Shown here piece after piece: positions 1 through 64,000 of a stretch of 64,000 bases of DNA. The position numbers were made by a program, and so were the translations under genes. The notes below the pieces were generated by a model that saw nothing but the letters and a program-made list of their open reading frames with translations, was not told where the DNA came from and searched no databases. Each line of letters opens with the position of its first letter. Position 1 is the first letter of the stretch. The DNA lies in the NCBI GenBank assembly GCA_022071945.1, contig JAJVIN010000001.1, forward strand, positions 62,001 through 126,000, in the 5' to 3' direction. This stretch comes from Thermoanaerobaculia bacterium (lineage in GTDB: Bacteria; Acidobacteriota; Thermoanaerobaculia; UBA5066).

Positions 1-1456
1 GGATCCGAAAGGCTCCCGCCGACATCGGGTCGAAGCGCCGGACGGCGGATGCCGGCGTCCCGTCGGCCGCCGGCAGGGCGCCGAAGCAGGCGGCAGCCGA
101 TCTGAAAAGGTGTTCGTCTGGAGGCGGGATAGGCGGCACCGATACCCGCTCGAGAAAGGCCGTGTCGGTCTCGCAAGCGATGAACTCGGGGGTCTCGAGA
201 ACTCGCCTGAGAAATGACAGATTCGTCTTCACGCCCAGGATGACGGTCTCGTCCAGAGCAGCCACGAGACGCCGCCGGGCTTCTTCCCGGCTCCGGCCCC
301 GGGCGATCAGCTTCGCCAGCATCGGGTCGTAGTGAACCGAGACGTCCGAACCCTCGCGAATCCCCGAGTCCATCCTGATCCCGGGCCCGGCCGGCTCGAT
401 GTACCGGAGAACCTTGCCCGTCTGAGGGAGGTATCCGGCCTCGGAATCTTCCGCGTAGACACGGGCCTCGATGGCGTGTGAGCGGGGGGCATCCGGCAGG
501 TCGAGCGGGAGCGGGTCCCCGAAAGCCACCGCGAGCTGCAGATCGACGAGGTCGACGCCGAAGGCCTCCTCGGTGACGGGATGCTCGACCTGCAGGCGGG
601 TGTTCATCTCGAGGAAGTAGAACTCGCCATCCGGGGCCAGGAGGAACTCCACCGTGCCCGCGTTGATGTAGCCCACGGCCTTCGCGGCGGCGACGGCGGC
701 CTCGCCGAGTTTTTGCCGGAGCTGTGGCGTGACGGCGGGCGAGGGGCTCTCCTCGATGACCTTCTGGTGGCGTCTCTGGATGGAGCAGTCCCTCTCGCCG
801 AGAGAGACCACCCGTCCGAAAGAGTCACCGAAGACCTGGATCTCCACGTGGCGGGGACGCTCGATGTACCTCTCGAGGTAGAGAGTCGGGTCGCCGAAGG
901 CCGCCTGTGCCTCGCGCCGGCAGGAGGCGATGGCCGCGTCGAGAGCGTCATGCGACCTCACGACTCGCATTCCCTTCCCGCCGCCGCCGGCGGACGCCTT
1001 GACGACGCACGGCAGACCGACCCGGAGCCTCTCCGAGGCGTCTTCGAGGGAGTGGGTGCCGGGCACGACCGGAACGCCGGCGGCGATCATCCGCCTGCGG
1101 GACTCGATCTTCAGTCCCATGGCCTCGATGGCCGAGGGCGGCGGACCGATCCAGATGAGCCCGGCGTCGAGGACGGCGCGGGCAAACGACGCGTTCTCGG
1201 AGAGAAACCCGAAGCCGGGATGGATGGCCGAAGCGTGAGATGCGCGGGCCACCTCGAGGATCTTCTCCGCACAGAGGTACGAATCTCTGGCCGGAGGGGG
1301 TCCGATCTCGTAGGCCTCGCCGGCGAATTCCACGTGACGGGCCAAGGCATCGGCCTCGGAGTACACGGCGACCGTCTCCAGACCCCTGACGCGGCAAGCG
1401 CGCATGACGCGCAGCGCGATCTCTCCCCTGTTGGCGATCAGCACCTTCGGGGGCAT
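1..1456 (-). CDS. Acyl-CoA carboxylase biotin carboxylase subunit (methylcrotonyl-CoA carboxylase alpha), partial
   Basis: This is the ATP-dependent biotin carboxylase half of an acyl-CoA carboxylase; by context the substrate is 3-methylcrotonyl-CoA. Translation from ATG at 1456 gives MPPKVLIANRGEIALRV, the glycine-rich ATP-grasp loop KASAGGGGKGMRVV, and EMNTRLQVEHPVTE, which holds the metal-binding Glu/Asn and the catalytic Arg region. About 485 residues lie in the window, covering the biotin carboxylase N-terminal, ATP-grasp and C-terminal domains. The linker and the biotinyl-lysine domain are beyond the left edge. The start ATG overlaps the hydratase stop as ATGA, so it is the last visible gene of the operon. 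The family is certain; the methylcrotonyl assignment rests on mccB and the methylglutaconyl-CoA hydratase next door. Confidence 0.93.
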   Translation of the reverse strand, partial: MPPKVLIANRGEIALRVMRACRVRGLETVAVYSEADALARHVEFAGEAYEIGPPPARDSYLCAEKILEVARASHASAIHPGFGFLSENASFARAVLDAGLIWIGPPPSAIEAMGLKIESRRRMIAAGVPVVPGTHSLEDASERLRVGLPCVVKASAGGGGKGMRVVRSHDALDAAIASCRREAQAAFGDPTLYLERYIERPRHVEIQVFGDSFGRVVSLGERDCSIQRRHQKVIEESPSPAVTPQLRQKLGEAAVAAAKAVGYINAGTVEFLLAPDGEFYFLEMNTRLQVEHPVTEEAFGVDLVDLQLAVAFGDPLPLDLPDAPRSHAIEARVYAEDSEAGYLPQTGKVLRYIEPAGPGIRMDSGIREGSDVSVHYDPMLAKLIARGRSREEARRRLVAALDETVILGVKTNLSFLRRVLETPEFIACETDTAFLERVSVPPIPPPDEHLFRSAAACFGALPAADGTPASAVRRFDPMSAGAFRI

Positions 1457-2259
1457 CAGGCGATCTCCTCGGACCAGCGCGCCGGGCGCTTCTCGAGAAA
1501 CGCCTTCATTCCTTCTTGCCCTTCCGCGCTCGTTCGCTGGCGCGCGATGAGCTCGACGGTCTTCGGCTGGATCGTTGAGAACGGCTCGGAAGCCGCTGAC
1601 TTCGCCAGCCCCTTGGACTCGGCCAGGGCGACCGGTCCTCCCAGGCACAGGCTGTCCGCCAGCCGAGCGACCTCGGCCGGCAGGCTGGCCTCCGAAAAGA
1701 CACCGTGAACGAGCCCGGCGCGAAGGGCCTCGGGCGCTCCGAATCGCTCGCCGGACAGGAACCAGTGGCGGGCATTGCTCTCGCCGATCTTCCGGACGAC
1801 ATACGGGCTGATGACGGACGGAATCAAGCCGAGTCGCACTTCCGTCGTTCCGAAGAGCGCCGTCTCGGAGGCGTAGACGACATCGCACACAGCCGCCAGA
1901 CCCGTCCCTCCTCCGAGAGCCGCGCCATGGACCTGCCCGATGACGGGCTTTTCGCACGAGTCGATCGTCTGGAAGAGCCCGGCGAGAGCCTCGGCATCCT
2001 TCCGGTTCTCTTCATACCCGAAAGACACCATCCGGCTCATCCAGTTGAGGTCCGCCCCGGCGCAGAACGCCTTCCCCGCGCCCCGCAGAACCACGACGCG
2101 GGTGGAGGCTTCCAGGACGGCCGCCTGAAAGACCTCCGTCAACTCGCGGATCAGGACCTCGTTGAACGCGTTTCGGACGGCGGGGCGGTTGAGAATCACG
2201 TGGAGGACCCGGCCGCCCGAGGCTCGGTCGAGAACGAGGGTTTCGAGAGACCCCGTCAT
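1456..2259 (-). CDS. Methylglutaconyl-CoA hydratase (AUH/GnyH-type enoyl-CoA hydratase)
   Basis: A crotonase-fold enzyme of 267 residues that likely hydrates 3-methylglutaconyl-CoA to HMG-CoA in leucine breakdown. It shows the oxyanion-hole segments FCAGADLNWM and GAALGGGTGLAAVCD, and the segment FGTTEVRLGLIPSVISPYVV with its catalytic Glu. LGLIPSVISPYV is typical of the AUH/GnyH branch. The ATG at 2259 overlaps the stop of the upstream LEA-domain gene (ATGA), and its own stop overlaps the start of the biotin carboxylase. In-frame open sequence continues upstream of 2259, but that extension has crotonase-unlike low-complexity sequence lying antisense within the LEA gene region, so it was not used. 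Family highly certain, substrate by context. Confidence 0.92.
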   Translation of the reverse strand: MTGSLETLVLDRASGGRVLHVILNRPAVRNAFNEVLIRELTEVFQAAVLEASTRVVVLRGAGKAFCAGADLNWMSRMVSFGYEENRKDAEALAGLFQTIDSCEKPVIGQVHGAALGGGTGLAAVCDVVYASETALFGTTEVRLGLIPSVISPYVVRKIGESNARHWFLSGERFGAPEALRAGLVHGVFSEASLPAEVARLADSLCLGGPVALAESKGLAKSAASEPFSTIQPKTVELIARQRTSAEGQEGMKAFLEKRPARWSEEIA

Positions 2260-3110
2260 GGCAGGAGTTGAACCGTCCCGGCTGAGTTGAAAGAGAGCGG
2301 GACGTCTTCTCCGCCGGATCTGAGGAGGAGCGAGCCGGCGAGCCGGCCCTCGACCGTCCCCTTGTTCCGGACGGTGACGCCCAGGGCCGAGACGAGGTCG
2401 CTGTTCTGGACCGTGATCGGGATCGTCACGGTGTTCTCCCGGAGCTTGTGGAGGCGGACCCCTGTCCGCGTTCCCTCCGCGAGCTTCTTGTCCCCGACGA
2501 CGAGCTGATAGCGGAACTCGCGAACGTTCACGTCGAACGAGAGGGGGTTGAAGAGGACGACTCGCGCCTCGCCCTTGACCTCCTTCAATCCGAGACCCGA
2601 GAGGCTCGCCCCGTCGAACCGGAAGAAGGCCGGGATGTTGTTCGTCGGGATCTCGACCTTCGGCGAACCGATGGCCAGAGTCGCCCCAGCGGAGACGTTG
2701 ACCTTCGAATCCTCGTCCCCGATGAGCACGCCCTGGATCACGGCCTCGAAGGGGCGGGCCCCGGCCTTGGGCAGAATCTCGGCGGGCAAGAGCGCGAGCT
2801 CGACGTTCAGCATGAAGACCGCCTCGAACGCGCGCCCTTTCGGTTGGATGGCGACGGAGACGGGGTTCTTGACGGGGACGGCGACGCCGGAGACCCTCAC
2901 GGCGCCGGTGAAGGTCTGTTTCCAGCCGCGGGCGACCTTCGGGAGAGAAGCTCGAACCCACAGGGAGGCGGTTTCGCGCGAGATCGTCGAGAACTCGATC
3001 TTCTCGATCGCCCCGAAGTCCTTGTCCTGCGGGCGGGCATCGGCCCCGCTCCAGATGAGGACTCCCAGGAGAAAGGCGGCCAGAAGCCGCGAGGTGACAC
3101 CTTTTTTCAT
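2256..3110 (-). CDS. LEA type 2 (WHy-domain) family exported protein
   Basis: A 284-residue protein with an N-terminal signal-like hydrophobic segment (residues 7-25, ending near ADARP), so it is likely exported. The segment around residues 175-235, with NPLSFDVNVREFRYQLVVG, a short turn and then VTIPITVQ, looks like the WHy/LEA14 beta-sandwich. An earlier segment (residues 40-160) may be a second such domain. LEA14/WHy proteins are linked to desiccation or membrane stress, but their bacterial role is poorly defined. The gene sits inside the leucine-degradation operon: it starts 8 nt after the mccB stop and overlaps the next gene by 4 nt. That suggests co-expression but gives no clear catalytic role. 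Confidence 0.8.
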   Translation of the reverse strand: MKKGVTSRLLAAFLLGVLIWSGADARPQDKDFGAIEKIEFSTISRETASLWVRASLPKVARGWKQTFTGAVRVSGVAVPVKNPVSVAIQPKGRAFEAVFMLNVELALLPAEILPKAGARPFEAVIQGVLIGDEDSKVNVSAGATLAIGSPKVEIPTNNIPAFFRFDGASLSGLGLKEVKGEARVVLFNPLSFDVNVREFRYQLVVGDKKLAEGTRTGVRLHKLRENTVTIPITVQNSDLVSALGVTVRNKGTVEGRLAGSLLLRSGGEDVPLSFNSAGTVQLLP

Positions 3111-3118
3111 GCTTTGAC

Positions 3119-4732
3119 CTACATCCGAAAGACGCCGAAGCGTGTGGGGACCTCGGGAGAGTTCTGGACGATTGAAAGCGCCAGCCCGAGGACGGTGCGG
3201 GTCTCGCCGGGATCGAGGATCCCGTCGTCCCAGAGACGGGCGGAGGCGTAGTAGGGGCTCCCCTCTCGCTCGTACTTCTCGAGCGTGGGCCGGCGGAACG
3301 CCTCGCGCTCCTCGGCCGTCATCCGGGGCAGTCCTTCCCGTTCCCTCTGGTCGTCCTTGACGGTGGCGAGGACGTCGGCGGCCTGCTCACCGCCCATCAC
3401 CGAGATACGGGAGTTCGGCCAGGTCCAGAGGAACCGCGGCTGGTAGGCCCTTCCGCACATGCCGTAGTTGCCGGCGCCGAAGGAGCCGCCGATCAAGAGC
3501 GTCAGCTTGGGGACGGCGGCGTTGGCCACGGCGTGCACCATCTTCGCTCCGTCCTTGGCGATTCCGCCGTGCTCGTAGGCGCGTCCCACCATGAATCCGG
3601 TGATGTTCTGCAGGAACAGGAGGGGAATCCCCCGCTGAGAGGCCATCTCGATGAAGTGGGTGGCTTTCAGGGCGGACTCGGAGAACAGGACGCCGTTGTT
3701 GGCGAGGATGGCGACGGGGTAACCCTGGATGCGCCCGAAGCCCGTGACGAGGGTGTTGCCGTAGCGCGGCTTGAACTCGTGAAGCCGCGAACCGTCCAGA
3801 ATGCGGGCCAAGATCTCCCTGACGTCGTAGGGACGGCGAAGGTCGCGCGGCAGGACTCCGTAGATCTCTTCCGAGGGGTAAAGGGGATCCTCCGGCGCGC
3901 GCAGGTCTCCGCGAGACGGCTTCGTGCGGTTGAGATGCTGAACGATGTCACGAAGGATCTCGAGAGCGTGAGCATCGTCCTCGGCGAGGTGGTCTGCGAC
4001 ACCGGAGATCCGCGTGTGGACGTCTCCGCCTCCGAGCTCCTCGGGCGTGACGTCCTCGCCCGTCGCAGCCTTCACGAGCGGGGGTCCGGCGAGGAAGATC
4101 GTTCCCTGGTTCTTGACGATCACGGTCTCGTCGGACATCGCCGGGACGTAGGCTCCGCCGGCGGTGCACGAGCCGAGAACGGCGGCGATCTGCGGGATGC
4201 CGGCGGCGCTCATCCGCGCCTGGTTGTAGAAGATGCGGCCGAAGTGCTCGCGATCGGGGAAGACCTCTGCCTGCAGGGGCAAGAAGGCGCCTCCCGAATC
4301 GACGAGATAGATGCACGGCAGGTTGTTCTCCAGGGCGACTTCTTGCGCGCGCAGGTGCTTTTTGACGGTGATCGGGAAGTAGGTTCCCCCCTTGACGGTC
4401 GGGTCGTTGGCCACGATCAGGACATCGGAGCCACTGACTCGGCCGACGCCCGTCACGAGGCCGGCCGCCGGCGCGGCCCCGTCATAGATATCGTGGGCGG
4501 CGAAGGGGGCGAGCTCGAGAAACGCGCTGCCGGGGTCGAGAAGGCTCTCAATCCGCTCTCTGACATTGAGCTTGCCGAGCTCGCGCAGACGCGCCTGGGC
4601 CTTGGGGCCTCCCCCCTGCCGGATGCGGTCCATCTCGGCCCTGAGTCGCGCGGCGAGAGAGCGGTGATGGGCGGAGTTCTCCTGAAAGTCGACGGACGAA
4701 GGGTCGATGCGGGTCGTCAGGATTTCAGACAC
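3119..4732 (-). CDS. mccB: Methylcrotonoyl-CoA carboxylase beta (carboxyltransferase) subunit
   Basis: The carboxyltransferase subunit that moves CO2 from biotin to 3-methylcrotonyl-CoA. Its 537 residues match the usual MccB length of about 535. Diagnostic segments are [73 protein letters not shown] and, in the C half, [16 protein letters not shown] followed by [18 protein letters not shown]. Pairing with a biotin carboxylase and an AUH-type hydratase favours methylcrotonyl-CoA over propionyl-CoA. The start is GTG at 4732. A TAGAAT hexamer ends 8 nt upstream (4741-4746) and overlaps the stop codon of the preceding gene, so it could be an internal promoter or chance. Confidence 0.95.
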
Positions 4733-4743
4733 CGCGCGGGATT

Positions 4744-5454
4744 CTACCGGGAGGACTCCAGGAAGAGCCTCTCGTATTCCTCGAGTGCGAGCGCCTGTTC
4801 GCGGGAAAGACCTTCACAGGCTCGAGAGAGGGCCTTGATCTCCCTCAGAATGTCCCCCTCCTCGCCGCACCACTTCGCGACGAAGGGCTCGAGCTCGGAG
4901 CGTTCGTTGACGAGGATGTCCGCCAGGCCGTTTGCGGCGGCGCGGTCCGCGTCGAGCTCCTCGGCCAGGGCAAAGAGGCGCCGCAGGCCGGCTTCCCCCA
5001 GGCGCCGTCTCACCCGGTACGTTCCTCCCCAGCCCGTGACGATGCCCCTCACGACGCCGGGGTGCCCGAAGCGTGCCCGGGGAGTCGCGGCGATGATGTC
5101 GGCGCAGAGAACGAGATCGAGAGCGCCTCCGAAGCAGGCTCCATCGACGAACGCGACGGTCGTGAGGGGGAGCGATTCCCACAGGGAGAACGCTCGCCGG
5201 GCACGCTCCGCGAACGCTCCCGCTGTTTCGGGGTCCAGGCGCGAGACCTCCTCGAGAGAGGCGCCCGCGGCAAAGAGCCCCGGGCGAGCGCCCTCGAGGA
5301 CGGCGACCCTGAGGGTCTTCGGATCAACGTCTGCGAGCGCGTGAGCCAGGTCGCCCAGGGCCTTGTGATCGAGGACTCCCCGGCGGTCGGCCGGGACGAA
5401 CTTCAGGGTCAGAGAACCCGGGGACCCGGGGAGCGTCACGAACCGGGACGACAT
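4744..5454 (-). CDS. Atypical enoyl-CoA hydratase/isomerase family protein
   Basis: A 236-residue crotonase-fold protein. The first oxyanion-hole segment is visible ([12 protein letters not shown]), as is the second ([18 protein letters not shown]). The two catalytic acidic positions of classical hydratases are altered. The usual GGGxEL glutamate position reads GGALDL (Asp), and the usual FGxPE position reads FGHPGVV (Gly). It may therefore be an isomerase, a hydrolase or a lyase of the superfamily, or inactive. It is the second gene of the operon, between the B12-binding protein and mccB, with 24 nt and 11 nt spacing. Start ATG at 5454. Precise reaction unknown. Confidence 0.82.
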
Positions 5455-5477
5455 CGCGCTCGCCGCCCGGCAAAAGC

Positions 5478-5915
5478 TCAGGCTTGCGCCGGAGCCGGCG
5501 CGCCAGCCGTAGTTGGCGCGCTTCCGCAGATCCGGCGGATCTCCGAGACCGTGTCGGTCGTGGAGGTCCCGGGAAGGAACACGGCCTTCACACCCTGCTG
5601 CCTGAGGCCGTCAATGTCCTTTTCCGGGATGATGCCGCCCACGACGACGGCGATCTCCTCGCCGCCCCGTTCCTTCAGCGACCGGATGACTTCGGGGACC
5701 AGCACATTGTGGGCGCCGGAGAGGATCGAGAGCCCGACGACGTCGACATCTTCCTGGACGGCGGCCGCGGCAATCTGCTCGGGAGTCTGCCGCAGGCCCG
5801 TGTAAATCACTTCCATTCCCGCATCGCGCAGGGCCCGCGCGACGACCTTGGCACCGCGGTCGTGTCCGTCGAGGCCGGGCTTGGCGATCAAGACTCTGAT
5901 CGGTTTCTCGCTCAT
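5478..5915 (-). CDS. Cobalamin-binding subunit of acyl-CoA mutase (methylmalonyl-CoA mutase C-terminal type)
   Basis: A stand-alone B12-binding domain of 145 residues. It has the DxHxxG base-off motif in [15 protein letters not shown], with the histidine that would ligate cobalt. This is followed by GLSILSGAH and [11 protein letters not shown], which match the remaining nucleotide-tail-binding motifs. Such small subunits partner with a separate large mutase subunit (methylmalonyl-, isobutyryl- or ethylmalonyl-CoA mutase families). No large subunit lies in the window. It is the first gene of the leucine-degradation operon. A TAGAAT box at 5923-5928 ends 7 nt before the ATG. Its C-terminal tail, APTTAGAP, is encoded by a copy of a short repeat also present in the next gene. 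Confidence 0.9.
5497..5521. repeat. Dispersed GC-rich repeat, single copy in mutase gene tail
   Basis: This 25-nt stretch matches 24 of 25 positions of the reverse complement of 7416-7440. The core unit is GGCGCGCCAACCACGGCT, with one base changed here. It is read in the same codon phase in both genes and gives APTTAGAP. It lies at the low-complexity C-terminus of the B12-binding protein, after the folded domain. Confidence 0.7.
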
Positions 5916-5922
5916 TAATGGG

Positions 5923-5928
5923 ATTCTA
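5923..5928 (-). promoter_or_regulatory. -10 box TAGAAT for the leucine-degradation operon
   Basis: On the minus strand TAGAAT is followed by 7 nt (CCCATTA) and then the ATG at 5915. Transcription would begin at or next to the start codon. No convincing -35 box or Shine-Dalgarno site is present, which fits a leaderless mRNA. Confidence 0.5.
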
Positions 5929-5972
5929 GCGCCCCGCCGTCAGAGGTCTCACTCCTGACGCCCAAAGTCCGT

Positions 5973-5978
5973 TAGAGT
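5973..5978 (+). promoter_or_regulatory. -10 box TAGAGT for the MshEN-domain gene
   Basis: TAGAGT ends 8 nt before the GTG at 5987. No -35 match and no Shine-Dalgarno site were found. It is divergent from the TAGAAT box at 5923-5928. Confidence 0.4.
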
Positions 5979-5986
5979 TACGAATC

Positions 5987-8077
5987 GTGATGAAGCAGCG
6001 CTTGGGGGACATCTTGGTGGGAGCCCGTGCCCTGTCGGCAGAAATGCGAGACAAGGCCGTGGCCTACCGCGCCAAGCACAAGGTTCGAATCGGAACGGCG
6101 CTTTTGGAACTCGGCATGGTCGCGGAAGAGATCTTGCTCCGGGCGCTTTCGGTTCAGAGTCAGACGCCGCCTGCCCGGGCGACGGACCTCCTGAATATCC
6201 GGCCAGACGTCATAAGGCTCATCCCGCCAAAGCTCGCCGCCAAGTTCTGCGTGATCCCGTTCCGGCGGTCCGGACGGAGCCTCGCCGTCGCGATGCGTGA
6301 CCCGAAGGACCTTCCCGCCGTCGACGAGATCGCCTTCTTGACCGGACTCTCGATCGTTCCGCACGTCGCCCTCGAAGCCAGGATCCTCGCGAGCCTCGAG
6401 CGGTACTACAACATCCCGCTCGATGCCCGGTTCCGCGTGCTTCTCGAGAAGCTCGACCGGCCGGAACCTCAGGCTCCCCAGGCCCCGGCCCCTCAGGCCC
6501 CGGCGGTTCCAACCGCCAGCTACGGGGCCCCTCCACAGGCGAACCGGCCCACCGTGCCGTCGCTTCCCCGGATGGAGACGACGGGATCGATTCCTCGCCC
6601 TTACGCGCCCGCGCCCGTGCCGCCCCCTCGGCCCCTGGCCGCCCCGCCGGTGCAAACCGGGCCCATTCCGCCCATTCCGCCTCAAGCTCCGGCCGGACCC
6701 ACTCCTCAGGCCGGCTACTACGACCCGAGGATCGCGCAATCCTACGGAACTCCCTACAGGACTCCGGGAGCTCCGGCCCCATATCCGGCCGCGCCGCCCG
6801 CGCCCGCACCCGTGCCGCAGGCGCCGATGCCGCAGATCTACCGCCCCCAGCAGGCACCGGCTCCCGTACCCCAGGCGTACTGGCAGCCCCCAGCCCCGGC
6901 AGCTCCCGGAGTGCAACCGCAGCGAAGCTCGACAGATCCATGGGGCGGCTCGACTAGGTCCCTCGACCCGGAGCTCCATACCGAGAACGATCTCCACATC
7001 GAGACGACCGAAGTGACGGGTGCTTCCGGGTCCTTCGAGAAGTTCCCTGCCGCTCCTCCGGCTCGAGCAGCCGCACTCCCGTTCCCGCCGCCCCCGGAGG
7101 AGGAGCGAGGAGCCCCCCAGGCCTTGGCTCCGCAGCCTCCTCCCGTCGTTGTGGCCCCCCCTGCCCCCGTGGCGGCAGCCGTTCCGATGCCCGTCCCGGT
7201 CCCGGTCCAGGTCCAAGTGCCGGTCCAGGCACCAGCGCCGGAACCACCGGCTCCGGAACCGCCAGCGCGCGAAGCCCCCGTCCTTGCGGCCGCCGTTCCG
7301 ATGCCCGAGCCGGTCTTCGAGGCTCCGCCTCCTCCGGCCCTCGTCATCGCCGAAGCACCAGCGCCCCAGCTCGCCGCCGCGCCCCCGGCGCCCGTTGCCG
7401 CGCCAGCCACGGCTGGCGCGCCAACCACGGCTGGCGCGCCAACCACGGCTGGCGCGCCGGCCGCGCCGGCGGAGCCTCCCCGTGAGCAGGCTGAACCGGC
7501 GCCGGCCGCACCCGAAGCCGTCCAGCTCGAGGCGGTGGCCGCCCCGGCCATGCCTGCCGAGGAAGGGGCCGAGGAAGTCATCGAACCCGAGCCTCCTCCG
7601 ACTCTTGGGGACCTCGTCCAGCGGCTTTCGAGCGCCGAGTCGAGGGACGACATCGCGGAGGCCGTGCTCGCCTCGGCCGTCGAGAAGGTTCAGCGAGCCG
7701 CGCTCTTCATCGTCCAGGCCGACCAGGTGATCGGCTGGTCCGCGAGGCCGTCCCCGCCCGAGGGCTTCCGGTCCTTCTCGCTTCCCTTCAAGAGCCCCTC
7801 TGTCTTCGCGACGTTGAGGAATTCCGACGGCTTCTATTTCGGCCCCTGTCCCGACCTGCCCGCGAACAGGAAGATCCTGCAGGCCGTCGGAGCGGGCTTC
7901 CCCGCCGATGTCATCGTCCTGCCCGTCACGTTGAAGGGCAAGAGCGTCCTCTTCTTCGTGGGGGTCACGACGACGGGAGATGCGGCGCCGCTGATCGGGG
8001 ACCTCAGGCGCCTGTCGACCATGACGGCGACGGCTCTCGAGATCCTCCTCTTGAAGAACAGATTGCGGAACACCTGA
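5987..8077 (+). CDS. MshEN (GspE/PilB N-terminal) domain protein with long Pro/Ala linker and C-terminal GAF-like domain
   Basis: A 696-residue cytoplasmic protein. Residues 1-150 resemble the N-terminal domain of type II secretion/type IV pilus ATPases. Two LG-type segments, QRLGDILVGARALSAEMRD and VRIGTALLELGMVAEEIL, are spaced as in MshEN domains, some of which bind cyclic di-GMP. No ATPase domain follows. Residues 160-525 are almost all Pro, Ala, Val and Gln. Residues 535-696 form a globular domain (LVQRLSSAESRDDIAEAVL to the end) that looks GAF-like. A signalling or scaffold role in polar or motility systems is possible, but the function is not known. The GTG at 5987 is followed directly by an ATG. 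The linker contains the 18-bp repeat array. Confidence 0.8.
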   Translation: MMKQRLGDILVGARALSAEMRDKAVAYRAKHKVRIGTALLELGMVAEEILLRALSVQSQTPPARATDLLNIRPDVIRLIPPKLAAKFCVIPFRRSGRSLAVAMRDPKDLPAVDEIAFLTGLSIVPHVALEARILASLERYYNIPLDARFRVLLEKLDRPEPQAPQAPAPQAPAVPTASYGAPPQANRPTVPSLPRMETTGSIPRPYAPAPVPPPRPLAAPPVQTGPIPPIPPQAPAGPTPQAGYYDPRIAQSYGTPYRTPGAPAPYPAAPPAPAPVPQAPMPQIYRPQQAPAPVPQAYWQPPAPAAPGVQPQRSSTDPWGGSTRSLDPELHTENDLHIETTEVTGASGSFEKFPAAPPARAAALPFPPPPEEERGAPQALAPQPPPVVVAPPAPVAAAVPMPVPVPVQVQVPVQAPAPEPPAPEPPAREAPVLAAAVPMPEPVFEAPPPPALVIAEAPAPQLAAAPPAPVAAPATAGAPTTAGAPTTAGAPAAPAEPPREQAEPAPAAPEAVQLEAVAAPAMPAEEGAEEVIEPEPPPTLGDLVQRLSSAESRDDIAEAVLASAVEKVQRAALFIVQADQVIGWSARPSPPEGFRSFSLPFKSPSVFATLRNSDGFYFGPCPDLPANRKILQAVGAGFPADVIVLPVTLKGKSVLFFVGVTTTGDAAPLIGDLRRLSTMTATALEILLLKNRLRNT
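7397..7458. repeat. Short tandem array of an 18-bp GC-rich unit
   Basis: The unit GGCGCGCCAACCACGGCT occurs twice without error (7415-7432, 7433-7450). A degenerate copy precedes it (7397-7414) and a partial copy follows. Positions 7399-7420 form a palindrome with 10-bp arms around AC. It encodes repeated APTTAG hexapeptides in the Pro/Ala linker. A single 24/25 match lies 1.9 kb away in the mutase subunit gene. Confidence 0.8.
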
Positions 8078-8081
8078 GGAT

Positions 8082-8111
8082 TTGAACGCCACGGTTGCGG
8101 CCGAGTAGACT
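8082..8111 (+). promoter_or_regulatory. Promoter of the HU gene
   Basis: TTGAAC (8082-8087), an 18-nt spacer and TAGACT (8106-8111). The ATG at 8123 lies 11 nt after the -10 box, so the leader would be only a few nucleotides. It is one of the few promoters here with a recognisable -35 box. Confidence 0.55.
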
Positions 8112-8122
8112 CTGGAGAGCGC

Positions 8123-8431
8123 ATGATCAAGAACGACATCGTCAACCGCGTCGCGGATGGAATCGGACTCCCCAGGCCACAGGCAGTCGAGGCTGTCGAG
8201 ACGGTCATCGACTCCCTGAGGCAAGCCCTCGTGGACGGCAACCGGATCGAGCTCCGCGGATTCGGAGTCTTCGCCGTGAAGAACCGCAAGAGGGGGATCG
8301 GCCGGAATCCCAAGAAGCCGGGCCAGGAAGTCGAGATTCCCCCCGGTCTGACCGTCCGCTTCAAACCCGGCAAGGAACTCCGGGACCTCGTGACCGAGGA
8401 TGCCGAGGAGGCGGGACCTGGAAAGGCCTGA
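8123..8431 (+). CDS. HU/IHF-family nucleoid DNA-binding protein
   Basis: A 102-residue histone-like protein that bends DNA and helps organise the nucleoid. It opens with MIKNDIVNRVADGIGL, has the dimerisation helix, then IELRGFGVFAVKNRKRGIGRNP, which includes the conserved G-F-G-x-F and the Arg-rich beta arm with the intercalating Pro. It ends with VRFKPGKELRD and a short acidic tail. The length is slightly above the typical 90-95 residues. The gene overlaps the start of the protease gene by 32 nt. Confidence 0.95.
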   Translation: MIKNDIVNRVADGIGLPRPQAVEAVETVIDSLRQALVDGNRIELRGFGVFAVKNRKRGIGRNPKKPGQEVEIPPGLTVRFKPGKELRDLVTEDAEEAGPGKA

Positions 8432-9530
8432 CGGCCCTCCGCAGGTGTGGGGGCCGCCCTCCGGAACTCCCGGAGACTTCAACGATCCGCCTCGGCCTTC
8501 GAGCGAGCCGTTCATTTCCCCCTACCACCGCGACTTCGGGACTCCGGAACTGGTCTCTCTTCCCCGGCGGCGCGAGCGATGGTGGCTCCATGTCCTCCTT
8601 TTCCTCCTGACGCTGGCAACGACCACCTGGATGGGGACGGGGTTCGCCTTGAACTATCGTCCGTCTCTTCTGCCGCCCGGAGCGGACGTCCTCGATCTGA
8701 GGGGGCTTCTCCTGGGAGCGCTCTCGTTCTCGATTCCCGTCCTTTCGATCCTCTTTGCCCACGAGATGGGTCACTACCTCGCGTGCCGGTACTACGGAAT
8801 CGATGCCTCTCCGCCCTACTTCATCCCGTTCCCGTCCCTGGCCGGCACGATGGGAGCCTTCATCCGGATTCGCGAACCCTTCCGTGACAAGCGTGAACTC
8901 TTCGATGTCGGGATAGGGGGGCCGATCGCCGGATTCGTCGTGGCCTTGCCTGTCGCGGCCTACGGCATCCTGCACACGAAGGTGAACCTGCTGCCGCCCG
9001 CGGCCGGAACGCTCGTCTTCCACTACCCGCTCGCGATCACGGCTCTGCAGAAACTCCTGATCGGCCACACCTTCTCGAGCCTGGAGGTCGTCGAGCACCC
9101 GGCGCTGGTCGCGGGCTGGTTCGGTCTCTTCGTCACCGCGATGAACCTCTTGCCAATCGGTCAGCTGGATGGGGGCCACGTTCTCTACGCGGTTGCGGGA
9201 AAGAGGCACCGCCTCTTCAAGTGGCCTTTTCTGGGGGCGCTCGCCGTCATGGGTCTCTATTTCAAGGGGTGGTGGGTTCTCGCCGTCCTTCTGCTGATCG
9301 TGGGTCTGAAGCACCCGCCCCTCATGGACGAGGACGCGCCGCTCGACCGCGGGCGGCTCCTCGTGGCCGCCTTCGCGGTCTTCATGTTCATCGTCTCCTT
9401 CGTCCCGATGCCGCTCGAGCTGATCGAGGAGCCCTCAGGGCCGAGGCGTCCGCCACCAGAAAGTAGCGGGACCGTCGTTCACGAGCTCGACCTGCATCGT
9501 TGCCCCGAACACTCCCGTCTCGACGTGTAG
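8400..9530 (+). CDS. Site-2 protease (M50) family membrane metalloprotease
   Basis: A 376-residue integral membrane protein with intramembrane zinc protease motifs: HEMGH in SILFAHEMGHYLACRYYG, and NLLPIGQLDGGH, the second motif that supplies the Asp zinc ligand. There are about 6-7 hydrophobic segments, starting near residue 62 (WWLHVLLFLLTLATTTWMG). The first 55 residues are proline-rich and soluble. No PDZ domain is seen, as in the short S2P group. The start is uncertain: ATG at 8400 overlaps HU, and a GTG at 8445 is an alternative; neither has a clear ribosome-binding site. The last about 30 codons overlap the convergent dtd gene. The substrate cannot be deduced. Confidence 0.85.
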   Translation: MPRRRDLERPDGPPQVWGPPSGTPGDFNDPPRPSSEPFISPYHRDFGTPELVSLPRRRERWWLHVLLFLLTLATTTWMGTGFALNYRPSLLPPGADVLDLRGLLLGALSFSIPVLSILFAHEMGHYLACRYYGIDASPPYFIPFPSLAGTMGAFIRIREPFRDKRELFDVGIGGPIAGFVVALPVAAYGILHTKVNLLPPAAGTLVFHYPLAITALQKLLIGHTFSSLEVVEHPALVAGWFGLFVTAMNLLPIGQLDGGHVLYAVAGKRHRLFKWPFLGALAVMGLYFKGWWVLAVLLLIVGLKHPPLMDEDAPLDRGRLLVAAFAVFMFIVSFVPMPLELIEEPSGPRRPPPESSGTVVHELDLHRCPEHSRLDV

Positions 9531-9881
9531 GCCCTGCGCCCTCAGGTTTTCCACGAACCTCTTGAAGAGCGGCTCGGCCTTCTCGGGCCTTGCGGCTCCC
9601 TCGAAACCGGGTCTTCTCCCGCGAGAGAGGTCGGCACCGAGAGTGAACTGAGACACGGCCAGGATCTCACCCGTCACATCGAGACAGCTCAGGTTCATCT
9701 TTCCGTTCGAGTCCTCGAAGATCCTCAGCTCGGCGGCCTTGCGGGCGGCCGTGTCGACCCGGGATTCATCATCGTCCGGCTCCACGCACCCGAGGATGAG
9801 GAGGCCGGCCTTCACCTGGCCGCGCACGGCGCCATCGACCCGGACCTCGGCGCGAAGAACTCGCTGGATGAGGAGGATCAT
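9435..9881 (-). CDS. dtd: D-aminoacyl-tRNA deacylase
   Basis: A 148-residue enzyme that removes D-amino acids mischarged onto tRNA. It starts with ILLIQRVLRAEVRVDGAV, contains LRIFEDSNGKMNLS and the catalytic-site signature SQFTLGADLSRGRRP, and ends with ETGVFGATMQVELVNDGP. NDGPAT stands where most members have NxGPVT. The ATG at 9881 gives the family's usual start. Open frame continues upstream but is unlike the family. It converges with the M50 gene, with a 96-nt overlap of the 3' ends. Confidence 0.95.
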   Translation of the reverse strand: MILLIQRVLRAEVRVDGAVRGQVKAGLLILGCVEPDDDESRVDTAARKAAELRIFEDSNGKMNLSCLDVTGEILAVSQFTLGADLSRGRRPGFEGAARPEKAEPLFKRFVENLRAQGLHVETGVFGATMQVELVNDGPATFWWRTPRP

Positions 9882-9951
9882 GATCGACGGGTAGTTTGCC
9901 ATCCTTCCTCCCGCATCCCTGGCCAGCAAGCGGGAAGGACCGTTCCCGGCA

Positions 9952-11517
9952 TCAGGCCCGGGCCCGGCGCCTCCTGAACACACCGAGCACCTCACCGACC
10001 TCTGGCGCTCCGAGAAGGCGCGCCCCGGCGAGGTACACCAGGGATCCGGCCGCCACGGCAGCCAGGAGCCACGTGGTTCTCAGGACCAGCGAGGAGGCCT
10101 GCGGGTACGGGACCACGCCCCTCACGAGAGCCAGGGTCGAGAGTCCCGAGACCACGGTTGCCGCGGAGAGCCGCGCGGCGCTTTTCCACAGCTCGCGTTC
10201 GAGAAGGCCGGGAACCCTCTTCATCAGCAAGATGAAGAGCAGGATGAAGTTGATCCAGAACCCCGCTGATGTGGCAAGGGCGACGCCGGCGTGCTTCATC
10301 GGTCTAGCGAGGGCGAGACAGATGACGAGGAAGGCCACGAGATCAAACGTCGCCACGACGACGGGAGTGCGCGTGTCGTGGAGGGCGTAAAAGGCCTGCG
10401 TGAGGATCTTCACCCCGCCGATTGCGAAGAGGCCGAAGGCGTATCCCACGAGGGCAAGCGTCGTCCCCTCGACGTCGCCGGCCTGGAACCTCCCTCTGCG
10501 GAACGCGATGTCGATGACGGGTGAGGCCAGGATCGCGAGCGCCGCCGTCGCCGGGAGAGTGACGAAGGCCGAAAGCCTCAGTCCGAACACGATGGTCTTG
10601 CGAAAGGCCGTCTGATCGGCCTCCAGTGCCTTCTCGGAGAGGGAGGGCAGGATGGTCCGCGTGATCGACTCGACGAAGCCGCCCCGGACGAGGTCGGCCA
10701 TCCGAAAGGCGAAGTAGTTGTAGGTGACGAACGCGTCACCGAGCGCCGCCAGGACATTGCTCGAGATCAGCAGGTTGATCTGCCCGACGCCGAACCCGTA
10801 CAGGCGCGGGACGATCTTGACAGCGGTCTCTCTCACCATCGGGTCCTTCATCGGCGAACCCGACAGCTTCATCCCGAGGCGCCGGGCCAGGGGCAGCTGC
10901 ATCAGGAACTGCCCGAGCCCGCCCAGGAGTACTCCTGTTGAAAGAGCGATCGGCGGCGGCACGCCGAGCGGGATGAGGGCCATCGCGCACAGGATGATGC
11001 TGACGTTGAAGAGAACCGGCGTCGCCGCGGCGAGCTGAAACCGGCCCTTGGCATTCAGGTAGGCCTCCAGGAGAGCCGCCATCGAGATGAAGAGGATGTA
11101 CGGGAAGAGGAGCCGGGTCAGGAAGACCGTCATCTCGAACTTGCCCGGGGTCTTCTGGAAGCCCCGGGCAAAAATCATCACGAAAACCGGTGCGGCGAGA
11201 ACCCCGACGATCACGAGTCCCACCACGACCGTTCCGAGAAAGACCGCGAACCGCCCGGCGAAGGTCCCTTCCTTGCCGGGACTTTCGCGCTCGACTTTCT
11301 TGGCCATCGGGACGAAGGCGCCCGGAAGTCCTCCCTCGCCGACGATGGCGCGGAAGGTGTTCGGAATCCGAAACGCCGTGACGAAGGCATCCGAGACTGC
11401 CGAGGCGCCGAGGTAGCGGGCCACGATGGCCTCTCTCACGAGACCCGTCACGCGCGCGACCGCCGTCCAGGCGGTGATTCCCCAGGCAGACTTGATGATC
11501 TCTCGGTGCGAGGACAT
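9952..11517 (-). CDS. murJ: Lipid II flippase MurJ (MviN)
   Basis: A 521-residue polytopic membrane protein of the MOP superfamily that moves lipid II across the inner membrane during peptidoglycan synthesis. The N-terminus, with ITAWTAVARVTGLVREAIVA then YLGASAVSDAFVTAFRIPN, carries the MurJ signature including the conserved Arg residues and RIPNxxR. About 14 hydrophobic segments follow, with QAFYALHDTRTPV in the second half. The ATG at 11517 has a TAGAAT hexamer 10 nt upstream (11528-11533), divergent from ssb. Length and motifs are standard. Confidence 0.96.
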   Translation of the reverse strand: MSSHREIIKSAWGITAWTAVARVTGLVREAIVARYLGASAVSDAFVTAFRIPNTFRAIVGEGGLPGAFVPMAKKVERESPGKEGTFAGRFAVFLGTVVVGLVIVGVLAAPVFVMIFARGFQKTPGKFEMTVFLTRLLFPYILFISMAALLEAYLNAKGRFQLAAATPVLFNVSIILCAMALIPLGVPPPIALSTGVLLGGLGQFLMQLPLARRLGMKLSGSPMKDPMVRETAVKIVPRLYGFGVGQINLLISSNVLAALGDAFVTYNYFAFRMADLVRGGFVESITRTILPSLSEKALEADQTAFRKTIVFGLRLSAFVTLPATAALAILASPVIDIAFRRGRFQAGDVEGTTLALVGYAFGLFAIGGVKILTQAFYALHDTRTPVVVATFDLVAFLVICLALARPMKHAGVALATSAGFWINFILLFILLMKRVPGLLERELWKSAARLSAATVVSGLSTLALVRGVVPYPQASSLVLRTTWLLAAVAAGSLVYLAGARLLGAPEVGEVLGVFRRRRARA

Positions 11518-11583
11518 GAGGGGGGCGATTCTAAGGCTCCGTTTGCTATCCTCACCCCTTCCAATCCGCTTAAGGAGTTTCTG

Positions 11584-12012
11584 ATGTCTGGCTCAGTGAA
11601 CAAGGTCATCCTGATCGGCCACCTCGGGATGGACCCCGAGATGAAGTCGACCACCGCGGGGGTTCCGATCGCCCGTCTCCGGATCGCGACCACGGAAACC
11701 TGGACGGACAAGGCGTCCGGCCAGCGCCAGGAGAAGACCGAGTGGCACACGGTCATCGCCTTCGACAAGCTCGCCTCGATCTGCGAGCGCTACCTGACAA
11801 AGGGAAAACTCGTCTACATCGAGGGGTCCCTGACGACGCGGAGCTGGGATGACAAGGAGTCGGGCCAGAAGCGGTACGCGACCGAGGTCAAGGCGCGCGA
11901 GCTGAAGATGCTCGGCGGCCGCGGAGACGGCGGCGCGGCGCCTTCGGCAGCGGGCGGCGCGGAGCCCCAGGCCGGCGGCGGGCCGGATGTCGACGACGAC
12001 GTTCCCTTCTGA
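11584..12012 (+). CDS. ssb: Single-stranded DNA-binding protein
   Basis: A 142-residue SSB. The OB fold spans residues 5-108: VNKVILIGHLGMDPEMKST, WHTVIAFDKLASICERYLTKG, VYIEGSLTTRSW. A Gly/Ala-rich linker follows, then the acidic tip DDDVPF that recruits partner repair and replication proteins. The Shine-Dalgarno AAGGAG at 11571-11576 fixes the ATG at 11584; an open frame from 11506 is rejected on that basis. It is transcribed divergently from murJ. Confidence 0.97.
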   Translation: MSGSVNKVILIGHLGMDPEMKSTTAGVPIARLRIATTETWTDKASGQRQEKTEWHTVIAFDKLASICERYLTKGKLVYIEGSLTTRSWDDKESGQKRYATEVKARELKMLGGRGDGGAAPSAAGGAEPQAGGGPDVDDDVPF

Positions 12013-12035
12013 AGCCCGGGACCGGAGCGCCCTCC

Positions 12036-12064
12036 CCCTTCCCCGCGCGCCCCGCGGGGGAGGG
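12036..12064 (+). terminator. Strong GC hairpin after ssb
   Basis: A 12-bp stem with one G-T wobble and a 5-nt loop begins 24 nt after the ssb stop. No U-tract follows, so it may end transcription with help or stabilise the 3' end. The rest of the gap up to 12187 (about 120 bp) holds nothing else that I recognise. Confidence 0.5.
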
Positions 12065-12187
12065 ATCAGCACGGGCCTTCTCGTCCGTGCCGTCATCCGA
12101 AACCCTGAAGGCGGAGCAGGTGAAGGTGACGAGGGAACAACACCTCTCCTGATAGCGAGCCGCTGAACTCCTGCTTCTGGGTACCGG

Positions 12188-13261
12188 TTACTCGGGCCAG
12201 TCCTCGAAGGGCTCCGGCTGCCGCTTTCTCTCGAGCTCAGCCATGAAGGCGCGGACGTCCCCGGCGAGCCGTTCCCAGCGTTCGGCCGACCAATCTTCCC
12301 CGCGCCATTCCCGGCTCTGTTCCGCGAGTTTCACGAGACGCTCCCAGACCTGACCAGATGCCGGGGCCTCTTCTCGCAGGGCCATCGCGACGGACTCGTA
12401 CTCGTCCCCGGGGGTCTTGATCAGGATGGCGTCAGCGCCCGCTTCCGAAGCACGAACGGCTCTTGCGGCAAGAGGCCCTTCGAGCGCTCCCATCGTCAGG
12501 TCATCCGTCAGGGCGACCCCCACAAAACCAACGGGGCCCCTGAGGATCCGGTAGATCTCGGCCGTCGTCGACGCCGGGGTCTCCAGGCCTTCCGTCATCA
12601 AGGGGTAGGCCCCGTGTCCCACCATCACGGCCGCAGCCAGCCTCGCGAGCTTGGTGAAGGGAGCAACGTCCGTGACCATCAAGTCGACGTCGTGAGCATC
12701 GATGACGGGCAGGGCGCGGTGCGAATCCACGGGACCCCTCCCGAGCCCGGGGAAGTGCTTCACGCAGGCCAGAAGACCGGCGCGAGCGAGCCCGTGGAGA
12801 AACATCATTCCGGCAAGAATCACGTCTTCGGCGTGAAACCCGAAGGTCCGGTCCTTCAGGATGACGGCTCCCGCCTCGGGCTGCCCGAGATCGAGGGCTG
12901 GCGCGAGGTCGACGTCGAAACCCAGCATGCGCGCGGCGCGCCCCATCAGGAAGGCGTTCTCGTGAACCCGGTCGCTGCCCTTTTCAGAAAGGAGGCCCGG
13001 CGCGGGGAACTTCCCTCCATCCAGAAGAAGCGGTCCCACCCGGTCGACCGGACCGCCTTCCTGATCGACGAAGAGAAGCGCGGGCGGGTCAGACAGGCTC
13101 TTCAGCTCGGCTATGAGCGCAACGGCCTGCCTTGCCGAGACGAGGTTCTCCGGGAGCAGGATGAAGCCCAGGGGCGGGGCCGCCCGATACCGGTCTCTTT
13201 CGGCGGGCGAAAGCTCCGGTCCCTCGAGCCCCACGACGAGGCGGCGAGACTCCTCCATCAT
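12188..13261 (-). CDS. nagZ: Beta-N-acetylhexosaminidase, glycoside hydrolase family 3 (NagZ-like)
   Basis: Cleaves N-acetylglucosamine from muropeptides in cell-wall recycling. In 357 residues the GH3 core shows LFVDQEGGPVDRV, the NagZ signature CVKHFPGLGRGPVDSHRALP (His acid/base in the flexible loop) and VALTDDLTMGAL with the nucleophile Asp. The C-terminal about 70 residues are charged and variable. The start is taken at ATG 13261, 9 nt after a GGGGGAGG Shine-Dalgarno; a TTG at 13264 and an ATG at 13258 are alternatives. It follows mutS directly and is probably co-transcribed with it. No signal peptide, so cytoplasmic. Confidence 0.9.
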   Translation of the reverse strand: MMEESRRLVVGLEGPELSPAERDRYRAAPPLGFILLPENLVSARQAVALIAELKSLSDPPALLFVDQEGGPVDRVGPLLLDGGKFPAPGLLSEKGSDRVHENAFLMGRAARMLGFDVDLAPALDLGQPEAGAVILKDRTFGFHAEDVILAGMMFLHGLARAGLLACVKHFPGLGRGPVDSHRALPVIDAHDVDLMVTDVAPFTKLARLAAAVMVGHGAYPLMTEGLETPASTTAEIYRILRGPVGFVGVALTDDLTMGALEGPLAARAVRASEAGADAILIKTPGDEYESVAMALREEAPASGQVWERLVKLAEQSREWRGEDWSAERWERLAGDVRAFMAELERKRQPEPFEDWPE

Positions 13262-13265
13262 CAAC

Positions 13266-15899
13266 TCAAGCCTCCCCCTTCAGCCGGCTCTGGAGAGAAG
13301 CCAGGATGTTCAGGGCGGCGAGCGGCGTGAGCGCGTCGATGTCGATTCGCGACAGGGTGTCGAGCACCACGTTGGTCTGGTCCTGGAAGAGGTCGAGCTG
13401 AACGCCGGAGGGTGCCGGTTCCGGAGTCGAGTGCTCGGCCAGCCGGGGCCGTCCGCCCAGATCCAGCTGCTGCCGTTCCAGATTCCTGAGGATCTCCCTG
13501 GCGCGGGAGAAGACGGGCTCGGGAATTCCCGCGAGACGCGCCACTTGGACGCCATAGGACCTATCGGCGGTTCCCTCGCTGACACGTCTGAGAAAGACGA
13601 CTTCGCCCTGCCACTCCTTGACCGCCATCGTGAAGTTCCCGACGCCCGGCTTGACGATCGCGAGCTCGGTCAACTCGTGGTAGTGGGTGGCGAAGAGAAC
13701 GCGGGCGGGGCCGGGGTGCAGAGGGTCCTCTCCGTCGTGAAGCCTCTCGGCGATCGCCCACGCGAGGGAAAGGCCATCGAAGGTCGAGGTCCCGCGCCCG
13801 ATCTCGTCCAGAACGACAAGGCTCTTGCGGGTTGCCTGCCTGAGGATGTGAGCGGTCTCGGACATCTCGACGAAAAAGGTCGATTCCCCCCGCGCCAGCG
13901 AATCCGACGCACCGACCCTTGTGAAGATGCGGTCGCACATCCCGATCCTGGCGGATGCCGCCGGCACGAACGAGCCGGCGTGCGCGAGTAAGACGATCAG
14001 GGCGTTCTGCCGCAGGTACGTCGACTTGCCTCCCATGTTGGGGCCCGTCAGAACAACGACCCTCTTTTCCTCTGAGAGGCTCAGGTCGTTGGGAACGAAC
14101 GGCTCTCTGGGACGGAGAGCCTCGACCACCGGGTGCCGCCCTTCCTGAACTTCCAGGACGGGATCGTCGACGAGGACGGGTCGGACCCAGCGCCTCGACC
14201 GGGCGACGCGGGCGAGCGAGACGAGTGCATCGAGCCGGGCGAGCCGCGCCCAGGCCTCCGAGATCTGGGGACTTTCCCCGAGGACCTTTTCGACGACCTG
14301 CGAAAAGAGGGCCGCCTCCCTGTCGTTGATGCGCGAATCAGCCGACCTGATCTTCTCGTCGATCTCGACGAGCTCCCTCGTCGCGTATCTCTCGACGTTG
14401 GCGAGCGTCTGTCTCTTGACGGCTTCCGCCGGGATCCTGTTCCGAGCCGAGGCCGCGACCTCGAAGACGTGGCCGAAAACCTGGTTGAACTTGATCCGCA
14501 GGTTCGGGATTCCCCTCGCCTCCCTCTCCTCGGCTTCGATCCGAGCCATGACCGAGGCGGAATCCCGCTTCAAGAGCCGCATCTCGTCGAGGCTGGCATC
14601 GACTCCGTCCCTGAAGATCCCGCCTTCCCTGGCCGTCGCGGGCGGGTCCGGGACGAGGAGGGCCAGAACTTCTTCCGCGAGAGCCGCCGGGACGCCCGTG
14701 GGAGAGGCTTCGCCGCCGGGCGAAAGAACGGCGGCGGCCGCGTTTCCCAGGATCGGGGCCAGTTCGGCTCCCCGTTTCATCCCGAGACACAGCCCCAGGA
14801 GGTCTCGCGGCAAGCCCGTTCCCGCGGAAAGGCGGCCGAGAAGACGCGGCACGTCCGGGAGTCCCGAGAGGCCCCGCGCTAGCCGTTCCAGGCGCGTGGC
14901 GTCCGAAAGCAGATCTGACACGGCTTCCAGGCGAGCGTCGATCTCGGCCTTCCTCCCGAGCGGACGTTCGAGCATCCTGCGAAGGGCCCGGGCACCAAAC
15001 GCGGTACCGGTCTCGTCGATCAGGCCGAGAAGGGTTCCCGTTCTTCCTCCGTCGCGAAGCGACCGGAAGAGCTCCAGGTGGCTGGCCGTCACCGAGTCGA
15101 CGACGAGCCCGTCGTCCAAGCGCTCGATCCGCAGCGAGACGACGTTCGCAAGCTCCGAGCGCTGCATCGATCGCGCGTATCCCAGCGCCGTCGCCGCCGC
15201 GTCACATTCCGGGCCGAGTCCCGCGATGCCGAAGGGCTCGAGCGTCTCGGTCTTGAAATGGCGCAAGAGGAGTTCCCGGGCCTTCTGACCGAGAGGAGCG
15301 GAGGAAGGGGCCGGACAGAGGCTCGGCGGGTCGCCCGGCAGGTCGGCGAGCAGGGTCTTCAGACGGGGGATCAGAACCTCGGGCGCCACGACCTCCCTGG
15401 GGGAGCGCCTCCTGAAGACCTCGCCGAGGAGGGCGGACGGAAACGAGACGGCTGAAAAGTCGCCGGTCGTCACGTCGAGAAACGCCGCGCCGATCTCCTC
15501 TCCGGCGATGGCCAGGGCGCAGAGATCGTTGTTCCTTCTCGCGTCGAGACGATCTGGGTCTGCATGGGTTCCCGGGGTGACGACGCGAACGACCTTGCGG
15601 GCGACGAGGGTTTTCCCCTTGGAGGGCGGCTCGGTCTGCTCGGCGATGGCGACGCGCTCTCCGGCCGAAACGAGCTTGGCGATGTACGAGTCCGCGGCGT
15701 GATAGGGAATACCGCACATCGGAGCTTCGATATCGCTATCCCGGTGACGGCGCGTCAGGACGAGGCCGAGCAACGGAGCGGCCTTGACCGCGTCCTCGAA
15801 GAAGAGCTCGTAGAAATCCCCGAGGCGGTACAGGAGGAGAGCGCCCGGGACCTCGCGCTTCAGAGCCCAGTACTGCTCGAGCATCGGAGTGGAGCGCAT
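13266..15899 (-). CDS. mutS: DNA mismatch repair protein MutS
   Basis: An 877-residue MutS1 that recognises mismatches and starts repair. It begins with STPMLEQYWALKREVPGALL and LYRLGDFYELFFEDA, the mismatch-binding domain with the Phe-x-Glu motif (reads YRLGDFYELF). The ATPase has Walker A GPNMGGKST near residue 620 and Walker B LDEIGRGTSTFDG, followed by FATHYHEL. Length is typical. It shares a symmetric promoter region with the divergent tsaB gene. No MutL is in the window. Confidence 0.97.
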   Translation of the reverse strand: MRSTPMLEQYWALKREVPGALLLYRLGDFYELFFEDAVKAAPLLGLVLTRRHRDSDIEAPMCGIPYHAADSYIAKLVSAGERVAIAEQTEPPSKGKTLVARKVVRVVTPGTHADPDRLDARRNNDLCALAIAGEEIGAAFLDVTTGDFSAVSFPSALLGEVFRRRSPREVVAPEVLIPRLKTLLADLPGDPPSLCPAPSSAPLGQKARELLLRHFKTETLEPFGIAGLGPECDAAATALGYARSMQRSELANVVSLRIERLDDGLVVDSVTASHLELFRSLRDGGRTGTLLGLIDETGTAFGARALRRMLERPLGRKAEIDARLEAVSDLLSDATRLERLARGLSGLPDVPRLLGRLSAGTGLPRDLLGLCLGMKRGAELAPILGNAAAAVLSPGGEASPTGVPAALAEEVLALLVPDPPATAREGGIFRDGVDASLDEMRLLKRDSASVMARIEAEEREARGIPNLRIKFNQVFGHVFEVAASARNRIPAEAVKRQTLANVERYATRELVEIDEKIRSADSRINDREAALFSQVVEKVLGESPQISEAWARLARLDALVSLARVARSRRWVRPVLVDDPVLEVQEGRHPVVEALRPREPFVPNDLSLSEEKRVVVLTGPNMGGKSTYLRQNALIVLLAHAGSFVPAASARIGMCDRIFTRVGASDSLARGESTFFVEMSETAHILRQATRKSLVVLDEIGRGTSTFDGLSLAWAIAERLHDGEDPLHPGPARVLFATHYHELTELAIVKPGVGNFTMAVKEWQGEVVFLRRVSEGTADRSYGVQVARLAGIPEPVFSRAREILRNLERQQLDLGGRPRLAEHSTPEPAPSGVQLDLFQDQTNVVLDTLSRIDIDALTPLAALNILASLQSRLKGEA

Positions 15900-15911
15900 G
15901 AGCGAGGCCCT

Positions 15912-15923
15912 GATGCTAGCATC
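15912..15923. promoter_or_regulatory. Symmetric bidirectional -10 element between mutS and tsaB
   Basis: GATGCTAGCATC is a perfect 12-bp palindrome that presents TAGCAT on both strands. The mutS ATG lies 13 nt beyond it on the minus strand and the tsaB ATG lies 16 nt beyond it on the plus strand. One central element may therefore serve both genes. Confidence 0.45.
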
Positions 15924-15938
15924 CGGTGCCGCTGGCCG

Positions 15939-16544
15939 ATGTGGACCCTGGTTTTCGATACGGCATCTCCGCGTCCCGGGCTCGGGCTTCTCTGTCAGAA
16001 GCCAGCCGGGAAAGAGCTCTATTTCGAGCGGCCGCTCGGTCCGGGGAGTGCCGAGTTGATCCCCGCGGCCCTCTCCGAGCTCCTGGCGCTCTCGAATCTC
16101 GAGCCCGCCGAAATCAGCAGGATCGGAGTGGTGACGGGACCCGGCTCGTTCACGGGGATCCGGGCCGGTCTGGCCTTTGCTCGAGGGCTAAGCCGCTCGC
16201 TCGGCGTTCCCCTCATCGCGATCGGAACGTTCGCGGCCGCGGCCGCCGCCACGCCCGTTCCCGCCGGGGGGGTGCTGGTCCTGGAAGCGGGGCGGGGCGA
16301 GGTCTACGCGGACGAAACGCTGCCGCCAGGCGAGGCCAGTCCCAGGACTGTCAAGAGAGAAGAGGTCGTCGGGCTCTGTGAGAGCCAGCACCGGCCCATC
16401 ATCGAGATCGGGACCTTCAGCCTCCTCAGAGGGGCCGCCGGGCTCGTCGCCTCCTCGGATCCCAGCCGAGCGGCGCTGGCCCCAATGTATGGCAGACCGT
16501 CGGCCGCCGAGGAGCGATTCGGTCCGCCGGAACCGCGAAAATGA
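15939..16544 (+). CDS. tsaB: tRNA threonylcarbamoyladenosine biosynthesis protein TsaB
   Basis: A 201-residue ASKHA-fold protein that scaffolds TsaD in making t6A37 of ANN-decoding tRNAs. The N-terminus WTLVFDTASPRPGLGLL replaces the usual hydrophobic-DTS start, and the family signature GPGSFTGIRAGLAFARGLS follows. The C-terminal part is divergent, as is normal for TsaB. The ATG at 15939 matches the family N-terminus. The stop overlaps the rimI start (ATGA); the two form an operon, as in many bacteria. It is divergent from mutS. Confidence 0.92.
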   Translation: MWTLVFDTASPRPGLGLLCQKPAGKELYFERPLGPGSAELIPAALSELLALSNLEPAEISRIGVVTGPGSFTGIRAGLAFARGLSRSLGVPLIAIGTFAAAAAATPVPAGGVLVLEAGRGEVYADETLPPGEASPRTVKREEVVGLCESQHRPIIEIGTFSLLRGAAGLVASSDPSRAALAPMYGRPSAAEERFGPPEPRK

Positions 16545-17008
16545 TCGAGACTGCTCCCGCCGTCCTGACCATCCGCCCGGCGGTGTTCGGTGATCTGGAC
16601 GAGATCACCGACCTCGAGAGCCGCTCGTTCCCGGCCCCCTGGAAGCGCGAGTTCTTCGAGTCCGAGATCGACGCCGAGTTCAGGCTCAACCTCGTGGCCA
16701 GGGCTCCGGACGGACGGTTTGCCGGGTACGTCTTCTGCGCCTGGGTTCTCGACGAGATCCATGTCCACAAGATCGCCGTCCAGGAAGAGTGGAGGCGAAG
16801 CGGTCTCGGGACGGCGCTGATGAAGGAAGTCATCGCGTTCGGACTGCGTAACGACTCGTACCAGATCTTCCTGGAAGTCCGCCCCTCGAACACGCCCGCG
16901 AAGAGGATGTACCAGAAGCTCGGCTTCGAGATTTCGGGCCGGCGCAAGGCGTACTACCCCGACGGCGAGGATGCAATCGTGATGGTGAGAGAGCTCCACC
17001 GGAGCTGA
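16541..17008 (+). CDS. rimI: Ribosomal protein S18 alanine N-acetyltransferase (RimI-type GNAT)
   Basis: A 155-residue GNAT acetyltransferase. It shows DLDEITDLESRSFPAPWKREFF at the N-terminus (the RimI-type S-FxxPW motif), the acetyl-CoA loop VQEEWRRSGLGTALMKEV (R/Q-x-x-G-x-G/A), and VRPSNTPAKRMYQKLGFEI. Overlap with tsaB and this N-terminal motif support RimI over a general GNAT. It probably acetylates the N-terminus of ribosomal protein S18. Confidence 0.9.
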   Translation: MIETAPAVLTIRPAVFGDLDEITDLESRSFPAPWKREFFESEIDAEFRLNLVARAPDGRFAGYVFCAWVLDEIHVHKIAVQEEWRRSGLGTALMKEVIAFGLRNDSYQIFLEVRPSNTPAKRMYQKLGFEISGRRKAYYPDGEDAIVMVRELHRS

Positions 17009-17017
17009 GGAACCGTC

Positions 17018-17047
17018 TTGACTCGCGCCTTCGAAAAAGAGCAGACT
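17018..17047 (+). promoter_or_regulatory. Possible promoter of the YdcH-like gene
   Basis: TTGACT (17018-17023), an 18-nt spacer and CAGACT (17042-17047), 38 nt before the ATG. The -35 match is good and the -10 is fair. Confidence 0.4.
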
Positions 17048-17085
17048 TCGCGCGTGTTGATCGTCTCGTTCAAAAGGAGGTGGCA

Positions 17086-17325
17086 ATGCCGACCCTGACT
17101 GACGAGCTCAAGCGTGAGCTGGCCACAGCAAATGACGAATTCCAGAACCTTCTGCGGCGGCATCACGAACATGAGCGGCGGCTAGCCGAACTCGCAACGA
17201 AAACCTTCCTGACTTCCGATGAGGAACTGGAGGAAAAACGACTGAAGAAAGAGAAGCTCCACCTGAAAGACCGGATGGAAGAGATCGCCCGCGAGTACCG
17301 GGCCCGCGTCGGGTCTTCACACTGA
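17086..17325 (+). CDS. DUF465/YdcH-family small coiled protein
   Basis: A 79-residue, highly charged helical protein. It has the DUF465 pattern FQNLLRRHHEHERRLAEL, a hinge with SDEELEEKRLKKEKLHLKD, and a basic end. Function of the family is unknown. AAAGGAGG at 17073-17080 places the start at ATG 17086, 5 nt downstream; a GTG at 17080 lies inside that Shine-Dalgarno site and is rejected. It stands just upstream of pssA with a 23-nt gap. Confidence 0.85.
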   Translation: MPTLTDELKRELATANDEFQNLLRRHHEHERRLAELATKTFLTSDEELEEKRLKKEKLHLKDRMEEIAREYRARVGSSH

Positions 17326-17348
17326 GCCTCTCCGTGACCGGACTCTGA

Positions 17349-18158
17349 ATGACAGAGACGGTTTCCCAAGCCGCGGGTAACCCTCCCGCCCCGGGGGCTG
17401 GCCCGCTGAAGCCCATTCGCCGCGGCCTCGGCCGCGGCGTTTACGTTCTCCCCACTCTGCTGACGCTCGGCAACGTTCTCTGCGGCTACCTGTCTCTGGA
17501 CTTGGCCCTGCGACGGGAGTTCTTCTGGGCCTCGGCCATCCTTTTCCTCGGAGGGGTGCTGGACGGTCTGGACGGACGGGTCGCCCGGTTGACGGGTGCC
17601 ACTTCCCCATTCGGCGAACAGCTCGACTCGCTGGCGGACGTCGTCTCGTTCGGCCTGGCCCCCTCATTCCTCGCCTACCGGTGGGCCCTCATCGAATTCG
17701 ACCGGGTTGGATTGGCGGTGTCTTTCCTGTTCCTCGTCTGTGGAGCCTGCCGGCTCGCCCGGTTCAACGTCATGGTGCACGTCGTGGACAAGCGCCATTT
17801 CGTGGGGCTCCCCATACCGGCCGCCGCGGGCGCCCTCGTGGGCCCCATATGGCTCCACCCCGATCCTCTTCCGAAAGTCGGCTTCGAGGTCGCGTACCTC
17901 GTCCTGTGCCTGATCCTCTCCTACTTCATGGTGTCGACCATCCGGTATCGCTCATTCAAGGAGTTGGACCTCAGGTCGAAAAAGTCGCCGCTCCTCGTGC
18001 CCGCCATCGGACTCGTCGTCGCGGCCATCTTCTACAAACCCCAGCTGACGCTGACTGTGCTTCTCTTCATCTACGCGGCGTCGGCCCCCGCGGCGAAGCT
18101 CTTCTCCTGGGTGAGCAAGCCCTTCTCCAATAAGCCGGGACCTGCGGAGGGGGCGTGA
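17349..18158 (+). CDS. pssA: CDP-diacylglycerol-serine O-phosphatidyltransferase
   Basis: Makes phosphatidylserine, the precursor of phosphatidylethanolamine, in the inner membrane. The 269-residue protein has several hydrophobic segments and the CDP-alcohol phosphotransferase signature DGLDGRVARLTGATSPFGEQ followed by LDSLAD, which supplies the metal-binding aspartates. PTLLTLGNVLCGYLSL precedes it, as in type II PssA. The last codons overlap the GTG start of the next gene (GTGA). Confidence 0.93.
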   Translation: MTETVSQAAGNPPAPGAGPLKPIRRGLGRGVYVLPTLLTLGNVLCGYLSLDLALRREFFWASAILFLGGVLDGLDGRVARLTGATSPFGEQLDSLADVVSFGLAPSFLAYRWALIEFDRVGLAVSFLFLVCGACRLARFNVMVHVVDKRHFVGLPIPAAAGALVGPIWLHPDPLPKVGFEVAYLVLCLILSYFMVSTIRYRSFKELDLRSKKSPLLVPAIGLVVAAIFYKPQLTLTVLLFIYAASAPAAKLFSWVSKPFSNKPGPAEGA

Positions 18159-19141
18159 GGTACCGCGAGCTGAGGATCGCCATCGTGGATCCTCTGACCC
18201 TCGTGGGACGGGACCTGCGGGAGCTTCTGAAACAGCGAGGGTTCCCAGCTTCCCGGACCCGGCTCTTCCATAGCGACCCCGGAGAGGGAGGCCAGGTCGC
18301 GGAAGATGACGGCGAGGCTGCCTTCATCCCGCCGATTCGCCCGGGCGACCTGGAGGACTCGCAGTTCGTCTTTCTCTGCGGCAAGCCGGCCCGGTCGGGC
18401 GCGGTCATGAAGGGACACGCGGAGGCCCACGGAACCTTCCTTTGCCTCGGCCCGGTCTCTTCGGCCGAGCTCGCGTGGGTGGGAGCCCCCCGTCCCGAGT
18501 CGCGACTCCAGCGGCTCCCCCATCCGATGTCCTATGTTCTCGCCGAGACGGTCCGGTCCCTGGGCAGCGTCTCGGGAATGGAATCACTGACGGGGATCAG
18601 CGCCGTGATCGACCGGCCCGTGAGCGAAGTCGGCAAGGACGGTCTCGACGAGCTCTTTCAACAGGCGATCGCCCTGGCGTCCTTCAAGCCTCTGCCGAAG
18701 AAGTTGCTGGAGTTCCAGGCCGCCTTCAATGAGTTCTACCCTGACGATTCCGAAGAGTTCGATCGTCAGGTTGCCCAGGACTTCCAGGCGATGCTGCCGA
18801 AGAGCCCAGCACCCTCGGTGTTCTCGGCCCGGACGGGGATCTTTCACGGGCACCACCTCCGCCTCGAGCTGAGGTTCGGTGGTCCGGCCCCTTCGGCCGC
18901 GGACGCGCTCGAAGCCCTCTCGGCAAAGGACTCCGGGTTCGACGTCCGCGCTTATGATGACGGTGCCGGAGTGATCGACGCTGCCGGACAGGACGAGATC
19001 CTGGTGCTCAGGGCGAGCGCGATTCCCGGCAGCCTTCGCCTCGCACTCGCGTGCGACCACCTCAGAAGGCCTCTGGCCCTGCAAGCGGTGCGGCTGGCCG
19101 AGGAGATGGTGGCGGCGGCCGGGTTTCTGGCGGATGCCTGA
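18155..19141 (+). CDS. Aspartate-semialdehyde dehydrogenase-like protein (Usg-1 type), probably non-catalytic
   Basis: A 328-residue protein with the Asd fold. It has a Rossmann-like start (LRIAIVDPLTLVGRDLRELL) and a C-terminal dimerisation domain whose family segment reads SARTGIFHGHHLRLELRF. At the place of the catalytic NPNCsT it reads RLPHPMSYVLAET, so the active-site Cys is absent, as in Usg-1 paralogues. Role unknown. The GTG start overlaps the pssA stop, which implies coupled translation. The stop codon lies in the first unit of a tandem repeat. Confidence 0.82.
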   Translation: MRYRELRIAIVDPLTLVGRDLRELLKQRGFPASRTRLFHSDPGEGGQVAEDDGEAAFIPPIRPGDLEDSQFVFLCGKPARSGAVMKGHAEAHGTFLCLGPVSSAELAWVGAPRPESRLQRLPHPMSYVLAETVRSLGSVSGMESLTGISAVIDRPVSEVGKDGLDELFQQAIALASFKPLPKKLLEFQAAFNEFYPDDSEEFDRQVAQDFQAMLPKSPAPSVFSARTGIFHGHHLRLELRFGGPAPSAADALEALSAKDSGFDVRAYDDGAGVIDAAGQDEILVLRASAIPGSLRLALACDHLRRPLALQAVRLAEEMVAAAGFLADA

Positions 19142-19196
19142 CCCTCAGGATGCCTGACCCTCAGGATGCCTGACCCTCAGGATGCCTGACCTCAGG
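19133..19196. repeat. Four tandem 16-bp repeats between convergent stops
   Basis: The unit GATGCCTGACCCTCAG is repeated at 19133, 19149 and 19165, with a fourth copy at 19181 lacking one C. Each unit junction can form CCTGA-CCC-TCAGG, a 5-bp hairpin with a 3-nt loop. The array contains the stop codon of the Usg-like gene (first unit) and that of the convergent lipoprotein (fourth unit). It may act as a two-way terminator. Confidence 0.85.
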
Positions 19197-20673
19197 GAGC
19201 TCCGAGCCCCACCTCGAGTTCCTTGCCTTCCACAGTCCGGCCGTCCGTGAGCGTCAGCTGGTAGCTGAGGAACACCTTGGGGCGGCTGCCTGCGATGCGC
19301 AGGGCGCCCGTCTGATTCGCTTCGCCGGGAGCGAAGAAGTTCTCGTAGAGCTTCACCACCGTGGCCCTTCCGAACGTCGCGGCCCGCGAATTCGGGGCGG
19401 CCGACTCGAGGATCTCGAAGCGGTCGAAGTCGCCCGCGGAAACTCCGGCGACGACGCCCCCCTCGACCCGTATCCTGACGAAGTTGCTCAGGCGCGACAG
19501 TCCCGTGGAAGCGACCGAGTCGTTCGTGACGGTCAGGACATAGGAGACCTCGTTGCCCCTCGATCCCGACTTGGCCGCCGAGACGTTCAGGACGGGGTCG
19601 ATCACGCTGCCCGAGAGGAGCGTCCTGAGGGTGCCGAAGTGGATGAGGTGAGGATCCCGAGGGAGCCCCTCGATCAGAAACACACGGCCCGCAAGCTTCG
19701 TGTCTCCCCATTTCCGGGAGGCGCCGAGGAATCGAACCAGGTCCGCTATGACGAGGAAGCGGAACTGCGCGTACCCGCCATCCTGAGCGAGATTCGTCTT
19801 GTACGCGGGAAACCCTTCCCTGGGCTTGAAGTTGTAGACGGTGCCGGGGTCCGTGGAGAGCACCTGCCCGAAATCGAAGTCGAGATTCCGGTCTTCCGAA
19901 AGCGTGTCGATCTCCCCGTCCGGCATGCGCCGTCCGGTGACAGGCGCGGGAGAGCTTCCCGCGAAGCCGTACCCTCCCGGCACGAGCAGAAGACGGAACG
20001 GGACCGATATCGCCTTGGCCTCGGCTTCGGAGAGCTCGGGGGCGAGCTGATCTCCGGTCTCCGGCCGCCGGCCGAACGTGAGGATCAGCACCTCGTCCAC
20101 GGCGCCCTTGAGGGTCTCGATTGAAGCCGGAGGCGTGCCCGCCAGAAGCGTGATGGAGACGGGCAGGCCAGTCTTGCTCTTGAGGGCCTTCGCGGCGGCG
20201 GCCACCGTGGGGAGTTGAGCGGCTTGCGGGATCACGTGAATGTGGATTCCGGTCACCGTTCCCCACGACTTCGCCTCTTCCAGGGGCTGGGTCAGAGCAG
20301 CTCCGAGCCTCTCTCCCACGCCCTGTCCCTCGCCCGTCGCAAAGAGGCCCGAGGCCCCTTCTTCTCCCATCAAGACGAAGGAGACGGGCTGCGAGACGTG
20401 GTCGGGAGGCGGTGGCAAGGGCGTGACCTTCCCGCTGGCGGCCAGCGTGGCCCCGGCCAGGTAGAGGCGTCCCACCTTCATCGCGGCGAAGTCGGGCGCG
20501 AGCTCGGGAGGAATGACCGCGGGCGCCGTGACGATGAAGAGGGCATCGCCGGCGGCCTTCGAATCCGCCGCGCCGCCTCCCGCTGGCTTCTTCTTCCCGC
20601 AGGAGAGGAGAGCCGGGGAAAGGGCGAGGAGGATGGACAGGGCTGTGGCGCGAAACGGAGAGGCACTTCTCAT
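19192..20673 (-). CDS. Lipoprotein of unknown function
   Basis: A 493-residue protein with a type II signal peptide: ATALSILLALSPALLSC with the lipobox LLSC (Cys at about residue 25), then a GKKKPAGGG linker. It is therefore lipid-anchored in the envelope. The remainder looks like a globular beta-rich region plus a C-terminal Ig-like part (NEVSYVLTVTNDSVASTG, KVFLSYQLTLTDGRTVEG). No family recognised. The ATG overlaps the histidine kinase stop (ATGA), so it is translated together with the kinase and may be its sensory or effector partner. Confidence 0.75.
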   Translation of the reverse strand: MRSASPFRATALSILLALSPALLSCGKKKPAGGGAADSKAAGDALFIVTAPAVIPPELAPDFAAMKVGRLYLAGATLAASGKVTPLPPPPDHVSQPVSFVLMGEEGASGLFATGEGQGVGERLGAALTQPLEEAKSWGTVTGIHIHVIPQAAQLPTVAAAAKALKSKTGLPVSITLLAGTPPASIETLKGAVDEVLILTFGRRPETGDQLAPELSEAEAKAISVPFRLLLVPGGYGFAGSSPAPVTGRRMPDGEIDTLSEDRNLDFDFGQVLSTDPGTVYNFKPREGFPAYKTNLAQDGGYAQFRFLVIADLVRFLGASRKWGDTKLAGRVFLIEGLPRDPHLIHFGTLRTLLSGSVIDPVLNVSAAKSGSRGNEVSYVLTVTNDSVASTGLSRLSNFVRIRVEGGVVAGVSAGDFDRFEILESAAPNSRAATFGRATVVKLYENFFAPGEANQTGALRIAGSRPKVFLSYQLTLTDGRTVEGKELEVGLGAP

Positions 20674-23600
20674 CTGCTTGGTCCTTCAAAAATCATATCA
20701 ACGGCTGGCAGCCGGAATCCTATTCGGAGTCCGGAGGGGACTCTGGTCTCCGCGAAGACCTCTCCCCCGAGGCTCTCGACGGCCCTCCGGGTGGCGAACA
20801 GCCCCATCCCCGAGCCTCGCGACTTCGTGGAGAAGCCCGGCTCGAAGAGACGGCCCATGTCCTCGGGCTTCACTCCGGGTCCATCGTCCTCGCAGGCGAC
20901 GGCAATGGCCGGCTTGCCGGACCGCAAGCGGCTCCTTGCGACCGACAACGTGATCCTGCCCGGGACCTCCCCGAGCGCCTCGATGGAATTCTGGATGAAG
21001 TTCGCCACGGCGTCCCTCACGAGGCCTCCGTCCGTCAGGAGCTCGGGGAGGTCATCCGAGAGAACGAGAGAGATGTCTCGGCCCGTGATCCTGTAGTCAG
21101 CGGTGACCTCGGAGAGGAGGGTTGCGAGAGCGCCCGGCTCGATCGGCTGCACTTCTGCCGATCTGGGGTCCGACAGCCGTCCCAGACGCCCGATCCGCTC
21201 CGTGAGAATCGAGGCCTGTCTCAGGATCACGTCGACGGCGGATTCCAGCACGGGCGCAACGTCAGAGGGGAGCCGGCTCGCGTGCCTGAGGAGCCTCTCG
21301 GCGGCGAGCCGGATGGGGGTCAGGGGGTTCTTGATGTCGTGGGCCACCGCCCGGGCGGCATCGACCCACGCCGCTAGCCTTTCGGCTCGGAGAAGGTCCG
21401 TCAGATCCTCGAGGATCAAGACGGCTCGCGGCTCGAGTTCGTCCGGAGGGAGCGGCACCAGGACAGCCCGGAAGAGCCGCCCCTCTCCCCCGTTCTCCTT
21501 CACCCGTCCGATTCTCGCCCCGCCGGTCTTGGACTCTGAACGCAAGAAGGCGCGCAGCTCGGTCCACCTCTCCGAGGAGAGCCTCTCTTTCAGGTCAGAT
21601 CCGGGAAAGGACTCATCGGCCTGCGGATTGGCGAAGACGACGGCGCCATCGCTTCTGCGAAAAAGGAGAACCGCGGCCGTCAGCCGCGAGAGGAGGGTCA
21701 CCGCAGACTCGCGTTCGCGCGCCAGAAGCTCCGTGCGCTCCTGGATCTTCTGGGCCATTGCTGAGAAGGCCTCTGAGAGGCGTGCGAGCTCACGGATGTC
21801 GGCCCGCGCGAGGCTGGCGGGCTGGAACCCGTCCCCGAGCCGTTCCGCCGCCTCGACCAGGGACTCGACCGACGAGGAAAGGGAAAGAGCCGAGCGGCCG
21901 CCCAGTCCGAGCGCGGTCAGAGCGATGAGAAAGGCCGCGAGAATCAGCGCGTCGAAGGTCTCGCGGGTCGAGACGTCGATGGGGGCGACCGTGACCAGGG
22001 CCGTCAAGGTGGGCCGGGCGAGCAGGAGAGCGGCCTCGACGACCTCGAGGTCGCCCGCCCGTTGCCGCGCCGGCGCGACGCTCTCCGGACGCCCCTCGGC
22101 CAGTCCCGCCGCCACCCTGGGCGACAGCTGCCGTGAGGCGAGACCCGCCGTCACGGGCAACGCCCTCGACGCCGCGACGATCCGTCCCTCCTGGTAGAGC
22201 ATGAGGTCGGCTCCGAGAAAGGCGGACACCCGGTTCAGGTCGGCCGAGGATGGGATCGCCACAGCCGAGACGTCCAGGGCGCGTCGCGCCTCCTCCAGCA
22301 GGGTCAGCGCCTTTCGCGAGGCCTCCGCCTCCGTCTGGCGCTCGAGCGCGAACCGCATCGCCACCGCTCCCCCGAAAACCGGCACCGCCCCGGACAGCAA
22401 GAGAAGAGTGATGAGTCTCTGCTGGAAGGAACCCGGGCCTCCGAGACTGAATCGCAGGCGTTTCCAGGATCCCTTCGCGGCCTTCTGCCGGAAGGAAGCG
22501 GCGAGGACGGGAAAAAACCAGAGGGGCGAGGCGGCCAGCGCGGCCGCCAGCGCCGAGCCGAGGGAGGCCCCCGGTGTTGCTGCTGGCGCCGAGTACCCCG
22601 CGAACCCGAACGGCAGGCGTCTGACGAGAATCCGCTGCGTCTCGCCGGAGCGCCGTGTGTAGCCGCGAGCGATCCCCCACCTGCGTGCCTCGGAAAGGAG
22701 CGGCGCGGCCAGGTCTCCCGACTCTCCCTGGCCCGCGGGCCGCCCCGCGGCGTCGTAGTCGATCCGCTCCACGGGTACATCCCTCGGGCGCTCCCGGGCC
22801 AGGACGGCGGTCAACAGGGGATCGCGTTCGTTCGCCCTCGGATCGGGGAGCCTCGTCAGGGTTGCGGTGAACCCGCGAAGCGGGAGCTCGATCGGGACGA
22901 CCTGGGCCCGCCGCTCCGTTCCCGGCCGAAGCCTTCCGAAAGACGAGACGACTCGTCCCGCCATGTCGCGGACCGTCAGGACGTCCTCGAAGTTCCCCGG
23001 CCGCCGCTCAAGTCCTCGAACCCAGAGCGAGCGAGCGAGGTCCTCGGTCTGCGTCCTCTCGCCCGCCGGCAGCCACGGCTCACACGGCTCGCAGGCGACG
23101 AAATCCTGAACTTGAGATGTTCGGGCCAGGCCCGTGTCGGGCTCCAGTTCTCTCTCAACCTGGGCAAGGACCGCCTCCACTCTCTGCTGGCGACCCAGAG
23201 CGGACCCTGCCGCGATCAAGAGCGTCGTCGCGGCCAGGATCGCGCCCACTTCGAGCAGCCTCGAGAGGGTCGGCGCGGAGCCCTGAGGGAGAGGCTTCGA
23301 GCGGCCAAACGCCAGAATGAGCGCGGCCGTCACGGCGGCGAGAGCACAGAACGCCCACGAGCCACCCCTTGCCACGACCCCCGCTCCGCCCCCAGCCAGG
23401 AACAGCACCAGCCAGACCGTCCGGGCGTGCAGCGAGAGAGAGGCCAGCACCGTGGCGGCCCCCAGCGAGGCCGCGCACCCGAGGAGCACCAGTCCCGAGC
23501 GGACCAGGAAATGGGGAGTGGAAAGGGGAACAAGGTTGAGGCCCATGGCCAGGTCGGAGGGCGGCACCGTCAGCCAGAAGGCCGCGGCTGCGGGAAGCGC

Positions 23601-24571
23601 TGAAAACAAAAGCGCCACCGGGATCCCCAGCCAGACGAGTCCTCTTCGAGCTGGACGGGAACCGGAGAAACCCCTGCTGAAGGACACCACGGCCAGGAGC
23701 GACACCAGCCCGGTCGCCAGGGCGTCCCAAGGGGTTCCCACGAGGAGGGTGACGAGGAGGGGACCAGGCGACTCGCGGAAGATGTTCTGAAAGACACCGC
23801 TTCGCGTCACGGGCGAGCCCAGGAGAAGGATGAGGCGAAGCGTCAGGAGGAGGAGCCCCGGACTTCGGGAAGCTGGCAGGGCGGCCAGGAGTGCGAGCGA
23901 GGCCACGAGGACCGCCGCGAGCGCCCGCTTCCGGCCGATCTCCTCGGCCTCTTCCGATTCCTCGATGGGCTCCAGAAAGAGGCGAACGAGAGCCCCTGAA
24001 GATGCGGCTTCCCTGGCCCTTATCCGCAGTCTCGAGGTCACGAGCGGCCAGTTGAAGAACTCCTGCAGACCAGGCCTGAGGAGGCCCGTCGGATAAGTTC
24101 TCGAGATGAGGAGGGTCCCGCGGGGTTCGGTTCCGCTTTGATAGGTCTCGGTGTGGTAGACGGTGAAGCGAGTCGAGGAGAAGAGCGTGCCGGCCGGTTC
24201 GAGGCGCCAGGCCGCCTCGAGAGAGGGGACCTCACCCGCCCAGGCGACGGGGCGGCCCGCCGGGTCGAGAAACACTCCTCCCCATCCGTTGCCGGCTGGG
24301 AGTCCCTCTTCGAGAACCGAGAAGAGCTGTGAGGGGCGGAGCTCGCTCCCGCCTCCCTCGATGATCTCCACGAACCGCCGGCTCTTTCCGAGCTTGGAAA
24401 GCGCCCGGGCCATCCTTTCCGAGTCGTCTTCGAGCCCGGTTGCGATGGAGTCGAGGACCCGCTGGCGGTTCGCCGCCCGGCTTTCGGCCGAGACGGGTGC
24501 GAGCCTGAGGGCGACGGCCGAAACAGCCGCGGCCGCCGCCAGAAAGAGAAGAGACCGAAAGAGCCGGGAGC

Positions 24572-24575
<4 letters not shown>
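20670..24575 (-). CDS. Large NtrY-like membrane sensor histidine kinase
   Basis: A 1301-residue kinase. An N-terminal signal/anchor and an extracytoplasmic domain (residues 25-215) are followed by about eight membrane segments (215-460), a second periplasmic region, further membrane segments around 675-755 and 880-910, a HAMP segment, a PAS-like domain and the kinase core. The H-box is [17 protein letters not shown] (phospho-His near residue 1078), the N-box [10 protein letters not shown], then [14 protein letters not shown] and GSGMGLF. This is the NtrY/AtoS class. No response regulator is adjacent. The TTG start overlaps the hutU stop and the stop overlaps the lipoprotein start, so hutU, kinase and lipoprotein look like one translational unit. 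Confidence 0.88.
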
Positions 24576-26257
<1,682 letters not shown>

Positions 26258-26264
26258 GAAGAAA

Positions 26265-26270
26265 TGTTAG
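26265..26270 (-). promoter_or_regulatory. -10 box TAACAT for hutU
   Basis: On the minus strand TAACAT ends 7 nt before the hutU ATG, with no Shine-Dalgarno between. This fits leaderless transcription of the hutU-kinase-lipoprotein unit. Confidence 0.45.
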
Positions 26271-26303
26271 CTCTCGAGGGTCCGTCCCGGAAATCCAAGA
26301 AAA

Positions 26304-26322
26304 GTTAGCGCGTTGCGTTAAC
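26304..26322. promoter_or_regulatory. Upstream palindrome of the granule cluster; left copy of the flanking inverted repeat
   Basis: GTTAGCGCGTTGCGTTAAC is an imperfect palindrome 7 bp upstream of a TTGACA box. Its reverse complement matches the stretch at 33705-33723 in 17 of 19 positions. Its first 15 bases (GTTAGCGCGTTGCGT) recur there without error on the opposite strand. It also resembles the operator at 26337-26355. Confidence 0.6.
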
Positions 26323-26328
26323 TGGGTC

Positions 26329-26357
26329 TTGACAAAGATAACGCAGCGCGTTATCTT
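26329..26357 (+). promoter_or_regulatory. Promoter of the PhaR-like gene with embedded operator
   Basis: TTGACA (26329-26334) is a full -35 match, followed by a 17-nt spacer and TATCTT (26352-26357). GATAACGCAGCGCGTTATC (26337-26355) lies between and over the boxes; the arms extend to AAGATAACGC/GCGTTATCTT (26335-26357) with 10 perfect base pairs. A repressor bound there would block RNA polymerase, so autoregulation by the PhaR-type product is the simplest idea. Confidence 0.65.
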
Positions 26358-26376
26358 TCGTGTCCAGGAGATGGCC

Positions 26377-27069
26377 GTGAGACAAGTCGTACGCTACCGC
26401 AACCGAAAGCTCTACGAACCGGCGGAGCGCCGGTTTGTCACAATCCAGGATCTGGCGCGAAGCGTCGCGGCCGGAGAACCGGTCGAAGTCCGATCCGCCG
26501 AAACAGGGGAAGACCTCACCGCGAAAATCCTCTCCCGGGCGCTGGCGAGCGAGAGGAGCCCGATCCCGGCCTCGACCGATGCCCTGACGAAGCTCCTTCG
26601 GGCCAGCAGCGAGGCGGCGGAATCGGTCGCCGGGATGGTCGAGAAGGTGGCCGGACAGAAGGTCGCCGATTCGGTTCGACGCGCCTCTTCTCCCGAACGG
26701 CTCGCCGAGACGCTGGCTCCCCTGACCCGCCGGGTCGAGAACGCCCGCACCGATGTCGAGCGGATCGTGGCCGGTCTCGTCGGCCGGGGCCGCCTGACGT
26801 GGGAAGAGGGAGCGCGCCTGAAGGAGGACTTCGGGACGGTCTTCCACGAAAGCCTTCGCGACGTGCTCGACCGCGTCCGCGAACTGATGGTGCGGATCTC
26901 CCCGCAGACGACACCCGAGATTGCCCGTGAGATGGCAGACCTGAAAACCCGGATCGACCAGCTCGAGGCGCTGGCGGCCCGTTCTTTTGCCACCCCATCG
27001 GTTCCCGCCTCCAAACCACACCAGAACGGACGCCCTGCGTCCGGAACGAAAAGGAGAAAGACAGCATGA
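26377..27069 (+). CDS. PhaR-type polyhydroxyalkanoate synthesis regulator
   Basis: Residues 1-50 match the PHA accumulation regulator DNA-binding domain: VVRYRNRKLYEPAERRFVTI, QDLARSVAAGEPVEV and TGEDLTAKIL. In known systems PhaR represses phasin genes and is titrated away by PHA granules. The rest (residues 60-200) is helical and charged, with VDRVREL- and EMADLKTRIDQLEAL-type coiled segments. The start is chosen at GTG 26377 because AGGAG (26366-26370) is 6 nt upstream; the ATG at 26371 touches that site, and the TTG at 26329 is the -35 box. The stop overlaps the phasin start (ATGA). Confidence 0.87.
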   Translation: MRQVVRYRNRKLYEPAERRFVTIQDLARSVAAGEPVEVRSAETGEDLTAKILSRALASERSPIPASTDALTKLLRASSEAAESVAGMVEKVAGQKVADSVRRASSPERLAETLAPLTRRVENARTDVERIVAGLVGRGRLTWEEGARLKEDFGTVFHESLRDVLDRVRELMVRISPQTTPEIAREMADLKTRIDQLEALAARSFATPSVPASKPHQNGRPASGTKRRKTA

Positions 27070-27695
27070 CCACCTCGCGCAAGAAGACAGTGACCGCCGC
27101 GTCCCTTCCGGTTCCCGCCCCCTTCGAGAAGGCTCTGAAGACCGCCGCCGAGAAGGTGGAAGGCATCGCCCAGGAAACGAAGGACATGGCCGCCAAGGTC
27201 GAGCAGGGGTTCCGCTCCGCCGCGACGAACATGAAGAAGAAGGGCCAGAACCTCGCCAAGAACCCGAAGGGCTTCGTCGAGACGGTGGTCCGGGATGGCA
27301 AGACCATCTCCGCGTCCGTCAAGGAGAACGTCGAGAAGGTGCGTGACGAGATGTCCCGGGAAGCCACCCGAGTCGCCGAGGAAGTTTCCAAGCGTGTCTC
27401 GGCGGCCGTCGAGAAGGTCGTCGACAACTCCCTGCACCGTCTCAACGTGCCGACCCGCGACGAGCTCAGAATGCTCACCCACAAGGTCGACCTCCTGGCC
27501 AAGAAGATCGACATCCTGACCGGTGTTCCCAAGGCCGCCGTGAAGCCCGCGCCCAGGCCGGCCGCCAAGCCCGCTCCGCGCGTCGTGGCCAAGGCCCCCG
27601 CGAAGGCCGTCAAGGCTCCTGCGCGCAAGCCCAGGAAGCCCGCCGCCAAGCCCGAGGCCGCCGTCGTGGCGCCCGCGGCCGAGACCAAAGAGTAG
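27066..27695 (+). CDS. PhaF-like phasin with histone H1-like tail
   Basis: A 209-residue protein. The N-terminal about 130 residues are amphipathic helix (FEKALKTAAEKVEGIAQ, VKENVEKVRDEMSREATRVA). Residues 137-158, with LNVPTRDELRMLTHKVDLL, form the short coiled segment typical of PhaI/PhaF phasins. The C-terminal about 50 residues are Lys/Ala/Pro repeats (KPAPRPAAKPAPRVVAKAPA) like the DNA-binding tail of PhaF. Such proteins coat PHA granules and tie them to the nucleoid so that granules are shared at division. Coupled to the PhaR-like gene by a 4-nt overlap. Confidence 0.8.
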   Translation: MTTSRKKTVTAASLPVPAPFEKALKTAAEKVEGIAQETKDMAAKVEQGFRSAATNMKKKGQNLAKNPKGFVETVVRDGKTISASVKENVEKVRDEMSREATRVAEEVSKRVSAAVEKVVDNSLHRLNVPTRDELRMLTHKVDLLAKKIDILTGVPKAAVKPAPRPAAKPAPRVVAKAPAKAVKAPARKPRKPAAKPEAAVVAPAAETKE

Positions 27696-27716
27696 AATTC
27701 GTTCCCGGGGAACGTC

Positions 27717-27750
27717 GCGGCTGCCGTGGACCTTCGTCCGTGGCAGCCGC
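27717..27750 (+). terminator. Hairpin between phasin and patatin genes
   Basis: GCGGCTGCC pairs with GGCAGCCGC (9 bp) around an inner GGAC-CTTC-GTCC stem-loop with a GT/GT internal loop. It starts 22 nt after the phasin stop. No U-tract follows, so it may be an attenuator or an mRNA-stability element that lowers patatin expression relative to phasin. Confidence 0.5.
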
Positions 27751-27776
27751 TGTTCATTGGAGGGAGGGGGGACACC

Positions 27777-29084
27777 GTGGCATCGACATCGCCCCGCAGA
27801 CCGGCGGCCCGATCGAACCGCCGGGCTCGAAAGGAAACCACGACGGCCTCATTCCCGACTCCCCTCAGAGCCCGCCACGGTCTTGTCTGCGCGGGAGGCG
27901 GCGTCATGGGGGCTTACTACGAGATGGGCGCCCTGGCCGCGATCGAGGAACGGCTCGAAAACGCGTCCCTTTGTGACTTCGACATGTTCGTCGGCGTCTC
28001 GGCCGGCTCGTACATCGGAACCCTCGTCGCCAACGGGATCTCGCCCGCTCTCCTCTACAAGATGACGCAGCGGCCGCCGGGACCGAGGACCGACATCGAC
28101 GACCTCGGATTGTTCCGGCTGAACACCCGAGAGATCCTCGAGCGGCTCGTCAAGGCTCCCGTCACCATCCTCAACGCCGGCTGGGACTATTACAAGAACC
28201 GCCACGAAACCCAGCTCACCGACCTCATTCAGTCTCTCGGCGAGCTCCTTCCCTCCGGCATCTTCACAACCGATGGGCTCGGGAAGTGGGTGGAGAACTG
28301 GCTCTCGGAACCCGGCCGCAGCAACGACTTCCGGCGTCTTGAGCGGAAGCTCCGGATCGTGGCCGTGGATCTCGACACGGGGGAGACCCGAGTCTTCGGC
28401 AAGCCGGGATCCGCGCACGTCCCGATCCACCGGGCCGTCCAGGCTTCGTGCGCCGTGCCCGGTCTCTACTGTCCCGTGAGGATCGACGGCTTCGACTACG
28501 TCGACGGCGGCGTGAGAAAGACCGCTCACATCTCCCTGGCTCTCGAGGAGAGGTGCGGACTCGTCATCTGCGTCAACCCGATCGTGCCGGTGCACCACCC
28601 TCCGCTGCAGAAGGTCTTCCACCTCTCGTATGGCGACCACGGGGTCATCGCGAGCGCGGGGCTCCCCTCCATCCTCGACCAAGTCTTCCGTGTGACGCTC
28701 CACTCGCGCATGCAGTACGGAATGGCCCGCTACCTAAGAGAGAGTCCGGACGCGGACATCCTCCTCTTCGAGCCCCGTCCCGAGGATCTCCCGCGCTTCA
28801 TGTTCAACATCATGCGCACGTCGGGCCGTGCCAGCATTGCCGAGTTCGCCTACCGGTCGACCCTCTCGAGTCTGGACAGCGACTATGGCCGGCTTTCCCG
28901 AATCTTCGAGCGGCACGGACTCCGGCTCAAGCCGCCCGCGCAGGAACCAGGCAAGGCCGAGGCCGTTTCTGGCCATCCCGGCCAGAAGCTCGCCGCTTCT
29001 CTCGAGGTCCTGGAAAAGAGGCTCGACGAGGCGGCGCCGGCGGTCCTTCCCTTCAGGAGGGGCCAGCTTCGTCTCGTCCGCTAG
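27777..29084 (+). CDS. Patatin-like phospholipase/lipid acyl hydrolase
   Basis: A 435-residue serine acyl hydrolase. The oxyanion loop is GLVCAGGGVMGAYYEMGAL, the nucleophile elbow MFVGVSAGSYIGT (GxSxG) and the dyad Asp lies in YVDGGVRKTA. The first about 40 residues are basic and disordered. The start GTG at 27777 follows a GGAGGGAGGGGGG stretch; a GTG at 27726 lies inside the preceding hairpin and is rejected. Within a granule cluster it could act on storage lipids, granule-surface phospholipid or PHA; the sequence does not say which. Confidence 0.9.
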   Translation: MASTSPRRPAARSNRRARKETTTASFPTPLRARHGLVCAGGGVMGAYYEMGALAAIEERLENASLCDFDMFVGVSAGSYIGTLVANGISPALLYKMTQRPPGPRTDIDDLGLFRLNTREILERLVKAPVTILNAGWDYYKNRHETQLTDLIQSLGELLPSGIFTTDGLGKWVENWLSEPGRSNDFRRLERKLRIVAVDLDTGETRVFGKPGSAHVPIHRAVQASCAVPGLYCPVRIDGFDYVDGGVRKTAHISLALEERCGLVICVNPIVPVHHPPLQKVFHLSYGDHGVIASAGLPSILDQVFRVTLHSRMQYGMARYLRESPDADILLFEPRPEDLPRFMFNIMRTSGRASIAEFAYRSTLSSLDSDYGRLSRIFERHGLRLKPPAQEPGKAEAVSGHPGQKLAASLEVLEKRLDEAAPAVLPFRRGQLRLVR

Positions 29085-29093
29085 CCGGGCGCT

Positions 29094-30056
29094 CTACTCG
29101 CCCGACCAGACCCCGCCCCGGCGGGCCAGCCTGGAGTCGATCATCCGCTGGATCGTGGTTCGAACGAGGTCGGTCACCTCGTTGACGATCATCGGACGCT
29201 CCGCTCCCTCTGGCGGATACGTGGGAAAAATCGGCGGACCGATGTCGATCCACCATTTCGACGGCAGCGGAATCACTCCCAGAAGGCCGAGGGCCGGGAA
29301 GAACGGCGTGATCGGGAAGTAGGGAAAGCCGAGCGGACGGCCAATCACATCGGCCTTGGCAATCGTCGGGTAGATCTCTTCCGCCCCGACGATGGCAACC
29401 GGGATGATGGGGGACTGAGTCTTCAGGGCGAGGCGAACGAACCCGCCCCGGCCGAACCGGGCCAGACGGTACCGGTCCTGGAAATACTTGCCGACCCCCT
29501 TGACGCCCTCGGGGAAGACGCCGACGAGCTCGTCGCGCATCAAGAGCCGCTCCCCGTTCTCCGGGCACGCGCGCACCTCTCCCAGCTGCCGGAGCCACGG
29601 CTGCAGGAACGGCAGCGTCGTGAACATGTCGAGGATCAGCATGCGGGCCCGGCGCTTGGCCGGGTGCTCCTTCAGAATGCCGTGCTTGACCATTCCTCCG
29701 TCGAACGGCAGGACGCCCGAGTGGTTGCACACGAGGAGCGCCCGTCCCGTGACCGGGATGTTCTCGACGCCGCCGAGCGTGACGCGCCACCACACCTTGT
29801 ACAGGAACTCCAGGAGCGTTTCCCACTGCCGGGCGGCGACCGAGTCGTAGCCGAAATCATCGAGCTCCAGGCTCTGGTTGCGCTGGCTGAAAAGGTTCCA
29901 GAGGTCGACGAGTGCCCGGGGTGAGTTGAACTGGGGGTTCTCCGCCAGGAAGCGTCTCGCCTCACCTAGGACCTTCGCCAGGGCATCGTCCGGCGCCTGG
30001 GGCGGCGGCAGGCTGGGGACGAAGGGCCGCGGGCGGACGGTCTCGTGGCCTCTCAC
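29094..30056 (-). CDS. Glycerolipid acyltransferase family protein (PlsC-like)
   Basis: A 320-residue acyltransferase. The catalytic HxxxxD motif reads VCNHSGVLPFDGGM, and the glycerophosphate-binding motif reads GVFPEGVKGVGKYF. PIIPVAIVGAEEIYPT and the C-terminal region fit the phospholipid/glycerol acyltransferase family. Residues 1-80 are an extra helical N-terminus. The GTG start overlaps the epimerase stop by 4 nt, and the gene converges on the patatin with a 9-nt gap. The acyl acceptor is unknown; lysophospholipid or a diacylglycerol-type acceptor are possible given the cluster. Confidence 0.87.
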   Translation of the reverse strand: MRGHETVRPRPFVPSLPPPQAPDDALAKVLGEARRFLAENPQFNSPRALVDLWNLFSQRNQSLELDDFGYDSVAARQWETLLEFLYKVWWRVTLGGVENIPVTGRALLVCNHSGVLPFDGGMVKHGILKEHPAKRRARMLILDMFTTLPFLQPWLRQLGEVRACPENGERLLMRDELVGVFPEGVKGVGKYFQDRYRLARFGRGGFVRLALKTQSPIIPVAIVGAEEIYPTIAKADVIGRPLGFPYFPITPFFPALGLLGVIPLPSKWWIDIGPPIFPTYPPEGAERPMIVNEVTDLVRTTIQRMIDSRLARRGGVWSGE

Positions 30057-31264
30057 AGCGCCACCCGCCTCGGGCTGGCCGCCTTCTCGGGAGGCCGGTT
30101 GCTTCCGTCGGTGTTCTCGGGGCGGAAGGGGTTCATTCTCTGTTCTTGCTGGAAATTGGACCGCCGGGCCGCGTCGGCGATGGCCTCGAAGTTGAGAATC
30201 CGGCCCCGTCCTCGCCTCGCCCGGACCGTCTGCAGGACGGTGTCGAACGTCGAGAACGATGGCGAAAAGCCCAGGACTCGCCGGGCCTTCTCGTTCGTGG
30301 CGATGCAGTTGTACCGGATGTAGTGGGCGTGGATTCCCGGGGCGAATCCGGCGCCCGCCAGCCAGGCGGCCTCGATGGCTCCGTACGCGACGGTGTGCGG
30401 GATGGGAACGGGAAGGGTCCCGTACAGGAGGAGAACCGTCGAGAGCGGCAGGACGCCCTCGGGGACGATGTTGAACGCGCCGTGCGCGCCCGGGTTCTCC
30501 AGCGCGGCCACCATGGCGGCCGTGGCGTCCTCGGGGTGAAGGAACTGGAGCAAGGGGTCGTAGCCGAGCATGGTGACCGCCGCCGGGGCCTCGAAATAGC
30601 GGGTCTTGTAGTCGCGGATCTCGGGCGAGAGCACCTGCGCGAACCTCAGGACAGCCACTTTCGCGTCCGGGTGCCGTTTCGCGTGAGTCCGGGCGTGGCG
30701 CTCGGCCTCCACGAAGTCCAGGACAAACTTGTCATGGACGTCGGCCCGCATCGGGTGGTCCTCGGTGAGGAAGTTGGGGTTGTCCCCGCGGGCGCCGTAC
30801 ACCATGGTCGTCGAGCCCAGGATGATCCTGGGGACCTTCGCCTCGCCAGCGGCCGCGAGCACGTGCAGCGCGCCGAGCGAGTTCAGCTCGTGGATGTACG
30901 TGTAGTCGTGGGAGGGGCTGCGGAGCGCAGCGAGGTGGATGATGACGTCCGGCTTTTCTTCCTTGAGGAGCTTGAAGACGGAGCCGTCCGCGTGAGGGAG
31001 ATTGAGATCCAGGAAGCGGTGCCTCACGTCCGCCGGGACGTTGGGCGCGGGCGCCAGATCGAAAACGACGATCTCCCATTCGTCCCTCGGGGCGAGGGCC
31101 CGGATCAGGCGGGCGCCGAGAAAGCCCGCTCCCCCGGTGATCGCCACCTTCGGCCGGCGCGCCACGGACGGAGTGAACCCGATTACCCGGCCTCCCTTCC
31201 GCTGGCGCGGTTTTCTCTCCTCCACCGCTCCCTCGGGAGCGGTCTTTTCCTCATCCTTCATCAT
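30053..31264 (-). CDS. NAD-dependent epimerase/dehydratase family protein (extended SDR)
   Basis: A 403-residue protein. A basic N-terminal extension (residues 1-35) precedes a Rossmann fold, KVAITGGAGFLGARLIRAL, with an Asp (VVFDLAP) that favours NAD. HLAALRSPSH and ILGSTTMVYGARGDNP follow. The usual YxxxK catalytic pair is not evident; after the segment DHPMRADVHDKFVLDFVEAE the Tyr position seems replaced. The C-terminus is low complexity. The ATG at 31264 is preceded by GGGAG 5 nt upstream. It lies between the small phasin-like gene and the acyltransferase in one minus-strand operon. Confidence 0.82.
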   Translation of the reverse strand: MMKDEEKTAPEGAVEERKPRQRKGGRVIGFTPSVARRPKVAITGGAGFLGARLIRALAPRDEWEIVVFDLAPAPNVPADVRHRFLDLNLPHADGSVFKLLKEEKPDVIIHLAALRSPSHDYTYIHELNSLGALHVLAAAGEAKVPRIILGSTTMVYGARGDNPNFLTEDHPMRADVHDKFVLDFVEAERHARTHAKRHPDAKVAVLRFAQVLSPEIRDYKTRYFEAPAAVTMLGYDPLLQFLHPEDATAAMVAALENPGAHGAFNIVPEGVLPLSTVLLLYGTLPVPIPHTVAYGAIEAAWLAGAGFAPGIHAHYIRYNCIATNEKARRVLGFSPSFSTFDTVLQTVRARRGRGRILNFEAIADAARRSNFQQEQRMNPFRPENTDGSNRPPEKAASPRRVAL

Positions 31265-31285
31265 GCGATCTCCCTGAACGAACCG

Positions 31286-31588
31286 TCAGTCCGCGGCGGC
31301 AGCCTTGCGGCGCGGACGGGGCTTTTTCTCCTCGGCCTTTTCCTTCAGCCCGGCCAGTTCGGCCTCGAGCTCGGAAATCCGGCGTTCGAGCTTCGTGAGG
31401 TCCTTGCGGGTGACGAGGTTCATCCTCTTCATGGCGACGGCCACTTGCTCGTCCACGGCTTCCTTGGCGGCAACGCCCTTCTTGAGCGCGTCGAGAAAGA
31501 CCGGATTGGCCATGAGGGTGTTGGCCAGCTTGTTGAAGAACTCCTCGCCGCGGGCCATGAGTTCCTTGATGATCGAGTCCGTCACCAT
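31286..31588 (-). CDS. Small phasin-like coiled-coil protein
   Basis: A 100-residue helical protein: TDSIIKELMARGEEFFNKLA, then MKRMNLVTRKDLTKLERRIS with a heptad zipper ELEAELAGLKEKAEE and a basic tail (KKPRPRRKAAAAD). The pattern L-x-TR-x-D-x-x-L-x-x-RI-x-x-LE resembles the C-terminal segment of PhaI/PhaF phasins and of the phasin at 27066. The start is ATG 31588, 5 nt after AGGAGG; a longer frame from 31612 would place that site inside the coding region. First gene of the minus operon, divergent from the ArsA gene across the 21-bp repeat array. Confidence 0.75.
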   Translation of the reverse strand: MVTDSIIKELMARGEEFFNKLANTLMANPVFLDALKKGVAAKEAVDEQVAVAMKRMNLVTRKDLTKLERRISELEAELAGLKEKAEEKKPRPRRKAAAAD

Positions 31589-31659
31589 CTTTTCCTCCTG
31601 GTGCGTCCGCACCGAGACCAGCCAGCGATTATCCTGCCTGAAGACCGAATCAGGAACTG

Positions 31660-31764
31660 CGAGTACGGCCCAATCTTCCGCGAGTTGGGCACGATCTTGG
31701 GCGAGTACGGCTCAAAGTTGGGCGAGTACGGCTCAAGCCTGGGCGATCAAGATCCAAAGTTGGG
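31660..31764. repeat. Five 21-bp direct repeats in a divergent intergenic region
   Basis: Units begin at 31660, 31681, 31702, 31723 and 31744. The best-conserved core is CGAGTACGGCTCAA, ending in TTGGG or CTGGG; units 3 and 4 are nearly identical, and units 2 and 5 are the most diverged. The 21-bp period is two DNA turns, so bound proteins would line up on one face. The array fills most of the 191-bp gap between the phasin-like and ArsA genes. Confidence 0.85.
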
Positions 31765-31779
31765 GGAAACTAGCGCTGG

Positions 31780-33672
31780 ATGGCTCCCGCCCCCCTCCCC
31801 GACTCGATCACCGCTGTTCTGCGACACAGGCTGGTCATCGTCTCCGGCAAGGGAGGCGTGGGAAAGACGGTCGTCGCCTCGGCCCTGGCGGCCCTGTCTG
31901 CCCGCGGCGGACGGCGAACCCTCCTCGTTTCGAGCGATGGCCGGGGCGATGCCGCGGCCCTCTTCGGTCATCCGGACCCCGGGTACACCGAATCACCCCT
32001 CGAGAAGGACCTCAGCGCGCTGACGGCGGAATTCGACTCCCTGCTTGCGGACTTCGTGAACGAGAGCGTTCCCCTCACCCTCATCGCGGACAGAATCCTG
32101 GCCTCCTCGACCTTCAGGTACTTCACGAGGGCCACCCCGGGGCTCCCCGACCTGCTCCTGCTCGGGAAGCTCCGCCACGTCCTCCAGAGACCCCGGCGTG
32201 GACGCAACAGCGGTGCGTACGACACGATCGTCCTCGACTGTCCGGCGACCGGCCACGCCATCTCGCTTCTCGCCTTGTCACGGACGATCATGAAGACCGT
32301 CCCGGCCGGTCCGATGCGAAAGGTGGCGGTCGACCTCGACAAGTTCCTGACGACTCCGGGCTTCTCGACCCTGGTCGGGGTGTGTGAACCCGCGGAGTTC
32401 GCCGTCGCCGAGGCCTCGGAGCTCTTTGACGCAGCCTGGAAGAGATCCGGTCTGCGGGGATCGCTCCTCGTCGTGAACCGCCGCGGGCGGGGAAGCCGGC
32501 AGGCCGTGCTGCCAACGATCGAGATCCCATCCCTTTCCGTTCCCGAGATCCCGCCAGCCTCGATGGAGGCCCCGATGGACGGCGAGTTCGAGGCCGACAA
32601 GGCCTTCTTCGAGGAGTTCGTGCGCTCCTTCCCGGCGGGTGAGAAGCCGGCGCCTCGCCCCGTGCACAGTTCGGTCCGGCGCCTCGCCACGACGACGACG
32701 AGCCCCATCGAGACGGCGTTCTCGACGAATCTCCTCGTATTGCTCGGCCCGGGGGGTGTCGGCAAGACGACGCTCTCGGCGGCCTCTGGAATTGCCGCCG
32801 CCGCCACCGGGAAATCCGTCGTGGTCCTCACGGTCGATCCGGCCCGGCGGCTCGCTCAAGCCCTCGGAATCGACGTGTCCAACGAGCCCGTGCCCGTCAC
32901 GAAGTCCGGAGAAGTCCTGTCCGGAAAGCTCTATGCCCAGCAGATCGACCCGCGGGCCGTCTTCAACCGCCTGCTCAGCCGGATCGCAACCCCCGCGGCC
33001 GCGGCCCGGATCCGGGAGAACCGTCTTTTCGACGGCCTCGTCGATTCCCTGCCGGGTGTCCTCGAGTACATGGGAGTGGAGGCTCTCTTCGAGCACGCCC
33101 AGGACGGCCGGTTCGACCTGATCGTTCTCGACACCCCGCCGGCTGCCCGCGGAATCGAGTTCCTCGACTCTCCCAAGCGAATGGTCGAACTCCTCTCCAA
33201 CGACGCCCTGAAGTGGTTCCTGAAAGAGGACTCCCTTCTCGGCCGGGCCTTCTCGGGCGCGGCCCGAGGAACCTCCGCCCTCCTCAAGCTGGCGGACAGG
33301 CTCCTGGGGCTGGGCTTTCTCTCAGACATGGCCGAGTTCTTCCGGGTCTTCGAGGGTCTCTATGCCGGTTTCGAGGAGCGGAGCCGCGTCATCGAGGCCG
33401 AGATAGCCAGAGCCCGGTTCTTCCTCGTCGCGTCCCCCGACAGGTCCGCGCTCAGGACCGTCGAGACCCTCAGAAGGAGCCTCGGCGACCGGGGGTCGGA
33501 GGCCGGGCTCTTCATCAACCGGGTGCCCCCGGACGGGCTGCCCCTCGAGTTCCTTCCGCCCGGATTGCGATCCCTGCCCCGCTTTCTGATTGAAGAAAGC
33601 GGCGGCCAGGTCGAGGACATCCCGTGGGATCTCTCCCGAGCGCTCCTGGCACCCGCCCCGGTTTCCTCCTGA
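31780..33672 (+). CDS. Fused tandem ArsA/GET3-family ATPase
   Basis: A 630-residue protein with two ArsA-type NTPase domains. Domain 1 (residues about 10-290) has VIVSGKGGVGKTVVASALAA with the signature Lys, and DTIVLDCPATGHAISLL. Domain 2 (about 318-625) has LLVLLGPGGVGKTTLSAASG, where Pro replaces the signature Lys, VVLTVDPARRLAQALGID and LIVLDTPPAARGIEFLD. ArsA homologues drive arsenite pumps or tail-anchored protein targeting, but no arsenic genes are present. The granule context suggests targeting or assembly of granule or membrane proteins. The start ATG at 31780 gives an N-terminus 10 residues before the first beta strand. Confidence 0.85.
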   Translation: MAPAPLPDSITAVLRHRLVIVSGKGGVGKTVVASALAALSARGGRRTLLVSSDGRGDAAALFGHPDPGYTESPLEKDLSALTAEFDSLLADFVNESVPLTLIADRILASSTFRYFTRATPGLPDLLLLGKLRHVLQRPRRGRNSGAYDTIVLDCPATGHAISLLALSRTIMKTVPAGPMRKVAVDLDKFLTTPGFSTLVGVCEPAEFAVAEASELFDAAWKRSGLRGSLLVVNRRGRGSRQAVLPTIEIPSLSVPEIPPASMEAPMDGEFEADKAFFEEFVRSFPAGEKPAPRPVHSSVRRLATTTTSPIETAFSTNLLVLLGPGGVGKTTLSAASGIAAAATGKSVVVLTVDPARRLAQALGIDVSNEPVPVTKSGEVLSGKLYAQQIDPRAVFNRLLSRIATPAAAARIRENRLFDGLVDSLPGVLEYMGVEALFEHAQDGRFDLIVLDTPPAARGIEFLDSPKRMVELLSNDALKWFLKEDSLLGRAFSGAARGTSALLKLADRLLGLGFLSDMAEFFRVFEGLYAGFEERSRVIEAEIARARFFLVASPDRSALRTVETLRRSLGDRGSEAGLFINRVPPDGLPLEFLPPGLRSLPRFLIEESGGQVEDIPWDLSRALLAPAPVSS

Positions 33673-33675
33673 GCG

Positions 33676-33733
33676 CGCCCGGACATTTCGAGATTACGTC
33701 TCATGTAGACGCAACGCGCTAACGCTCCGGGCG
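33676..33733. other. Convergent intergenic structure containing the right flanking repeat
   Basis: CGCCCGGA (33676-33683) can pair with TCCGGGCG (33726-33733). Between them lie a small GAGA-TTACG-TCTC hairpin (33689-33701) and the palindrome at 33705-33723. It sits between the stops of the ArsA gene and hutH and may end transcription from both sides. Confidence 0.35.
33705..33723. repeat. Right flanking inverted repeat of the granule cluster
   Basis: GTAGACGCAACGCGCTAAC matches the reverse complement of 26304-26322 at 17 of 19 positions. The shared perfect core is 15 bp (GTTAGCGCGTTGCGT, read inward from each end). Together the two copies bracket a 7.4-kb block. Confidence 0.6.
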
Positions 33734-33750
33734 GCTCGCGGAGTCTGTAA

Positions 33751-35283
33751 TCAGAGGAGATTCCCGAGGAGACCGGGAAGATCCTTGCGGATCACGCGTC
33801 GCGCCGCCTCGATGTCTGCCGCCGCGTAGCGGTCGTGATCCCAGGCAGAGACGGAGGTCCGGAGGAGCGCGCACGCTTCCTCGAGAATCGGGGACGAACG
33901 GAGCGGACGGCGGAACTCCATGGCCTGGGCGGCAGCGAGGAACTCGATTGCCAGGACACCCTCCAGGTTCTCGACGTTTCTTTCGAACTTGCGCGCCGCA
34001 ATCGGCCCCATCGAGACGTGGTCCTCCTTTCCAGCGGAGGTCGGAATCGAATCGACCGAGGCTGGGAACGAGTTCGCCTTGCACTCGGAGACGAGAGCGG
34101 CGGCCGTCACGTGAATCATCATGAACCCCGAGTTCAGGCCGGGCTCGCTCACGAGGAAGGCGGGCAAATCCCCCGACAGGGAAGGATTGACGAGCCGTTC
34201 CGTCCGGCGCTCGGAGATCGAGGCCAGGTCCGTCACCGCGGCCGCGAGCAGGTCGAACGTCAGGGCCACGGGAGCGGCGTGGAAGTTCCCGCCCGAGATC
34301 AGGACTCCCCCGCCGTTCTCGTCCTCCGCGAAGACCATCGGGTTGTCCGTCGCGGCGTTCATCTCCGTCTCGACGACCCTCCGTGCGTGGGAAGCGGCGT
34401 CCCGGACGGTGCCGTGAACCTGCGGGGCGCAGCGGAGGGCATAGGCGTCCTGGACGGACTGGCAGGCCCGGTGGCTCTCGCGAAGGGCCGAGCCCTTCAG
34501 GAGCTCGCGGAGATTGCTCGCCGAGGCCAGCTGGCCGGGGTGGGGGCGGGCCTGGTGGATCCGCAGGTCAAAAGCCGCATCTGTACCCTTGAGCGCGTCC
34601 AGGGACAGAGCGCAGATGAGGTCGGCAGCCCGCAGGAGCCTCAGAAGGCGCGCCAGGGCGAGAGCTCCGACCGCCGTCGTCATCTGGGTTCCGTTGATGA
34701 GGGCGAGGCCCTCCTTTGCCTGGAAGGTCACGGGACGGAGCCCTTCTTTTTCGAGGGCCAGGCGAGTTGGGACTCTTTGCCCGCGATGGAAGACTTCTCC
34801 TTCTCCGAGAAGGGTCAAGGCGAGGTGCGCGAGCGGGGCCAGGTCGCCGGAGGCACCCACGGAGCCCTGACACGGGACGACGGCCACGACATCCCGGGAC
34901 AGGAGGTCGAGGAGGCACTCGAGAGTTGTGCGCCGAACGCCCGAGAAGCCCTTCGCCAGGCAGTTGGCGCGCAGGAGCATGAGCGAGCGGGCAACGGGAA
35001 CGGGCAAGGGATCGCCCGTCCCGGCGGCGTGGCTCCTGACGAGGTTGAGCTGGAGCTCTTCGAGTTTGTGGTGCGGGATGACGACGTCCGAGAACTTTCC
35101 GAAACCGGTGGTGACTCCGTAAACCACCCGGTCCTCGGCAATGGCGCGATCGATGACCGCCCGCGCCGCGTCCACGCGGCGGGCGGCGAGGGGAGAAAGC
35201 GTGGTGGAGACGCCCTCGTGAGCGGCCCTGTCGAGATCCTCCAGGGCCAGGGATTCCCCGTCCAGAATGAGTGAATGAGGCAT
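33751..35283 (-). CDS. hutH: Histidine ammonia-lyase
   Basis: First step of histidine degradation, giving urocanate and ammonia. In 510 residues the MIO cofactor triad Ala-Ser-Gly is in CQGSVGASGDLAPLAHLAL, near residue 145. Other motifs are YGVTTGFGKFSDV with the catalytic Tyr, LINGTQMTTAVGALAL, HPGQLASASNLRELL, NAATDNPMVF and SAGKEDHVSMGPIAARK. The ATG at 35283 gives the normal N-terminus; an upstream extension in frame lacks similarity. GAGAAT at 35291-35296 precedes the start by 7 nt. It lies back-to-back with purA and is separated from hutU by the granule cluster. Confidence 0.97.
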   Translation of the reverse strand: MPHSLILDGESLALEDLDRAAHEGVSTTLSPLAARRVDAARAVIDRAIAEDRVVYGVTTGFGKFSDVVIPHHKLEELQLNLVRSHAAGTGDPLPVPVARSLMLLRANCLAKGFSGVRRTTLECLLDLLSRDVVAVVPCQGSVGASGDLAPLAHLALTLLGEGEVFHRGQRVPTRLALEKEGLRPVTFQAKEGLALINGTQMTTAVGALALARLLRLLRAADLICALSLDALKGTDAAFDLRIHQARPHPGQLASASNLRELLKGSALRESHRACQSVQDAYALRCAPQVHGTVRDAASHARRVVETEMNAATDNPMVFAEDENGGGVLISGGNFHAAPVALTFDLLAAAVTDLASISERRTERLVNPSLSGDLPAFLVSEPGLNSGFMMIHVTAAALVSECKANSFPASVDSIPTSAGKEDHVSMGPIAARKFERNVENLEGVLAIEFLAAAQAMEFRRPLRSSPILEEACALLRTSVSAWDHDRYAAADIEAARRVIRKDLPGLLGNLL

Positions 35284-35290
35284 CGGGGCG

Positions 35291-35296
35291 ATTCTC
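35291..35296 (-). promoter_or_regulatory. -10 box GAGAAT for hutH
   Basis: On the minus strand GAGAAT ends 7 nt before the ATG at 35283. Only 33 bp separate the hutH and purA start codons, so each promoter extends into the other gene. Confidence 0.4.
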
Positions 35297-35304
35297 GCAT
35301 CGCT

Positions 35305-35310
35305 TAGAAT
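35305..35310 (+). promoter_or_regulatory. -10 box TAGAAT for purA
   Basis: TAGAAT ends 6 nt before the GTG at 35317, so the transcript would start at the codon itself. No Shine-Dalgarno site is present. Confidence 0.5.
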
Positions 35311-35316
35311 TGATGG

Positions 35317-36651
35317 GTGACTACAACCGCAAGAAACGCCGCGGCCGTGATCGGCGGGCAATGGGGAGACGAGGGCAAGGGCAAGATCGTCGACCTGATC
35401 TCCCCCTCCTTCGATCTCGTCGCGAGGTACCAGGGTGGCCACAATGCGGGCCACACCGTGCGCTTTCAGGACAAGCACTTCGCTCTGCGTCTCATCCCGT
35501 CCGGAATCTGCCGCCAAGGGGTCATGAACATCGTCGGCAATGGTCTCGTCATCGATCCCCGGGCTCTCCTCTACGAAATGGAGACTTTGCGAGCCGCGGG
35601 CGTCGAGATCGGCGACAACCTGAAGGTCTCCGACCGCGCGCACGTGATTCTTCCGACTCACGCGCTCTTAGACGGGGCCCGTGAGAAGGCTCTCGGCAGC
35701 GCGAACATCGGCACCACTTCCCGCGGGATCGGCCCTACGTACGAATCGAAAGCGAACCGGACCGGCATCCGGCTCGCCGACCTCGTCGATGCCGACAGGT
35801 TCGTGGAGCTGGCGCGGCCGCTCCTGACGCACCAGGGGGCCGTCCTCAGGCACTTCTACGGCACGGACGCCCCTCCGGTCGATGCGATCCTTCAGGAATA
35901 CATCGAGTGTGGGCAGAAGCTGCGGCGATTCGTGACCGACACGAGCGCCTACCTCGGGCACGAGCTGGCACGGGGGAAGAAGCTCCTGTGCGAGGGCGCC
36001 CAGGGCGTCATGCTCGATGTCGATCACGGCACCTATCCCTTCGTGACGTCCTCCTCGTGCGGACCAGGCGGCGCGGTGACCGGACTCGGAATCGCTCCGC
36101 GCTCGATCGGTCTCGTCCTGGCGGTTTCGAAGGCCTACACGACGCGCGTCGGTTCGGGCCCGTTCCCGACCGAGCTCCACGACGAACTCGGGGACCGGAT
36201 TCGCAAGAGAGGCAACGAGTTCGGCACCGTCACCGGCCGCCCCCGGCGCGTCGGCTGGTTCGACGCGGTCGTGGCGAGAACGGCCGCGCGCCTGGCGGGC
36301 ATCGACGGAATCGCCCTGACCAAGCTTGACGTGCTCGACGACCTGGACGAGATTCCGGTGTGCGTCGGATACGAGCTGGAGGGACAGCCGGCAAACGAGG
36401 TCCCCGCCCGCGCGGACCACTACGAGCGTGTTCGGCCCGTCCTCGAGGTCTTTCCAGGATGGAAGACCTCGATCGAGGGAGCAGCGACCTTCGACGAGCT
36501 TCCCGAAAACGCCCAGCGCTACGTGAGCGCACTCGAGAAACTGACCGGGGTCCCCGTCGTCATCCTCTCCACGGGAGCCAAGCGTGAGCAGACGATCCTC
36601 AGGGGCCGGGGAATTCTCGATGGCTGGCTTCGGGATCTCGACAGGACATAG
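35317..36651 (+). CDS. purA: Adenylosuccinate synthetase
   Basis: Joins IMP and aspartate, with GTP, in AMP synthesis. In 444 residues it shows GGQWGDEGKGKIVDLI (P-loop with catalytic Asp), GGHNAGHTVRF with catalytic His, GTTSRGIGPTYESKANRTGI, EGAQGVMLDVDHGTYPFVTS and LTKLDVLDDLDEIPVCVGY. Length is as expected. Start GTG at 35317; the ATG at 35312 is out of frame. Monocistronic by layout, followed by tRNA genes with their own promoter. Confidence 0.97.
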   Translation: MTTTARNAAAVIGGQWGDEGKGKIVDLISPSFDLVARYQGGHNAGHTVRFQDKHFALRLIPSGICRQGVMNIVGNGLVIDPRALLYEMETLRAAGVEIGDNLKVSDRAHVILPTHALLDGAREKALGSANIGTTSRGIGPTYESKANRTGIRLADLVDADRFVELARPLLTHQGAVLRHFYGTDAPPVDAILQEYIECGQKLRRFVTDTSAYLGHELARGKKLLCEGAQGVMLDVDHGTYPFVTSSSCGPGGAVTGLGIAPRSIGLVLAVSKAYTTRVGSGPFPTELHDELGDRIRKRGNEFGTVTGRPRRVGWFDAVVARTAARLAGIDGIALTKLDVLDDLDEIPVCVGYELEGQPANEVPARADHYERVRPVLEVFPGWKTSIEGAATFDELPENAQRYVSALEKLTGVPVVILSTGAKREQTILRGRGILDGWLRDLDRT

Positions 36652-36672
36652 ACCGAACGCTCTGGGCCCCGG

Positions 36673-36701
36673 TTGTGCGGCCGGACGTCTCCGGGTAGAC
36701 T
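36673..36701 (+). promoter_or_regulatory. Promoter of the tRNA pair
   Basis: TTGTGC (36673-36678), a 17-nt spacer and TAGACT (36696-36701). The tRNA-Lys 5' end follows 10 nt after the -10 box. Confidence 0.6.
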
Positions 36702-36711
36702 CCGCCGGCTG

Positions 36712-36786
36712 GGGCCGTTAGCTCAGTGGTAGAGCATTTGCCTTTTAAGCAAGGGGTCGCGGGTTCGAATCCCGCACGGCTCACCA
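36712..36786 (+). tRNA. tRNA-Lys (TTT anticodon)
   Basis: The cloverleaf folds completely: acceptor GGGCCGT/ACGGCTC, D arm GCTC/GAGC, anticodon arm TTTGC-CTTTTAA-GCAAG with anticodon TTT, and T arm GCGGG-TTCGAAT-CCCGC. The discriminator is A and CCA is encoded at 36784-36786. There is one G-T pair in the acceptor and one T-G in the anticodon stem. Confidence 0.96.
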
Positions 36787-36821
36787 GCCTGAAAAGGCTT
36801 CGCCCCAGCAGGTTGTTGAAA

Positions 36822-36898
36822 GCCCCCATCGTCTAGTGGCCCAGGACGCTACCCTTTCAAGGTAGAGATCGCGGGTTCGAATCCCGCTGGGGGTACCA
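36822..36898 (+). tRNA. tRNA-Glu (TTC anticodon)
   Basis: Acceptor GCCCCCA/TGGGGGT, anticodon arm CTACC-CTTTCAA-GGTAG with anticodon TTC, T arm GCGGG-TTCGAAT-CCCGC, discriminator A and encoded CCA (36896-36898). It lies 35 nt after tRNA-Lys and is likely on the same transcript. Confidence 0.96.
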
Positions 36899-37036
36899 GC
36901 CTCTCCTCGCTCCGGCCCGGCTCCCTTCGGGCTGAACGACCTGAATCAACCGAGCGATTCGATTCCCCCGGCCCGAGCCTCGCACTTAGGGAGTAGCATC
37001 TGTCTACCGGCTGACATCGACGTCAAGGAGGCTGAA

Positions 37037-40000
37037 ATGGCTGACCAGTTGACGACGAAGAGTGGCCTGAAACGCGCCGGCTCCCGGCCCGGATCGACCG
37101 CCAAAACCACCTTCTCGAAGGCCCTCTACCGTGGGGTGGCCGTGGCCTTCACGACGCTCGTCTGCATCCTTCCTTCCGCCGGACGGCATGCGGCAGCGGC
37201 CAACGCCTCCATCCTCCACATGCACGAACATCTCGACCCGGGACGGCCCTACGCCTCTCCCGTCCTCGACGGTGCTGGCTATCTCTACGGGACGACGTAC
37301 TTCGGGGGCCCCGCGAGCGCCGGAACGATCTCGAGGATCCGGACAGATGGAACCGGCGAGGAGGTCCTTCACTGGTTCACGGGTGGACCCCACAACGGCG
37401 CCAGACCTTATGCCGCCCCGATCCTGGATGGGGCGGGCTACCTGTACGGAACGACTGCCGGCGGCGGTCCCGCCGACGCCGGCACGATCTACAAGATCCG
37501 GACGAACGGCACAGGCTTCGAGATCCTCCATGCCTTCAGCGGCGACGGCACGACAGGCCTGGGACCAGACGTGTCTCTCGTACTGGACTCCTCGGGTTAC
37601 ATGTACGGAGTCTCCTACTACGGAGGGACGTCCGTCATTGACGGGGTCGTCTTTCGCCTCCGTACCAACGGGACCGGCTTTCAGGTCCTCCGAAACTTCA
37701 AGGGTGGCGCGTCGGACGGCTCCAATCCATACGCCTCGCTCATCCTCGACGAATCCGGATACCTCTACGGCACCACCGAGCGTGGCGGGGCGAACGACGG
37801 CGGCACCATCTTCAGGATGAAGACCGACGGAACGGGCTTCCAGCTCCTCCACTCTTTCGAGATGACTCGCGATGGCGGGTTCCGGCCGTCGTCCGCGCTG
37901 AGTCTCGACGGCGCCGGGAATCTCTACGGGGCGACGCCGTACGGCGGAACCAGCAACGTCGGAGTCGCCTTCACCATCAAGACGGACGGGACGGGTTTTC
38001 AGATTCTCCACTCGTTTGCCGGCGGCAGCTCGGACGGTGCATCGCCCGAGTCCGGCTTCGTCCTGGATGGCACGGGCAACCTCATCGGCACCACGTCGGC
38101 TGGCGGCGCACAGAATCTGGGCACGCTCTACACGATGAAAACCGATGGGAGCGGCTATCGGATCCTGCACTCATTCGACGGGTATCCGGGCGATGGCGAA
38201 CACCCTCTTTCTCCCCTCATCAGGGACAGCTCCGGAACACTCTTTGGGGCCACTCCGGGAGGCGGCAGTTCCAACTACGGAGCCGTCTTCAAGCTCCGGG
38301 CGGACGGGTCGGCGTTCCAGATCCTGTACTCGTTTCCGGGTGCCGGGAGCGACGGGATGTCCCCGTGGGCCGATCTCCTGCTCGACGGCTCGGGCACGCT
38401 ATTCGGCACGACATACGGTGGAGGCTCGGCCAGCCGCGGAACGGTGTTCGCGATGAGGCCCGACGGCTCGGGTTACAGGATCCTCCATTCGTTCTCGAGC
38501 GGCCTTTTCGATGGAGGCAGCCCGTACGCCGGCCTCGTCGTGGATTCCTCCGGCACCCTGTACGGAACCACGTACTACGGCGGGACGATGGATCTCGGGA
38601 CCGTCTTCAGGATCCGAACGGATGGCACGGGATTTCAGCTTCTCCATTCCTTTTCCTCGGCTCCTAGCGACGGCAGCCGCCCGCGTGCGTCTCTCGTTCT
38701 CGATGGGAAGGGGAACCTCTTCGGCACGACTCTTTATGGCGGGTCCCAGGGACTGGGAACAGTCTTCCGTCTTCGCACGGACGGATCCGGATTCGCGGTC
38801 GTGCACTCCTTCACGAACGGGGCGGCGGACGGCGCCTCTCCTTACGCGGCGCTGATCCTGGGTCAGTCGGACACCCTCTTCGGGACGACCTACGGAGGGG
38901 GCGAGGGGAGCTCCGGAACGGTCTTCTCGCTCCAGACGGACGGGACCGGTTTTCGCATTCTCCACTCCTTCAAGGGCGGGACATCGGATGGAAGCAGACC
39001 GTATTCCGCGGTGCTCCTGGACGGCGAAGGTTCCCTCTACGGCACCACCTATGGCGGAGGGACGTCGGGCGTCGGGACTCTCTACAAGATCAGGTCAGAC
39101 GGAACCGCATTCCAGCTCCTCCGGTCGTTCAAGGGAGGCACGAACGACGGAAGCCGCCCCTACTCCGCTCTGATCGCCGGATCAGGCGGCACCCTCTACG
39201 GGACCACGTATTCCGGAGGGCAGACGAACGACGGCACCGTCTTCAAGGTCGCAAATGACGGGACCGGGTTCGAGGTCCTCCATTTCTTCGCCCATGGCCA
39301 GGCGGATGGGGCCAATCCGGGGGCCGCCTTGGTGAGGGACGGCTCGGGAAATCTCTACGGAACGACTCCTCGCGGGGGCAACGGTGATTTCGGAACAGAG
39401 TTCGTGGTCCAGGATTCATGCGGTTCCGTCGTCCCGCCCGTCGTTCGCGCCCCGGCTGCCGTGACTCCCGCCCGGATCTTCAAGGCCGCTGTCGTCACCG
39501 AGCCGGGAATGACCTATCGCTGGGCCGTCTCTGGAAACGGGACCCTCACTTCGGGTCAGGGAACGTCCGCCATCACGATCACTCCCGGGTCAGAGGGAAC
39601 CGTCACGGTGAGAGTCACCGGAACGAACTCGGCCGGATGCCTCACTCCCGAGACATCCGTGACCGTGAGCATCCTCGAGCCGGCGAGGTTCCTGAGCCTG
39701 CAATCGGGCAAGGTGCTTGTCCACGTGGCCTGGAGGAGCCAGTACAGTGGTCAATCGGGCATCGCCACGGCCATCCCGAAGGGAGACCAGTTCGGATACT
39801 TCTACTTCTCTGACGCGAACAACCCGGAGGTCTTCGTCAAGGTCCTGGATTTCGGTGCGTCCTCGCCGTACCTCCTCTTCTGGGCCGGACTGACGGACCT
39901 GGAGTACACGGTGTTCTTCACAAACACCTCCACGTGGACGAGCACGTCCTTCAACAAGCCAGCCGGGAGCACGGCCGGGGGCGCGAATACGACCAGCCTG

Positions 40001-40546
40001 CCTCACGTGCGAGCCGTGGCGTGGGATCCGGACTTGAATGTCGTCCGAGAGCTCCCTGGACCGGAACTCCAGGCGGGAGCCGGGGCGGGCGATAGACGGA
40101 AGGGAACCGAGAACCCTGAAAAGGCGAACCCGTGGGCTGTCGAGTTGCGGCGGAACGTCCCCGGCCCCGCCGGTGACGGTGAGATCCTCCTTGCAAACGG
40201 CCAGGTAGCGGTTTCTGTCTCCTGGCGCAGCCAGTACAGCGGGCAGTCGGGGATGGCCACTGCGATCCCGCAGAAAGACGAGTTCTGCTTCTTCACCTTC
40301 TTTGACCAGCAGAACCCCGAGGTCTTCGTGAAGGTTCTCGACTGGGGGCCCCAGGTGCCATTCAAGATCTTCGCGGCCGGACTGACAGACCTGGAATACG
40401 AGGTCACTTTCAGAAACGTGAGGTCGGGCGCGGCTGTGACGTTCAAAAAGCAGCCGGGCACCTACGACGGATACGCCGCGAACATGGAGCGGTGTGAGGG
40501 GACGGCGCCGGCCGGAGTCAGAACGCCAGGATCACGGCCAGCGTGA
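37037..40546 (+). CDS. Exported protein with 14 Gloeo/Verruco-type repeats and duplicated C-terminal module
   Basis: A 1169-residue protein. A twin-region signal (hydrophobic near residues 33-55, ending GRHAAAA) is followed by 14 repeats of about 53 residues. Each repeat runs: hydrophobic-LHSF, GGxxDGxxP, LDGxGxLYGTTxxGG, GTVFxIRTDGTG. This is the TIGR03803-like pattern and probably a beta-propeller-like surface structure. Residues about 790-880 look like an Ig/PKD domain (TYRWAVSGNGTLTSGQGTSA). The C-terminus has two homologous modules of about 105 residues, each with WRSQYSGQSG, TAIP, NPEVFVKVLD and GLTDLEY. AAGGAGG is 5 nt before the ATG. The 138-bp gap upstream has a possible TAGCAT -10 box near 36993. 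Cell-surface role unknown. Confidence 0.85.
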   Translation: MADQLTTKSGLKRAGSRPGSTAKTTFSKALYRGVAVAFTTLVCILPSAGRHAAAANASILHMHEHLDPGRPYASPVLDGAGYLYGTTYFGGPASAGTISRIRTDGTGEEVLHWFTGGPHNGARPYAAPILDGAGYLYGTTAGGGPADAGTIYKIRTNGTGFEILHAFSGDGTTGLGPDVSLVLDSSGYMYGVSYYGGTSVIDGVVFRLRTNGTGFQVLRNFKGGASDGSNPYASLILDESGYLYGTTERGGANDGGTIFRMKTDGTGFQLLHSFEMTRDGGFRPSSALSLDGAGNLYGATPYGGTSNVGVAFTIKTDGTGFQILHSFAGGSSDGASPESGFVLDGTGNLIGTTSAGGAQNLGTLYTMKTDGSGYRILHSFDGYPGDGEHPLSPLIRDSSGTLFGATPGGGSSNYGAVFKLRADGSAFQILYSFPGAGSDGMSPWADLLLDGSGTLFGTTYGGGSASRGTVFAMRPDGSGYRILHSFSSGLFDGGSPYAGLVVDSSGTLYGTTYYGGTMDLGTVFRIRTDGTGFQLLHSFSSAPSDGSRPRASLVLDGKGNLFGTTLYGGSQGLGTVFRLRTDGSGFAVVHSFTNGAADGASPYAALILGQSDTLFGTTYGGGEGSSGTVFSLQTDGTGFRILHSFKGGTSDGSRPYSAVLLDGEGSLYGTTYGGGTSGVGTLYKIRSDGTAFQLLRSFKGGTNDGSRPYSALIAGSGGTLYGTTYSGGQTNDGTVFKVANDGTGFEVLHFFAHGQADGANPGAALVRDGSGNLYGTTPRGGNGDFGTEFVVQDSCGSVVPPVVRAPAAVTPARIFKAAVVTEPGMTYRWAVSGNGTLTSGQGTSAITITPGSEGTVTVRVTGTNSAGCLTPETSVTVSILEPARFLSLQSGKVLVHVAWRSQYSGQSGIATAIPKGDQFGYFYFSDANNPEVFVKVLDFGASSPYLLFWAGLTDLEYTVFFTNTSTWTSTSFNKPAGSTAGGANTTSLPHVRAVAWDPDLNVVRELPGPELQAGAGAGDRRKGTENPEKANPWAVELRRNVPGPAGDGEILLANGQVAVSVSWRSQYSGQSGMATAIPQKDEFCFFTFFDQQNPEVFVKVLDWGPQVPFKIFAAGLTDLEYEVTFRNVRSGAAVTFKKQPGTYDGYAANMERCEGTAPAGVRTPGSRPA

Positions 40547-41318
40547 AGCCGCTGATCTCCTGGGATTGGCCGTTGTTGATCCTGGTTTGCGGAATGTACT
40601 GGCTCTTGTAGCCGGCGGAAGCCATCAGGCTCCTGTTCAGCCTGCACCCGACGGCCACGTCCCAGTTCAGGGCGTAGGTGTTCTCAGAATCAGATCCCCG
40701 GAGGGCGACGGGACCTCCCGCTAGCCCCGCCTCGTGGTCGACCCTCAGGGGGCCGTATCCATAGAAGAACGTGCCCGTCAGAAAGAACTGGTCGTCCTTG
40801 AACGGCCGGAAGAGGAGGTTCAGACCGATCGTCGGTCCCGAAAGGGTGATGTCCGCCGAGCCCCTGAGTTCCCCGGCCGGTGTCTCGATGCGTTCCGCCA
40901 CGGACACGTGGACGTACTTGAACCCGATGAAGGGCCGAAGAAAGCTCGTCGCCCGGTACGACAGCGCCAGATCGAGATCTTCCCTGTCGGATCCCATCGA
41001 GATCGGGTCCGCGATGCGGTCGCCCGCGAAGTCGACGATTCCGTTGAAATCGAGCGAGCCGAAGAGATACCCGGCGGAGAGACCCCAGTTCCCGTACGTC
41101 ACGGAACCGACCGGCCCCGAGAGGACGGAGTACCCACTCTGCTCCATCTCGATGCCCGTCGCGGTGGGCAGACGGCTTGTATTCGAGTACCAGACCCTGT
41201 ACCCGATGGTGTAAAAGACTGTCTTCTGTTTCTCCTCCTCTGCCAGAGAGACCGAGCCCGTGACGAGGATGGACCAGACAACAGCCATCAAGGCCCTTCG
41301 CGCTGCGGAAACGAGCAT
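40518..41318 (-). CDS. Outer-membrane beta-barrel protein
   Basis: A 266-residue protein with a signal peptide (ALMAVVWSILVTGSVSLAEE). It continues as alternating hydrophobic/hydrophilic strands (YTIGYRVWYSNTS, GNWGLSAGYLFGSLDFNG, LRPFIGFKYVHVSVAE, QFFLTGTFFYGYGP). The last residue is Phe (GFTLAVILAF), the usual barrel-assembly signal. No close family was recognised. Its 3' end overlaps the convergent repeat-protein gene by 29 nt. Confidence 0.78.
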   Translation of the reverse strand: MLVSAARRALMAVVWSILVTGSVSLAEEEKQKTVFYTIGYRVWYSNTSRLPTATGIEMEQSGYSVLSGPVGSVTYGNWGLSAGYLFGSLDFNGIVDFAGDRIADPISMGSDREDLDLALSYRATSFLRPFIGFKYVHVSVAERIETPAGELRGSADITLSGPTIGLNLLFRPFKDDQFFLTGTFFYGYGPLRVDHEAGLAGGPVALRGSDSENTYALNWDVAVGCRLNRSLMASAGYKSQYIPQTRINNGQSQEISGFTLAVILAF

Positions 41319-41338
41319 CAGGAAGACACCTCCGGTTC

Positions 41339-43102
41339 CTACGGGATTATGGGAAAGTCCCCTTCAGAGGCCTTCTGAACGGGGAAGGGCTTCAGCTCGC
41401 TTCTGGCGACCTGTTGTGTGGCGGGATCGGTCAGCGTCACCTGGAGCTCCAGCACTTTGCCGTGCACCAGACTCGCGGGAACGACGCCCTCCCATGCCTC
41501 GCCCCGGCTCGTGAGACGGACCTCCAGCGGTCGTCCCGCTTCCATGACGAGGAGACCGGCCGTGCCTCTCCTCCCGCCGCCCACCACGACACGAACCACG
41601 GCGTCCTTCTTCTCCCTGAGCGGAGAAGCGAACGTGATCTGAACGTCTCTCAAAAGGTGATCGAAGAGGACCGCCGCGGGTTCGTCACGCCTGGGCAGCG
41701 GCGGGATGGCGGTTGCAGGGGGAGCTTGCGGTACGGCCTCCTCGGCCGGTCGTTGCGCGGCCGGCGCGGCGGGAACACTCGCGCCCGGTGAGAGGTCCGC
41801 CTTCTTCGTCGCAAGAGGTTCCCGCTCTGTCTTGTCTGGCGGAGCCGTGGCCGGCTTCTTTTCGCTGAAGGCGACTTGGCGTCCCGAAAGAGACGGGGTC
41901 GGAGCCGGAACCGTTCCCGGCGGCGCCTCCTGGAGGACCGTGGGGACAGTCCTGAGCGCTTCCCGCGGAGCGATGCCTGGGGCCGGATCCTGGGACGCAA
42001 GAGCGGGACTGTCCGGCTTCACGGGTCTTCTCGAGGCGACGAGTATCGCTGCCACCGCAATCGCTCCCACGGCGGAAAGGACGCCAGCAACAAGCCAGTT
42101 TCTCCCCGGGGAGCGAGCGGTGGATTCCAGAACCGGCGGCAAGGAGGTGCTCACCTTCGGAGCCGTCTCTATGACGACGACACGCTCCGTGGAGTCACCA
42201 GGCGTGCCGTCACCGGACGCATGCGAATCCAAACCCGGAGGCACGGCCCCCGCCTCGACGGATTCCGACAGAAGAGCCCGGCGCAGAGCCGACACGAAGG
42301 CCTGACAGGAGGGGAACCTCTCCTCGGGCTTCTTCGCGAGGACTCTCGAGATCACGCTGTCGACGCCGGGAGCCAGGCCGGGGGCGAGGGTCGAAACCGG
42401 CACCGGTTGCTCGTAGACCGTCCGGTGCACCCTTGCCACACTCGAACTCGCTTCGAAGGGCTCCTTTCCCGTCAGAAGCCAGTAGGCCAGGACGCCAAGG
42501 GAGAACTGGTCCGTCGCGGGCCCCGCGGGCTGCCCCTGCGCCTGCTCGGGCGACATGAATCCGGGCGTTCCCATCACGAAGCCCGTGGCCGTCAGCCTGA
42601 GGCCCTCGACACTCCGCGCCAAGACGAAATCCGACAGGAACAGGTGGCCGTTCTCGTCGAACAGGATGTTGGCGGGCTTCACGTCTCGGTGGACGATGCC
42701 CTTCCCGTGTGCATGGTCGAGCGCGGCCGCGAGGTGCGCGAGCCCCGTCAGCTGTTCCTCGACCGTGTTCCATCGGCCGGGATCGGCCAGATCCCCGCCC
42801 GGCATCAGAGCCATGACGAGGAATGCGCGGTGCTCGTCCTCGCCGAAGTCATGGACGGGGACGATGTGAGGGTGGATCAGCGAGGCGGCGAGCCTCGCTT
42901 CCTGCACGAACCTCTCCATGAATCCGGGCTGTTCGGCGATGTGAGGGAGGACCAGCTTCACCGCGACGTGACGCTGGAGCTTGGGGTCGAAGGCCCGCCA
43001 GACCTGGGCCATCCCGCCCGCGCCGAGCCTCTCCTCGAGCTGGTAACGCCCGAGACGCAGTCCGCTCCCCGCGGTTCCCGCTCCGGTGGGTCCTTCTCGC
43101 AT
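41339..43102 (-). CDS. Ser/Thr protein kinase with membrane anchor and DFV motif
   Basis: A 587-residue PknB-like kinase. The kinase domain (residues about 18-275) has RLGAGGMAQVWRAFDPKLQR, the lysine in VAVKL, HRDVKPANILF, then LSDFVLARS where DFG would be expected, and GTPGFMSPEQ. A Pro/Ser linker leads to one transmembrane segment (NWLVAGVLSAVGAIAVAAIL) and a periplasmic Pro-rich part. The end has a small beta domain (FDHLLRDVQITFASPLREKK to the end). The start is ATG 43102 with AGGA upstream; a longer frame from 43174 adds an unsupported Arg-rich leader. It is in the same orientation as the VOC gene just upstream, with a 25-nt gap. Confidence 0.88.
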   Translation of the reverse strand: MREGPTGAGTAGSGLRLGRYQLEERLGAGGMAQVWRAFDPKLQRHVAVKLVLPHIAEQPGFMERFVQEARLAASLIHPHIVPVHDFGEDEHRAFLVMALMPGGDLADPGRWNTVEEQLTGLAHLAAALDHAHGKGIVHRDVKPANILFDENGHLFLSDFVLARSVEGLRLTATGFVMGTPGFMSPEQAQGQPAGPATDQFSLGVLAYWLLTGKEPFEASSSVARVHRTVYEQPVPVSTLAPGLAPGVDSVISRVLAKKPEERFPSCQAFVSALRRALLSESVEAGAVPPGLDSHASGDGTPGDSTERVVVIETAPKVSTSLPPVLESTARSPGRNWLVAGVLSAVGAIAVAAILVASRRPVKPDSPALASQDPAPGIAPREALRTVPTVLQEAPPGTVPAPTPSLSGRQVAFSEKKPATAPPDKTEREPLATKKADLSPGASVPAAPAAQRPAEEAVPQAPPATAIPPLPRRDEPAAVLFDHLLRDVQITFASPLREKKDAVVRVVVGGGRRGTAGLLVMEAGRPLEVRLTSRGEAWEGVVPASLVHGKVLELQVTLTDPATQQVARSELKPFPVQKASEGDFPIIP

Positions 43103-43127
43103 CGTTTCCTGAGATCCTATCCCTGCG

Positions 43128-43559
43128 CTACCTTCTCTCGCGGGCTCTCCGCGCCAGCTCCTCCGGCGGGACATCCTCCACGTGTGTCGCGATCCACCAC
43201 TTGTTTCCGGAAGGGTCCTTGATCCCCGCGTTGCGGTCGCCGTAGAACTGATCCGCGGGCTCCATCAGAGACTCGCCTCCAGCCTGGATGGCCTGACGGT
43301 AGAGAGCATCCGTGTCAGGCACGTAGAGGTAGAGGGACGAGGGCATGGGCGGGAAACCCTCCATCGCCTCGCCCATCATCACCATCGAGTCGCCAATGCG
43401 GACCTGAGCGTGCATCACTCGGCCCGTCCCGTCGGACGTGCGTTCGATCTCCGTCGCCCCGAGCGCCGCCTTCAAGAACTCGAGGAGCCCTGGGACACCC
43501 TCTACGACAAGGTACGGAGTCACGGTATGGAATCCCTCAGGAATCGGCTTCACTGCCAT
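43128..43559 (-). CDS. VOC family (PhnB/glyoxalase-like) protein
   Basis: A 143-residue protein of the vicinal oxygen chelate fold: FHTVTPYLVVEGVPGLLEFL, RVMHAQVRIGDSMVMMGEA, SSLYLYVPDTDALYRQAIQA and DRNAGIKDPSGNKWWIATH. The pattern, with PYL then DPxGNxW, matches the PhnB-like subgroup, whose members include small-molecule binders and putative dioxygenases or isomerases. The ATG at 43559 follows GGGAGGG by 5 nt. Substrate unknown. Confidence 0.87.
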   Translation of the reverse strand: MAVKPIPEGFHTVTPYLVVEGVPGLLEFLKAALGATEIERTSDGTGRVMHAQVRIGDSMVMMGEAMEGFPPMPSSLYLYVPDTDALYRQAIQAGGESLMEPADQFYGDRNAGIKDPSGNKWWIATHVEDVPPEELARRARERR

Positions 43560-43756
43560 CGCTCCCTCCCGCTGTTCTATTCGTGGGCTGTTCGGCGGAG
43601 GATACCGTAGCGGCCGGGGACCGGTCCGCAACACGAGACGTCTGAGGCGACGGGGAACTCGCCCACGAGAGAAGAACCCGTGCCGGTGCCATTCCCAGCC
43701 GCGCGGAAACCTCCTATGCTTGCCAGGATCCGCGGCCGGGTCAGGAGGCTTTCACC

Positions 43757-46700
43757 ATGCCGCCCGCTCCCCTGGCACCTGCTCCTCCCCTCCCAGGTTC
43801 CGATCAGTTTGGCGCCGCCGTCTCCGCGATCGAGGCCGAACTCGCTTCGCCGATGGGTCAACGGGATCGCGTCCTGGCCGCTTGTGAAGTCCTTCGCTCC
43901 TGCCCCGACGCCCTTGCCGGTCCCGACGGCTCCCGGGCCGCTCAGAAGCTGGCTCTCCTCGTCATCAAGAAGGCGGGCGCCATCGTCGAGCCCGTCGCGG
44001 CTCTTCTTCTCGAAAGCACTCTCCTTTCTCCCTCCCCCTGGCCGGTCCTCGAGGCGCTCCTGGCGGCCCCGAACAAGAAGGTCGCCCAGCCAGCCCTCGA
44101 GCAGACCGCCAGGCTCGCCGCGGAGGGAAGGCTCACGGTCACGCTCCGGGTGGCGGAGAGCCTCGCGGCCATCAGCGAGACCTCCGGTTCGGTCCTCGGC
44201 GAGAAGGCGTCTCTGAGCCTCCTGGGCCAGATCCTCTCGCGCCTCCTGCCGTGGAAGCCCGAACAGAGCGTGGAGCTCACGGACCTCGTGGTCGAGGCTC
44301 CGGATCACAAGCTCCGCCACCTCGTCGCCCGGCTTCTGGACCTCTCGGGCACGCCGCCCCCGCCTTCGCTCGCGACCCGGATTCTGGGAGAAGAAGCCAC
44401 GACCTTCCTGGCTCCTTACCTCGCCTTCACCCGTGCCAGTCACGTCGACCTCCTCGATCTCGTCGTGGAGCCTGGCTCGCCGCCGCCTGCCCTGGACTCG
44501 ATCAGGAAGGCAGAGTCGGAGTGCGGATCGGCCCTCCTTCGAGAGATCCTCGCCGAGCTCGGCTGGCGCCGGGTCAGCGCGGGCCTCTCGGTTCACCCGT
44601 TCGCGGCCGTGTCGGTCGGCGGCTCGTTCCCTCTGTTGATGCGTCCGGCAGAAGCCCTCCTCGTCGAGGATCCGCCCCAGGTCCGGCGCGTCTTCGATCG
44701 CTGGCTGGCCGTGGCGCACGGGGGAACCCTGGCCCACGACGTGGAGGACGCCTCCGACGACGATCCGGTCAATCGATTCCGCCTCCTGAACGTGCGGCAC
44801 GCCGACATCCTCGGGGACTTTCTCGACGTGGCCCCCCTCACGGCCGAGAAGGTCCGCCACGTCCTGCAAAGAATGGACGGAATCGTCGAGGACTACACGG
44901 TTCTCTTCCGGACACGAGCCGCTGAGGAGTGCGGCGTCGTCCTCGACGTCTATCGTGACTTGAAGGCCCGGGTCGAGCGGGAGCTCGAGGCCGCCCAGAA
45001 GGGCCGCCCTCTCACGATCGAACTGACCCGTCTGGTCCAGATGTTCGAGGACCCGCGGAACGCGGGAGAGGTCCGCACCCTTCACGGCCTGAAGCGCTAT
45101 CTTCACCAGAAGGGGCTGAAGCTCGGCTTCAAGCTGGCCGAGGCCGTCAGGGGAACGAACAGGACAGTCGACCTCGCCGTCGCGACTCCCCTGCGCGTCA
45201 TCCATGTCGCCAGGGTCCTCGAGTACGTCGATTTTGAGAAGGAGCCGGAGGAGAACGAGGAGACCCTCGGCATCCCATGGCCGGTCTGGATTGCGGCCGA
45301 GGGCTTCTCGCGGCAGCTCCTGCACGGCCAGCAGAACCTGCCCAGGCTGAGGGCCTTCTGCTACGGCAACGAGGTCCACTACTACCTGACGTTCCGGAAC
45401 CACCCGGTCTTCGTCCGGGTCGACTACGCCCCTCCGCTTCGAGGGGGCATGGTCGATCTCGAGTACTACGGGGTCAGCAAGTACGAGCTCGACTCGCACC
45501 CGAACCCGTCCCTCGATGGCATTGGCCGGTTCTTCAAGAAGCTCGACATCAACGTCGAGATCGACAACACCCGGATCCACGCCCGGTACGACAAGGAGCG
45601 AGCCGTCGACCTCGCGGACCTCTGCGAGAAGGTCGAGGCGGTCTTCAGGCTCGCACCCTACCTGATGGACATCGACTGGGTTTCTGGCGGCCTGGCCCTC
45701 GACCCCGACGCCAGAGAAGCCGTCGCCGACGCCTGGGCGGCGTTCTTCTCCCGCTGGGGCGTCCTCCCCCTCTCACAGATCCTCTCGGCCGACAAGCTGG
45801 GGATTCTCGTCTCGCTCGAACCGGACGTGACGGGCGTCAAGGAGGTTCGATGGAACGGGAAGGGACCGTACCGCGACCGCTTCTCCACGGGTTCTCTCGC
45901 CTTCTTCTGGGAGAAGGTCAGGGCCGCGCTTCTCGAGAAGGGGCTCCGCGATCTGGCCGCCTTTAGAAGTGGCGAGGAAGTGGCCCAGTTGAGCCTCGAG
46001 CGCGAGGTCTTGCGGCCGCTGCGAGCCGCGGTCTGTCGAGGGGAAGTCCTCGAATCCGCTCAGGGGATCGGACCCGCCGAGCCCGCCCTGTACCAGAAGA
46101 CCCACGAGGCGAGGCGGTTTGCGGAGCTCCTCGCCAGAGACAGCGCGAACCTGATCCGGTCATCGCGGGTGGCCCGGCTCGCGTCGGCCCTGGAAAAGCA
46201 CCTGCGATTCCAGTCGACGGGATCCGTGAACGGATACGACGTCCAGCGGGCCGTCTTGCCGCTGAAGGGCGAATCGATCACCCTGTTCGTACTCCGGGAC
46301 AGCGCATCGGTCTACCGCCTCGCCTTCTTCACTTTCGAGGGCCCCGTCTTCAGAAGACGGCAGGGACCGTCGGACGAATGGGTCGAGAACGCTCTTTTCG
46401 ACTCCGACGTCCTCGCCCAGCGGCTTCTGAGAAACAACCTCCCCGCGTCGGGACTCGAGTCCGAAACCGCTTCCGCCGAAGCCGCCGCGGAGTCGCTCCG
46501 GGCGATCTTCCGCATCCCGAATCCCCACGAGCACGCGCCCCGGCTTCCCGGAGAAAGGCTCGTCCAGGGGATCGCGGCCGCACCCGGACACGCGGTCGGG
46601 ATCGCCCGCCTCGGGCTTGGAGGCCGTCAGCCGGAAGACGTCGACGGCGCGATCCTCGTGGCTGCCTCCGTGCGTCCAGAGGACGGTCCGCTCCTTTTCC

Positions 46701-48778
46701 GCGCCGCGGGAGTGGTCTCAACGGGCGGCGGGGTTCTCTCTCATGCGGGTCTTCTGGCCATGCAATTCGGAAAGCCCGCGCTCGTCGTTCCCGGCACGTG
46801 GGAGGTGACACCGGGCGGGACCCTCTCGATCGGCTGCCGCCGGTTCGAGTTCGACGAGGAGACGGTCGAGGCCTTCGGCATGCGGGTCGTGGAGAAACGC
46901 AACCTCCGAGAAGAGGAGGACAGGATCGCGGACGGGGACCTCCTCGTTCTCGATGCGGACTCGGACGTGCTTCGCGTGCTCGGGCAGGACCGCGACACGC
47001 TTGCTCTCCACGATGGTCTGCATCAGCTGACACACTCGGTCAGAAGCCTGGCCGTCGCGACGTCCGACGAGGACATCCTCAACCTGAGAGGGCGAAGGCT
47101 GCGGGCCCGGCGCCAGATCGAGAAGCTCTTTTCCCGGATGGCCGATCCGGTCCTCGCCTGTCACGCCGTGCGCGAGCTCCTGGCTGGCGAGGCCGCCTCG
47201 TGCCGTGCCGACCAGGGCGAGCTTCTTCGTGAGCTCTTGCGGAACCGGTCCGTGGGCGACGCCGCTCGCGCCGCGATCCATCAGATCGCCTCGGATCTGA
47301 GGAGGTGGCACGCGGCCGAGTGCGAGGAAGCGGCGAGCCTGATCCCGACCTCCGCCGACGCCCATGAGATCCTGGCTCTCAGAAGAGATGCCCTGAGGCT
47401 CGGAGATCGTCTGGCGGTCGCGACGAGCTGCCTTTCGGCATGCGGAATCTCCCTCGATCTCGGGCCGGTTCCCCAGGAGCTCGACTCGATCGCCCGGCCG
47501 CGGCTTCTCGAGCTCAGAGCCGGACTCGAAACGTCGATGCTCGGTGCAATCGAACCCGGCGGGAACCCCCGCCACCTTCGTCACCTGCTGCGCCAGGTGA
47601 TCAGGCTGGACGGGATCCTCGGCGCACCTGTCCGCGAGCCCGGTCTCATCGAGACACTGGAGAGACGAGTCCTCGATGAGGACGAGGCGGTGCTCTCCCG
47701 GCTGGCGAACCGCAGGGTGCTGACGGACCGGGATGGAGGGATCGAGCTGAGACCTCACGTCGGCTCCAAGGCCGCGGCACTGGCCGAGGCTTCGCAGCTC
47801 GGCGAGGGATCGAGAATCCCGCCATGGTTCGTCATCACGGACCTGGCGTTTCGGGATGTGCTCGAGGGCCCCGCGCCCGATCTCTCGGCCCTTCCCGGGA
47901 CGGGGGGGCCAGGCTTCACCCTCGGGCGGCTGATCGAGGAGATCCTCGCGCGGAAAGACTGGGACGCGGGAACGAAATCCACGCTGATTCGACGCGCCTG
48001 GAAGTCCGCGACTCTTCCTCCTTCGCTCGTGGAGGAAATCAACGACGCGCTCTCACCGCTCTCGAGGACAGAGCGCCCATTCGTGGCCATCCGGTCCTCG
48101 GCCCGCGAAGAAGACACCGAGACGGACGCGAGAGCCGGAGAGTTCGACACCTTCCTCTTCGTTCCGTGCGGTCCGGCCGTTCTCGAGTTCCTGAGGCTCG
48201 CCTGGGCCGGGCTCTGGAATCAACGGTCGCTCCTCAACCGCCAGGCCACGGGCCGCGACACCGCCGTCATCGGAGGGGGCGTGCTCATTCAGCACATGGT
48301 CGACTCGCGGGTCTCCGGCGTCCTTCACACCGTCAACGTTGCCGAAAACCGGCCGAGAGAGGTCCTGATCAACGCGGGACTCGGTCTGGGTGAAGGGGTC
48401 GTCTCCGGGCTGGTCGCCGCCGATCAGATCACGGTCGAAAAGGACGCGGCGCTCTCCGGCGACGACATGCACTTCCGCTACCTGACGCGCGACAAGAGAG
48501 ACCGGATCGTCTTCAACACGCGGACGGGAGCGGGCACGCAACGCGTGGAGACCCTGTACCACCAGCGTCTGAGGCCGGCTCTGGAGTACGTCGAGCTGTG
48601 CGAGCTCGTTCACGCGGCCATCCGCCTCGAGGCCCTCCACGGCCACCCCCTGGACATCGAGTTCGCCATAGAAGGAGCCGGGCTCTGCCTCCTGCAGATC
48701 CGCCCCGTGCCCGCAGCCCTGGCTGTCTGGACCGAGACGGCCTCACGTTATCCGATTGCGCCAGGAGACCGCCGATGA
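43757..48778 (+). CDS. Giant PEP-synthase/PPDK-related protein with rearranged domains
   Basis: A 1673-residue protein. Residues 1-920 have no recognised domain: helical repeats, then a mixed region with FRNHPVFVRVDYAPP and DLEYYGVSKYELDSHPNP. Residues about 930-1020 are the phosphohistidine swivel domain (GIAAAPGHAVGIARLG, then STGGGVLSHAGLLAMQFGKP, catalytic His996). Residues about 1335-1660 are the pyruvate-phosphate-dikinase-type ATP-grasp domain: GSKAAALAEA, FVAIRSSAREEDTETDARAG, GLGEGVVSGLVAADQITVEK, LDIEFA and LLQIRPV. The PEP/pyruvate TIM barrel is absent, and the swivel precedes the ATP-grasp, the reverse of PpsA. AGGAGG is 7 nt before the ATG. The stop overlaps the next start (ATGA). 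ATP-dependent phosphotransfer to an unknown acceptor is likely. Confidence 0.85.
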   Translation: MPPAPLAPAPPLPGSDQFGAAVSAIEAELASPMGQRDRVLAACEVLRSCPDALAGPDGSRAAQKLALLVIKKAGAIVEPVAALLLESTLLSPSPWPVLEALLAAPNKKVAQPALEQTARLAAEGRLTVTLRVAESLAAISETSGSVLGEKASLSLLGQILSRLLPWKPEQSVELTDLVVEAPDHKLRHLVARLLDLSGTPPPPSLATRILGEEATTFLAPYLAFTRASHVDLLDLVVEPGSPPPALDSIRKAESECGSALLREILAELGWRRVSAGLSVHPFAAVSVGGSFPLLMRPAEALLVEDPPQVRRVFDRWLAVAHGGTLAHDVEDASDDDPVNRFRLLNVRHADILGDFLDVAPLTAEKVRHVLQRMDGIVEDYTVLFRTRAAEECGVVLDVYRDLKARVERELEAAQKGRPLTIELTRLVQMFEDPRNAGEVRTLHGLKRYLHQKGLKLGFKLAEAVRGTNRTVDLAVATPLRVIHVARVLEYVDFEKEPEENEETLGIPWPVWIAAEGFSRQLLHGQQNLPRLRAFCYGNEVHYYLTFRNHPVFVRVDYAPPLRGGMVDLEYYGVSKYELDSHPNPSLDGIGRFFKKLDINVEIDNTRIHARYDKERAVDLADLCEKVEAVFRLAPYLMDIDWVSGGLALDPDAREAVADAWAAFFSRWGVLPLSQILSADKLGILVSLEPDVTGVKEVRWNGKGPYRDRFSTGSLAFFWEKVRAALLEKGLRDLAAFRSGEEVAQLSLEREVLRPLRAAVCRGEVLESAQGIGPAEPALYQKTHEARRFAELLARDSANLIRSSRVARLASALEKHLRFQSTGSVNGYDVQRAVLPLKGESITLFVLRDSASVYRLAFFTFEGPVFRRRQGPSDEWVENALFDSDVLAQRLLRNNLPASGLESETASAEAAAESLRAIFRIPNPHEHAPRLPGERLVQGIAAAPGHAVGIARLGLGGRQPEDVDGAILVAASVRPEDGPLLFRAAGVVSTGGGVLSHAGLLAMQFGKPALVVPGTWEVTPGGTLSIGCRRFEFDEETVEAFGMRVVEKRNLREEEDRIADGDLLVLDADSDVLRVLGQDRDTLALHDGLHQLTHSVRSLAVATSDEDILNLRGRRLRARRQIEKLFSRMADPVLACHAVRELLAGEAASCRADQGELLRELLRNRSVGDAARAAIHQIASDLRRWHAAECEEAASLIPTSADAHEILALRRDALRLGDRLAVATSCLSACGISLDLGPVPQELDSIARPRLLELRAGLETSMLGAIEPGGNPRHLRHLLRQVIRLDGILGAPVREPGLIETLERRVLDEDEAVLSRLANRRVLTDRDGGIELRPHVGSKAAALAEASQLGEGSRIPPWFVITDLAFRDVLEGPAPDLSALPGTGGPGFTLGRLIEEILARKDWDAGTKSTLIRRAWKSATLPPSLVEEINDALSPLSRTERPFVAIRSSAREEDTETDARAGEFDTFLFVPCGPAVLEFLRLAWAGLWNQRSLLNRQATGRDTAVIGGGVLIQHMVDSRVSGVLHTVNVAENRPREVLINAGLGLGEGVVSGLVAADQITVEKDAALSGDDMHFRYLTRDKRDRIVFNTRTGAGTQRVETLYHQRLRPALEYVELCELVHAAIRLEALHGHPLDIEFAIEGAGLCLLQIRPVPAALAVWTETASRYPIAPGDRR

Positions 48779-51030
48779 TCCGAAACGAGGAAGCCCTCGA
48801 CTACCACTCCGGTGAACGGGCCGGCAAGCTCGAAGTCCGGCCGGTCAAGCCCTGCCTCACGCCCCGGGAGATGAGACTCGCCTACCTGCCGGGAGCCCGG
48901 GCCGCGTGCGAGGCCATCGTCGAGGAGATCGACAACGTCTTCAAGTACACCGCGAAAGGGAACCTCGTCGGCGTCATAACCGATGGTTCGGCGGTGCCAG
49001 GCCTCGGGGCGATCGGACCTCTGGCCGCCAAGCCAATGCAGGAAGGGATGGCCCTCCTCTTCAAGCGCCTGGCGGACATCAACGCCTTCGACCTGGAGCT
49101 CGACACGAAAGACCCGGACCGCTTCATCGAGACCGTGCGGATCCTCGCCCCGACATTCGGGGCCGTCATCCTCAAGGATCTGCGTGCCCCCGAGGGGCTC
49201 TACATTCACGAGAAGCTCGACCAGCTCCTGAGCATCCCGGTCTTTCACGAAAACCTGCAGAGCACGGCCGTCGTGGCGACCGCCGCCCTCACGAACGCCC
49301 TGGCCCTCGTGGAGAAGGACATCGCCAGCGTCAAGGTCGTCGTGTGCGGCGCCGGAACCCTCGGGATCGGCTGTACGCGTCTCTTCCTGAGAGCTGGCGT
49401 CCGTCCCGAGAACCTCCTTGTCTACGACATCCACGGACTCCTGTCCGAGGGACGCGAGGACCTCAACCTCTACCAGCGGGAATTCGCCCGCCGCGAGGGC
49501 CCGGTGACGCTTGGGGAAGGACTTCGCGGAGCGGACGTCTTTGTCGGAGCCTCGGCCGCCGGGGTCGTCTCCGTCGAGATGGTCCGATCGATGGCTCGCT
49601 TCCCCATCGTCTTCGCCCTGGCGACCCCCGAACCGGAGATCGCCTACGAGGCGGCGCGCGCGTGCCGGCACGACGTGATCGCGGCGACGAGCCTCGCCCA
49701 GTACCCCAACGCGATCGTCGACCTCCTCAGCTTCCCGTACGTTCTCAGGGGCGCGCTCGACGTTCACGCGACCCGTATCACGGACGCGATGCTTCTCGCG
49801 GCCGCGGGCGCCCTTTCGGAGCTCGGCCGGGAAGAAGTCGTCGAGGAAGTGAGCCGGGCCTACGGGTGGGAGCGGCTCTCCTTCGGTCCCGAGTACCTGC
49901 TGCCGACGCCGGTGGACCCGAGGATCCTCATCCGCGAGTCGACCGCGGTCGCTCGGCAAGCCGTCGAGGACGGCGTGGCCCAGCGCCCGGTCGACGCGGC
50001 CGAGTACCAGGAAAGCCTGACGCTCAGGCTCGGAACCGGGCGCGAGATGCTCAGACGCCTGATCGTCGCCGCGCGACAGCAACGCCCCCGCGTGGTGTTC
50101 GCCGAGGGAACGACCGAGACGATCGTGCGGGCGGCCAGCGTCTTGCTCGAGGAGGGGGTCGCCCTGCCGACTCTCCTGGGGCCCGAGGCGGAAGTTCGGT
50201 CACTGATCGAGAGGCTGGGCCTCGAGGCTTCCGGACTCTCGATCGTGGATCCCGCCCGGACTCAGAGGCGAGAGGCGTATGCCGAGGAGTACCACAAGAT
50301 GCGGCGGCGCCGCGGCGTCATGAAGTCGACGGCTCTCGAGCGCCTGCGCAGTCCGGACTACGTCGCCGCCATGATGCTCCACGCCGGCGACGCCGACATG
50401 ATGATCTCTGGACTTGCCGAGCACTATGCGGACTCGCTCCGGACCATCCTGGAAGTGATCGGCCCCGCGCCCGGGGTTCGCCGGATCTCCAGCCACTACA
50501 TGGTCCTCATGCCCCGCGAGGTCCTCTTCATCGCGGACTGCGCCGTCAACGTCGACCCGGATTCGGAAGATCTCGCCGAGATCGCCCTCCTGACCGCCAG
50601 CGCCGCCAAGGCACTCGGAATCGAGCCCCGCGTGGCCATGCTCTCGTTCTCCAACTTCGGCAGCGTCGATCACAAAATGTCGCGAAAAGTCCGGGATGCG
50701 ACGGAGATCGTCAAGAGCCGCGCTCCCGAGCTCGTGGTCGACGGCGAGATGCAGCTGACGACGGCCCTCAACGCCGAGGTGAGACAGCACTACTTCCCCT
50801 TCTGCGAGCTGAAGAAGAACGCGAATGTCCTCGTCTTTCCCGACCTGCAGGCGGGAAACCTCGCGCTTCAACTCCTGCAGGAAACGGGAGACGCCGTCCT
50901 CGTCGGACCCATCCTGATGGGAACGAAACGGCCTGTTCACCTCTTGCAGTACCGGAGCTCGGTGCAAGAGATCGTCAACCTGGCCGTCACGGGCATCGTC
51001 CAGGCCTACGCCTTGCGGCACCCCGAGTGA
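48775..51030 (+). CDS. MaeB-type malic enzyme-phosphotransacetylase fusion with degenerate malic site
   Basis: A 751-residue protein with the MaeB layout. The malic-enzyme domain (residues 20-420) keeps MRLAYLPGARAAC, GNLVGVITDGSAVPGLGAIG and the NAD-binding VVVCGAGTLGIGC. The PTA-like domain spans about 430-751 (RVVFAEGTTETIVRAASVLL, DADMMISGLAEHYADSL, VAMLSFSNFGSVDH). Key catalytic positions differ from MaeB. EGK is EGM (Met92), the metal-site LED is LKD (Lys134), and FHDDQHGTA is FHENLQSTA (Glu159, Asn160). Decarboxylation of malate therefore seems unlikely. The start overlaps the PEP-synthase-like stop, so both are made together. A long open frame upstream of 48775 is antisense/shadow. 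Confidence 0.85.
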   Translation: MIRNEEALDYHSGERAGKLEVRPVKPCLTPREMRLAYLPGARAACEAIVEEIDNVFKYTAKGNLVGVITDGSAVPGLGAIGPLAAKPMQEGMALLFKRLADINAFDLELDTKDPDRFIETVRILAPTFGAVILKDLRAPEGLYIHEKLDQLLSIPVFHENLQSTAVVATAALTNALALVEKDIASVKVVVCGAGTLGIGCTRLFLRAGVRPENLLVYDIHGLLSEGREDLNLYQREFARREGPVTLGEGLRGADVFVGASAAGVVSVEMVRSMARFPIVFALATPEPEIAYEAARACRHDVIAATSLAQYPNAIVDLLSFPYVLRGALDVHATRITDAMLLAAAGALSELGREEVVEEVSRAYGWERLSFGPEYLLPTPVDPRILIRESTAVARQAVEDGVAQRPVDAAEYQESLTLRLGTGREMLRRLIVAARQQRPRVVFAEGTTETIVRAASVLLEEGVALPTLLGPEAEVRSLIERLGLEASGLSIVDPARTQRREAYAEEYHKMRRRRGVMKSTALERLRSPDYVAAMMLHAGDADMMISGLAEHYADSLRTILEVIGPAPGVRRISSHYMVLMPREVLFIADCAVNVDPDSEDLAEIALLTASAAKALGIEPRVAMLSFSNFGSVDHKMSRKVRDATEIVKSRAPELVVDGEMQLTTALNAEVRQHYFPFCELKKNANVLVFPDLQAGNLALQLLQETGDAVLVGPILMGTKRPVHLLQYRSSVQEIVNLAVTGIVQAYALRHPE

Positions 51031-51045
51031 GTAGACCGGCGGTTT

Positions 51046-53148
51046 TCAGGCCGGCTTGGGGTCCGGCACGCCGAGCCTGCCGGGATAAAGCCGCGTGGCG
51101 CTGAACCAGCCGACCGCCGTCAGAAAGCCCAGAAGAAGCCACCAACCGGTGCTGGCGAGCCTCGGCAGTTCCCGCGCGTAGCCCGGGACGAAATCCGACT
51201 CGGAGACGTTCACGGTGTAGGAGACGAACTGGAGGGGCTTTCTGGGCGAGTGCTCTCTGTAGACGCCTCCTGGAAACTTCCGGACGAGGAAGTCCAGCAG
51301 TTCGCGCCGGTCGAACAACAGGAAGCTCATCGGCTGGGCCGTTGGGGCCGGAAGCGCCTCGACCACCGCCTGATCCCCATCGAGGATCCGGTTGCTGGGA
51401 TTGAAGAACCGGAACGTCTCCTCGCTCTTCTTCGTGAACGCCGAGAAGATGTAGATGTTCGTCTCGAGTGGGAGCGAGGCGATGAAACGGCTGGCCCGCA
51501 TGCGAGGCCGGGCGTTGTCCGCCACGAGCTCCATGTAGAGAGACCAGTGGTGCCCCGCCAGGAAAACGAGGAGCCCCGCCGCCCCTGCCCGGAGAGCCAG
51601 GTGCCTGCCCGGAGTCAGCTCTCCGAGAGAGTGCATGAGATAGGCCCCGGCCAACCCGGCGATCAGGCAGATCGCCGGAATCGCGACGTTCAAGTGCGGC
51701 CAGAAGGGCGGATCTGCAGTGAGCACACCTCCGAAGATGAAGGTCAACAAGAACCAGCTGAGAAGACCCACGGCTCCCGGGTCCTTCAATCTCGCCAGGC
51801 AGAGTCCGAATCCCACGGTGAAGAGAACAGCCGTCAGCGCGCCCACCATGGGCCGCGGAAACCCGAAATGAGTGCTCTGATCCGCGTAGAAGTAGAGGGT
51901 CAAGAAAGAGCGCCGAAGCTGCTCGCGCACCACGACCGCCCGGGAGTCCGTCGCGTACTTCGACATCGAATGCCTCATGATCTCGGGCGACCAGAGGACG
52001 ACGGAATTCGTCCGTCCCGAAAACTCCTTCGGCTTCTTCAAGGCGAATCCCACGGTCGGCCCGAGCCCGACGAGACTGCCCAGGGCGAACGTGAGGACGA
52101 CAGCCGCCTTGTCTTTCCTCGAGACGAGGGACCACACGGCCCAGGCCCCCAGGACGGCAACCGCCAAGAGCGGGCTGATACGGGCTGAATAGTAGGTGTG
52201 CAGACCGAAGCCGAGCGTGAGACCCGAGAGCGCCGCCCAGAACATCAATCCTTCTCTGAGGGCCCGCAACAGGAGGTAGAGGGAGAGCGTCACGAACAGC
52301 GTCGCGATCGGACCGAACAGGATGCGGCTGAAATGAATGTGCGTGTAGCTTCCCATCAGCATCGCCATGGCGATGAGGCCGGCCTGGCGGCCGAAGAGAA
52401 GCCGGCCGAGGAGAAAAACGAGAGGGACCGTCAAGGTGCCGGCCAGAACCGAGAACATGACGATTCCCTCGTGATCACCGCCGAAGAGCCTGACCCCTGC
52501 CGCCAGGATCTGGTGCGAGGCGTACGGATGACCCGAACTCGTCAGCCCCGTCCACTGCTCGATGTTCCCGGAGATGACGTCGAGCGTCTTGAGCCCCATG
52601 ACCCCCACATCGTTGTCGACGTGGGACGGAAACTCGGTCACGCGCCAGAAGCGGAAGAAGAACGCGATCGCCGTCGCGGCCCCCAGGATCAGCCACTCCC
52701 AGACCGCTATCTCCTTCGGAATGAACCTCGGAGATTCGGCCCGGTAGAGCGGAAGGAGAAGGGCAGCCCCCGAGAGGAGCCAGAGCCACCTGACGAGAGA
52801 CGTCTCTCCGAAGAATCCGTAGCTGACGAGGAGGGCGGCGAAGAGAATCGCGGAGGCGAGCAGCAACTTCGGCCTGACGTGAAACGCGGGCGCTTCCTCG
52901 CTCTCTGACCGCCGGGAGGAGAGCCCGTAGACGAGACCCGCCAGGACGGAGAATCCCAGGGCCACCATCGTCACCGTGGCCACTTTCTTCCACGGGTCTG
53001 GCTCGCGGAACCGAGTCAAGAATTCGCCCGTCAAGGAGTGCTGCGCCCACAGGGCGAGGCCGGCCGACACAAAGAGGACCGACCTGCGATGCCAGGAATT
53101 CGAGGGCCCCGGGATGAGTCGATCCGGCCTGCCTGGTTCAGAGTTCAT
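51046..53148 (-). CDS. Membrane glycosyltransferase, GT39/ArnT-like
   Basis: A 700-residue polytopic protein with about 12-13 transmembrane segments. The first large loop contains WRVTEFPSHVDNDVGVMGLK with the acidic pair expected for GT-C enzymes that use lipid-linked sugars. LTSSGHPYASHQILAAGVRL and the long C-terminal soluble part (about residues 560-665) also fit. It may transfer sugar from a polyprenyl phosphate to protein or lipid A-like acceptors outside the membrane. Start ATG 53148. It converges with the MaeB-like gene with a 15-nt gap. Confidence 0.85.
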   Translation of the reverse strand: MNSEPGRPDRLIPGPSNSWHRRSVLFVSAGLALWAQHSLTGEFLTRFREPDPWKKVATVTMVALGFSVLAGLVYGLSSRRSESEEAPAFHVRPKLLLASAILFAALLVSYGFFGETSLVRWLWLLSGAALLLPLYRAESPRFIPKEIAVWEWLILGAATAIAFFFRFWRVTEFPSHVDNDVGVMGLKTLDVISGNIEQWTGLTSSGHPYASHQILAAGVRLFGGDHEGIVMFSVLAGTLTVPLVFLLGRLLFGRQAGLIAMAMLMGSYTHIHFSRILFGPIATLFVTLSLYLLLRALREGLMFWAALSGLTLGFGLHTYYSARISPLLAVAVLGAWAVWSLVSRKDKAAVVLTFALGSLVGLGPTVGFALKKPKEFSGRTNSVVLWSPEIMRHSMSKYATDSRAVVVREQLRRSFLTLYFYADQSTHFGFPRPMVGALTAVLFTVGFGLCLARLKDPGAVGLLSWFLLTFIFGGVLTADPPFWPHLNVAIPAICLIAGLAGAYLMHSLGELTPGRHLALRAGAAGLLVFLAGHHWSLYMELVADNARPRMRASRFIASLPLETNIYIFSAFTKKSEETFRFFNPSNRILDGDQAVVEALPAPTAQPMSFLLFDRRELLDFLVRKFPGGVYREHSPRKPLQFVSYTVNVSESDFVPGYARELPRLASTGWWLLLGFLTAVGWFSATRLYPGRLGVPDPKPA

Positions 53149-53157
53149 TGGACCTCG

Positions 53158-53163
53158 AATCTA
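53158..53163 (-). promoter_or_regulatory. -10 box TAGATT for the GT39 gene
   Basis: TAGATT on the minus strand ends 9 nt before the ATG at 53148. No -35 match and no clear Shine-Dalgarno site were found. Confidence 0.35.
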
Positions 53164-53211
53164 CTAAAGTGGCCCCACATCCCGAAAGAGCAAACCCTCG
53201 CGTTTGGGCGC

Positions 53212-53242
53212 ACGGCCCCGCCACCGTCAGGCGCGGGGCCGT
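53212..53242 (-). terminator. GC hairpin after the two-domain VOC gene
   Basis: ACGGCCCCGC (53212-53221) pairs perfectly with GCGGGGCCGT (53233-53242) around an 11-nt loop. It lies 10 nt beyond the VOC stop on the minus strand. It lacks a U-tract. Confidence 0.5.
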
Positions 53243-53252
53243 CCGGGCTCGT

Positions 53253-54044
53253 TCACGCGGGCATGGGCGCCAGCGCGATCACCGAGAAGGGAGCGCCGAG
53301 GGGATCCGCCAGAACCGCGAATCTCCCCACGTTCTTGATGTCCATCGGCGGAACCCTGGCGCTTCCACCGAGGCTCGTGGCGTTTGACACCACCGCATCG
53401 CAGTCCGTGACCTGGAAATAGGGCATCCAGTGGGCAGGAGCGTCTCCGTACTCGGCCGTCATGGCCATGACCCCGCCAATGGGTTGAGTCTCGCGGTAGA
53501 TCTCGAGGTACTCGGGAACATCCGGGGACTCCGAACCCTTCAGCTGCCATCCGAAGAGACCCGAGTAGAACGTCTGGGCGCCTGCGGTGTTCCGGGTCGC
53601 GAGCTCCGTCCAGCAGAGGCTGGCCGGCTCGCCGACGATCCTGGCTCCGATGTGGCCTCTGGCCTCCCAGAGCGCGAAGACCGCTCCCTCTGGATCACTC
53701 ACGACAGCCATTCGGCCGATACCCTCGACGTCGAACGGCCCGAAGAGGACCTTCCCGTCGAGGTCCCGCGCCCTCGCCGCGGCTGCGTCGGCGGACTGCA
53801 CCGAGATGTAGCTCATCCAGTGGGAGGGCGTCCCGTGCTCCTTCTCTTTTTCACTCAGAAGACGGAGGGCCGCCACGTCCTGACCGCGAAGCTTCAGGAA
53901 GGTGTAGGTTCCTCCCGAGGTCGGGGCATCGACGGCCTCCCAACCGAAAAGCGCGGAGTAGAAGTCCTTGGCTCGCCGTGAGTCGGGGGTAGCCAGTTCG
54001 GGCCAGCAGAATGAACCGGGCAAAAGCTCGTTGCGCTCGGGCAT
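53253..54044 (-). CDS. Two-domain VOC (glyoxalase/bleomycin-resistance fold) protein
   Basis: A 263-residue protein with two homologous VOC modules. They begin PGSFCWPELATPDSRRAKDF and PASLCWTELATRNTAGAQTF, each followed by YSxLFGW, and each has HWMxY then RxAVxxDPxGAxF (SHWMSYISV/AHWMPYFQV; VSDPEGAVFALW/LADPLGAPFSVI). The family includes proteins annotated as 27-kDa antigen-like (CFP30B) VOC proteins. AAGGAG lies about 7 nt before the ATG at 54044. Substrate unknown. Confidence 0.9.
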   Translation of the reverse strand: MPERNELLPGSFCWPELATPDSRRAKDFYSALFGWEAVDAPTSGGTYTFLKLRGQDVAALRLLSEKEKEHGTPSHWMSYISVQSADAAAARARDLDGKVLFGPFDVEGIGRMAVVSDPEGAVFALWEARGHIGARIVGEPASLCWTELATRNTAGAQTFYSGLFGWQLKGSESPDVPEYLEIYRETQPIGGVMAMTAEYGDAPAHWMPYFQVTDCDAVVSNATSLGGSARVPPMDIKNVGRFAVLADPLGAPFSVIALAPMPA

Positions 54045-54143
54045 GACGGCTCTCCTTTTCTTCGATATGGAGGTTCGCGCCGAATCTTACGCGAGAAGGT
54101 TCCGCCGTCCGCAACCTCGGGGCGCCAAGACTCAGGCTGTAGG

Positions 54144-57100
54144 TCAGTCCTGTCTGGCAGTCCTGGGCGAAATCGAGATGCGGGCGTGAGAAAGGAGCCG
54201 CTCCGCCAGGGTCCGGGGGCGCTCGCGCCTCCGATGGTGGTTCTTCACCTGGCTGACGAAGGCGTCAAGGACCATCCGGCGGGACGGATCGTCGATGCCT
54301 GAGTAGACGGCGGTGATGATCGGCAGGTCCCCGTAGTCCCGGCGGATCTTCTCGATGACGGCCGCGGAGGCGTTTCCGATCATGCAACCGAAACAAATGG
54401 CGTTGATGATGCCGTCCGCGCCGCCGGCGGCGAAGTCGACGATCTTGGCGACGTTGGTGAACAGGAGCTCGTGCGATTCGTTGGGCATGTAGGGAGCCGC
54501 GAGTTTCTTCAGCTCGAGATAGCCCGGCTCCTGGTGCCGGGTGACCCTGGACCCGACGACTCCCCTCACCTTCCACAGATCGACGGCGCGCCTGAGGGCG
54601 ATGGACCCGTTGACGAGAAGCGAGGGGAGATCGAGGCCAGTGGCGCTCTGGTAGAGCCGGCGTGAAATCCCGAGGTCGACCACGTCGATCTGGAAGGGAG
54701 ACGGCCACACTTCCAATCCCTGGTCTTCCAACCAGTGCATCAGATCAGCGTTGGCGGCCGGGTTGACCTTCGTGTAGATGTCTCCGGCAATCCCGACGAC
54801 CGGCCGCTCTGCCCCGCGCAGAACTGGAATCGCCTCGAGATGAACCAGGGATTCCCGGAGCGCGGTGAAGACATCGCCCGATCCGATCGCCGACTCGATT
54901 CGCTCGAGATTGGCCCGGTGCACCTCGTCTGTCCGTCCCTTCTCGCACTCGTAGGGACGGATCTGGCAGACCGCCTTCACCAGGATCTCGATCGCCAGCA
55001 GCCCGACGTAGAACTTGTCCATCGCCTCGATTCCGAAGGCGGAAATGAGCTGCGCGCCGTTCGGGGAACTGACCCTGAAGCCCTCGATCGCGAGCTCCCG
55101 CAGGATTCCCTCCATGCCGTTTCCGTACTCGTGCAACAGGCAGGGAATCGAGGTACCCGGGAAAAAGAAGACGGTCTCTCCCGCCTCCCTCTCGTCCTCG
55201 GTCAACTTCAGTAGGTCTCCCAGGATCATCGAGTAGGCGTGGCACTCCTTGCCCAGGGCATAGCGGTCTCCCAGGGCCCGGACGCGCGTTCCCGGAAGAG
55301 GCAAGACCTTCGCATCGTGCCCTCTTGTCTTGAACAGCCCACAAAAGGCGTGGGCGTGATCCGCAAAGTAGGGAATTCTAATCCTCGACGGGCGGTCGGG
55401 AATGAAGGCGGCCGATCGGACAGGCTCCTTTCCGGCCGCCCGAGGCGGCATCCGGGAGCCGTCCAGCTGATCGATGAAGGCCTCCAGCCGAGTCAGCATC
55501 CCAGCCTCGCCCCGATGTTCGTCGAGCTCGAGGATGAGGTGAGGCCGGGACTGGAGCGCTTCCTCGATGTGGCGCAGGGTGAAGGCATCGGGCCCGCATC
55601 CGAAGCTCGACAGGACGAGCGGAGAGAGGTCCTTCTGTTCACGAAGCCAGAGTGCCGCTTCATGCATGTTCGCCGGGAACCGCCACGGGAGCGGGGAGCG
55701 TGAAGGCCGGTCTTTTTGACGCACGGGCAGGAGCGTCTGGGGAATCGCCAGCACTTCGAGCCGTCTGAGGCGTTCAAAAAGGCCGAGGTTCAAATAGCTG
55801 TCGAGAAGCCCATAGGGGCGGCCGAGAACGGCGAAGGCTCGGCGCCCCGGCCTGGCCGCCAGGAGAACCGACGCGCGGGCCCGGAAGATCTCGTCGAACT
55901 CCTGCTGGGCCCACAGACCCGTCCGGAAGGCCTCCCGAACTTTCTCTCTCGTCGTTCCGAGAATCTCGAGAAGGGGCTCGAAACCGGTCGCGAAGAGCTG
56001 TTCGCTCTCGAATCGGACCACCGGGGAGAGGAACCTGTCCGTCTGCGCCGTCCCGACGATGAAGGGGACCGCCATCGTGTAGGGGCACGTGAACGACGGG
56101 TCGTCTCCCGGCAGAGACATCATGGCCGGGACGAAGACCCCGTCGGCCTCGCCCTCGAGGAGCTCGGACACATGCCCCGCGGTCAGCTTGACCGGCAGGC
56201 AGACCCCGACCGACAGGTGCCTCATTCCACGCAACAGCGTCTCCTGCGACGAGGCTCGGGACAGGACTGGCCTGTGTCCGAGCTCCTTCCAGAAGGTCGC
56301 CCAGAACGGCAGGGTCCCCATCAGGCTCGACGCGCGGGGAACGCCGATCAGAAGGCCTGATCCGCCGCTTTCGGCAAAGAGCCCCTCGACCTTCTCGAGA
56401 TAGTCGTCCGCGAGATTGGGTAGCGCTGGGGAGCCGGGCGCTCCCCCGCTCGTGTACCGCTCGCATGTATCGCCAAAGAAGGCCCTGTCTCCTTTTCCCC
56501 TCCCGGTCTCGACGACGTTCACCTCGCAGTGATTGGCGCACTGATGACACTCGAACGACCGGAGCTCGAGCTTTTCGACGGGATCGAAGCCCGAGAACCG
56601 GGTGCGGAACTCGCCCTTTGCCGCCTCGAATGCCGCCCGGGCGGACAGAGCGGCGCCGATGGCGCCGGAAATCCTGTTGTACGGGTGGACTTCGACCGGC
56701 CGGCCGAGGAGGTTCTCGAATGCCGCGACGACGGCCGCGTTGGAGGCGACCCCGCCCTGGAAGACGATTCGCTCGCCGAGCACCCGGGTGCCGGCCACGC
56801 GCTCGAGATAGTTGCGGGCGATCGAGTAGGCCAGACCCGCCGAGATCGCCTCCACCGAGCCTCCGTCGGAAAGCGCGCTCGTGACCTCGGTCTCCATGAA
56901 CACGGTGCACCGGCACCCCAGATCGAGGGGGGCGAGCGCCGAGAAAGCCCGAGGCGAAAAATCCCGAAAGACGTCGATCCCGAGATCACGGGCCTGCTCC
57001 TCGAGGAAGGACCCCGTGCCGGCGGCGCAGACCTTGTTCATCGCGAAGTCGGAGATCTGGCCGCCCTTGACCGAGATGAATTTCGAATCCTGGCCGCCGA

Positions 57101-58331
57101 TCTCGAGGATGGTGCCGGCGTCCGGGACGTAGTGAAGGGCTCCCAGGAGCTGACAGGTGATCTCGTTCTTGACGACGTCCGCACCCAGGAGCCTTCCTGC
57201 CAGGTGGCGGGCGCTCCCCGTGACTCCACAGGCGAGGACGCGGAGGCGTCCGCCCAGCCGTTCCGATAGAGTCGCGAGTCCCTCGAGAGTCACACGGGCC
57301 GGATCTCCGCGAGTCGGGAGGTAGAGGGCCGCCTTCACGGTGCCCGCCTCGTCCAGAACGACGAAGTCGGTGCTCACCGACCCGGCATCCACACCGATGA
57401 AGCCAGAGAGCGGACTCTCGCCGGGAGAAGCTGGCTCGGCGGCAGCTTCGGCCCTGAGACGGCGGGTGAGGGGCGGCAGCGAGTCCCTTCGCTGACGCCG
57501 CTGCGAGAAGATCGCCGAAACGCTCTGTCTGGCCGACTCGAGAGATCCGGACAGGGAACCGGCCGAGTCGAGGGCAAAAAGGGCCGCTCCCAGGGCGCCC
57601 TCGAGACCCGGAATGGGAGAGATCTCCAGGTCCGGAGCGCGAAGGCCGAGGACCTCTCCGAACGCCCGGGCGATCCCCCTGTTGAGGCCACAGCCTCCCG
57701 CCAGCATCGCGGGTCCGGGAATCTCCCGCCCTTTCAGGATCGTGGCGAGGAAATTCCGCGCGATGGCGACGCAGAGACCGTAGGCGATCTCGGGAAGTGG
57801 TGTCCCCTTCTGTTGCAGGTGAATCATGTCCGAGGCCGCGAAGACCGAACACCGTCCGGCGACCGTCGCGGCCCGTTTGGCCAGGAGCGCGATGCCCGAG
57901 AGCTGGGAAGAGTCCAGGTGCAGCCGCCTGGCCTGCTGGTCGACGAAGGCCCCGGTCCCGGCGGCACATGCCTCGTTGGTCGAGAAGTCCCTCACCGCGC
58001 CATCTGCCTCCAACACGATGAGCTTGGACGTGTGCCCTCCGATCTCGATCACGCTCCGAATGAGGGGATTCAGGTGATGAATGGCCGCCGCCACGGCCAG
58101 GATGCTGTTGCCTGCCGCGACTCCGGGCGGAAGCTTCCCGGAGGCATTCCAGACGCACCCGGTAACCGCCGCGGTGGAAGGTGGCGCGGCCTCCAGGATG
58201 AGAGAGTCCAGAGCCTCGAGGTCGTCGCTTCCGCGACGGCGGCAGAGAGAGCCGCGGACGACCCTGTCCCCGTCGAGGAGGACGGCCTTGGTTTGAACCG
58301 AACCCAGATCGAGCCCGACTGCTAGCATCAC
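54144..58331 (-). CDS. Giant fused acyl-CoA dehydratase activase (two BadF/HgdC ATPase domains plus HgdA/B-like and DUF2229 regions)
   Basis: A 1395-residue protein. Domain 1 (residues 1-270) has VGLDLGSVQTKAVLLDGD and the cluster cysteines Cys122 (CAAGTGAF) and Cys161 (GRCSVF). Domain 2 (about 315-600) has GFIGVDAGSVSTDFVVLDEA, EIGGQDSKFISVKGG, NKVCAAGTGSFLEEQ and GCRCTVF. A linker with FECHQCANHCEV follows, then a DUF2229-like region (IGVPRASSLMGTLPFW) and a C-terminal HgdB-like part (GKECHAYSMILGDLL, CFGCMIGNASAAVI). Activases pass one electron, driven by ATP, to 2-hydroxyacyl-CoA dehydratases or benzoyl-CoA reductases. The native partner is unknown. The start is GTG at 58331 or ATG at 58328. 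A TAGAAT box lies at 58368-58373. Confidence 0.87.
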   Translation of the reverse strand: MMLAVGLDLGSVQTKAVLLDGDRVVRGSLCRRRGSDDLEALDSLILEAAPPSTAAVTGCVWNASGKLPPGVAAGNSILAVAAAIHHLNPLIRSVIEIGGHTSKLIVLEADGAVRDFSTNEACAAGTGAFVDQQARRLHLDSSQLSGIALLAKRAATVAGRCSVFAASDMIHLQQKGTPLPEIAYGLCVAIARNFLATILKGREIPGPAMLAGGCGLNRGIARAFGEVLGLRAPDLEISPIPGLEGALGAALFALDSAGSLSGSLESARQSVSAIFSQRRQRRDSLPPLTRRLRAEAAAEPASPGESPLSGFIGVDAGSVSTDFVVLDEAGTVKAALYLPTRGDPARVTLEGLATLSERLGGRLRVLACGVTGSARHLAGRLLGADVVKNEITCQLLGALHYVPDAGTILEIGGQDSKFISVKGGQISDFAMNKVCAAGTGSFLEEQARDLGIDVFRDFSPRAFSALAPLDLGCRCTVFMETEVTSALSDGGSVEAISAGLAYSIARNYLERVAGTRVLGERIVFQGGVASNAAVVAAFENLLGRPVEVHPYNRISGAIGAALSARAAFEAAKGEFRTRFSGFDPVEKLELRSFECHQCANHCEVNVVETGRGKGDRAFFGDTCERYTSGGAPGSPALPNLADDYLEKVEGLFAESGGSGLLIGVPRASSLMGTLPFWATFWKELGHRPVLSRASSQETLLRGMRHLSVGVCLPVKLTAGHVSELLEGEADGVFVPAMMSLPGDDPSFTCPYTMAVPFIVGTAQTDRFLSPVVRFESEQLFATGFEPLLEILGTTREKVREAFRTGLWAQQEFDEIFRARASVLLAARPGRRAFAVLGRPYGLLDSYLNLGLFERLRRLEVLAIPQTLLPVRQKDRPSRSPLPWRFPANMHEAALWLREQKDLSPLVLSSFGCGPDAFTLRHIEEALQSRPHLILELDEHRGEAGMLTRLEAFIDQLDGSRMPPRAAGKEPVRSAAFIPDRPSRIRIPYFADHAHAFCGLFKTRGHDAKVLPLPGTRVRALGDRYALGKECHAYSMILGDLLKLTEDEREAGETVFFFPGTSIPCLLHEYGNGMEGILRELAIEGFRVSSPNGAQLISAFGIEAMDKFYVGLLAIEILVKAVCQIRPYECEKGRTDEVHRANLERIESAIGSGDVFTALRESLVHLEAIPVLRGAERPVVGIAGDIYTKVNPAANADLMHWLEDQGLEVWPSPFQIDVVDLGISRRLYQSATGLDLPSLLVNGSIALRRAVDLWKVRGVVGSRVTRHQEPGYLELKKLAAPYMPNESHELLFTNVAKIVDFAAGGADGIINAICFGCMIGNASAAVIEKIRRDYGDLPIITAVYSGIDDPSRRMVLDAFVSQVKNHHRRRERPRTLAERLLSHARISISPRTARQD

Positions 58332-58456
58332 GGCCCCCGGGGAGGGAGCGAGAAGGCGCTCCTCACTATTCTAGCGAGCGCCAAAGCGTGGGGAAACGAG
58401 CGTCCCGGCCTCCCGTGTCCGCCGCCGTTGCGCTAACCTCTCTTCGTTTGGCACTC

Positions 58457-61192
58457 GTGACGGGAACCCAGCTCGGACACTTCGAAGTCGCCGGACCGAT
58501 CGGTTCGGGGGGCATGGGTGAGGTTTACCGGGCCCGGGACCGCAAGATCGGACGGGATGTCGCCCTCAAGATCCTGCCGGGGCACCTCGTCGCCGACCGC
58601 GAAAAGCTGACGCGCTTCGCTCAGGAAGCCCGAACCGCGGGTTCACTCAACCACCCCAACATCGTCACCATCTTCGACATCGGGCTTGCCAACGGGCTGC
58701 CGTTCATCGCGATGGAACTCGTGGAGGGGCAGACCCTCAGGAACGCGATGAATTCCGGTCCCCTGAGCCTGCGCCGGTTCCTCGAGATCGCGTCACAGAT
58801 GGCCGAGGGTGCCGCTCGCGCGCATGAGGCGGGACTCGTTCACCGCGACCTGAAGCCCGAGAACATCATGATCACGAAGGACGGCTTCGTGAAGATCCTC
58901 GATTTCGGGCTGGCCAAGCTGCAGTCTGGAACGGGAGCCGCGAACACACCGCCGGAGGGCGGTCTCACGCAGACGGGCATCGTCGTGGGCACTCCGGGAT
59001 ACATGTCTCCGGAACAGGCGGCCGGAAGAGCCCTAGACGCTCGCTCCGACCAGTTTTCCCTGGGCCTGATCTTCTACGAGATGGCGACGGGCAAGAGGGC
59101 GTTCCACAAGGCAACCGCCGTGCAGACCATGTCGGCGATCCTCTCGGACGAGCCCGAGCCCATCCAGAAGCTGAACCCGAAGATCCCCTCTCCTCTCCGC
59201 TGGCTCATCGAGAGGTGCCTCTCGAAGGAGCAGGACGACCGGTACTCGTCGACGAGAGACCTTGCCCGCGAACTCAGACAGCTCTTGCGGAACATCGACT
59301 CGCTGAGCGGGTTCGCGAGCGTGGCGGAGCTCCCCAGGGTTAGCGACACGAGATCCCTTCCCGTCTCGTCGGAGTCGGCCGCCACGGTGGCGACCCCGGC
59401 CTCCCCCATGGCCGCGACCGAACCCACCAAGCTGTCCGCGGTCCGGGTTCCCCAGCCGAAAAAGGAGACCACGAGTCCCCTGCGAGTGGGGGCGACCGTT
59501 CTCGGCGCTCTCGTTCTCCTGTCTCTGGCTGGCTACGCTGGGTATTGGATCCGGGGAGCCGGTGAAGGGACGGCGCAGAAGCTCTGGAAGGGAGAGCTCG
59601 TTTTGGGCGGGACGTTTCAGGCCCTCGCACCGCGGATCTCCCCGGACGGAAAGCGGGTGGCCTTCATCACGATCGCCGGCGGCAACAAGCAGATCGCCGT
59701 GATGGATCCGGCTTCGGGAGACTGGAACGTTCTGACGAAACAGGCCAGAAAGGGGTCCATCGTCAAGGTCGACTGGTCCGCCGACGGCACGAAGATCATC
59801 TTCGACAGGGTCACGGACGTTCCGGCAGGGGTCTTCAGCATTCCGGCGATCGGAGGCGACGAGAGGCTCGTTCTCGAAGAGGCATCGAATCCCGAAGCTC
59901 TCGACGACGGGACGCTCCTCGTCACCAAGCTGGACAAAGACCGGAACCTCCAGATGTTCCGGGTCAGGCCTGACGGCGGCCCGCCGCAGTCCGTGGGTCC
60001 TCCGATCGTTCCGGAATCGATGAGGGCGGTGATCCGAGCCTTGCCGTCAAGCCAGCAGGTGCTCGTCTGGGGCCGCGTCGCCTCCGCCAAGGACGCCAGT
60101 GGACGCCAGCTTCTGAAGATCGACATCAGGACCGGAAAAGCCGAGCCCTTCCTCTCCTCACTCCCCCTCAGTCCGCCCTTCACCCCTTCACACGACGGGG
60201 CCTGGCTCTACTCCAAGCTCTCCATGGGGGACCTTCACCAGATCGTGGCGGTCTCGCGCGACGGGTCGGTCGTGCAGCCCCTGTTCTCGCTCACCTCGCA
60301 ACCGTGGGCTCTGAGCGCCAGTCCGGACGGTTCCCTTCTCGTCGCTCTGAGGGAGAGCCCGGGGGAGCTCCTGCGCTTCCCGGTGACGGGCGGGCTTCCC
60401 GAGAGACTCTGCACGGTGCCCGCGCGGCTGATGACGGCGCCCGTGGAGCTCCCGGGTGGGGGCCTCATCGTCCCTGGTTTCCTTCGTGGCATCCGCCGGC
60501 TCTTCGTCCTCAACCGTGACGGCATCCTGAAACCCTTCATCTCGTCGACAGAACAGACGTCGGCTCCCGTCGCCCTCCTGAACTCGACGACGGCGATCTG
60601 CATGACGGGCGGCGAGAGAAGTCCCCCGGCCCTCGCGCAAATCGCGCTCGACTCCGGGCGCGTCTTGAAGACGATGCCGGTCCCGTCGGGGACGCTTCCC
60701 CGGACGCTCGCCGCGGCTCCCGATGGGCGTCTGGTGGTCTTGGCGGACGCCGGGAACGTCTATGCCCTCGACCTGACGAACGGAACGAGCCGGCGCATCT
60801 GTGCCGGTCACTCGGCGACCCTGGAGCCGAACTCCGGACAGCTCATCGTCCAGCGCCACGACCCGGACGGTGTGAGGCTGTTCCGCGTGGCGCCCGGAGG
60901 AGGACCCGAGAAGCCTGTCCACGTCACGGGTGAGGCCCGAATGGCGCCCGGAACGCTTGCAAGCCAGGCCTTCTCGTCGGTCGGCCAGATGGCGATGATC
61001 GCGGATGCGAACATGGGGGGGAACTGGAGTCCGGCCCTCCTCGACCTCGTGACGGGAGCCCTCGAGGTCGTTCCCGTAAGGTACGAGGGCGACATCGTGG
61101 CCGTCAGCTACGCCTCCGACGGACACCTTCTCGCGATGGGAACGACACAGCGAAGCGAGCTGTGGCGGTTCAGCCCCGTCACCCAGCACTAG
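58457..61192 (+). CDS. Ser/Thr protein kinase with C-terminal TolB/WD40-like propeller
   Basis: A 911-residue kinase. The kinase domain (residues 8-275) is canonical: GPIGSGGMGEVYRARDRKIG, VALKIL, HRDLKPENIMITKDGFVKIL, DFGLAKL and GTPGYMSPEQAAG. After a linker, one transmembrane segment (VGATVLGALVLLSLAGYAGY) leads to an extracytoplasmic propeller of TolB-type repeats (PRISPDGKRVAFITIAGG, KVDWSADGTKIIFDRV). The layout is common in Acidobacteriota. Start GTG 58457 gives MTGTQLGHFEVAGPIG; an in-frame extension from 58388 has no support. The 125-bp divergent gap to the activase carries GTTGCGCTAAC at 58427-58437, similar to half of the granule-cluster palindrome. Confidence 0.9.
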   Translation: MTGTQLGHFEVAGPIGSGGMGEVYRARDRKIGRDVALKILPGHLVADREKLTRFAQEARTAGSLNHPNIVTIFDIGLANGLPFIAMELVEGQTLRNAMNSGPLSLRRFLEIASQMAEGAARAHEAGLVHRDLKPENIMITKDGFVKILDFGLAKLQSGTGAANTPPEGGLTQTGIVVGTPGYMSPEQAAGRALDARSDQFSLGLIFYEMATGKRAFHKATAVQTMSAILSDEPEPIQKLNPKIPSPLRWLIERCLSKEQDDRYSSTRDLARELRQLLRNIDSLSGFASVAELPRVSDTRSLPVSSESAATVATPASPMAATEPTKLSAVRVPQPKKETTSPLRVGATVLGALVLLSLAGYAGYWIRGAGEGTAQKLWKGELVLGGTFQALAPRISPDGKRVAFITIAGGNKQIAVMDPASGDWNVLTKQARKGSIVKVDWSADGTKIIFDRVTDVPAGVFSIPAIGGDERLVLEEASNPEALDDGTLLVTKLDKDRNLQMFRVRPDGGPPQSVGPPIVPESMRAVIRALPSSQQVLVWGRVASAKDASGRQLLKIDIRTGKAEPFLSSLPLSPPFTPSHDGAWLYSKLSMGDLHQIVAVSRDGSVVQPLFSLTSQPWALSASPDGSLLVALRESPGELLRFPVTGGLPERLCTVPARLMTAPVELPGGGLIVPGFLRGIRRLFVLNRDGILKPFISSTEQTSAPVALLNSTTAICMTGGERSPPALAQIALDSGRVLKTMPVPSGTLPRTLAAAPDGRLVVLADAGNVYALDLTNGTSRRICAGHSATLEPNSGQLIVQRHDPDGVRLFRVAPGGGPEKPVHVTGEARMAPGTLASQAFSSVGQMAMIADANMGGNWSPALLDLVTGALEVVPVRYEGDIVAVSYASDGHLLAMGTTQRSELWRFSPVTQH

Positions 61193-61207
61193 CCCCCCTT
61201 CGTTTGC

Positions 61208-61235
61208 TTGACTTGCCGACTTGCGACCCTATACT
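61208..61235 (+). promoter_or_regulatory. Promoter of the GAPDH gene
   Basis: TTGACT (61208-61213), a 16-nt spacer and TATACT (61230-61235). This is the best consensus promoter in the window, as expected for a highly expressed glycolytic gene. The leader would be about 107 nt. Confidence 0.65.
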
Positions 61236-61241
61236 GACGAG

Positions 61242-62353
<1,112 letters not shown>

Positions 62354-62377
62354 GATATCGAGCCTGACACAAACGGT

Positions 62378-62410
62378 GCGCCGTCTCGTCCCACGCGGCC
62401 GGGACGGCGC
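62378..62410 (+). terminator. Hairpin after the GAPDH gene
   Basis: GCGCCGTC (62378-62385) pairs with GACGGCGC (62403-62410), followed by TCTCCTT. The inner loop can form further GC pairs. A transcription end before the next gene is likely but the U-run is weak. Confidence 0.4.
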
Positions 62411-62460
62411 TCTCCTTGGCATCCGGGCCGGGCTACCGAATCGAGTGGCGAGAGGCCGTC

Positions 62461-64000
62461 ATGTTCTACACGGACGAGAAGCTGGCTGAAATCGCCAGGA
62501 TGAAGAACGGGACACTTGAGACGACGCCGTACGCCGCCGTCCTGACCGCACTGGCGGTCTCCCAGGCCAATGCCGTGCTCGAAATCCAGCGTTCCAGCGT
62601 GGTCCGCAGCGTGGTCTTCGATCTGGGTGTGCCCGTCGACTGCCGCACGAACACCATCTCTGATTCGCTCGGCCAGCTCCTCGTGTCGCGCGGCCGTCTG
62701 ACCGACGAAAAGCGAACGGAGCTCTACGAGAGGGCACGGGCCGCCGGGAAGAGATTCGGAGAGATCCTGATCGGAGAGGGCCTCATCGATGCCGAGGAGC
62801 TTTCCAAGCTCCTCATGCAGAGCCTGGCCAAGAAACTCCTCGGACCCTTCTCCTTCCTCGAGGGCCAGTTCCGCATCGCGCCAGACCAGCCCGAAGTCGA
62901 AACCCCCATGAAGGTCAAGGTCCCCCAGCTCGTGCTGATGGGGATCGCTTCTTATGCCCGCCAGGAGCAGGTCGATGCCGCCGTCGGGTCGCTCGTGGGC
63001 AAGCGTCTGGGGCTCTATCCCCAGCCGTTCTTCGCCCTGGAAGACCTGAAACTGTCCCAGATCCAGATGCGGGTCGTCGAGTGCCTGGAGAAGCGTCAAC
63101 GCCTCGACGAGCTCGTCATTTCCACCGGGATCGACCTCGAGGAGCTCAGCCGCCTCACGTACGCGCTCTGCATCCTGAGGGTCGTGGCCACGGAGGACAA
63201 CCTACCCGCGGCCAAGCGAGTGGCCCCCGTCAGCGGCGCCTCGACGCGAACCGCTCCGATGTCCGCCGCCGCGATCTCTCAGGTGGTTTCGCCCCTGGCC
63301 CCCGCTCCCGTGGTTTCTTTCCAGCCGCCCGCCGCGCCCCAGCCGCCCGTCGCAACGCAGCAGCCCGCGGCACAACCCGTGCCGCCTCCGCAGCGGTCGG
63401 TTCCAACCGTGGAATACGTGGCCGTCCGGCCAGACCCGACCCCATCCCAGAACGTTTCGCGGCCTCCCGCCCCGCCCTCGCCGTCGGCTCCTCCGCCCGT
63501 TCCGCCTTCTCAGCGCATGTACCCGGCCGTCGAGTACGTGGCGGTGCGGCCAGACCCGACCCCGTCGGGCAGCTCCCAGCGCCCCGCCCAGGCTCCGCCC
63601 CCGGCCGTGTCTTCTCCACCGCCGGCGCCCCAGCAGCCAGGCCTGAAGGAACAACTCAGGGAGTCCTTCTTGAAGGCCTACCAGGACTACCTCAAGCAGG
63701 ATTCCCTGGGAGTCCTGGGGCTCGAGGAGGATGCGACTCCGGTCGCCATTCAGAGAGCCTTCATCGAGTTCTCCAGGAAGTTCGGCCCGTGGAACTTCGA
63801 GGATCCCGAGTTGTCGCCGCTTTCGTCCAAGGCCGAGGAGCTTTTCTGCGCCGGCGCCCGTGCCTACGCCGAGGTGTCGGACTTCGAGAAGTTCAAGGCC
63901 ATCGTCAACCGCAGAAGGACTGTCCGGACAGCCGCGATCAAGCCCAACTTCTCAGATCGCCACGTCATCAAGACCGATCTCTTCGACACCGCCGCACAGT
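62461..64000 (+). CDS. DUF4388-type protein with proline-rich linker and J-like C-terminal domain, partial
   Basis: The frame is open from ATG 62461 to the right edge (513 codons). Residues 1-245 resemble DUF4388/PATAN proteins with a helical LG-rich segment (SLGQLLVSRGRLTDEKRTEL, RFGEILIGEGLIDAEELSK) like that of the MshEN gene at 5987. Residues 255-395 are Pro/Ala-rich and carry the 13-residue motif VEYVAVRPDPTPS twice, 120 nt apart. Residues from about 400 resemble a J-domain fold (DYLKQDSLGVLGLEEDATP, IQRAFIEFSRKFGP) without the HPD triad. A regulatory or scaffold role is likely. GAGAGG lies 5 nt before the start. Confidence 0.78.
   Translation, partial: MFYTDEKLAEIARMKNGTLETTPYAAVLTALAVSQANAVLEIQRSSVVRSVVFDLGVPVDCRTNTISDSLGQLLVSRGRLTDEKRTELYERARAAGKRFGEILIGEGLIDAEELSKLLMQSLAKKLLGPFSFLEGQFRIAPDQPEVETPMKVKVPQLVLMGIASYARQEQVDAAVGSLVGKRLGLYPQPFFALEDLKLSQIQMRVVECLEKRQRLDELVISTGIDLEELSRLTYALCILRVVATEDNLPAAKRVAPVSGASTRTAPMSAAAISQVVSPLAPAPVVSFQPPAAPQPPVATQQPAAQPVPPPQRSVPTVEYVAVRPDPTPSQNVSRPPAPPSPSAPPPVPPSQRMYPAVEYVAVRPDPTPSGSSQRPAQAPPPAVSSPPPAPQQPGLKEQLRESFLKAYQDYLKQDSLGVLGLEEDATPVAIQRAFIEFSRKFGPWNFEDPELSPLSSKAEELFCAGARAYAEVSDFEKFKAIVNRRRTVRTAAIKPNFSDRHVIKTDLFDTAAQ

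Follow-up and report, generated by a model that had tools for sequence, protein, structure and literature searches.

Between hutU and hutH, in the 64,000-nucleotide stretch of DNA analysed here (the window), lies a block of storage-related genes together with palindromic sites and repeats. The features, in window coordinates, are as follows.

24572–26257, minus strand: hutU, the left flank (TIGR01228)
26304–26322, no strand: putative operator O2, 19-bp palindrome GTTAGCGCGTTGCGTTAAC, which includes the left 15-mer and precedes the -35 box of phaR
26329–26357, plus strand: sigma-70 promoter of phaR, TTGACA - 17 - TATCTT, with TTGACA and the spacer operator conserved
26337–26355, no strand: putative operator O1, GATAACGCAGCGCGTTATC, a perfect palindrome (8+3+8) that occupies the spacer of the promoter and overlaps its -10 box
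26371–27069, plus strand: phaR-type regulator, PHB_acc_N DNA-binding domain and helical C-terminal part (PF07879, E=1.4e-14)
27066–27695, plus strand: phasin 1 (PF05597, E=3e-10)
27717–27750, plus strand: hairpin with a 15-bp stem between phasin 1 and patatin
27726–29084, plus strand: patatin-like lipase (PF01734, E=7.8e-26); conserved part from near 27870, listed start uncertain
29094–30056, minus strand: PF01553 acyltransferase with weak DAGAT similarity, fold matching PlsC
30053–31264, minus strand: NAD-dependent epimerase/dehydratase family protein (PF01370, E=2.3e-22)
31286–31612, minus strand: phasin 2 (PF05597, 2.7e-6, slightly under the cut-off; matches phasin 1 in a profile comparison, E 8.2e-10)
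31659–31746, no strand: array of 4.2 tandem copies of a 21-bp repeat, in the gap between the divergent phasin 2 and BagAB genes
31780–33672, plus strand: fused BagA-BagB (Get3/ArsA-type) ATPase (NF053622 and NF053621 below cut-offs; ArsA_ATPase in two stretches)
33705–33723, no strand: O3, weaker PhaR-like palindrome that includes the right 15-mer and lies in the gap where bagAB and hutH converge
33751–35286, minus strand: hutH, the right flank (TIGR01225)

Profile searches upheld the gene calls of a preliminary description of this DNA, namely a PHB_acc_N regulator, two phasin-like proteins, a patatin, a PF01553 acyltransferase, an NAD epimerase and a fused double ArsA/Get3-type ATPase. The regulator, whose start may be the GTG at 26377, carries the N-terminal PHB_acc_N domain (PF07879, 54.3 bits against a cut-off of 25). 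It scored 41.6 bits against the NCBI PhaR equivalog TIGR01848, below the cut-off of 109.45, and we therefore call it PhaR-type rather than PhaR proper. Its C-terminus was considered as a phasin-like domain and rejected, as profile comparison gave 25% probability against phasin 2 and none against phasin 1. A second, distant phaR homologue is present in five genomes of the family (L150–L154), in four of which it adjoins a gene similar to that for the protein at 41339–43174 of the window; none was found in the genome studied here.

The acyltransferase has both PF01553 and PF03982 in 14 of 14 members. We found no sequence relative of it in the PDB, and its predicted model (pLDDT 71, middling confidence) matches PlsC. 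The idea that the enzyme could be DGAT-like comes solely from weak DAGAT profile matches and a loose resemblance to TMEM68. In the fused ATPase, the two halves best match the BagA and BagB models of Mycobacterium, which we take to be the Get3-like ATPases Rv3679 and Rv3680; unlike these, the protein here is one chain, adjoins phasins and scores below the curated cut-offs. Most relatives, too, have a GC-rich hairpin between phasin 1 and patatin (window 27690–27760), and a conserved TAGACT/TAAACT (-10-like) box usually comes immediately before it. The hairpin is likely an attenuator or terminator, and could set the phasin:lipase ratio. The 21-bp tandem repeats have a palindromic character (TTGGGCGAGTACGGCTCAA); they were considered as a possible second operator array but were not seen in relatives. 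Elsewhere in the window, four near-perfect 16-bp tandem repeats of GGATGCCTGACCCTCA lie at the convergent end of two genes (19132–19196). An Rfam search of the region gave no matches.

As had been described, a 15-mer, GTTAGCGCGTTGCGT, is present at both ends of the block in inverted orientation. The exact copies, at 26304–26318 (plus) and 33709–33723 (minus), are separated by 46 bp from the start of hutU (26257) and by 27 bp from the stop of hutH (33751), respectively; they are the only two in the 6,170,929-bp assembly. Both are parts of 19-bp palindromes of the form GWTARCGC-NNN-GCGYTAWC and, because each site is itself a palindrome, the inverted orientation carries little information. Beside the left 15-mer we found a further, more perfect site (O1, 26337–26355) that the preliminary description had missed. 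O1 and O2 are the only zero-mismatch sites for this pattern genome-wide, and O1 alone fits TNACGCRNYGCGTNA. O3 has two mismatches. We scored the sites with a matrix built from the relatives' sites and compared them with 6 Mb of random sequence. The scores of O1 (27.0 bits) and O2 (18.5 bits) were never reached there, while that of O3 (10.1 bits) was reached about 29 times; 0.002 matches at that score would be expected in the roughly 420 intergenic bases of the block. The operator case rests, therefore, on the left pair. Elsewhere in the genome, matches with up to two mismatches outside the block were no more numerous than those of a reversed-pattern control, and strict-pattern matches elsewhere in genus g3 and in G001 revealed no consistent target.

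O1 fills the 17-bp spacer between TTGACA and TATCTT, and O2 is found immediately upstream of the -35 box, in a gap that is the divergent hutU/phaR promoter region. The centres of the two are 33 bp apart, and the pair flanks the -35 box of the phaR promoter. On the hutU strand of the same gap, a CTAACAT-like box 5–10 bases before the hutU start (window 26257–26275) is conserved in relatives and resembles a -10 box that would give an almost leaderless hutU mRNA. We saw no operator before the phasin 2–epimerase–acyltransferase operon or before bagAB.

The arrangement at phaR resembles that of known PhaR systems. In Sinorhizobium meliloti, the PhaR (AniA) consensus is WNWD2NYGCRNYGCRNH2WNW, WNWDDNYGCRNYGCRNHHWNW, and two PhaR sites flank the -35 box of both phaP1 and phaP2 (PMC12542648). 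O1 and O2 match this consensus with no mismatches and O3 with one; as in S. meliloti, the pair flanks the -35 box and the apparent targets include a phasin. Unlike the bacterium studied here, S. meliloti stores PHB and has phbC, and the sites in its own phaR promoter are weak, whereas the strongest sites here, known from sequence, are at phaR itself. PhaR homologues are reported to bind their own promoters (PMC12542648, PMC3206438). The Ralstonia eutropha PhaR site, YTKNTGCRNYGCANMAR, is likewise a palindrome with an RNY centre (PMC12849132); the site of Herbaspirillum PhbF, which binds its own promoter, is TG[N]TGC[N]3GCAA and has a TGC-N3-GCA core (PMC3206438). In these systems, too, a phasin gene is repressed. 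The sites of these two species are of the type TGC...GCA, in contrast to CGC...GCG in the family studied here and in Vicinamibacteria; within the class, TGC was seen in family f9 only.

We then compared the locus with those of relatives, which, where records are named, are Acidobacteriota, in part Thermoanaerobaculia. TTGACA followed by the same kind of palindrome (O1) was present in all 12 cluster-bearing genomes of the family (our own and 11 relatives), in each of which the strict pattern matches the phaR promoter. An equivalent of O2, which in several relatives lies about 33 bp upstream of O1, can be recognised clearly in roughly half of these genomes and is degenerate or shifted in the rest. 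In another class, Vicinamibacteria, such palindromes also stand before phaR at five loci that are not next to hut; most of these loci have two, and TTGACA with the spacer operator is retained with small changes. Essentially all 18 more distant homologues in the class (25–32% identity) have a YGCRNYGCR palindrome before phaR; two of these loci were read by eye. In L026 the palindrome has a mismatch, and in L024 the promoter copy runs beyond the stretch read. The outer bases of the palindrome vary by lineage (ACGC/GCGT, CCGC/GCGG or, in f9, GTGC/GCAG). The TGC-type palindrome precedes phaR in PhaC-bearing f9 (L031, L033–L037, L039 and L040), and the CGC type in PhaC-less families. Since the palindrome is found before phaR in the family, in Vicinamibacteria and in distant homologues, it travels with phaR, and the regulator acting at the repeats is most likely the adjacent PhaR. 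It could be argued that the palindromes serve another regulator, such as one of the hut genes that controls the hutU promoter across the gap, given that this gap is shared by the two divergent promoters and that O2 is the site nearer to hutU. However, it is phaR rather than hut that the motif accompanies in Vicinamibacteria and other families, which makes this explanation very improbable. We regard the operator part of our reading, putative PhaR sites in the promoter of phaR itself, as strong.

The preliminary description had offered two explanations for the repeats, the ends of a mobilised block or binding sites for one regulator. The cluster lies beside hutU and/or hutH in ten family relatives, and in an eleventh (G013) the contig ends before either; single contigs span hutU, the block and hutH in six (G003, G005, G008, G010, G011 and G012). 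Gene order in the family is identical as far as the contigs reach, except in G007, where the acyltransferase comes immediately after phasin 1 and the patatin gene is apparently missing (L042, 4407–4550). In the sister family f3 (G015, G017 and G018), the order of purA, hutH and hutU is the same, but hutH lies directly next to hutU and the block is absent; it is retained in the family studied here (f1) next to the same purA flank. This suggests that the block entered between hutH and hutU near the base of its present family or, less likely, was lost in f3, and the preliminary view of an insertion was right in evolutionary terms. The block appears old, as its proteins are 38–78% identical across genera. 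The module also occurs in Vicinamibacteria, away from hut. The phaR–(phasin)–patatin core recurs in several families of the class, and the mirror half, acyltransferase–epimerase–phasin 2, is common to the family and Vicinamibacteria. In Vicinamibacteria, the mirror half is preceded by a thioester/fatty-acyl-reductase-like gene; all eight genomes of our family tested have an unlinked orthologue of this gene (mostly 63–68% identical), and both f3 genomes tested lack it.

An insertion that is missing from f3 and has an exact 15-mer at each end, with no further copy in the genome, could be taken for a mobile element that used these 15-bp inverted repeats as its termini to bring the storage block into the hut operon. 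However, the left-end palindromes are twofold, lie inside a promoter, fit a published regulator motif and are conserved in phaR promoters outside hut. The right copy (O3) is absent from the bagAB–hutH gap of all six relatives that share the insertion and have an examinable gap, so that conserved terminal inverted repeats at both ends, as expected of a transposon, were not found. In agreement with the earlier remark that no transposase was seen, no block protein has a transposase or recombinase domain as its main match. We consider mobile-element ends scarcely credible. The palindrome travels with phaR and the right copy is weak in the window and absent from these relatives, which argues that the 15-mers mark PhaR autoregulation. 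If this is right, a block can resemble a transposon when the repeats at its ends are in fact operators. The bagAB–hutH gap of G005, the nearest relative, carries a toxin–antitoxin-like pair (an AbrB-like antitoxin and a likely PIN toxin) together with one more small gene (L041, 2000–3460).

The right-hand copy itself is possibly a chance occurrence. It is the third best site in the window and one of the few two-mismatch sites in the genome, which would fit a working, lineage-specific third operator, for instance one that acts in looping or blocks read-through between bagAB and hutH. Such a role is unlikely, as there is no evident promoter for O3 to control, it is not conserved, and random sequence reaches its score at the frequency given above.

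The PhaR and phasin families take their names from PHA, and the preliminary description had remarked on the lack of a PHA synthase in the block. A genome-wide search bore this out: no PhaC_N synthase was found in the organism's own genome, nor in 12 of 13 family relatives, many of them more than 95% complete, nor in six genomes reached through Vicinamibacteria-type loci. A highly divergent PhaC would escape a PhaC_N search; the class III PhaC model gave 35.7 bits in the genome itself, against a cut-off of 365. In the wider class, PhaC was found in family f9 only, at a distance of about 1 kb from phaR in the genomes for which both genes could be placed, and G006 has one PhaC-like match at a contig edge. 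The f9 linkage, the match in G006 and the family names would suit an ordinary PHA granule cluster, with the same PhaR operators and inclusions of PHA made by a divergent or unlinked synthase. Given the absence of PhaC_N from the genome and nearly all family relatives, and a class III match far below the cut-off, we think this improbable.

The earlier suggestion that the stored material may not be PHA gains support, short of proof, from the absence of PhaC_N and from the wax-ester/triacylglycerol synthase WS/DGAT. Two WS/DGAT proteins score over the cut-off in the genome studied here (G000). Overall, WS/DGAT is present in 26 of 61 genomes, and phaR in 25 of these 26 versus 11 of the 35 others (Fisher 1.7e-7; the test ignores shared ancestry, and the pattern holds roughly family by family). 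The WS/DGAT genomes with phaR include the only phaR-bearing member of f11; phaR without WS/DGAT was seen in f4 and in two f6 genomes. In two families the synthase, the enzyme of WS/DGAT-based wax ester and triacylglycerol storage, is near phaR, phasin and patatin genes, lying between phasin and patatin–phaR in G060 and about 4 kb beyond patatin in G022. WS/DGAT was not found in several cluster-bearing family members (for example, G002, G005, G010 and G011), implying that another enzyme, perhaps the cluster acyltransferase, serves there or that the link to lipid is looser. Since PhaC was not found and the module tracks WS/DGAT, the inclusions would most likely be triacylglycerol or wax ester; this is the least certain step of our reading.

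Taken together, we consider it probable that a PhaR-type, granule-sensing repressor controls a phasin and a patatin lipase on neutral-lipid inclusions, and that the repeats are its operators. In this circuit, a PhaR dimer (or a pair of dimers) would bind O1, in the spacer of the phaR promoter, and O2, 33 bp upstream, and so repress the phaR–phasin 1(–patatin) operon, its own gene included. When hydrophobic storage inclusions form, PhaR would be drawn to their surface, as published for titration by PHB inclusions (PMC12542648), and the freed promoter would allow phasin (coat) and patatin (lipase) to be made in step with the inclusions. The module comprises phaR–phasin 1–patatin facing acyltransferase–epimerase–phasin 2, with the BagAB ATPase added in the family studied here; it most likely entered the hutH–hutU operon in an ancestor of this acidobacterial family and stayed.

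Operators and a circuit of this kind are already known, and what looks new is the PhaC-less, WS/DGAT-linked setting with CGC-type operators. In the literature searched, which included few subscription journals and makes this a weak negative, we found no report of a PhaR-type regulator tied to WS/DGAT lipid bodies. We suggest, tentatively and with somewhat more doubt than conviction, that in PhaC-less Acidobacteriota the repressor was retuned from bioplastic granules to triacylglycerol/wax-ester droplets, where it would set phasin and patatin levels, and that the TGC to CGC operator shift accompanied the change. If our reading is true, the PhaR/phasin granule-sensing circuit would serve neutral-lipid bodies as well as PHA, and a YGCRNYGCR palindrome upstream of phaR would offer a simple genomic marker for such clusters. 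The Acidobacteriota, a phylum abundant in soil, would then have a candidate lipid-storage set of coat proteins, lipase, acyltransferase, reductase and Get3-like ATPase.

Follow-up and report, generated by a model that had tools for sequence, protein, structure and literature searches.

A MaeB derivative that has lost its malic-enzyme centre is paired with a dikinase-type protein in uncultured bacteria, probably as part of a regulated phosphate-transfer machine

What can a protein built like a malic enzyme do once the residues for that reaction are gone, and what does the dikinase-type gene just ahead of it have to do with it? This question is raised by two genes in the 64,000-nucleotide stretch of DNA analysed here, referred to as the window. 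The protein concerned, P0001 (751 amino acids; 48775..51030; coordinates are positions in the window, and features lie on the + strand unless stated otherwise), was recognized as a seemingly dead paralogue of the hybrid malic enzyme MaeB by translation, Pfam, phmmer and a 40-member family. Pfam assigned it malic, Malic_M and PTA_PTB domains, which is the MaeB-type architecture. The malic-enzyme half covers residues about 1-415 (48775..50019; Pfam malic at 18-147 and Malic_M at 161-357, alignment to 6zn4 up to residue 415), and the PTA_PTB domain covers residues 426-738 (50050..50988). Using phmmer, we observed an end-to-end alignment of residues 4-745 with full-length MaeB structures (6zng, 629 bits). 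The Pfam scores were 342 bits for PTA_PTB, 59 for Malic_M and 51 for malic, compared with 322 and 248 bits for the malic domains of a two-domain malic enzyme that this genome also encodes; the low malic-domain scores beside the high PTA score fit with an altered malic half. The top NCBIfam model was 'NADP-dependent malic enzyme', reached with 663 bits against a model cut-off of 1178, and proteins of the P0001 type are thus easily mistaken for malic enzymes in reconstructions of uncultured bacteria.

An earlier note on this DNA had claimed three altered sites in the malic-enzyme centre. The translation of 48775-51030 reads EGM (Met92), LKD (Lys134) and HENLQSTA, exactly as claimed; the extent of the change had even been understated, since both Asp of HDD are altered (Glu159 and Asn160) and not one, with at least five changes in the centre. 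We carried the residue numbers of BbMaeB, as given in the available text of PMC7902834, onto P0001 via the phmmer alignment. The catalytic Lys, K107, corresponds to Met92 (codon at 49048..49050), E149 to Lys134, D174 to Glu159 and the next Asp to Asn160. Lys134-Asp135 (49174..49179) thus gives LKD for LED (BbMaeB E149-D150), and His158-Glu159-Asn160 (49246..49254) gives HEN for HDD. K107 is described as the general base in that text and N300 as a contact of the nicotinamide; the equivalent of N300 is Thr284. Kept in P0001 are Tyr37 (BbMaeB Y52, the Tyr of the tautomerisation step), Asp135 (BbMaeB D150) and the dinucleotide-binding loop GAGTLG (49348..49365).

We observed the same losses throughout the family, in an alignment of 40 members made up of P0001 and 39 loci. 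The catalytic Lys was absent from all 40 (M18, I14, L3, V2, A2 and T1 at this position), and all four catalytic residues were replaced in 39 members and three in one, whereas K, E, D and D were all intact in 28 of 28 ordinary MaeB. Mapping the sites on aligned MaeB homologues, as the earlier note had proposed, thus speaks for its claim, and the P0001-type centre is not due to chance. Twenty-six ordinary MaeB from relatives, aligned as a control, were 44-49% identical and had an intact centre. The replacing residues were K in 34/40 at 134, E in 37/40 at 159 and N in 37/40 at 160, and the N300 equivalent was replaced in 39/40. Tyr37 and Asn312 were each kept in 39/40, Asp135 in 38/40, and the glycines of the dinucleotide loop in 39/40 (G192), 37/40 (G194) and 40/40 (G197). 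The selection postulated for this gene is borne out, as purifying selection, by identities of 67-74% to the orthologues of three relatives and of 46-74% over the 39 members. One strongly diverged member (L089; 46%, centre LQN/FNLD) still has the partner gene. In the tree, a single branch with a support of 100 split the P0001 family (43 rows) from ordinary MaeB (41 rows), and the family is, on this tree, one clade of common origin, separate from ordinary MaeB. Judged by these residues, P0001 is a MaeB derivative whose malic-enzyme centre is lost, and proteins of its type cannot act as malic enzymes by the known mechanism. Decay of a single gene was considered and rejected, because the same replacements are found in 40 members of many phyla with a conserved open frame.

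Could the altered pocket have gained a reaction of its own? P0001 might catalyse a new, metal-free reaction with Lys134, Glu159 and Asn160; a C4 acid that P0002 makes in phosphorylated or CoA-linked form could be one such substrate. The replacement residues are indeed common to nine phylum-level labels, and the conservation of Tyr37, Asp135, Asn312 and the dinucleotide loop would fit such a pocket. However, the position of the catalytic Lys varies among Met, Ile, Leu, Val, Ala and Thr, as expected for a lost catalyst, and Lys134 is missing in 6/40 members. The conservation of the whole pocket exceeded that of random sets from the malic half (p 0.017), and that of the replaced positions alone did not exceed random sets drawn from the same domain (p 0.20); together, these two values limit any claim of a new pocket function. 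We consider a new reaction in P0001 quite improbable.

The PTA half gave a different picture, with CoA-contact residues mostly kept and an altered acyl pocket. R510, R556, Q660, N695, P712 and Q725, the counterparts of BbMaeB R535, R581, Q683, N718, P735 and Q748, are kept in 35-39 of the 40 members, and the equivalent of BbMaeB Y576 in 32/40. The residues of the acetyl pocket, T614, Y721 and K722 in BbMaeB, have mostly become Ala, Leu/Met and His/Gln in the P0001 family, so that acetyl-CoA itself may not bind P0001. Cys589 is invariant (39/39) where ordinary MaeB has Thr, and His550 (36/39) and His633 (34/39) are near-invariant. As a reference motif we used Ser-Arg, which we take to be the catalytic pair of the C-terminal loop of Pta (Methanosarcina Pta); in this column, in an alignment without an active Pta, we found Gln725-Tyr726 in P0001 and Gln-Arg in ordinary MaeB. 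We read the PTA half as predicting that CoA binding is kept and the acyl preference changed. This stays a prediction, since acetyl-CoA sites vary among MaeB clades according to the accessible part of PMC12704298. The acetyl-CoA sensing put forward in the earlier note is plausible as far as the CoA contacts are concerned and is made questionable by the altered acyl pocket. Compared with MaeB of E. coli and Bdellovibrio (6zng, 8jzo), P0001 is thus alike in its malic-Malic_M-PTA order, its end-to-end alignment and most CoA-contact residues of BbMaeB site 1, and differs in the catalytic Lys, the metal Glu, both Asp and the equivalents of N300 and T614/Y721/K722, in forming its own clade and in having an obligate partner gene.

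This partner, P0002 (1,673 amino acids; 43757..48778), is of the dikinase type. The gene had been called PEP-synthase-like, which is accurate for the phosphoryl donor half. Pfam placed the phospho-His swivel (PEP-utilizers) at residues 963-1011 (46643..46789) and the ATP-grasp (PPDK_N) at residues 1333-1651 (47753..48709), the latter also matching rifampin phosphotransferase (RPH, 5hv1) in Foldseek at E 7e-18. His996 (46742..46744), the predicted phosphorylated residue, is His in 41/41 sequences. Lys1338 (41/41), Arg1446 (40/41), Glu1635 (40/41), Gln1647 (39/41) and Arg1649 (39/41), the remainder being gaps, are presumably the ATP-site residues known from PPDK and rifampin phosphotransferase. 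As far as conserved residues can tell, the donor half is intact. In the acceptor half the likeness to PEP synthase breaks down: at E 0.001, Pfam did not find PEP-utilizers_C, the PEP/pyruvate barrel (PF02896), in P0002, whereas the true PPDK of the same genome (L006), the positive control, scored 4.5e-61. Moreover, the domain order is reversed, with the swivel ahead of the ATP-grasp and about 930 amino acids of other sequence ahead of both. Chemistry on pyruvate/PEP is thus not indicated, and P0002 as a PEP synthase converting pyruvate to PEP was rejected since it has no barrel.

Of the uncharacterised sequence of P0002, the stretch at residues about 425-650 (45029..45706), in the N-terminal part, is conserved best, and we regard it from its conservation as a candidate acceptor or regulatory domain; K446, R447, H450, E539, H549, R554, R610, D612, K613 and D640 are invariant in 41/41. 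A model of residues 405-935 was confident (pLDDT 87.3), and Foldseek found nothing for it at E 0.001. Its best match in VIA-align 2 was the MotA C-domain at Z 6.0, where a Z below 8 may reflect a common arrangement, and model residues 102-261 gave type III secretion chaperones and biotin ligases at Z 4-5. By Foldseek, the model of residues 1010-1673 (pLDDT 86.5) matched rifampin phosphotransferase, HpeI and PEP synthase, with 5hv1 (RPH) and HpeI 9goj as best matches. P0002 therefore has ATP-grasp and swivel in common with PEP synthase and PPDK, including the invariant His and the ATP-site residues, and differs from them in the missing barrel, the domain order and the N-terminal extra sequence. 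Rifampin phosphotransferase and HpeHI also have ATP-grasp and swivel, and their acceptor module, like the candidate one of P0002, is not the PEP barrel. HpeH consists of a substrate-binding domain and a swivel, and the HpeH-HpeI small-molecule dikinase, as described in the available text of PMC12167813, resembles P0002 in domain content and has another acceptor module. The candidate acceptor module of P0002 is without a clear RPH match, and the MaeB-like subunit is extra to both systems.

How tightly are the two proteins tied? In the window, the P0002 stop overlaps the P0001 start by 4 bases (ATGA, 48775..48778) and the downstream neighbour (51046-53148) is convergent to P0001, so that the operon seems to consist of P0002 and P0001 alone. 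The translational coupling proposed earlier is conserved, with a 4-base overlap in 20/38 loci and at most 60 bases in 36/38. Other genomes with the pair, which the earlier note had suggested looking for, were found at 39/39 uncut loci of a genome scan, in 5 genomes of the home phylum and in 10/10 cases in the phylum of L110. The scan covered 84,980 species genomes (genome_contigs) with the P0002 alignment and two short P0002 peptide patterns; it undercounts, and lone P0001 orthologues are outside its reach. It yielded 50 P0002 loci, all with titles of MAGs or uncultured organisms. A P0001 orthologue stood directly behind P0002 in every uncut locus, under nine phylum-level labels (Acidobacteria, Gemmatimonadetes, Desulfobacterota groups, Calditrichota, Bacteroidota/Ignavibacteria, Krumholzibacteriota, Eisenbacteria, Planctomycetota and Anaeromyxobacter), and in the other 11 of the 50 loci, which include Neomarinimicrobiota as a cut P0002 only, the contig ends within or just past P0002.

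Lone P0001 copies were sought in the relatives, in the home phylum and in the phyla of L081 and L110; the home-phylum and L110-phylum sets overlap partly with the 50 scan loci. Among 60 relatives, the P0001 orthologue (67-74% identity) adjoins the P0002 orthologue in three genomes, which are also among the scan loci and two of which are titled Thermoanaerobaculia. In two relatives (G007 and G013) a contig breaks off within P0002, leaving an N-terminal piece of it, and the P0001 orthologue was not found in either genome; they are uninformative and no counter-example, since P0002 is cut and both genomes are incomplete. Among the 396 genomes of the home phylum, P0002 was found in 5 and the P0001 orthologue in the same 5. 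The next-best MaeB of this phylum (at most 50% identity) were all of the intact type, and P0002 was not found in the six genomes with such a MaeB in which it was sought. In the phylum of L110 (80 genomes), the P0001 orthologue occurred in 10 genomes, always paired; P0002 was above threshold in nine, and in the tenth (G787) what is left of the sequence preceding the MaeB-like gene contains the end of P0002. The phylum of L081 says little on pairing, as the gene was found in that genome only, of 296. Separate occurrence of the two genes, named beforehand as a refutation of the proposed complex, was looked for and was not found among the loci and genomes tested. The distances within P0001 and P0002 were correlated (r 0.84, 38 sequences, common descent not corrected for). 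No P0001-P0002 fusion was seen at these loci; open frames of 2,356-2,596 amino acids behind some MaeB-like genes are, in our reading, frames that overlap in GC-rich DNA. By this co-occurrence, P0001 and P0002 are an obligate pair, a dead MaeB with an intact dikinase donor, and wherever a test was possible the pseudoenzyme was accompanied by its partner. Spanning nine phylum-level labels, it is a rare clean case of the conversion of a central-metabolism enzyme into a subunit.

Together the two proteins probably make up a so far undescribed machine for regulated phosphate transfer in central carbon metabolism. More specifically, we propose, with a probability of about 0.5 and from sequence comparison, a ligand-gated phosphotransferase in which the dead MaeB would be the sensor or scaffold. 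The two gene products would form one machine. As in PEP synthase, rifampin phosphotransferase and HpeHI, the ATP-grasp of P0002 would phosphorylate His996 of the swivel (ATP to AMP and Pi). From there the phosphoryl group would pass to an acceptor held by P0002's own N-terminal module (residues about 425-700); the barrel being absent, pyruvate bound to it would not be the acceptor. P0001 would be a repurposed MaeB serving as an obligate regulatory or scaffold subunit. Its PTA half should bind an acyl-CoA and its malic half, with the dinucleotide loop kept, perhaps NAD(P), and the Lys134-Asp135/Glu159-Asn160 set that replaces the Mg2+/Lys centre may allow metal-free binding of a C3/C4 acid. The ligand state of P0001 would gate P0002. 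A narrower idea is tentative and somewhat doubtful: the pair would represent an undescribed two-gene enzyme class of uncultured bacteria, its permuted dikinase using a new acceptor domain to phosphorylate a C3/C4 metabolite and its dead MaeB exerting control by reading acyl-CoA and dinucleotide state. If true, the pyruvate-malate-oxaloacetate node would have a new branch that is driven by ATP and gated allosterically, and hosts in which a C3/C4 acid is phosphorylated would have an extra metabolic step. To our knowledge, such a step is absent from known metabolic maps. Among the open-access papers searched, we found no account of the P0001/P0002 pair or of a malic-enzyme pseudoenzyme.

The main rival explanation, which we judge unlikely, dispenses with a small-molecule acceptor: P0002 would be a protein-histidine phosphotransfer kinase of the VadK type that acts on P0001 or on other C3-C4 node enzymes. 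VadK (Rv1127c) of M. tuberculosis is a truncated PPDK derivative in which the PEP domain is missing; it undergoes autophosphorylation on His, and its interaction with enzymes of the methylcitrate cycle links it to metabolic enzymes (PMC13400623). P0002 is also without the barrel and is always accompanied by one metabolic-enzyme-like protein, in which His550, His633 and Cys589 are conserved. On the other hand, its large and very conserved N-terminal domain, with about 10 invariant polar residues, resembles a site for ligand binding or catalysis more than the remnant of a kinase. VadK is about 50 kDa, has the ATP-binding domain first and lacks a large N-terminal domain, and the accessible text of PMC13400623 describes no MaeB-like partner for it. 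We prefer the ligand-gated phosphotransferase.

Among the proteins encoded in the genome of the window are a two-domain malic enzyme, a full Pta and, besides a PPDK, further PPDK_N proteins; an ordinary full-length MaeB was not found in it. Ordinary MaeB is also encoded in 20/28 genomes with the pair, so that the dead form is extra and not a decayed sole copy, and the pair adds to the node and does not replace it. One might thus suppose that P0001 mainly regulates ordinary MaeB through mixed hexamers, P0002 being a chance or loose operon neighbour, all the more as ordinary MaeB lies right beside the pair twice (L092 and L094). This is very improbable, because ordinary full-length MaeB was not found in the other 8/28 genomes with the pair nor in that of the window, and the tie to P0002 is absolute while that to MaeB is not.

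The neighbourhood of the pair was analysed in an inner set of 95 proteins out of 116 listed ORFs (nearest two ORFs per side; ORFs below 100 or above 900 amino acids and some others dropped) and an outer control set of 98 out of 115 ORFs, ORF calling being crude in GC-rich loci. The L079 oxaloacetate decarboxylase, which was over the size limit, and the L092 MaeB fragment were added to the inner set by hand, so that the family counts are biased. No third gene was common to the loci; with the pair set aside, called neighbours clustered across 8/51 loci at most, and the three members of this cluster that were scanned are secreted proteins carrying FlgD_ig/Por_Secre_tail domains. P0001 and P0002 matched 0 families of PADLOC-DB at E 0.01, and a defence system was rejected given this absence and neighbours without any sign of one. 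A C4-acid gene was among the nearest neighbours in 7/35 loci: besides the two loci with ordinary MaeB, oxaloacetate decarboxylase is a near neighbour in three (L084, L113 and L079, where it lies on the same strand, 80 bases upstream of the pair), L101 has an Ldh/MDH-type gene and L088 a Na_sulph_symp transporter. This neighbourhood is suggestive, and we grade it no higher since the 98 outer controls also hold citrate synthase and pyruvate kinase. Finally, single stops were seen within the matches of L119, L118 and L130 and within the G425 and G443 matches; the L110 stop (G443 gene) falls after residue 744, which is the natural protein end.

The reversed domain order of P0002, the dikinase-type protein encoded directly upstream of the MaeB-derived P0001, was shared by a 1,040-aa protein from another genome (G191, contig C45; L140:397-3516), in which the PEP-utilizers domain (residues 404-495) likewise lies ahead of PPDK_N (742-1034). 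Judging from this protein, permuted dikinases perhaps constitute a wider family. The same genome has the P0002/P0001 pair as well. PPDK_N similarity to P0002 was also observed in open frames of about 1,000 to 1,200 aa (L017-L026) from many species, all of one genus of the class; the species bearing these frames are without P0001 orthologues.

In the most diverged member of the P0001 family (L089:11773-14019), which sits on a long branch at 46% identity, not even the new pocket residues remain; the sites read LQN and FNLDLYS. Despite this divergence, its P0002 partner gene is retained.

Elsewhere, the pair starts 215 bases downstream of a phage-type integrase (L095:5294-6526) and, at another locus, 272 bases downstream of a CitMHS-type transporter with TrkA_C domains (L111:4676-6451), which is left out of the count of C4-acid neighbours (7/35 loci). 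In the window, the pair adjoins a Ser/Thr kinase gene (41339-43174, minus strand), and a glyoxalase-fold protein is encoded at 53253-54044 (minus strand), whose similarity to the AfsK-binding protein KbpA is sub-threshold (132 bits; cut-off, 250).

The window also encodes a 1,169-aa protein (37037-40546) with 14 tandem GloVer repeats (TIGR03803, 597 bits) and a PKD-like domain. In the longest frame of the histidine ammonia-lyase (33751-35661), homology does not set in before residue 130, and the real start of the protein probably lies inside that frame, not at its first codon.
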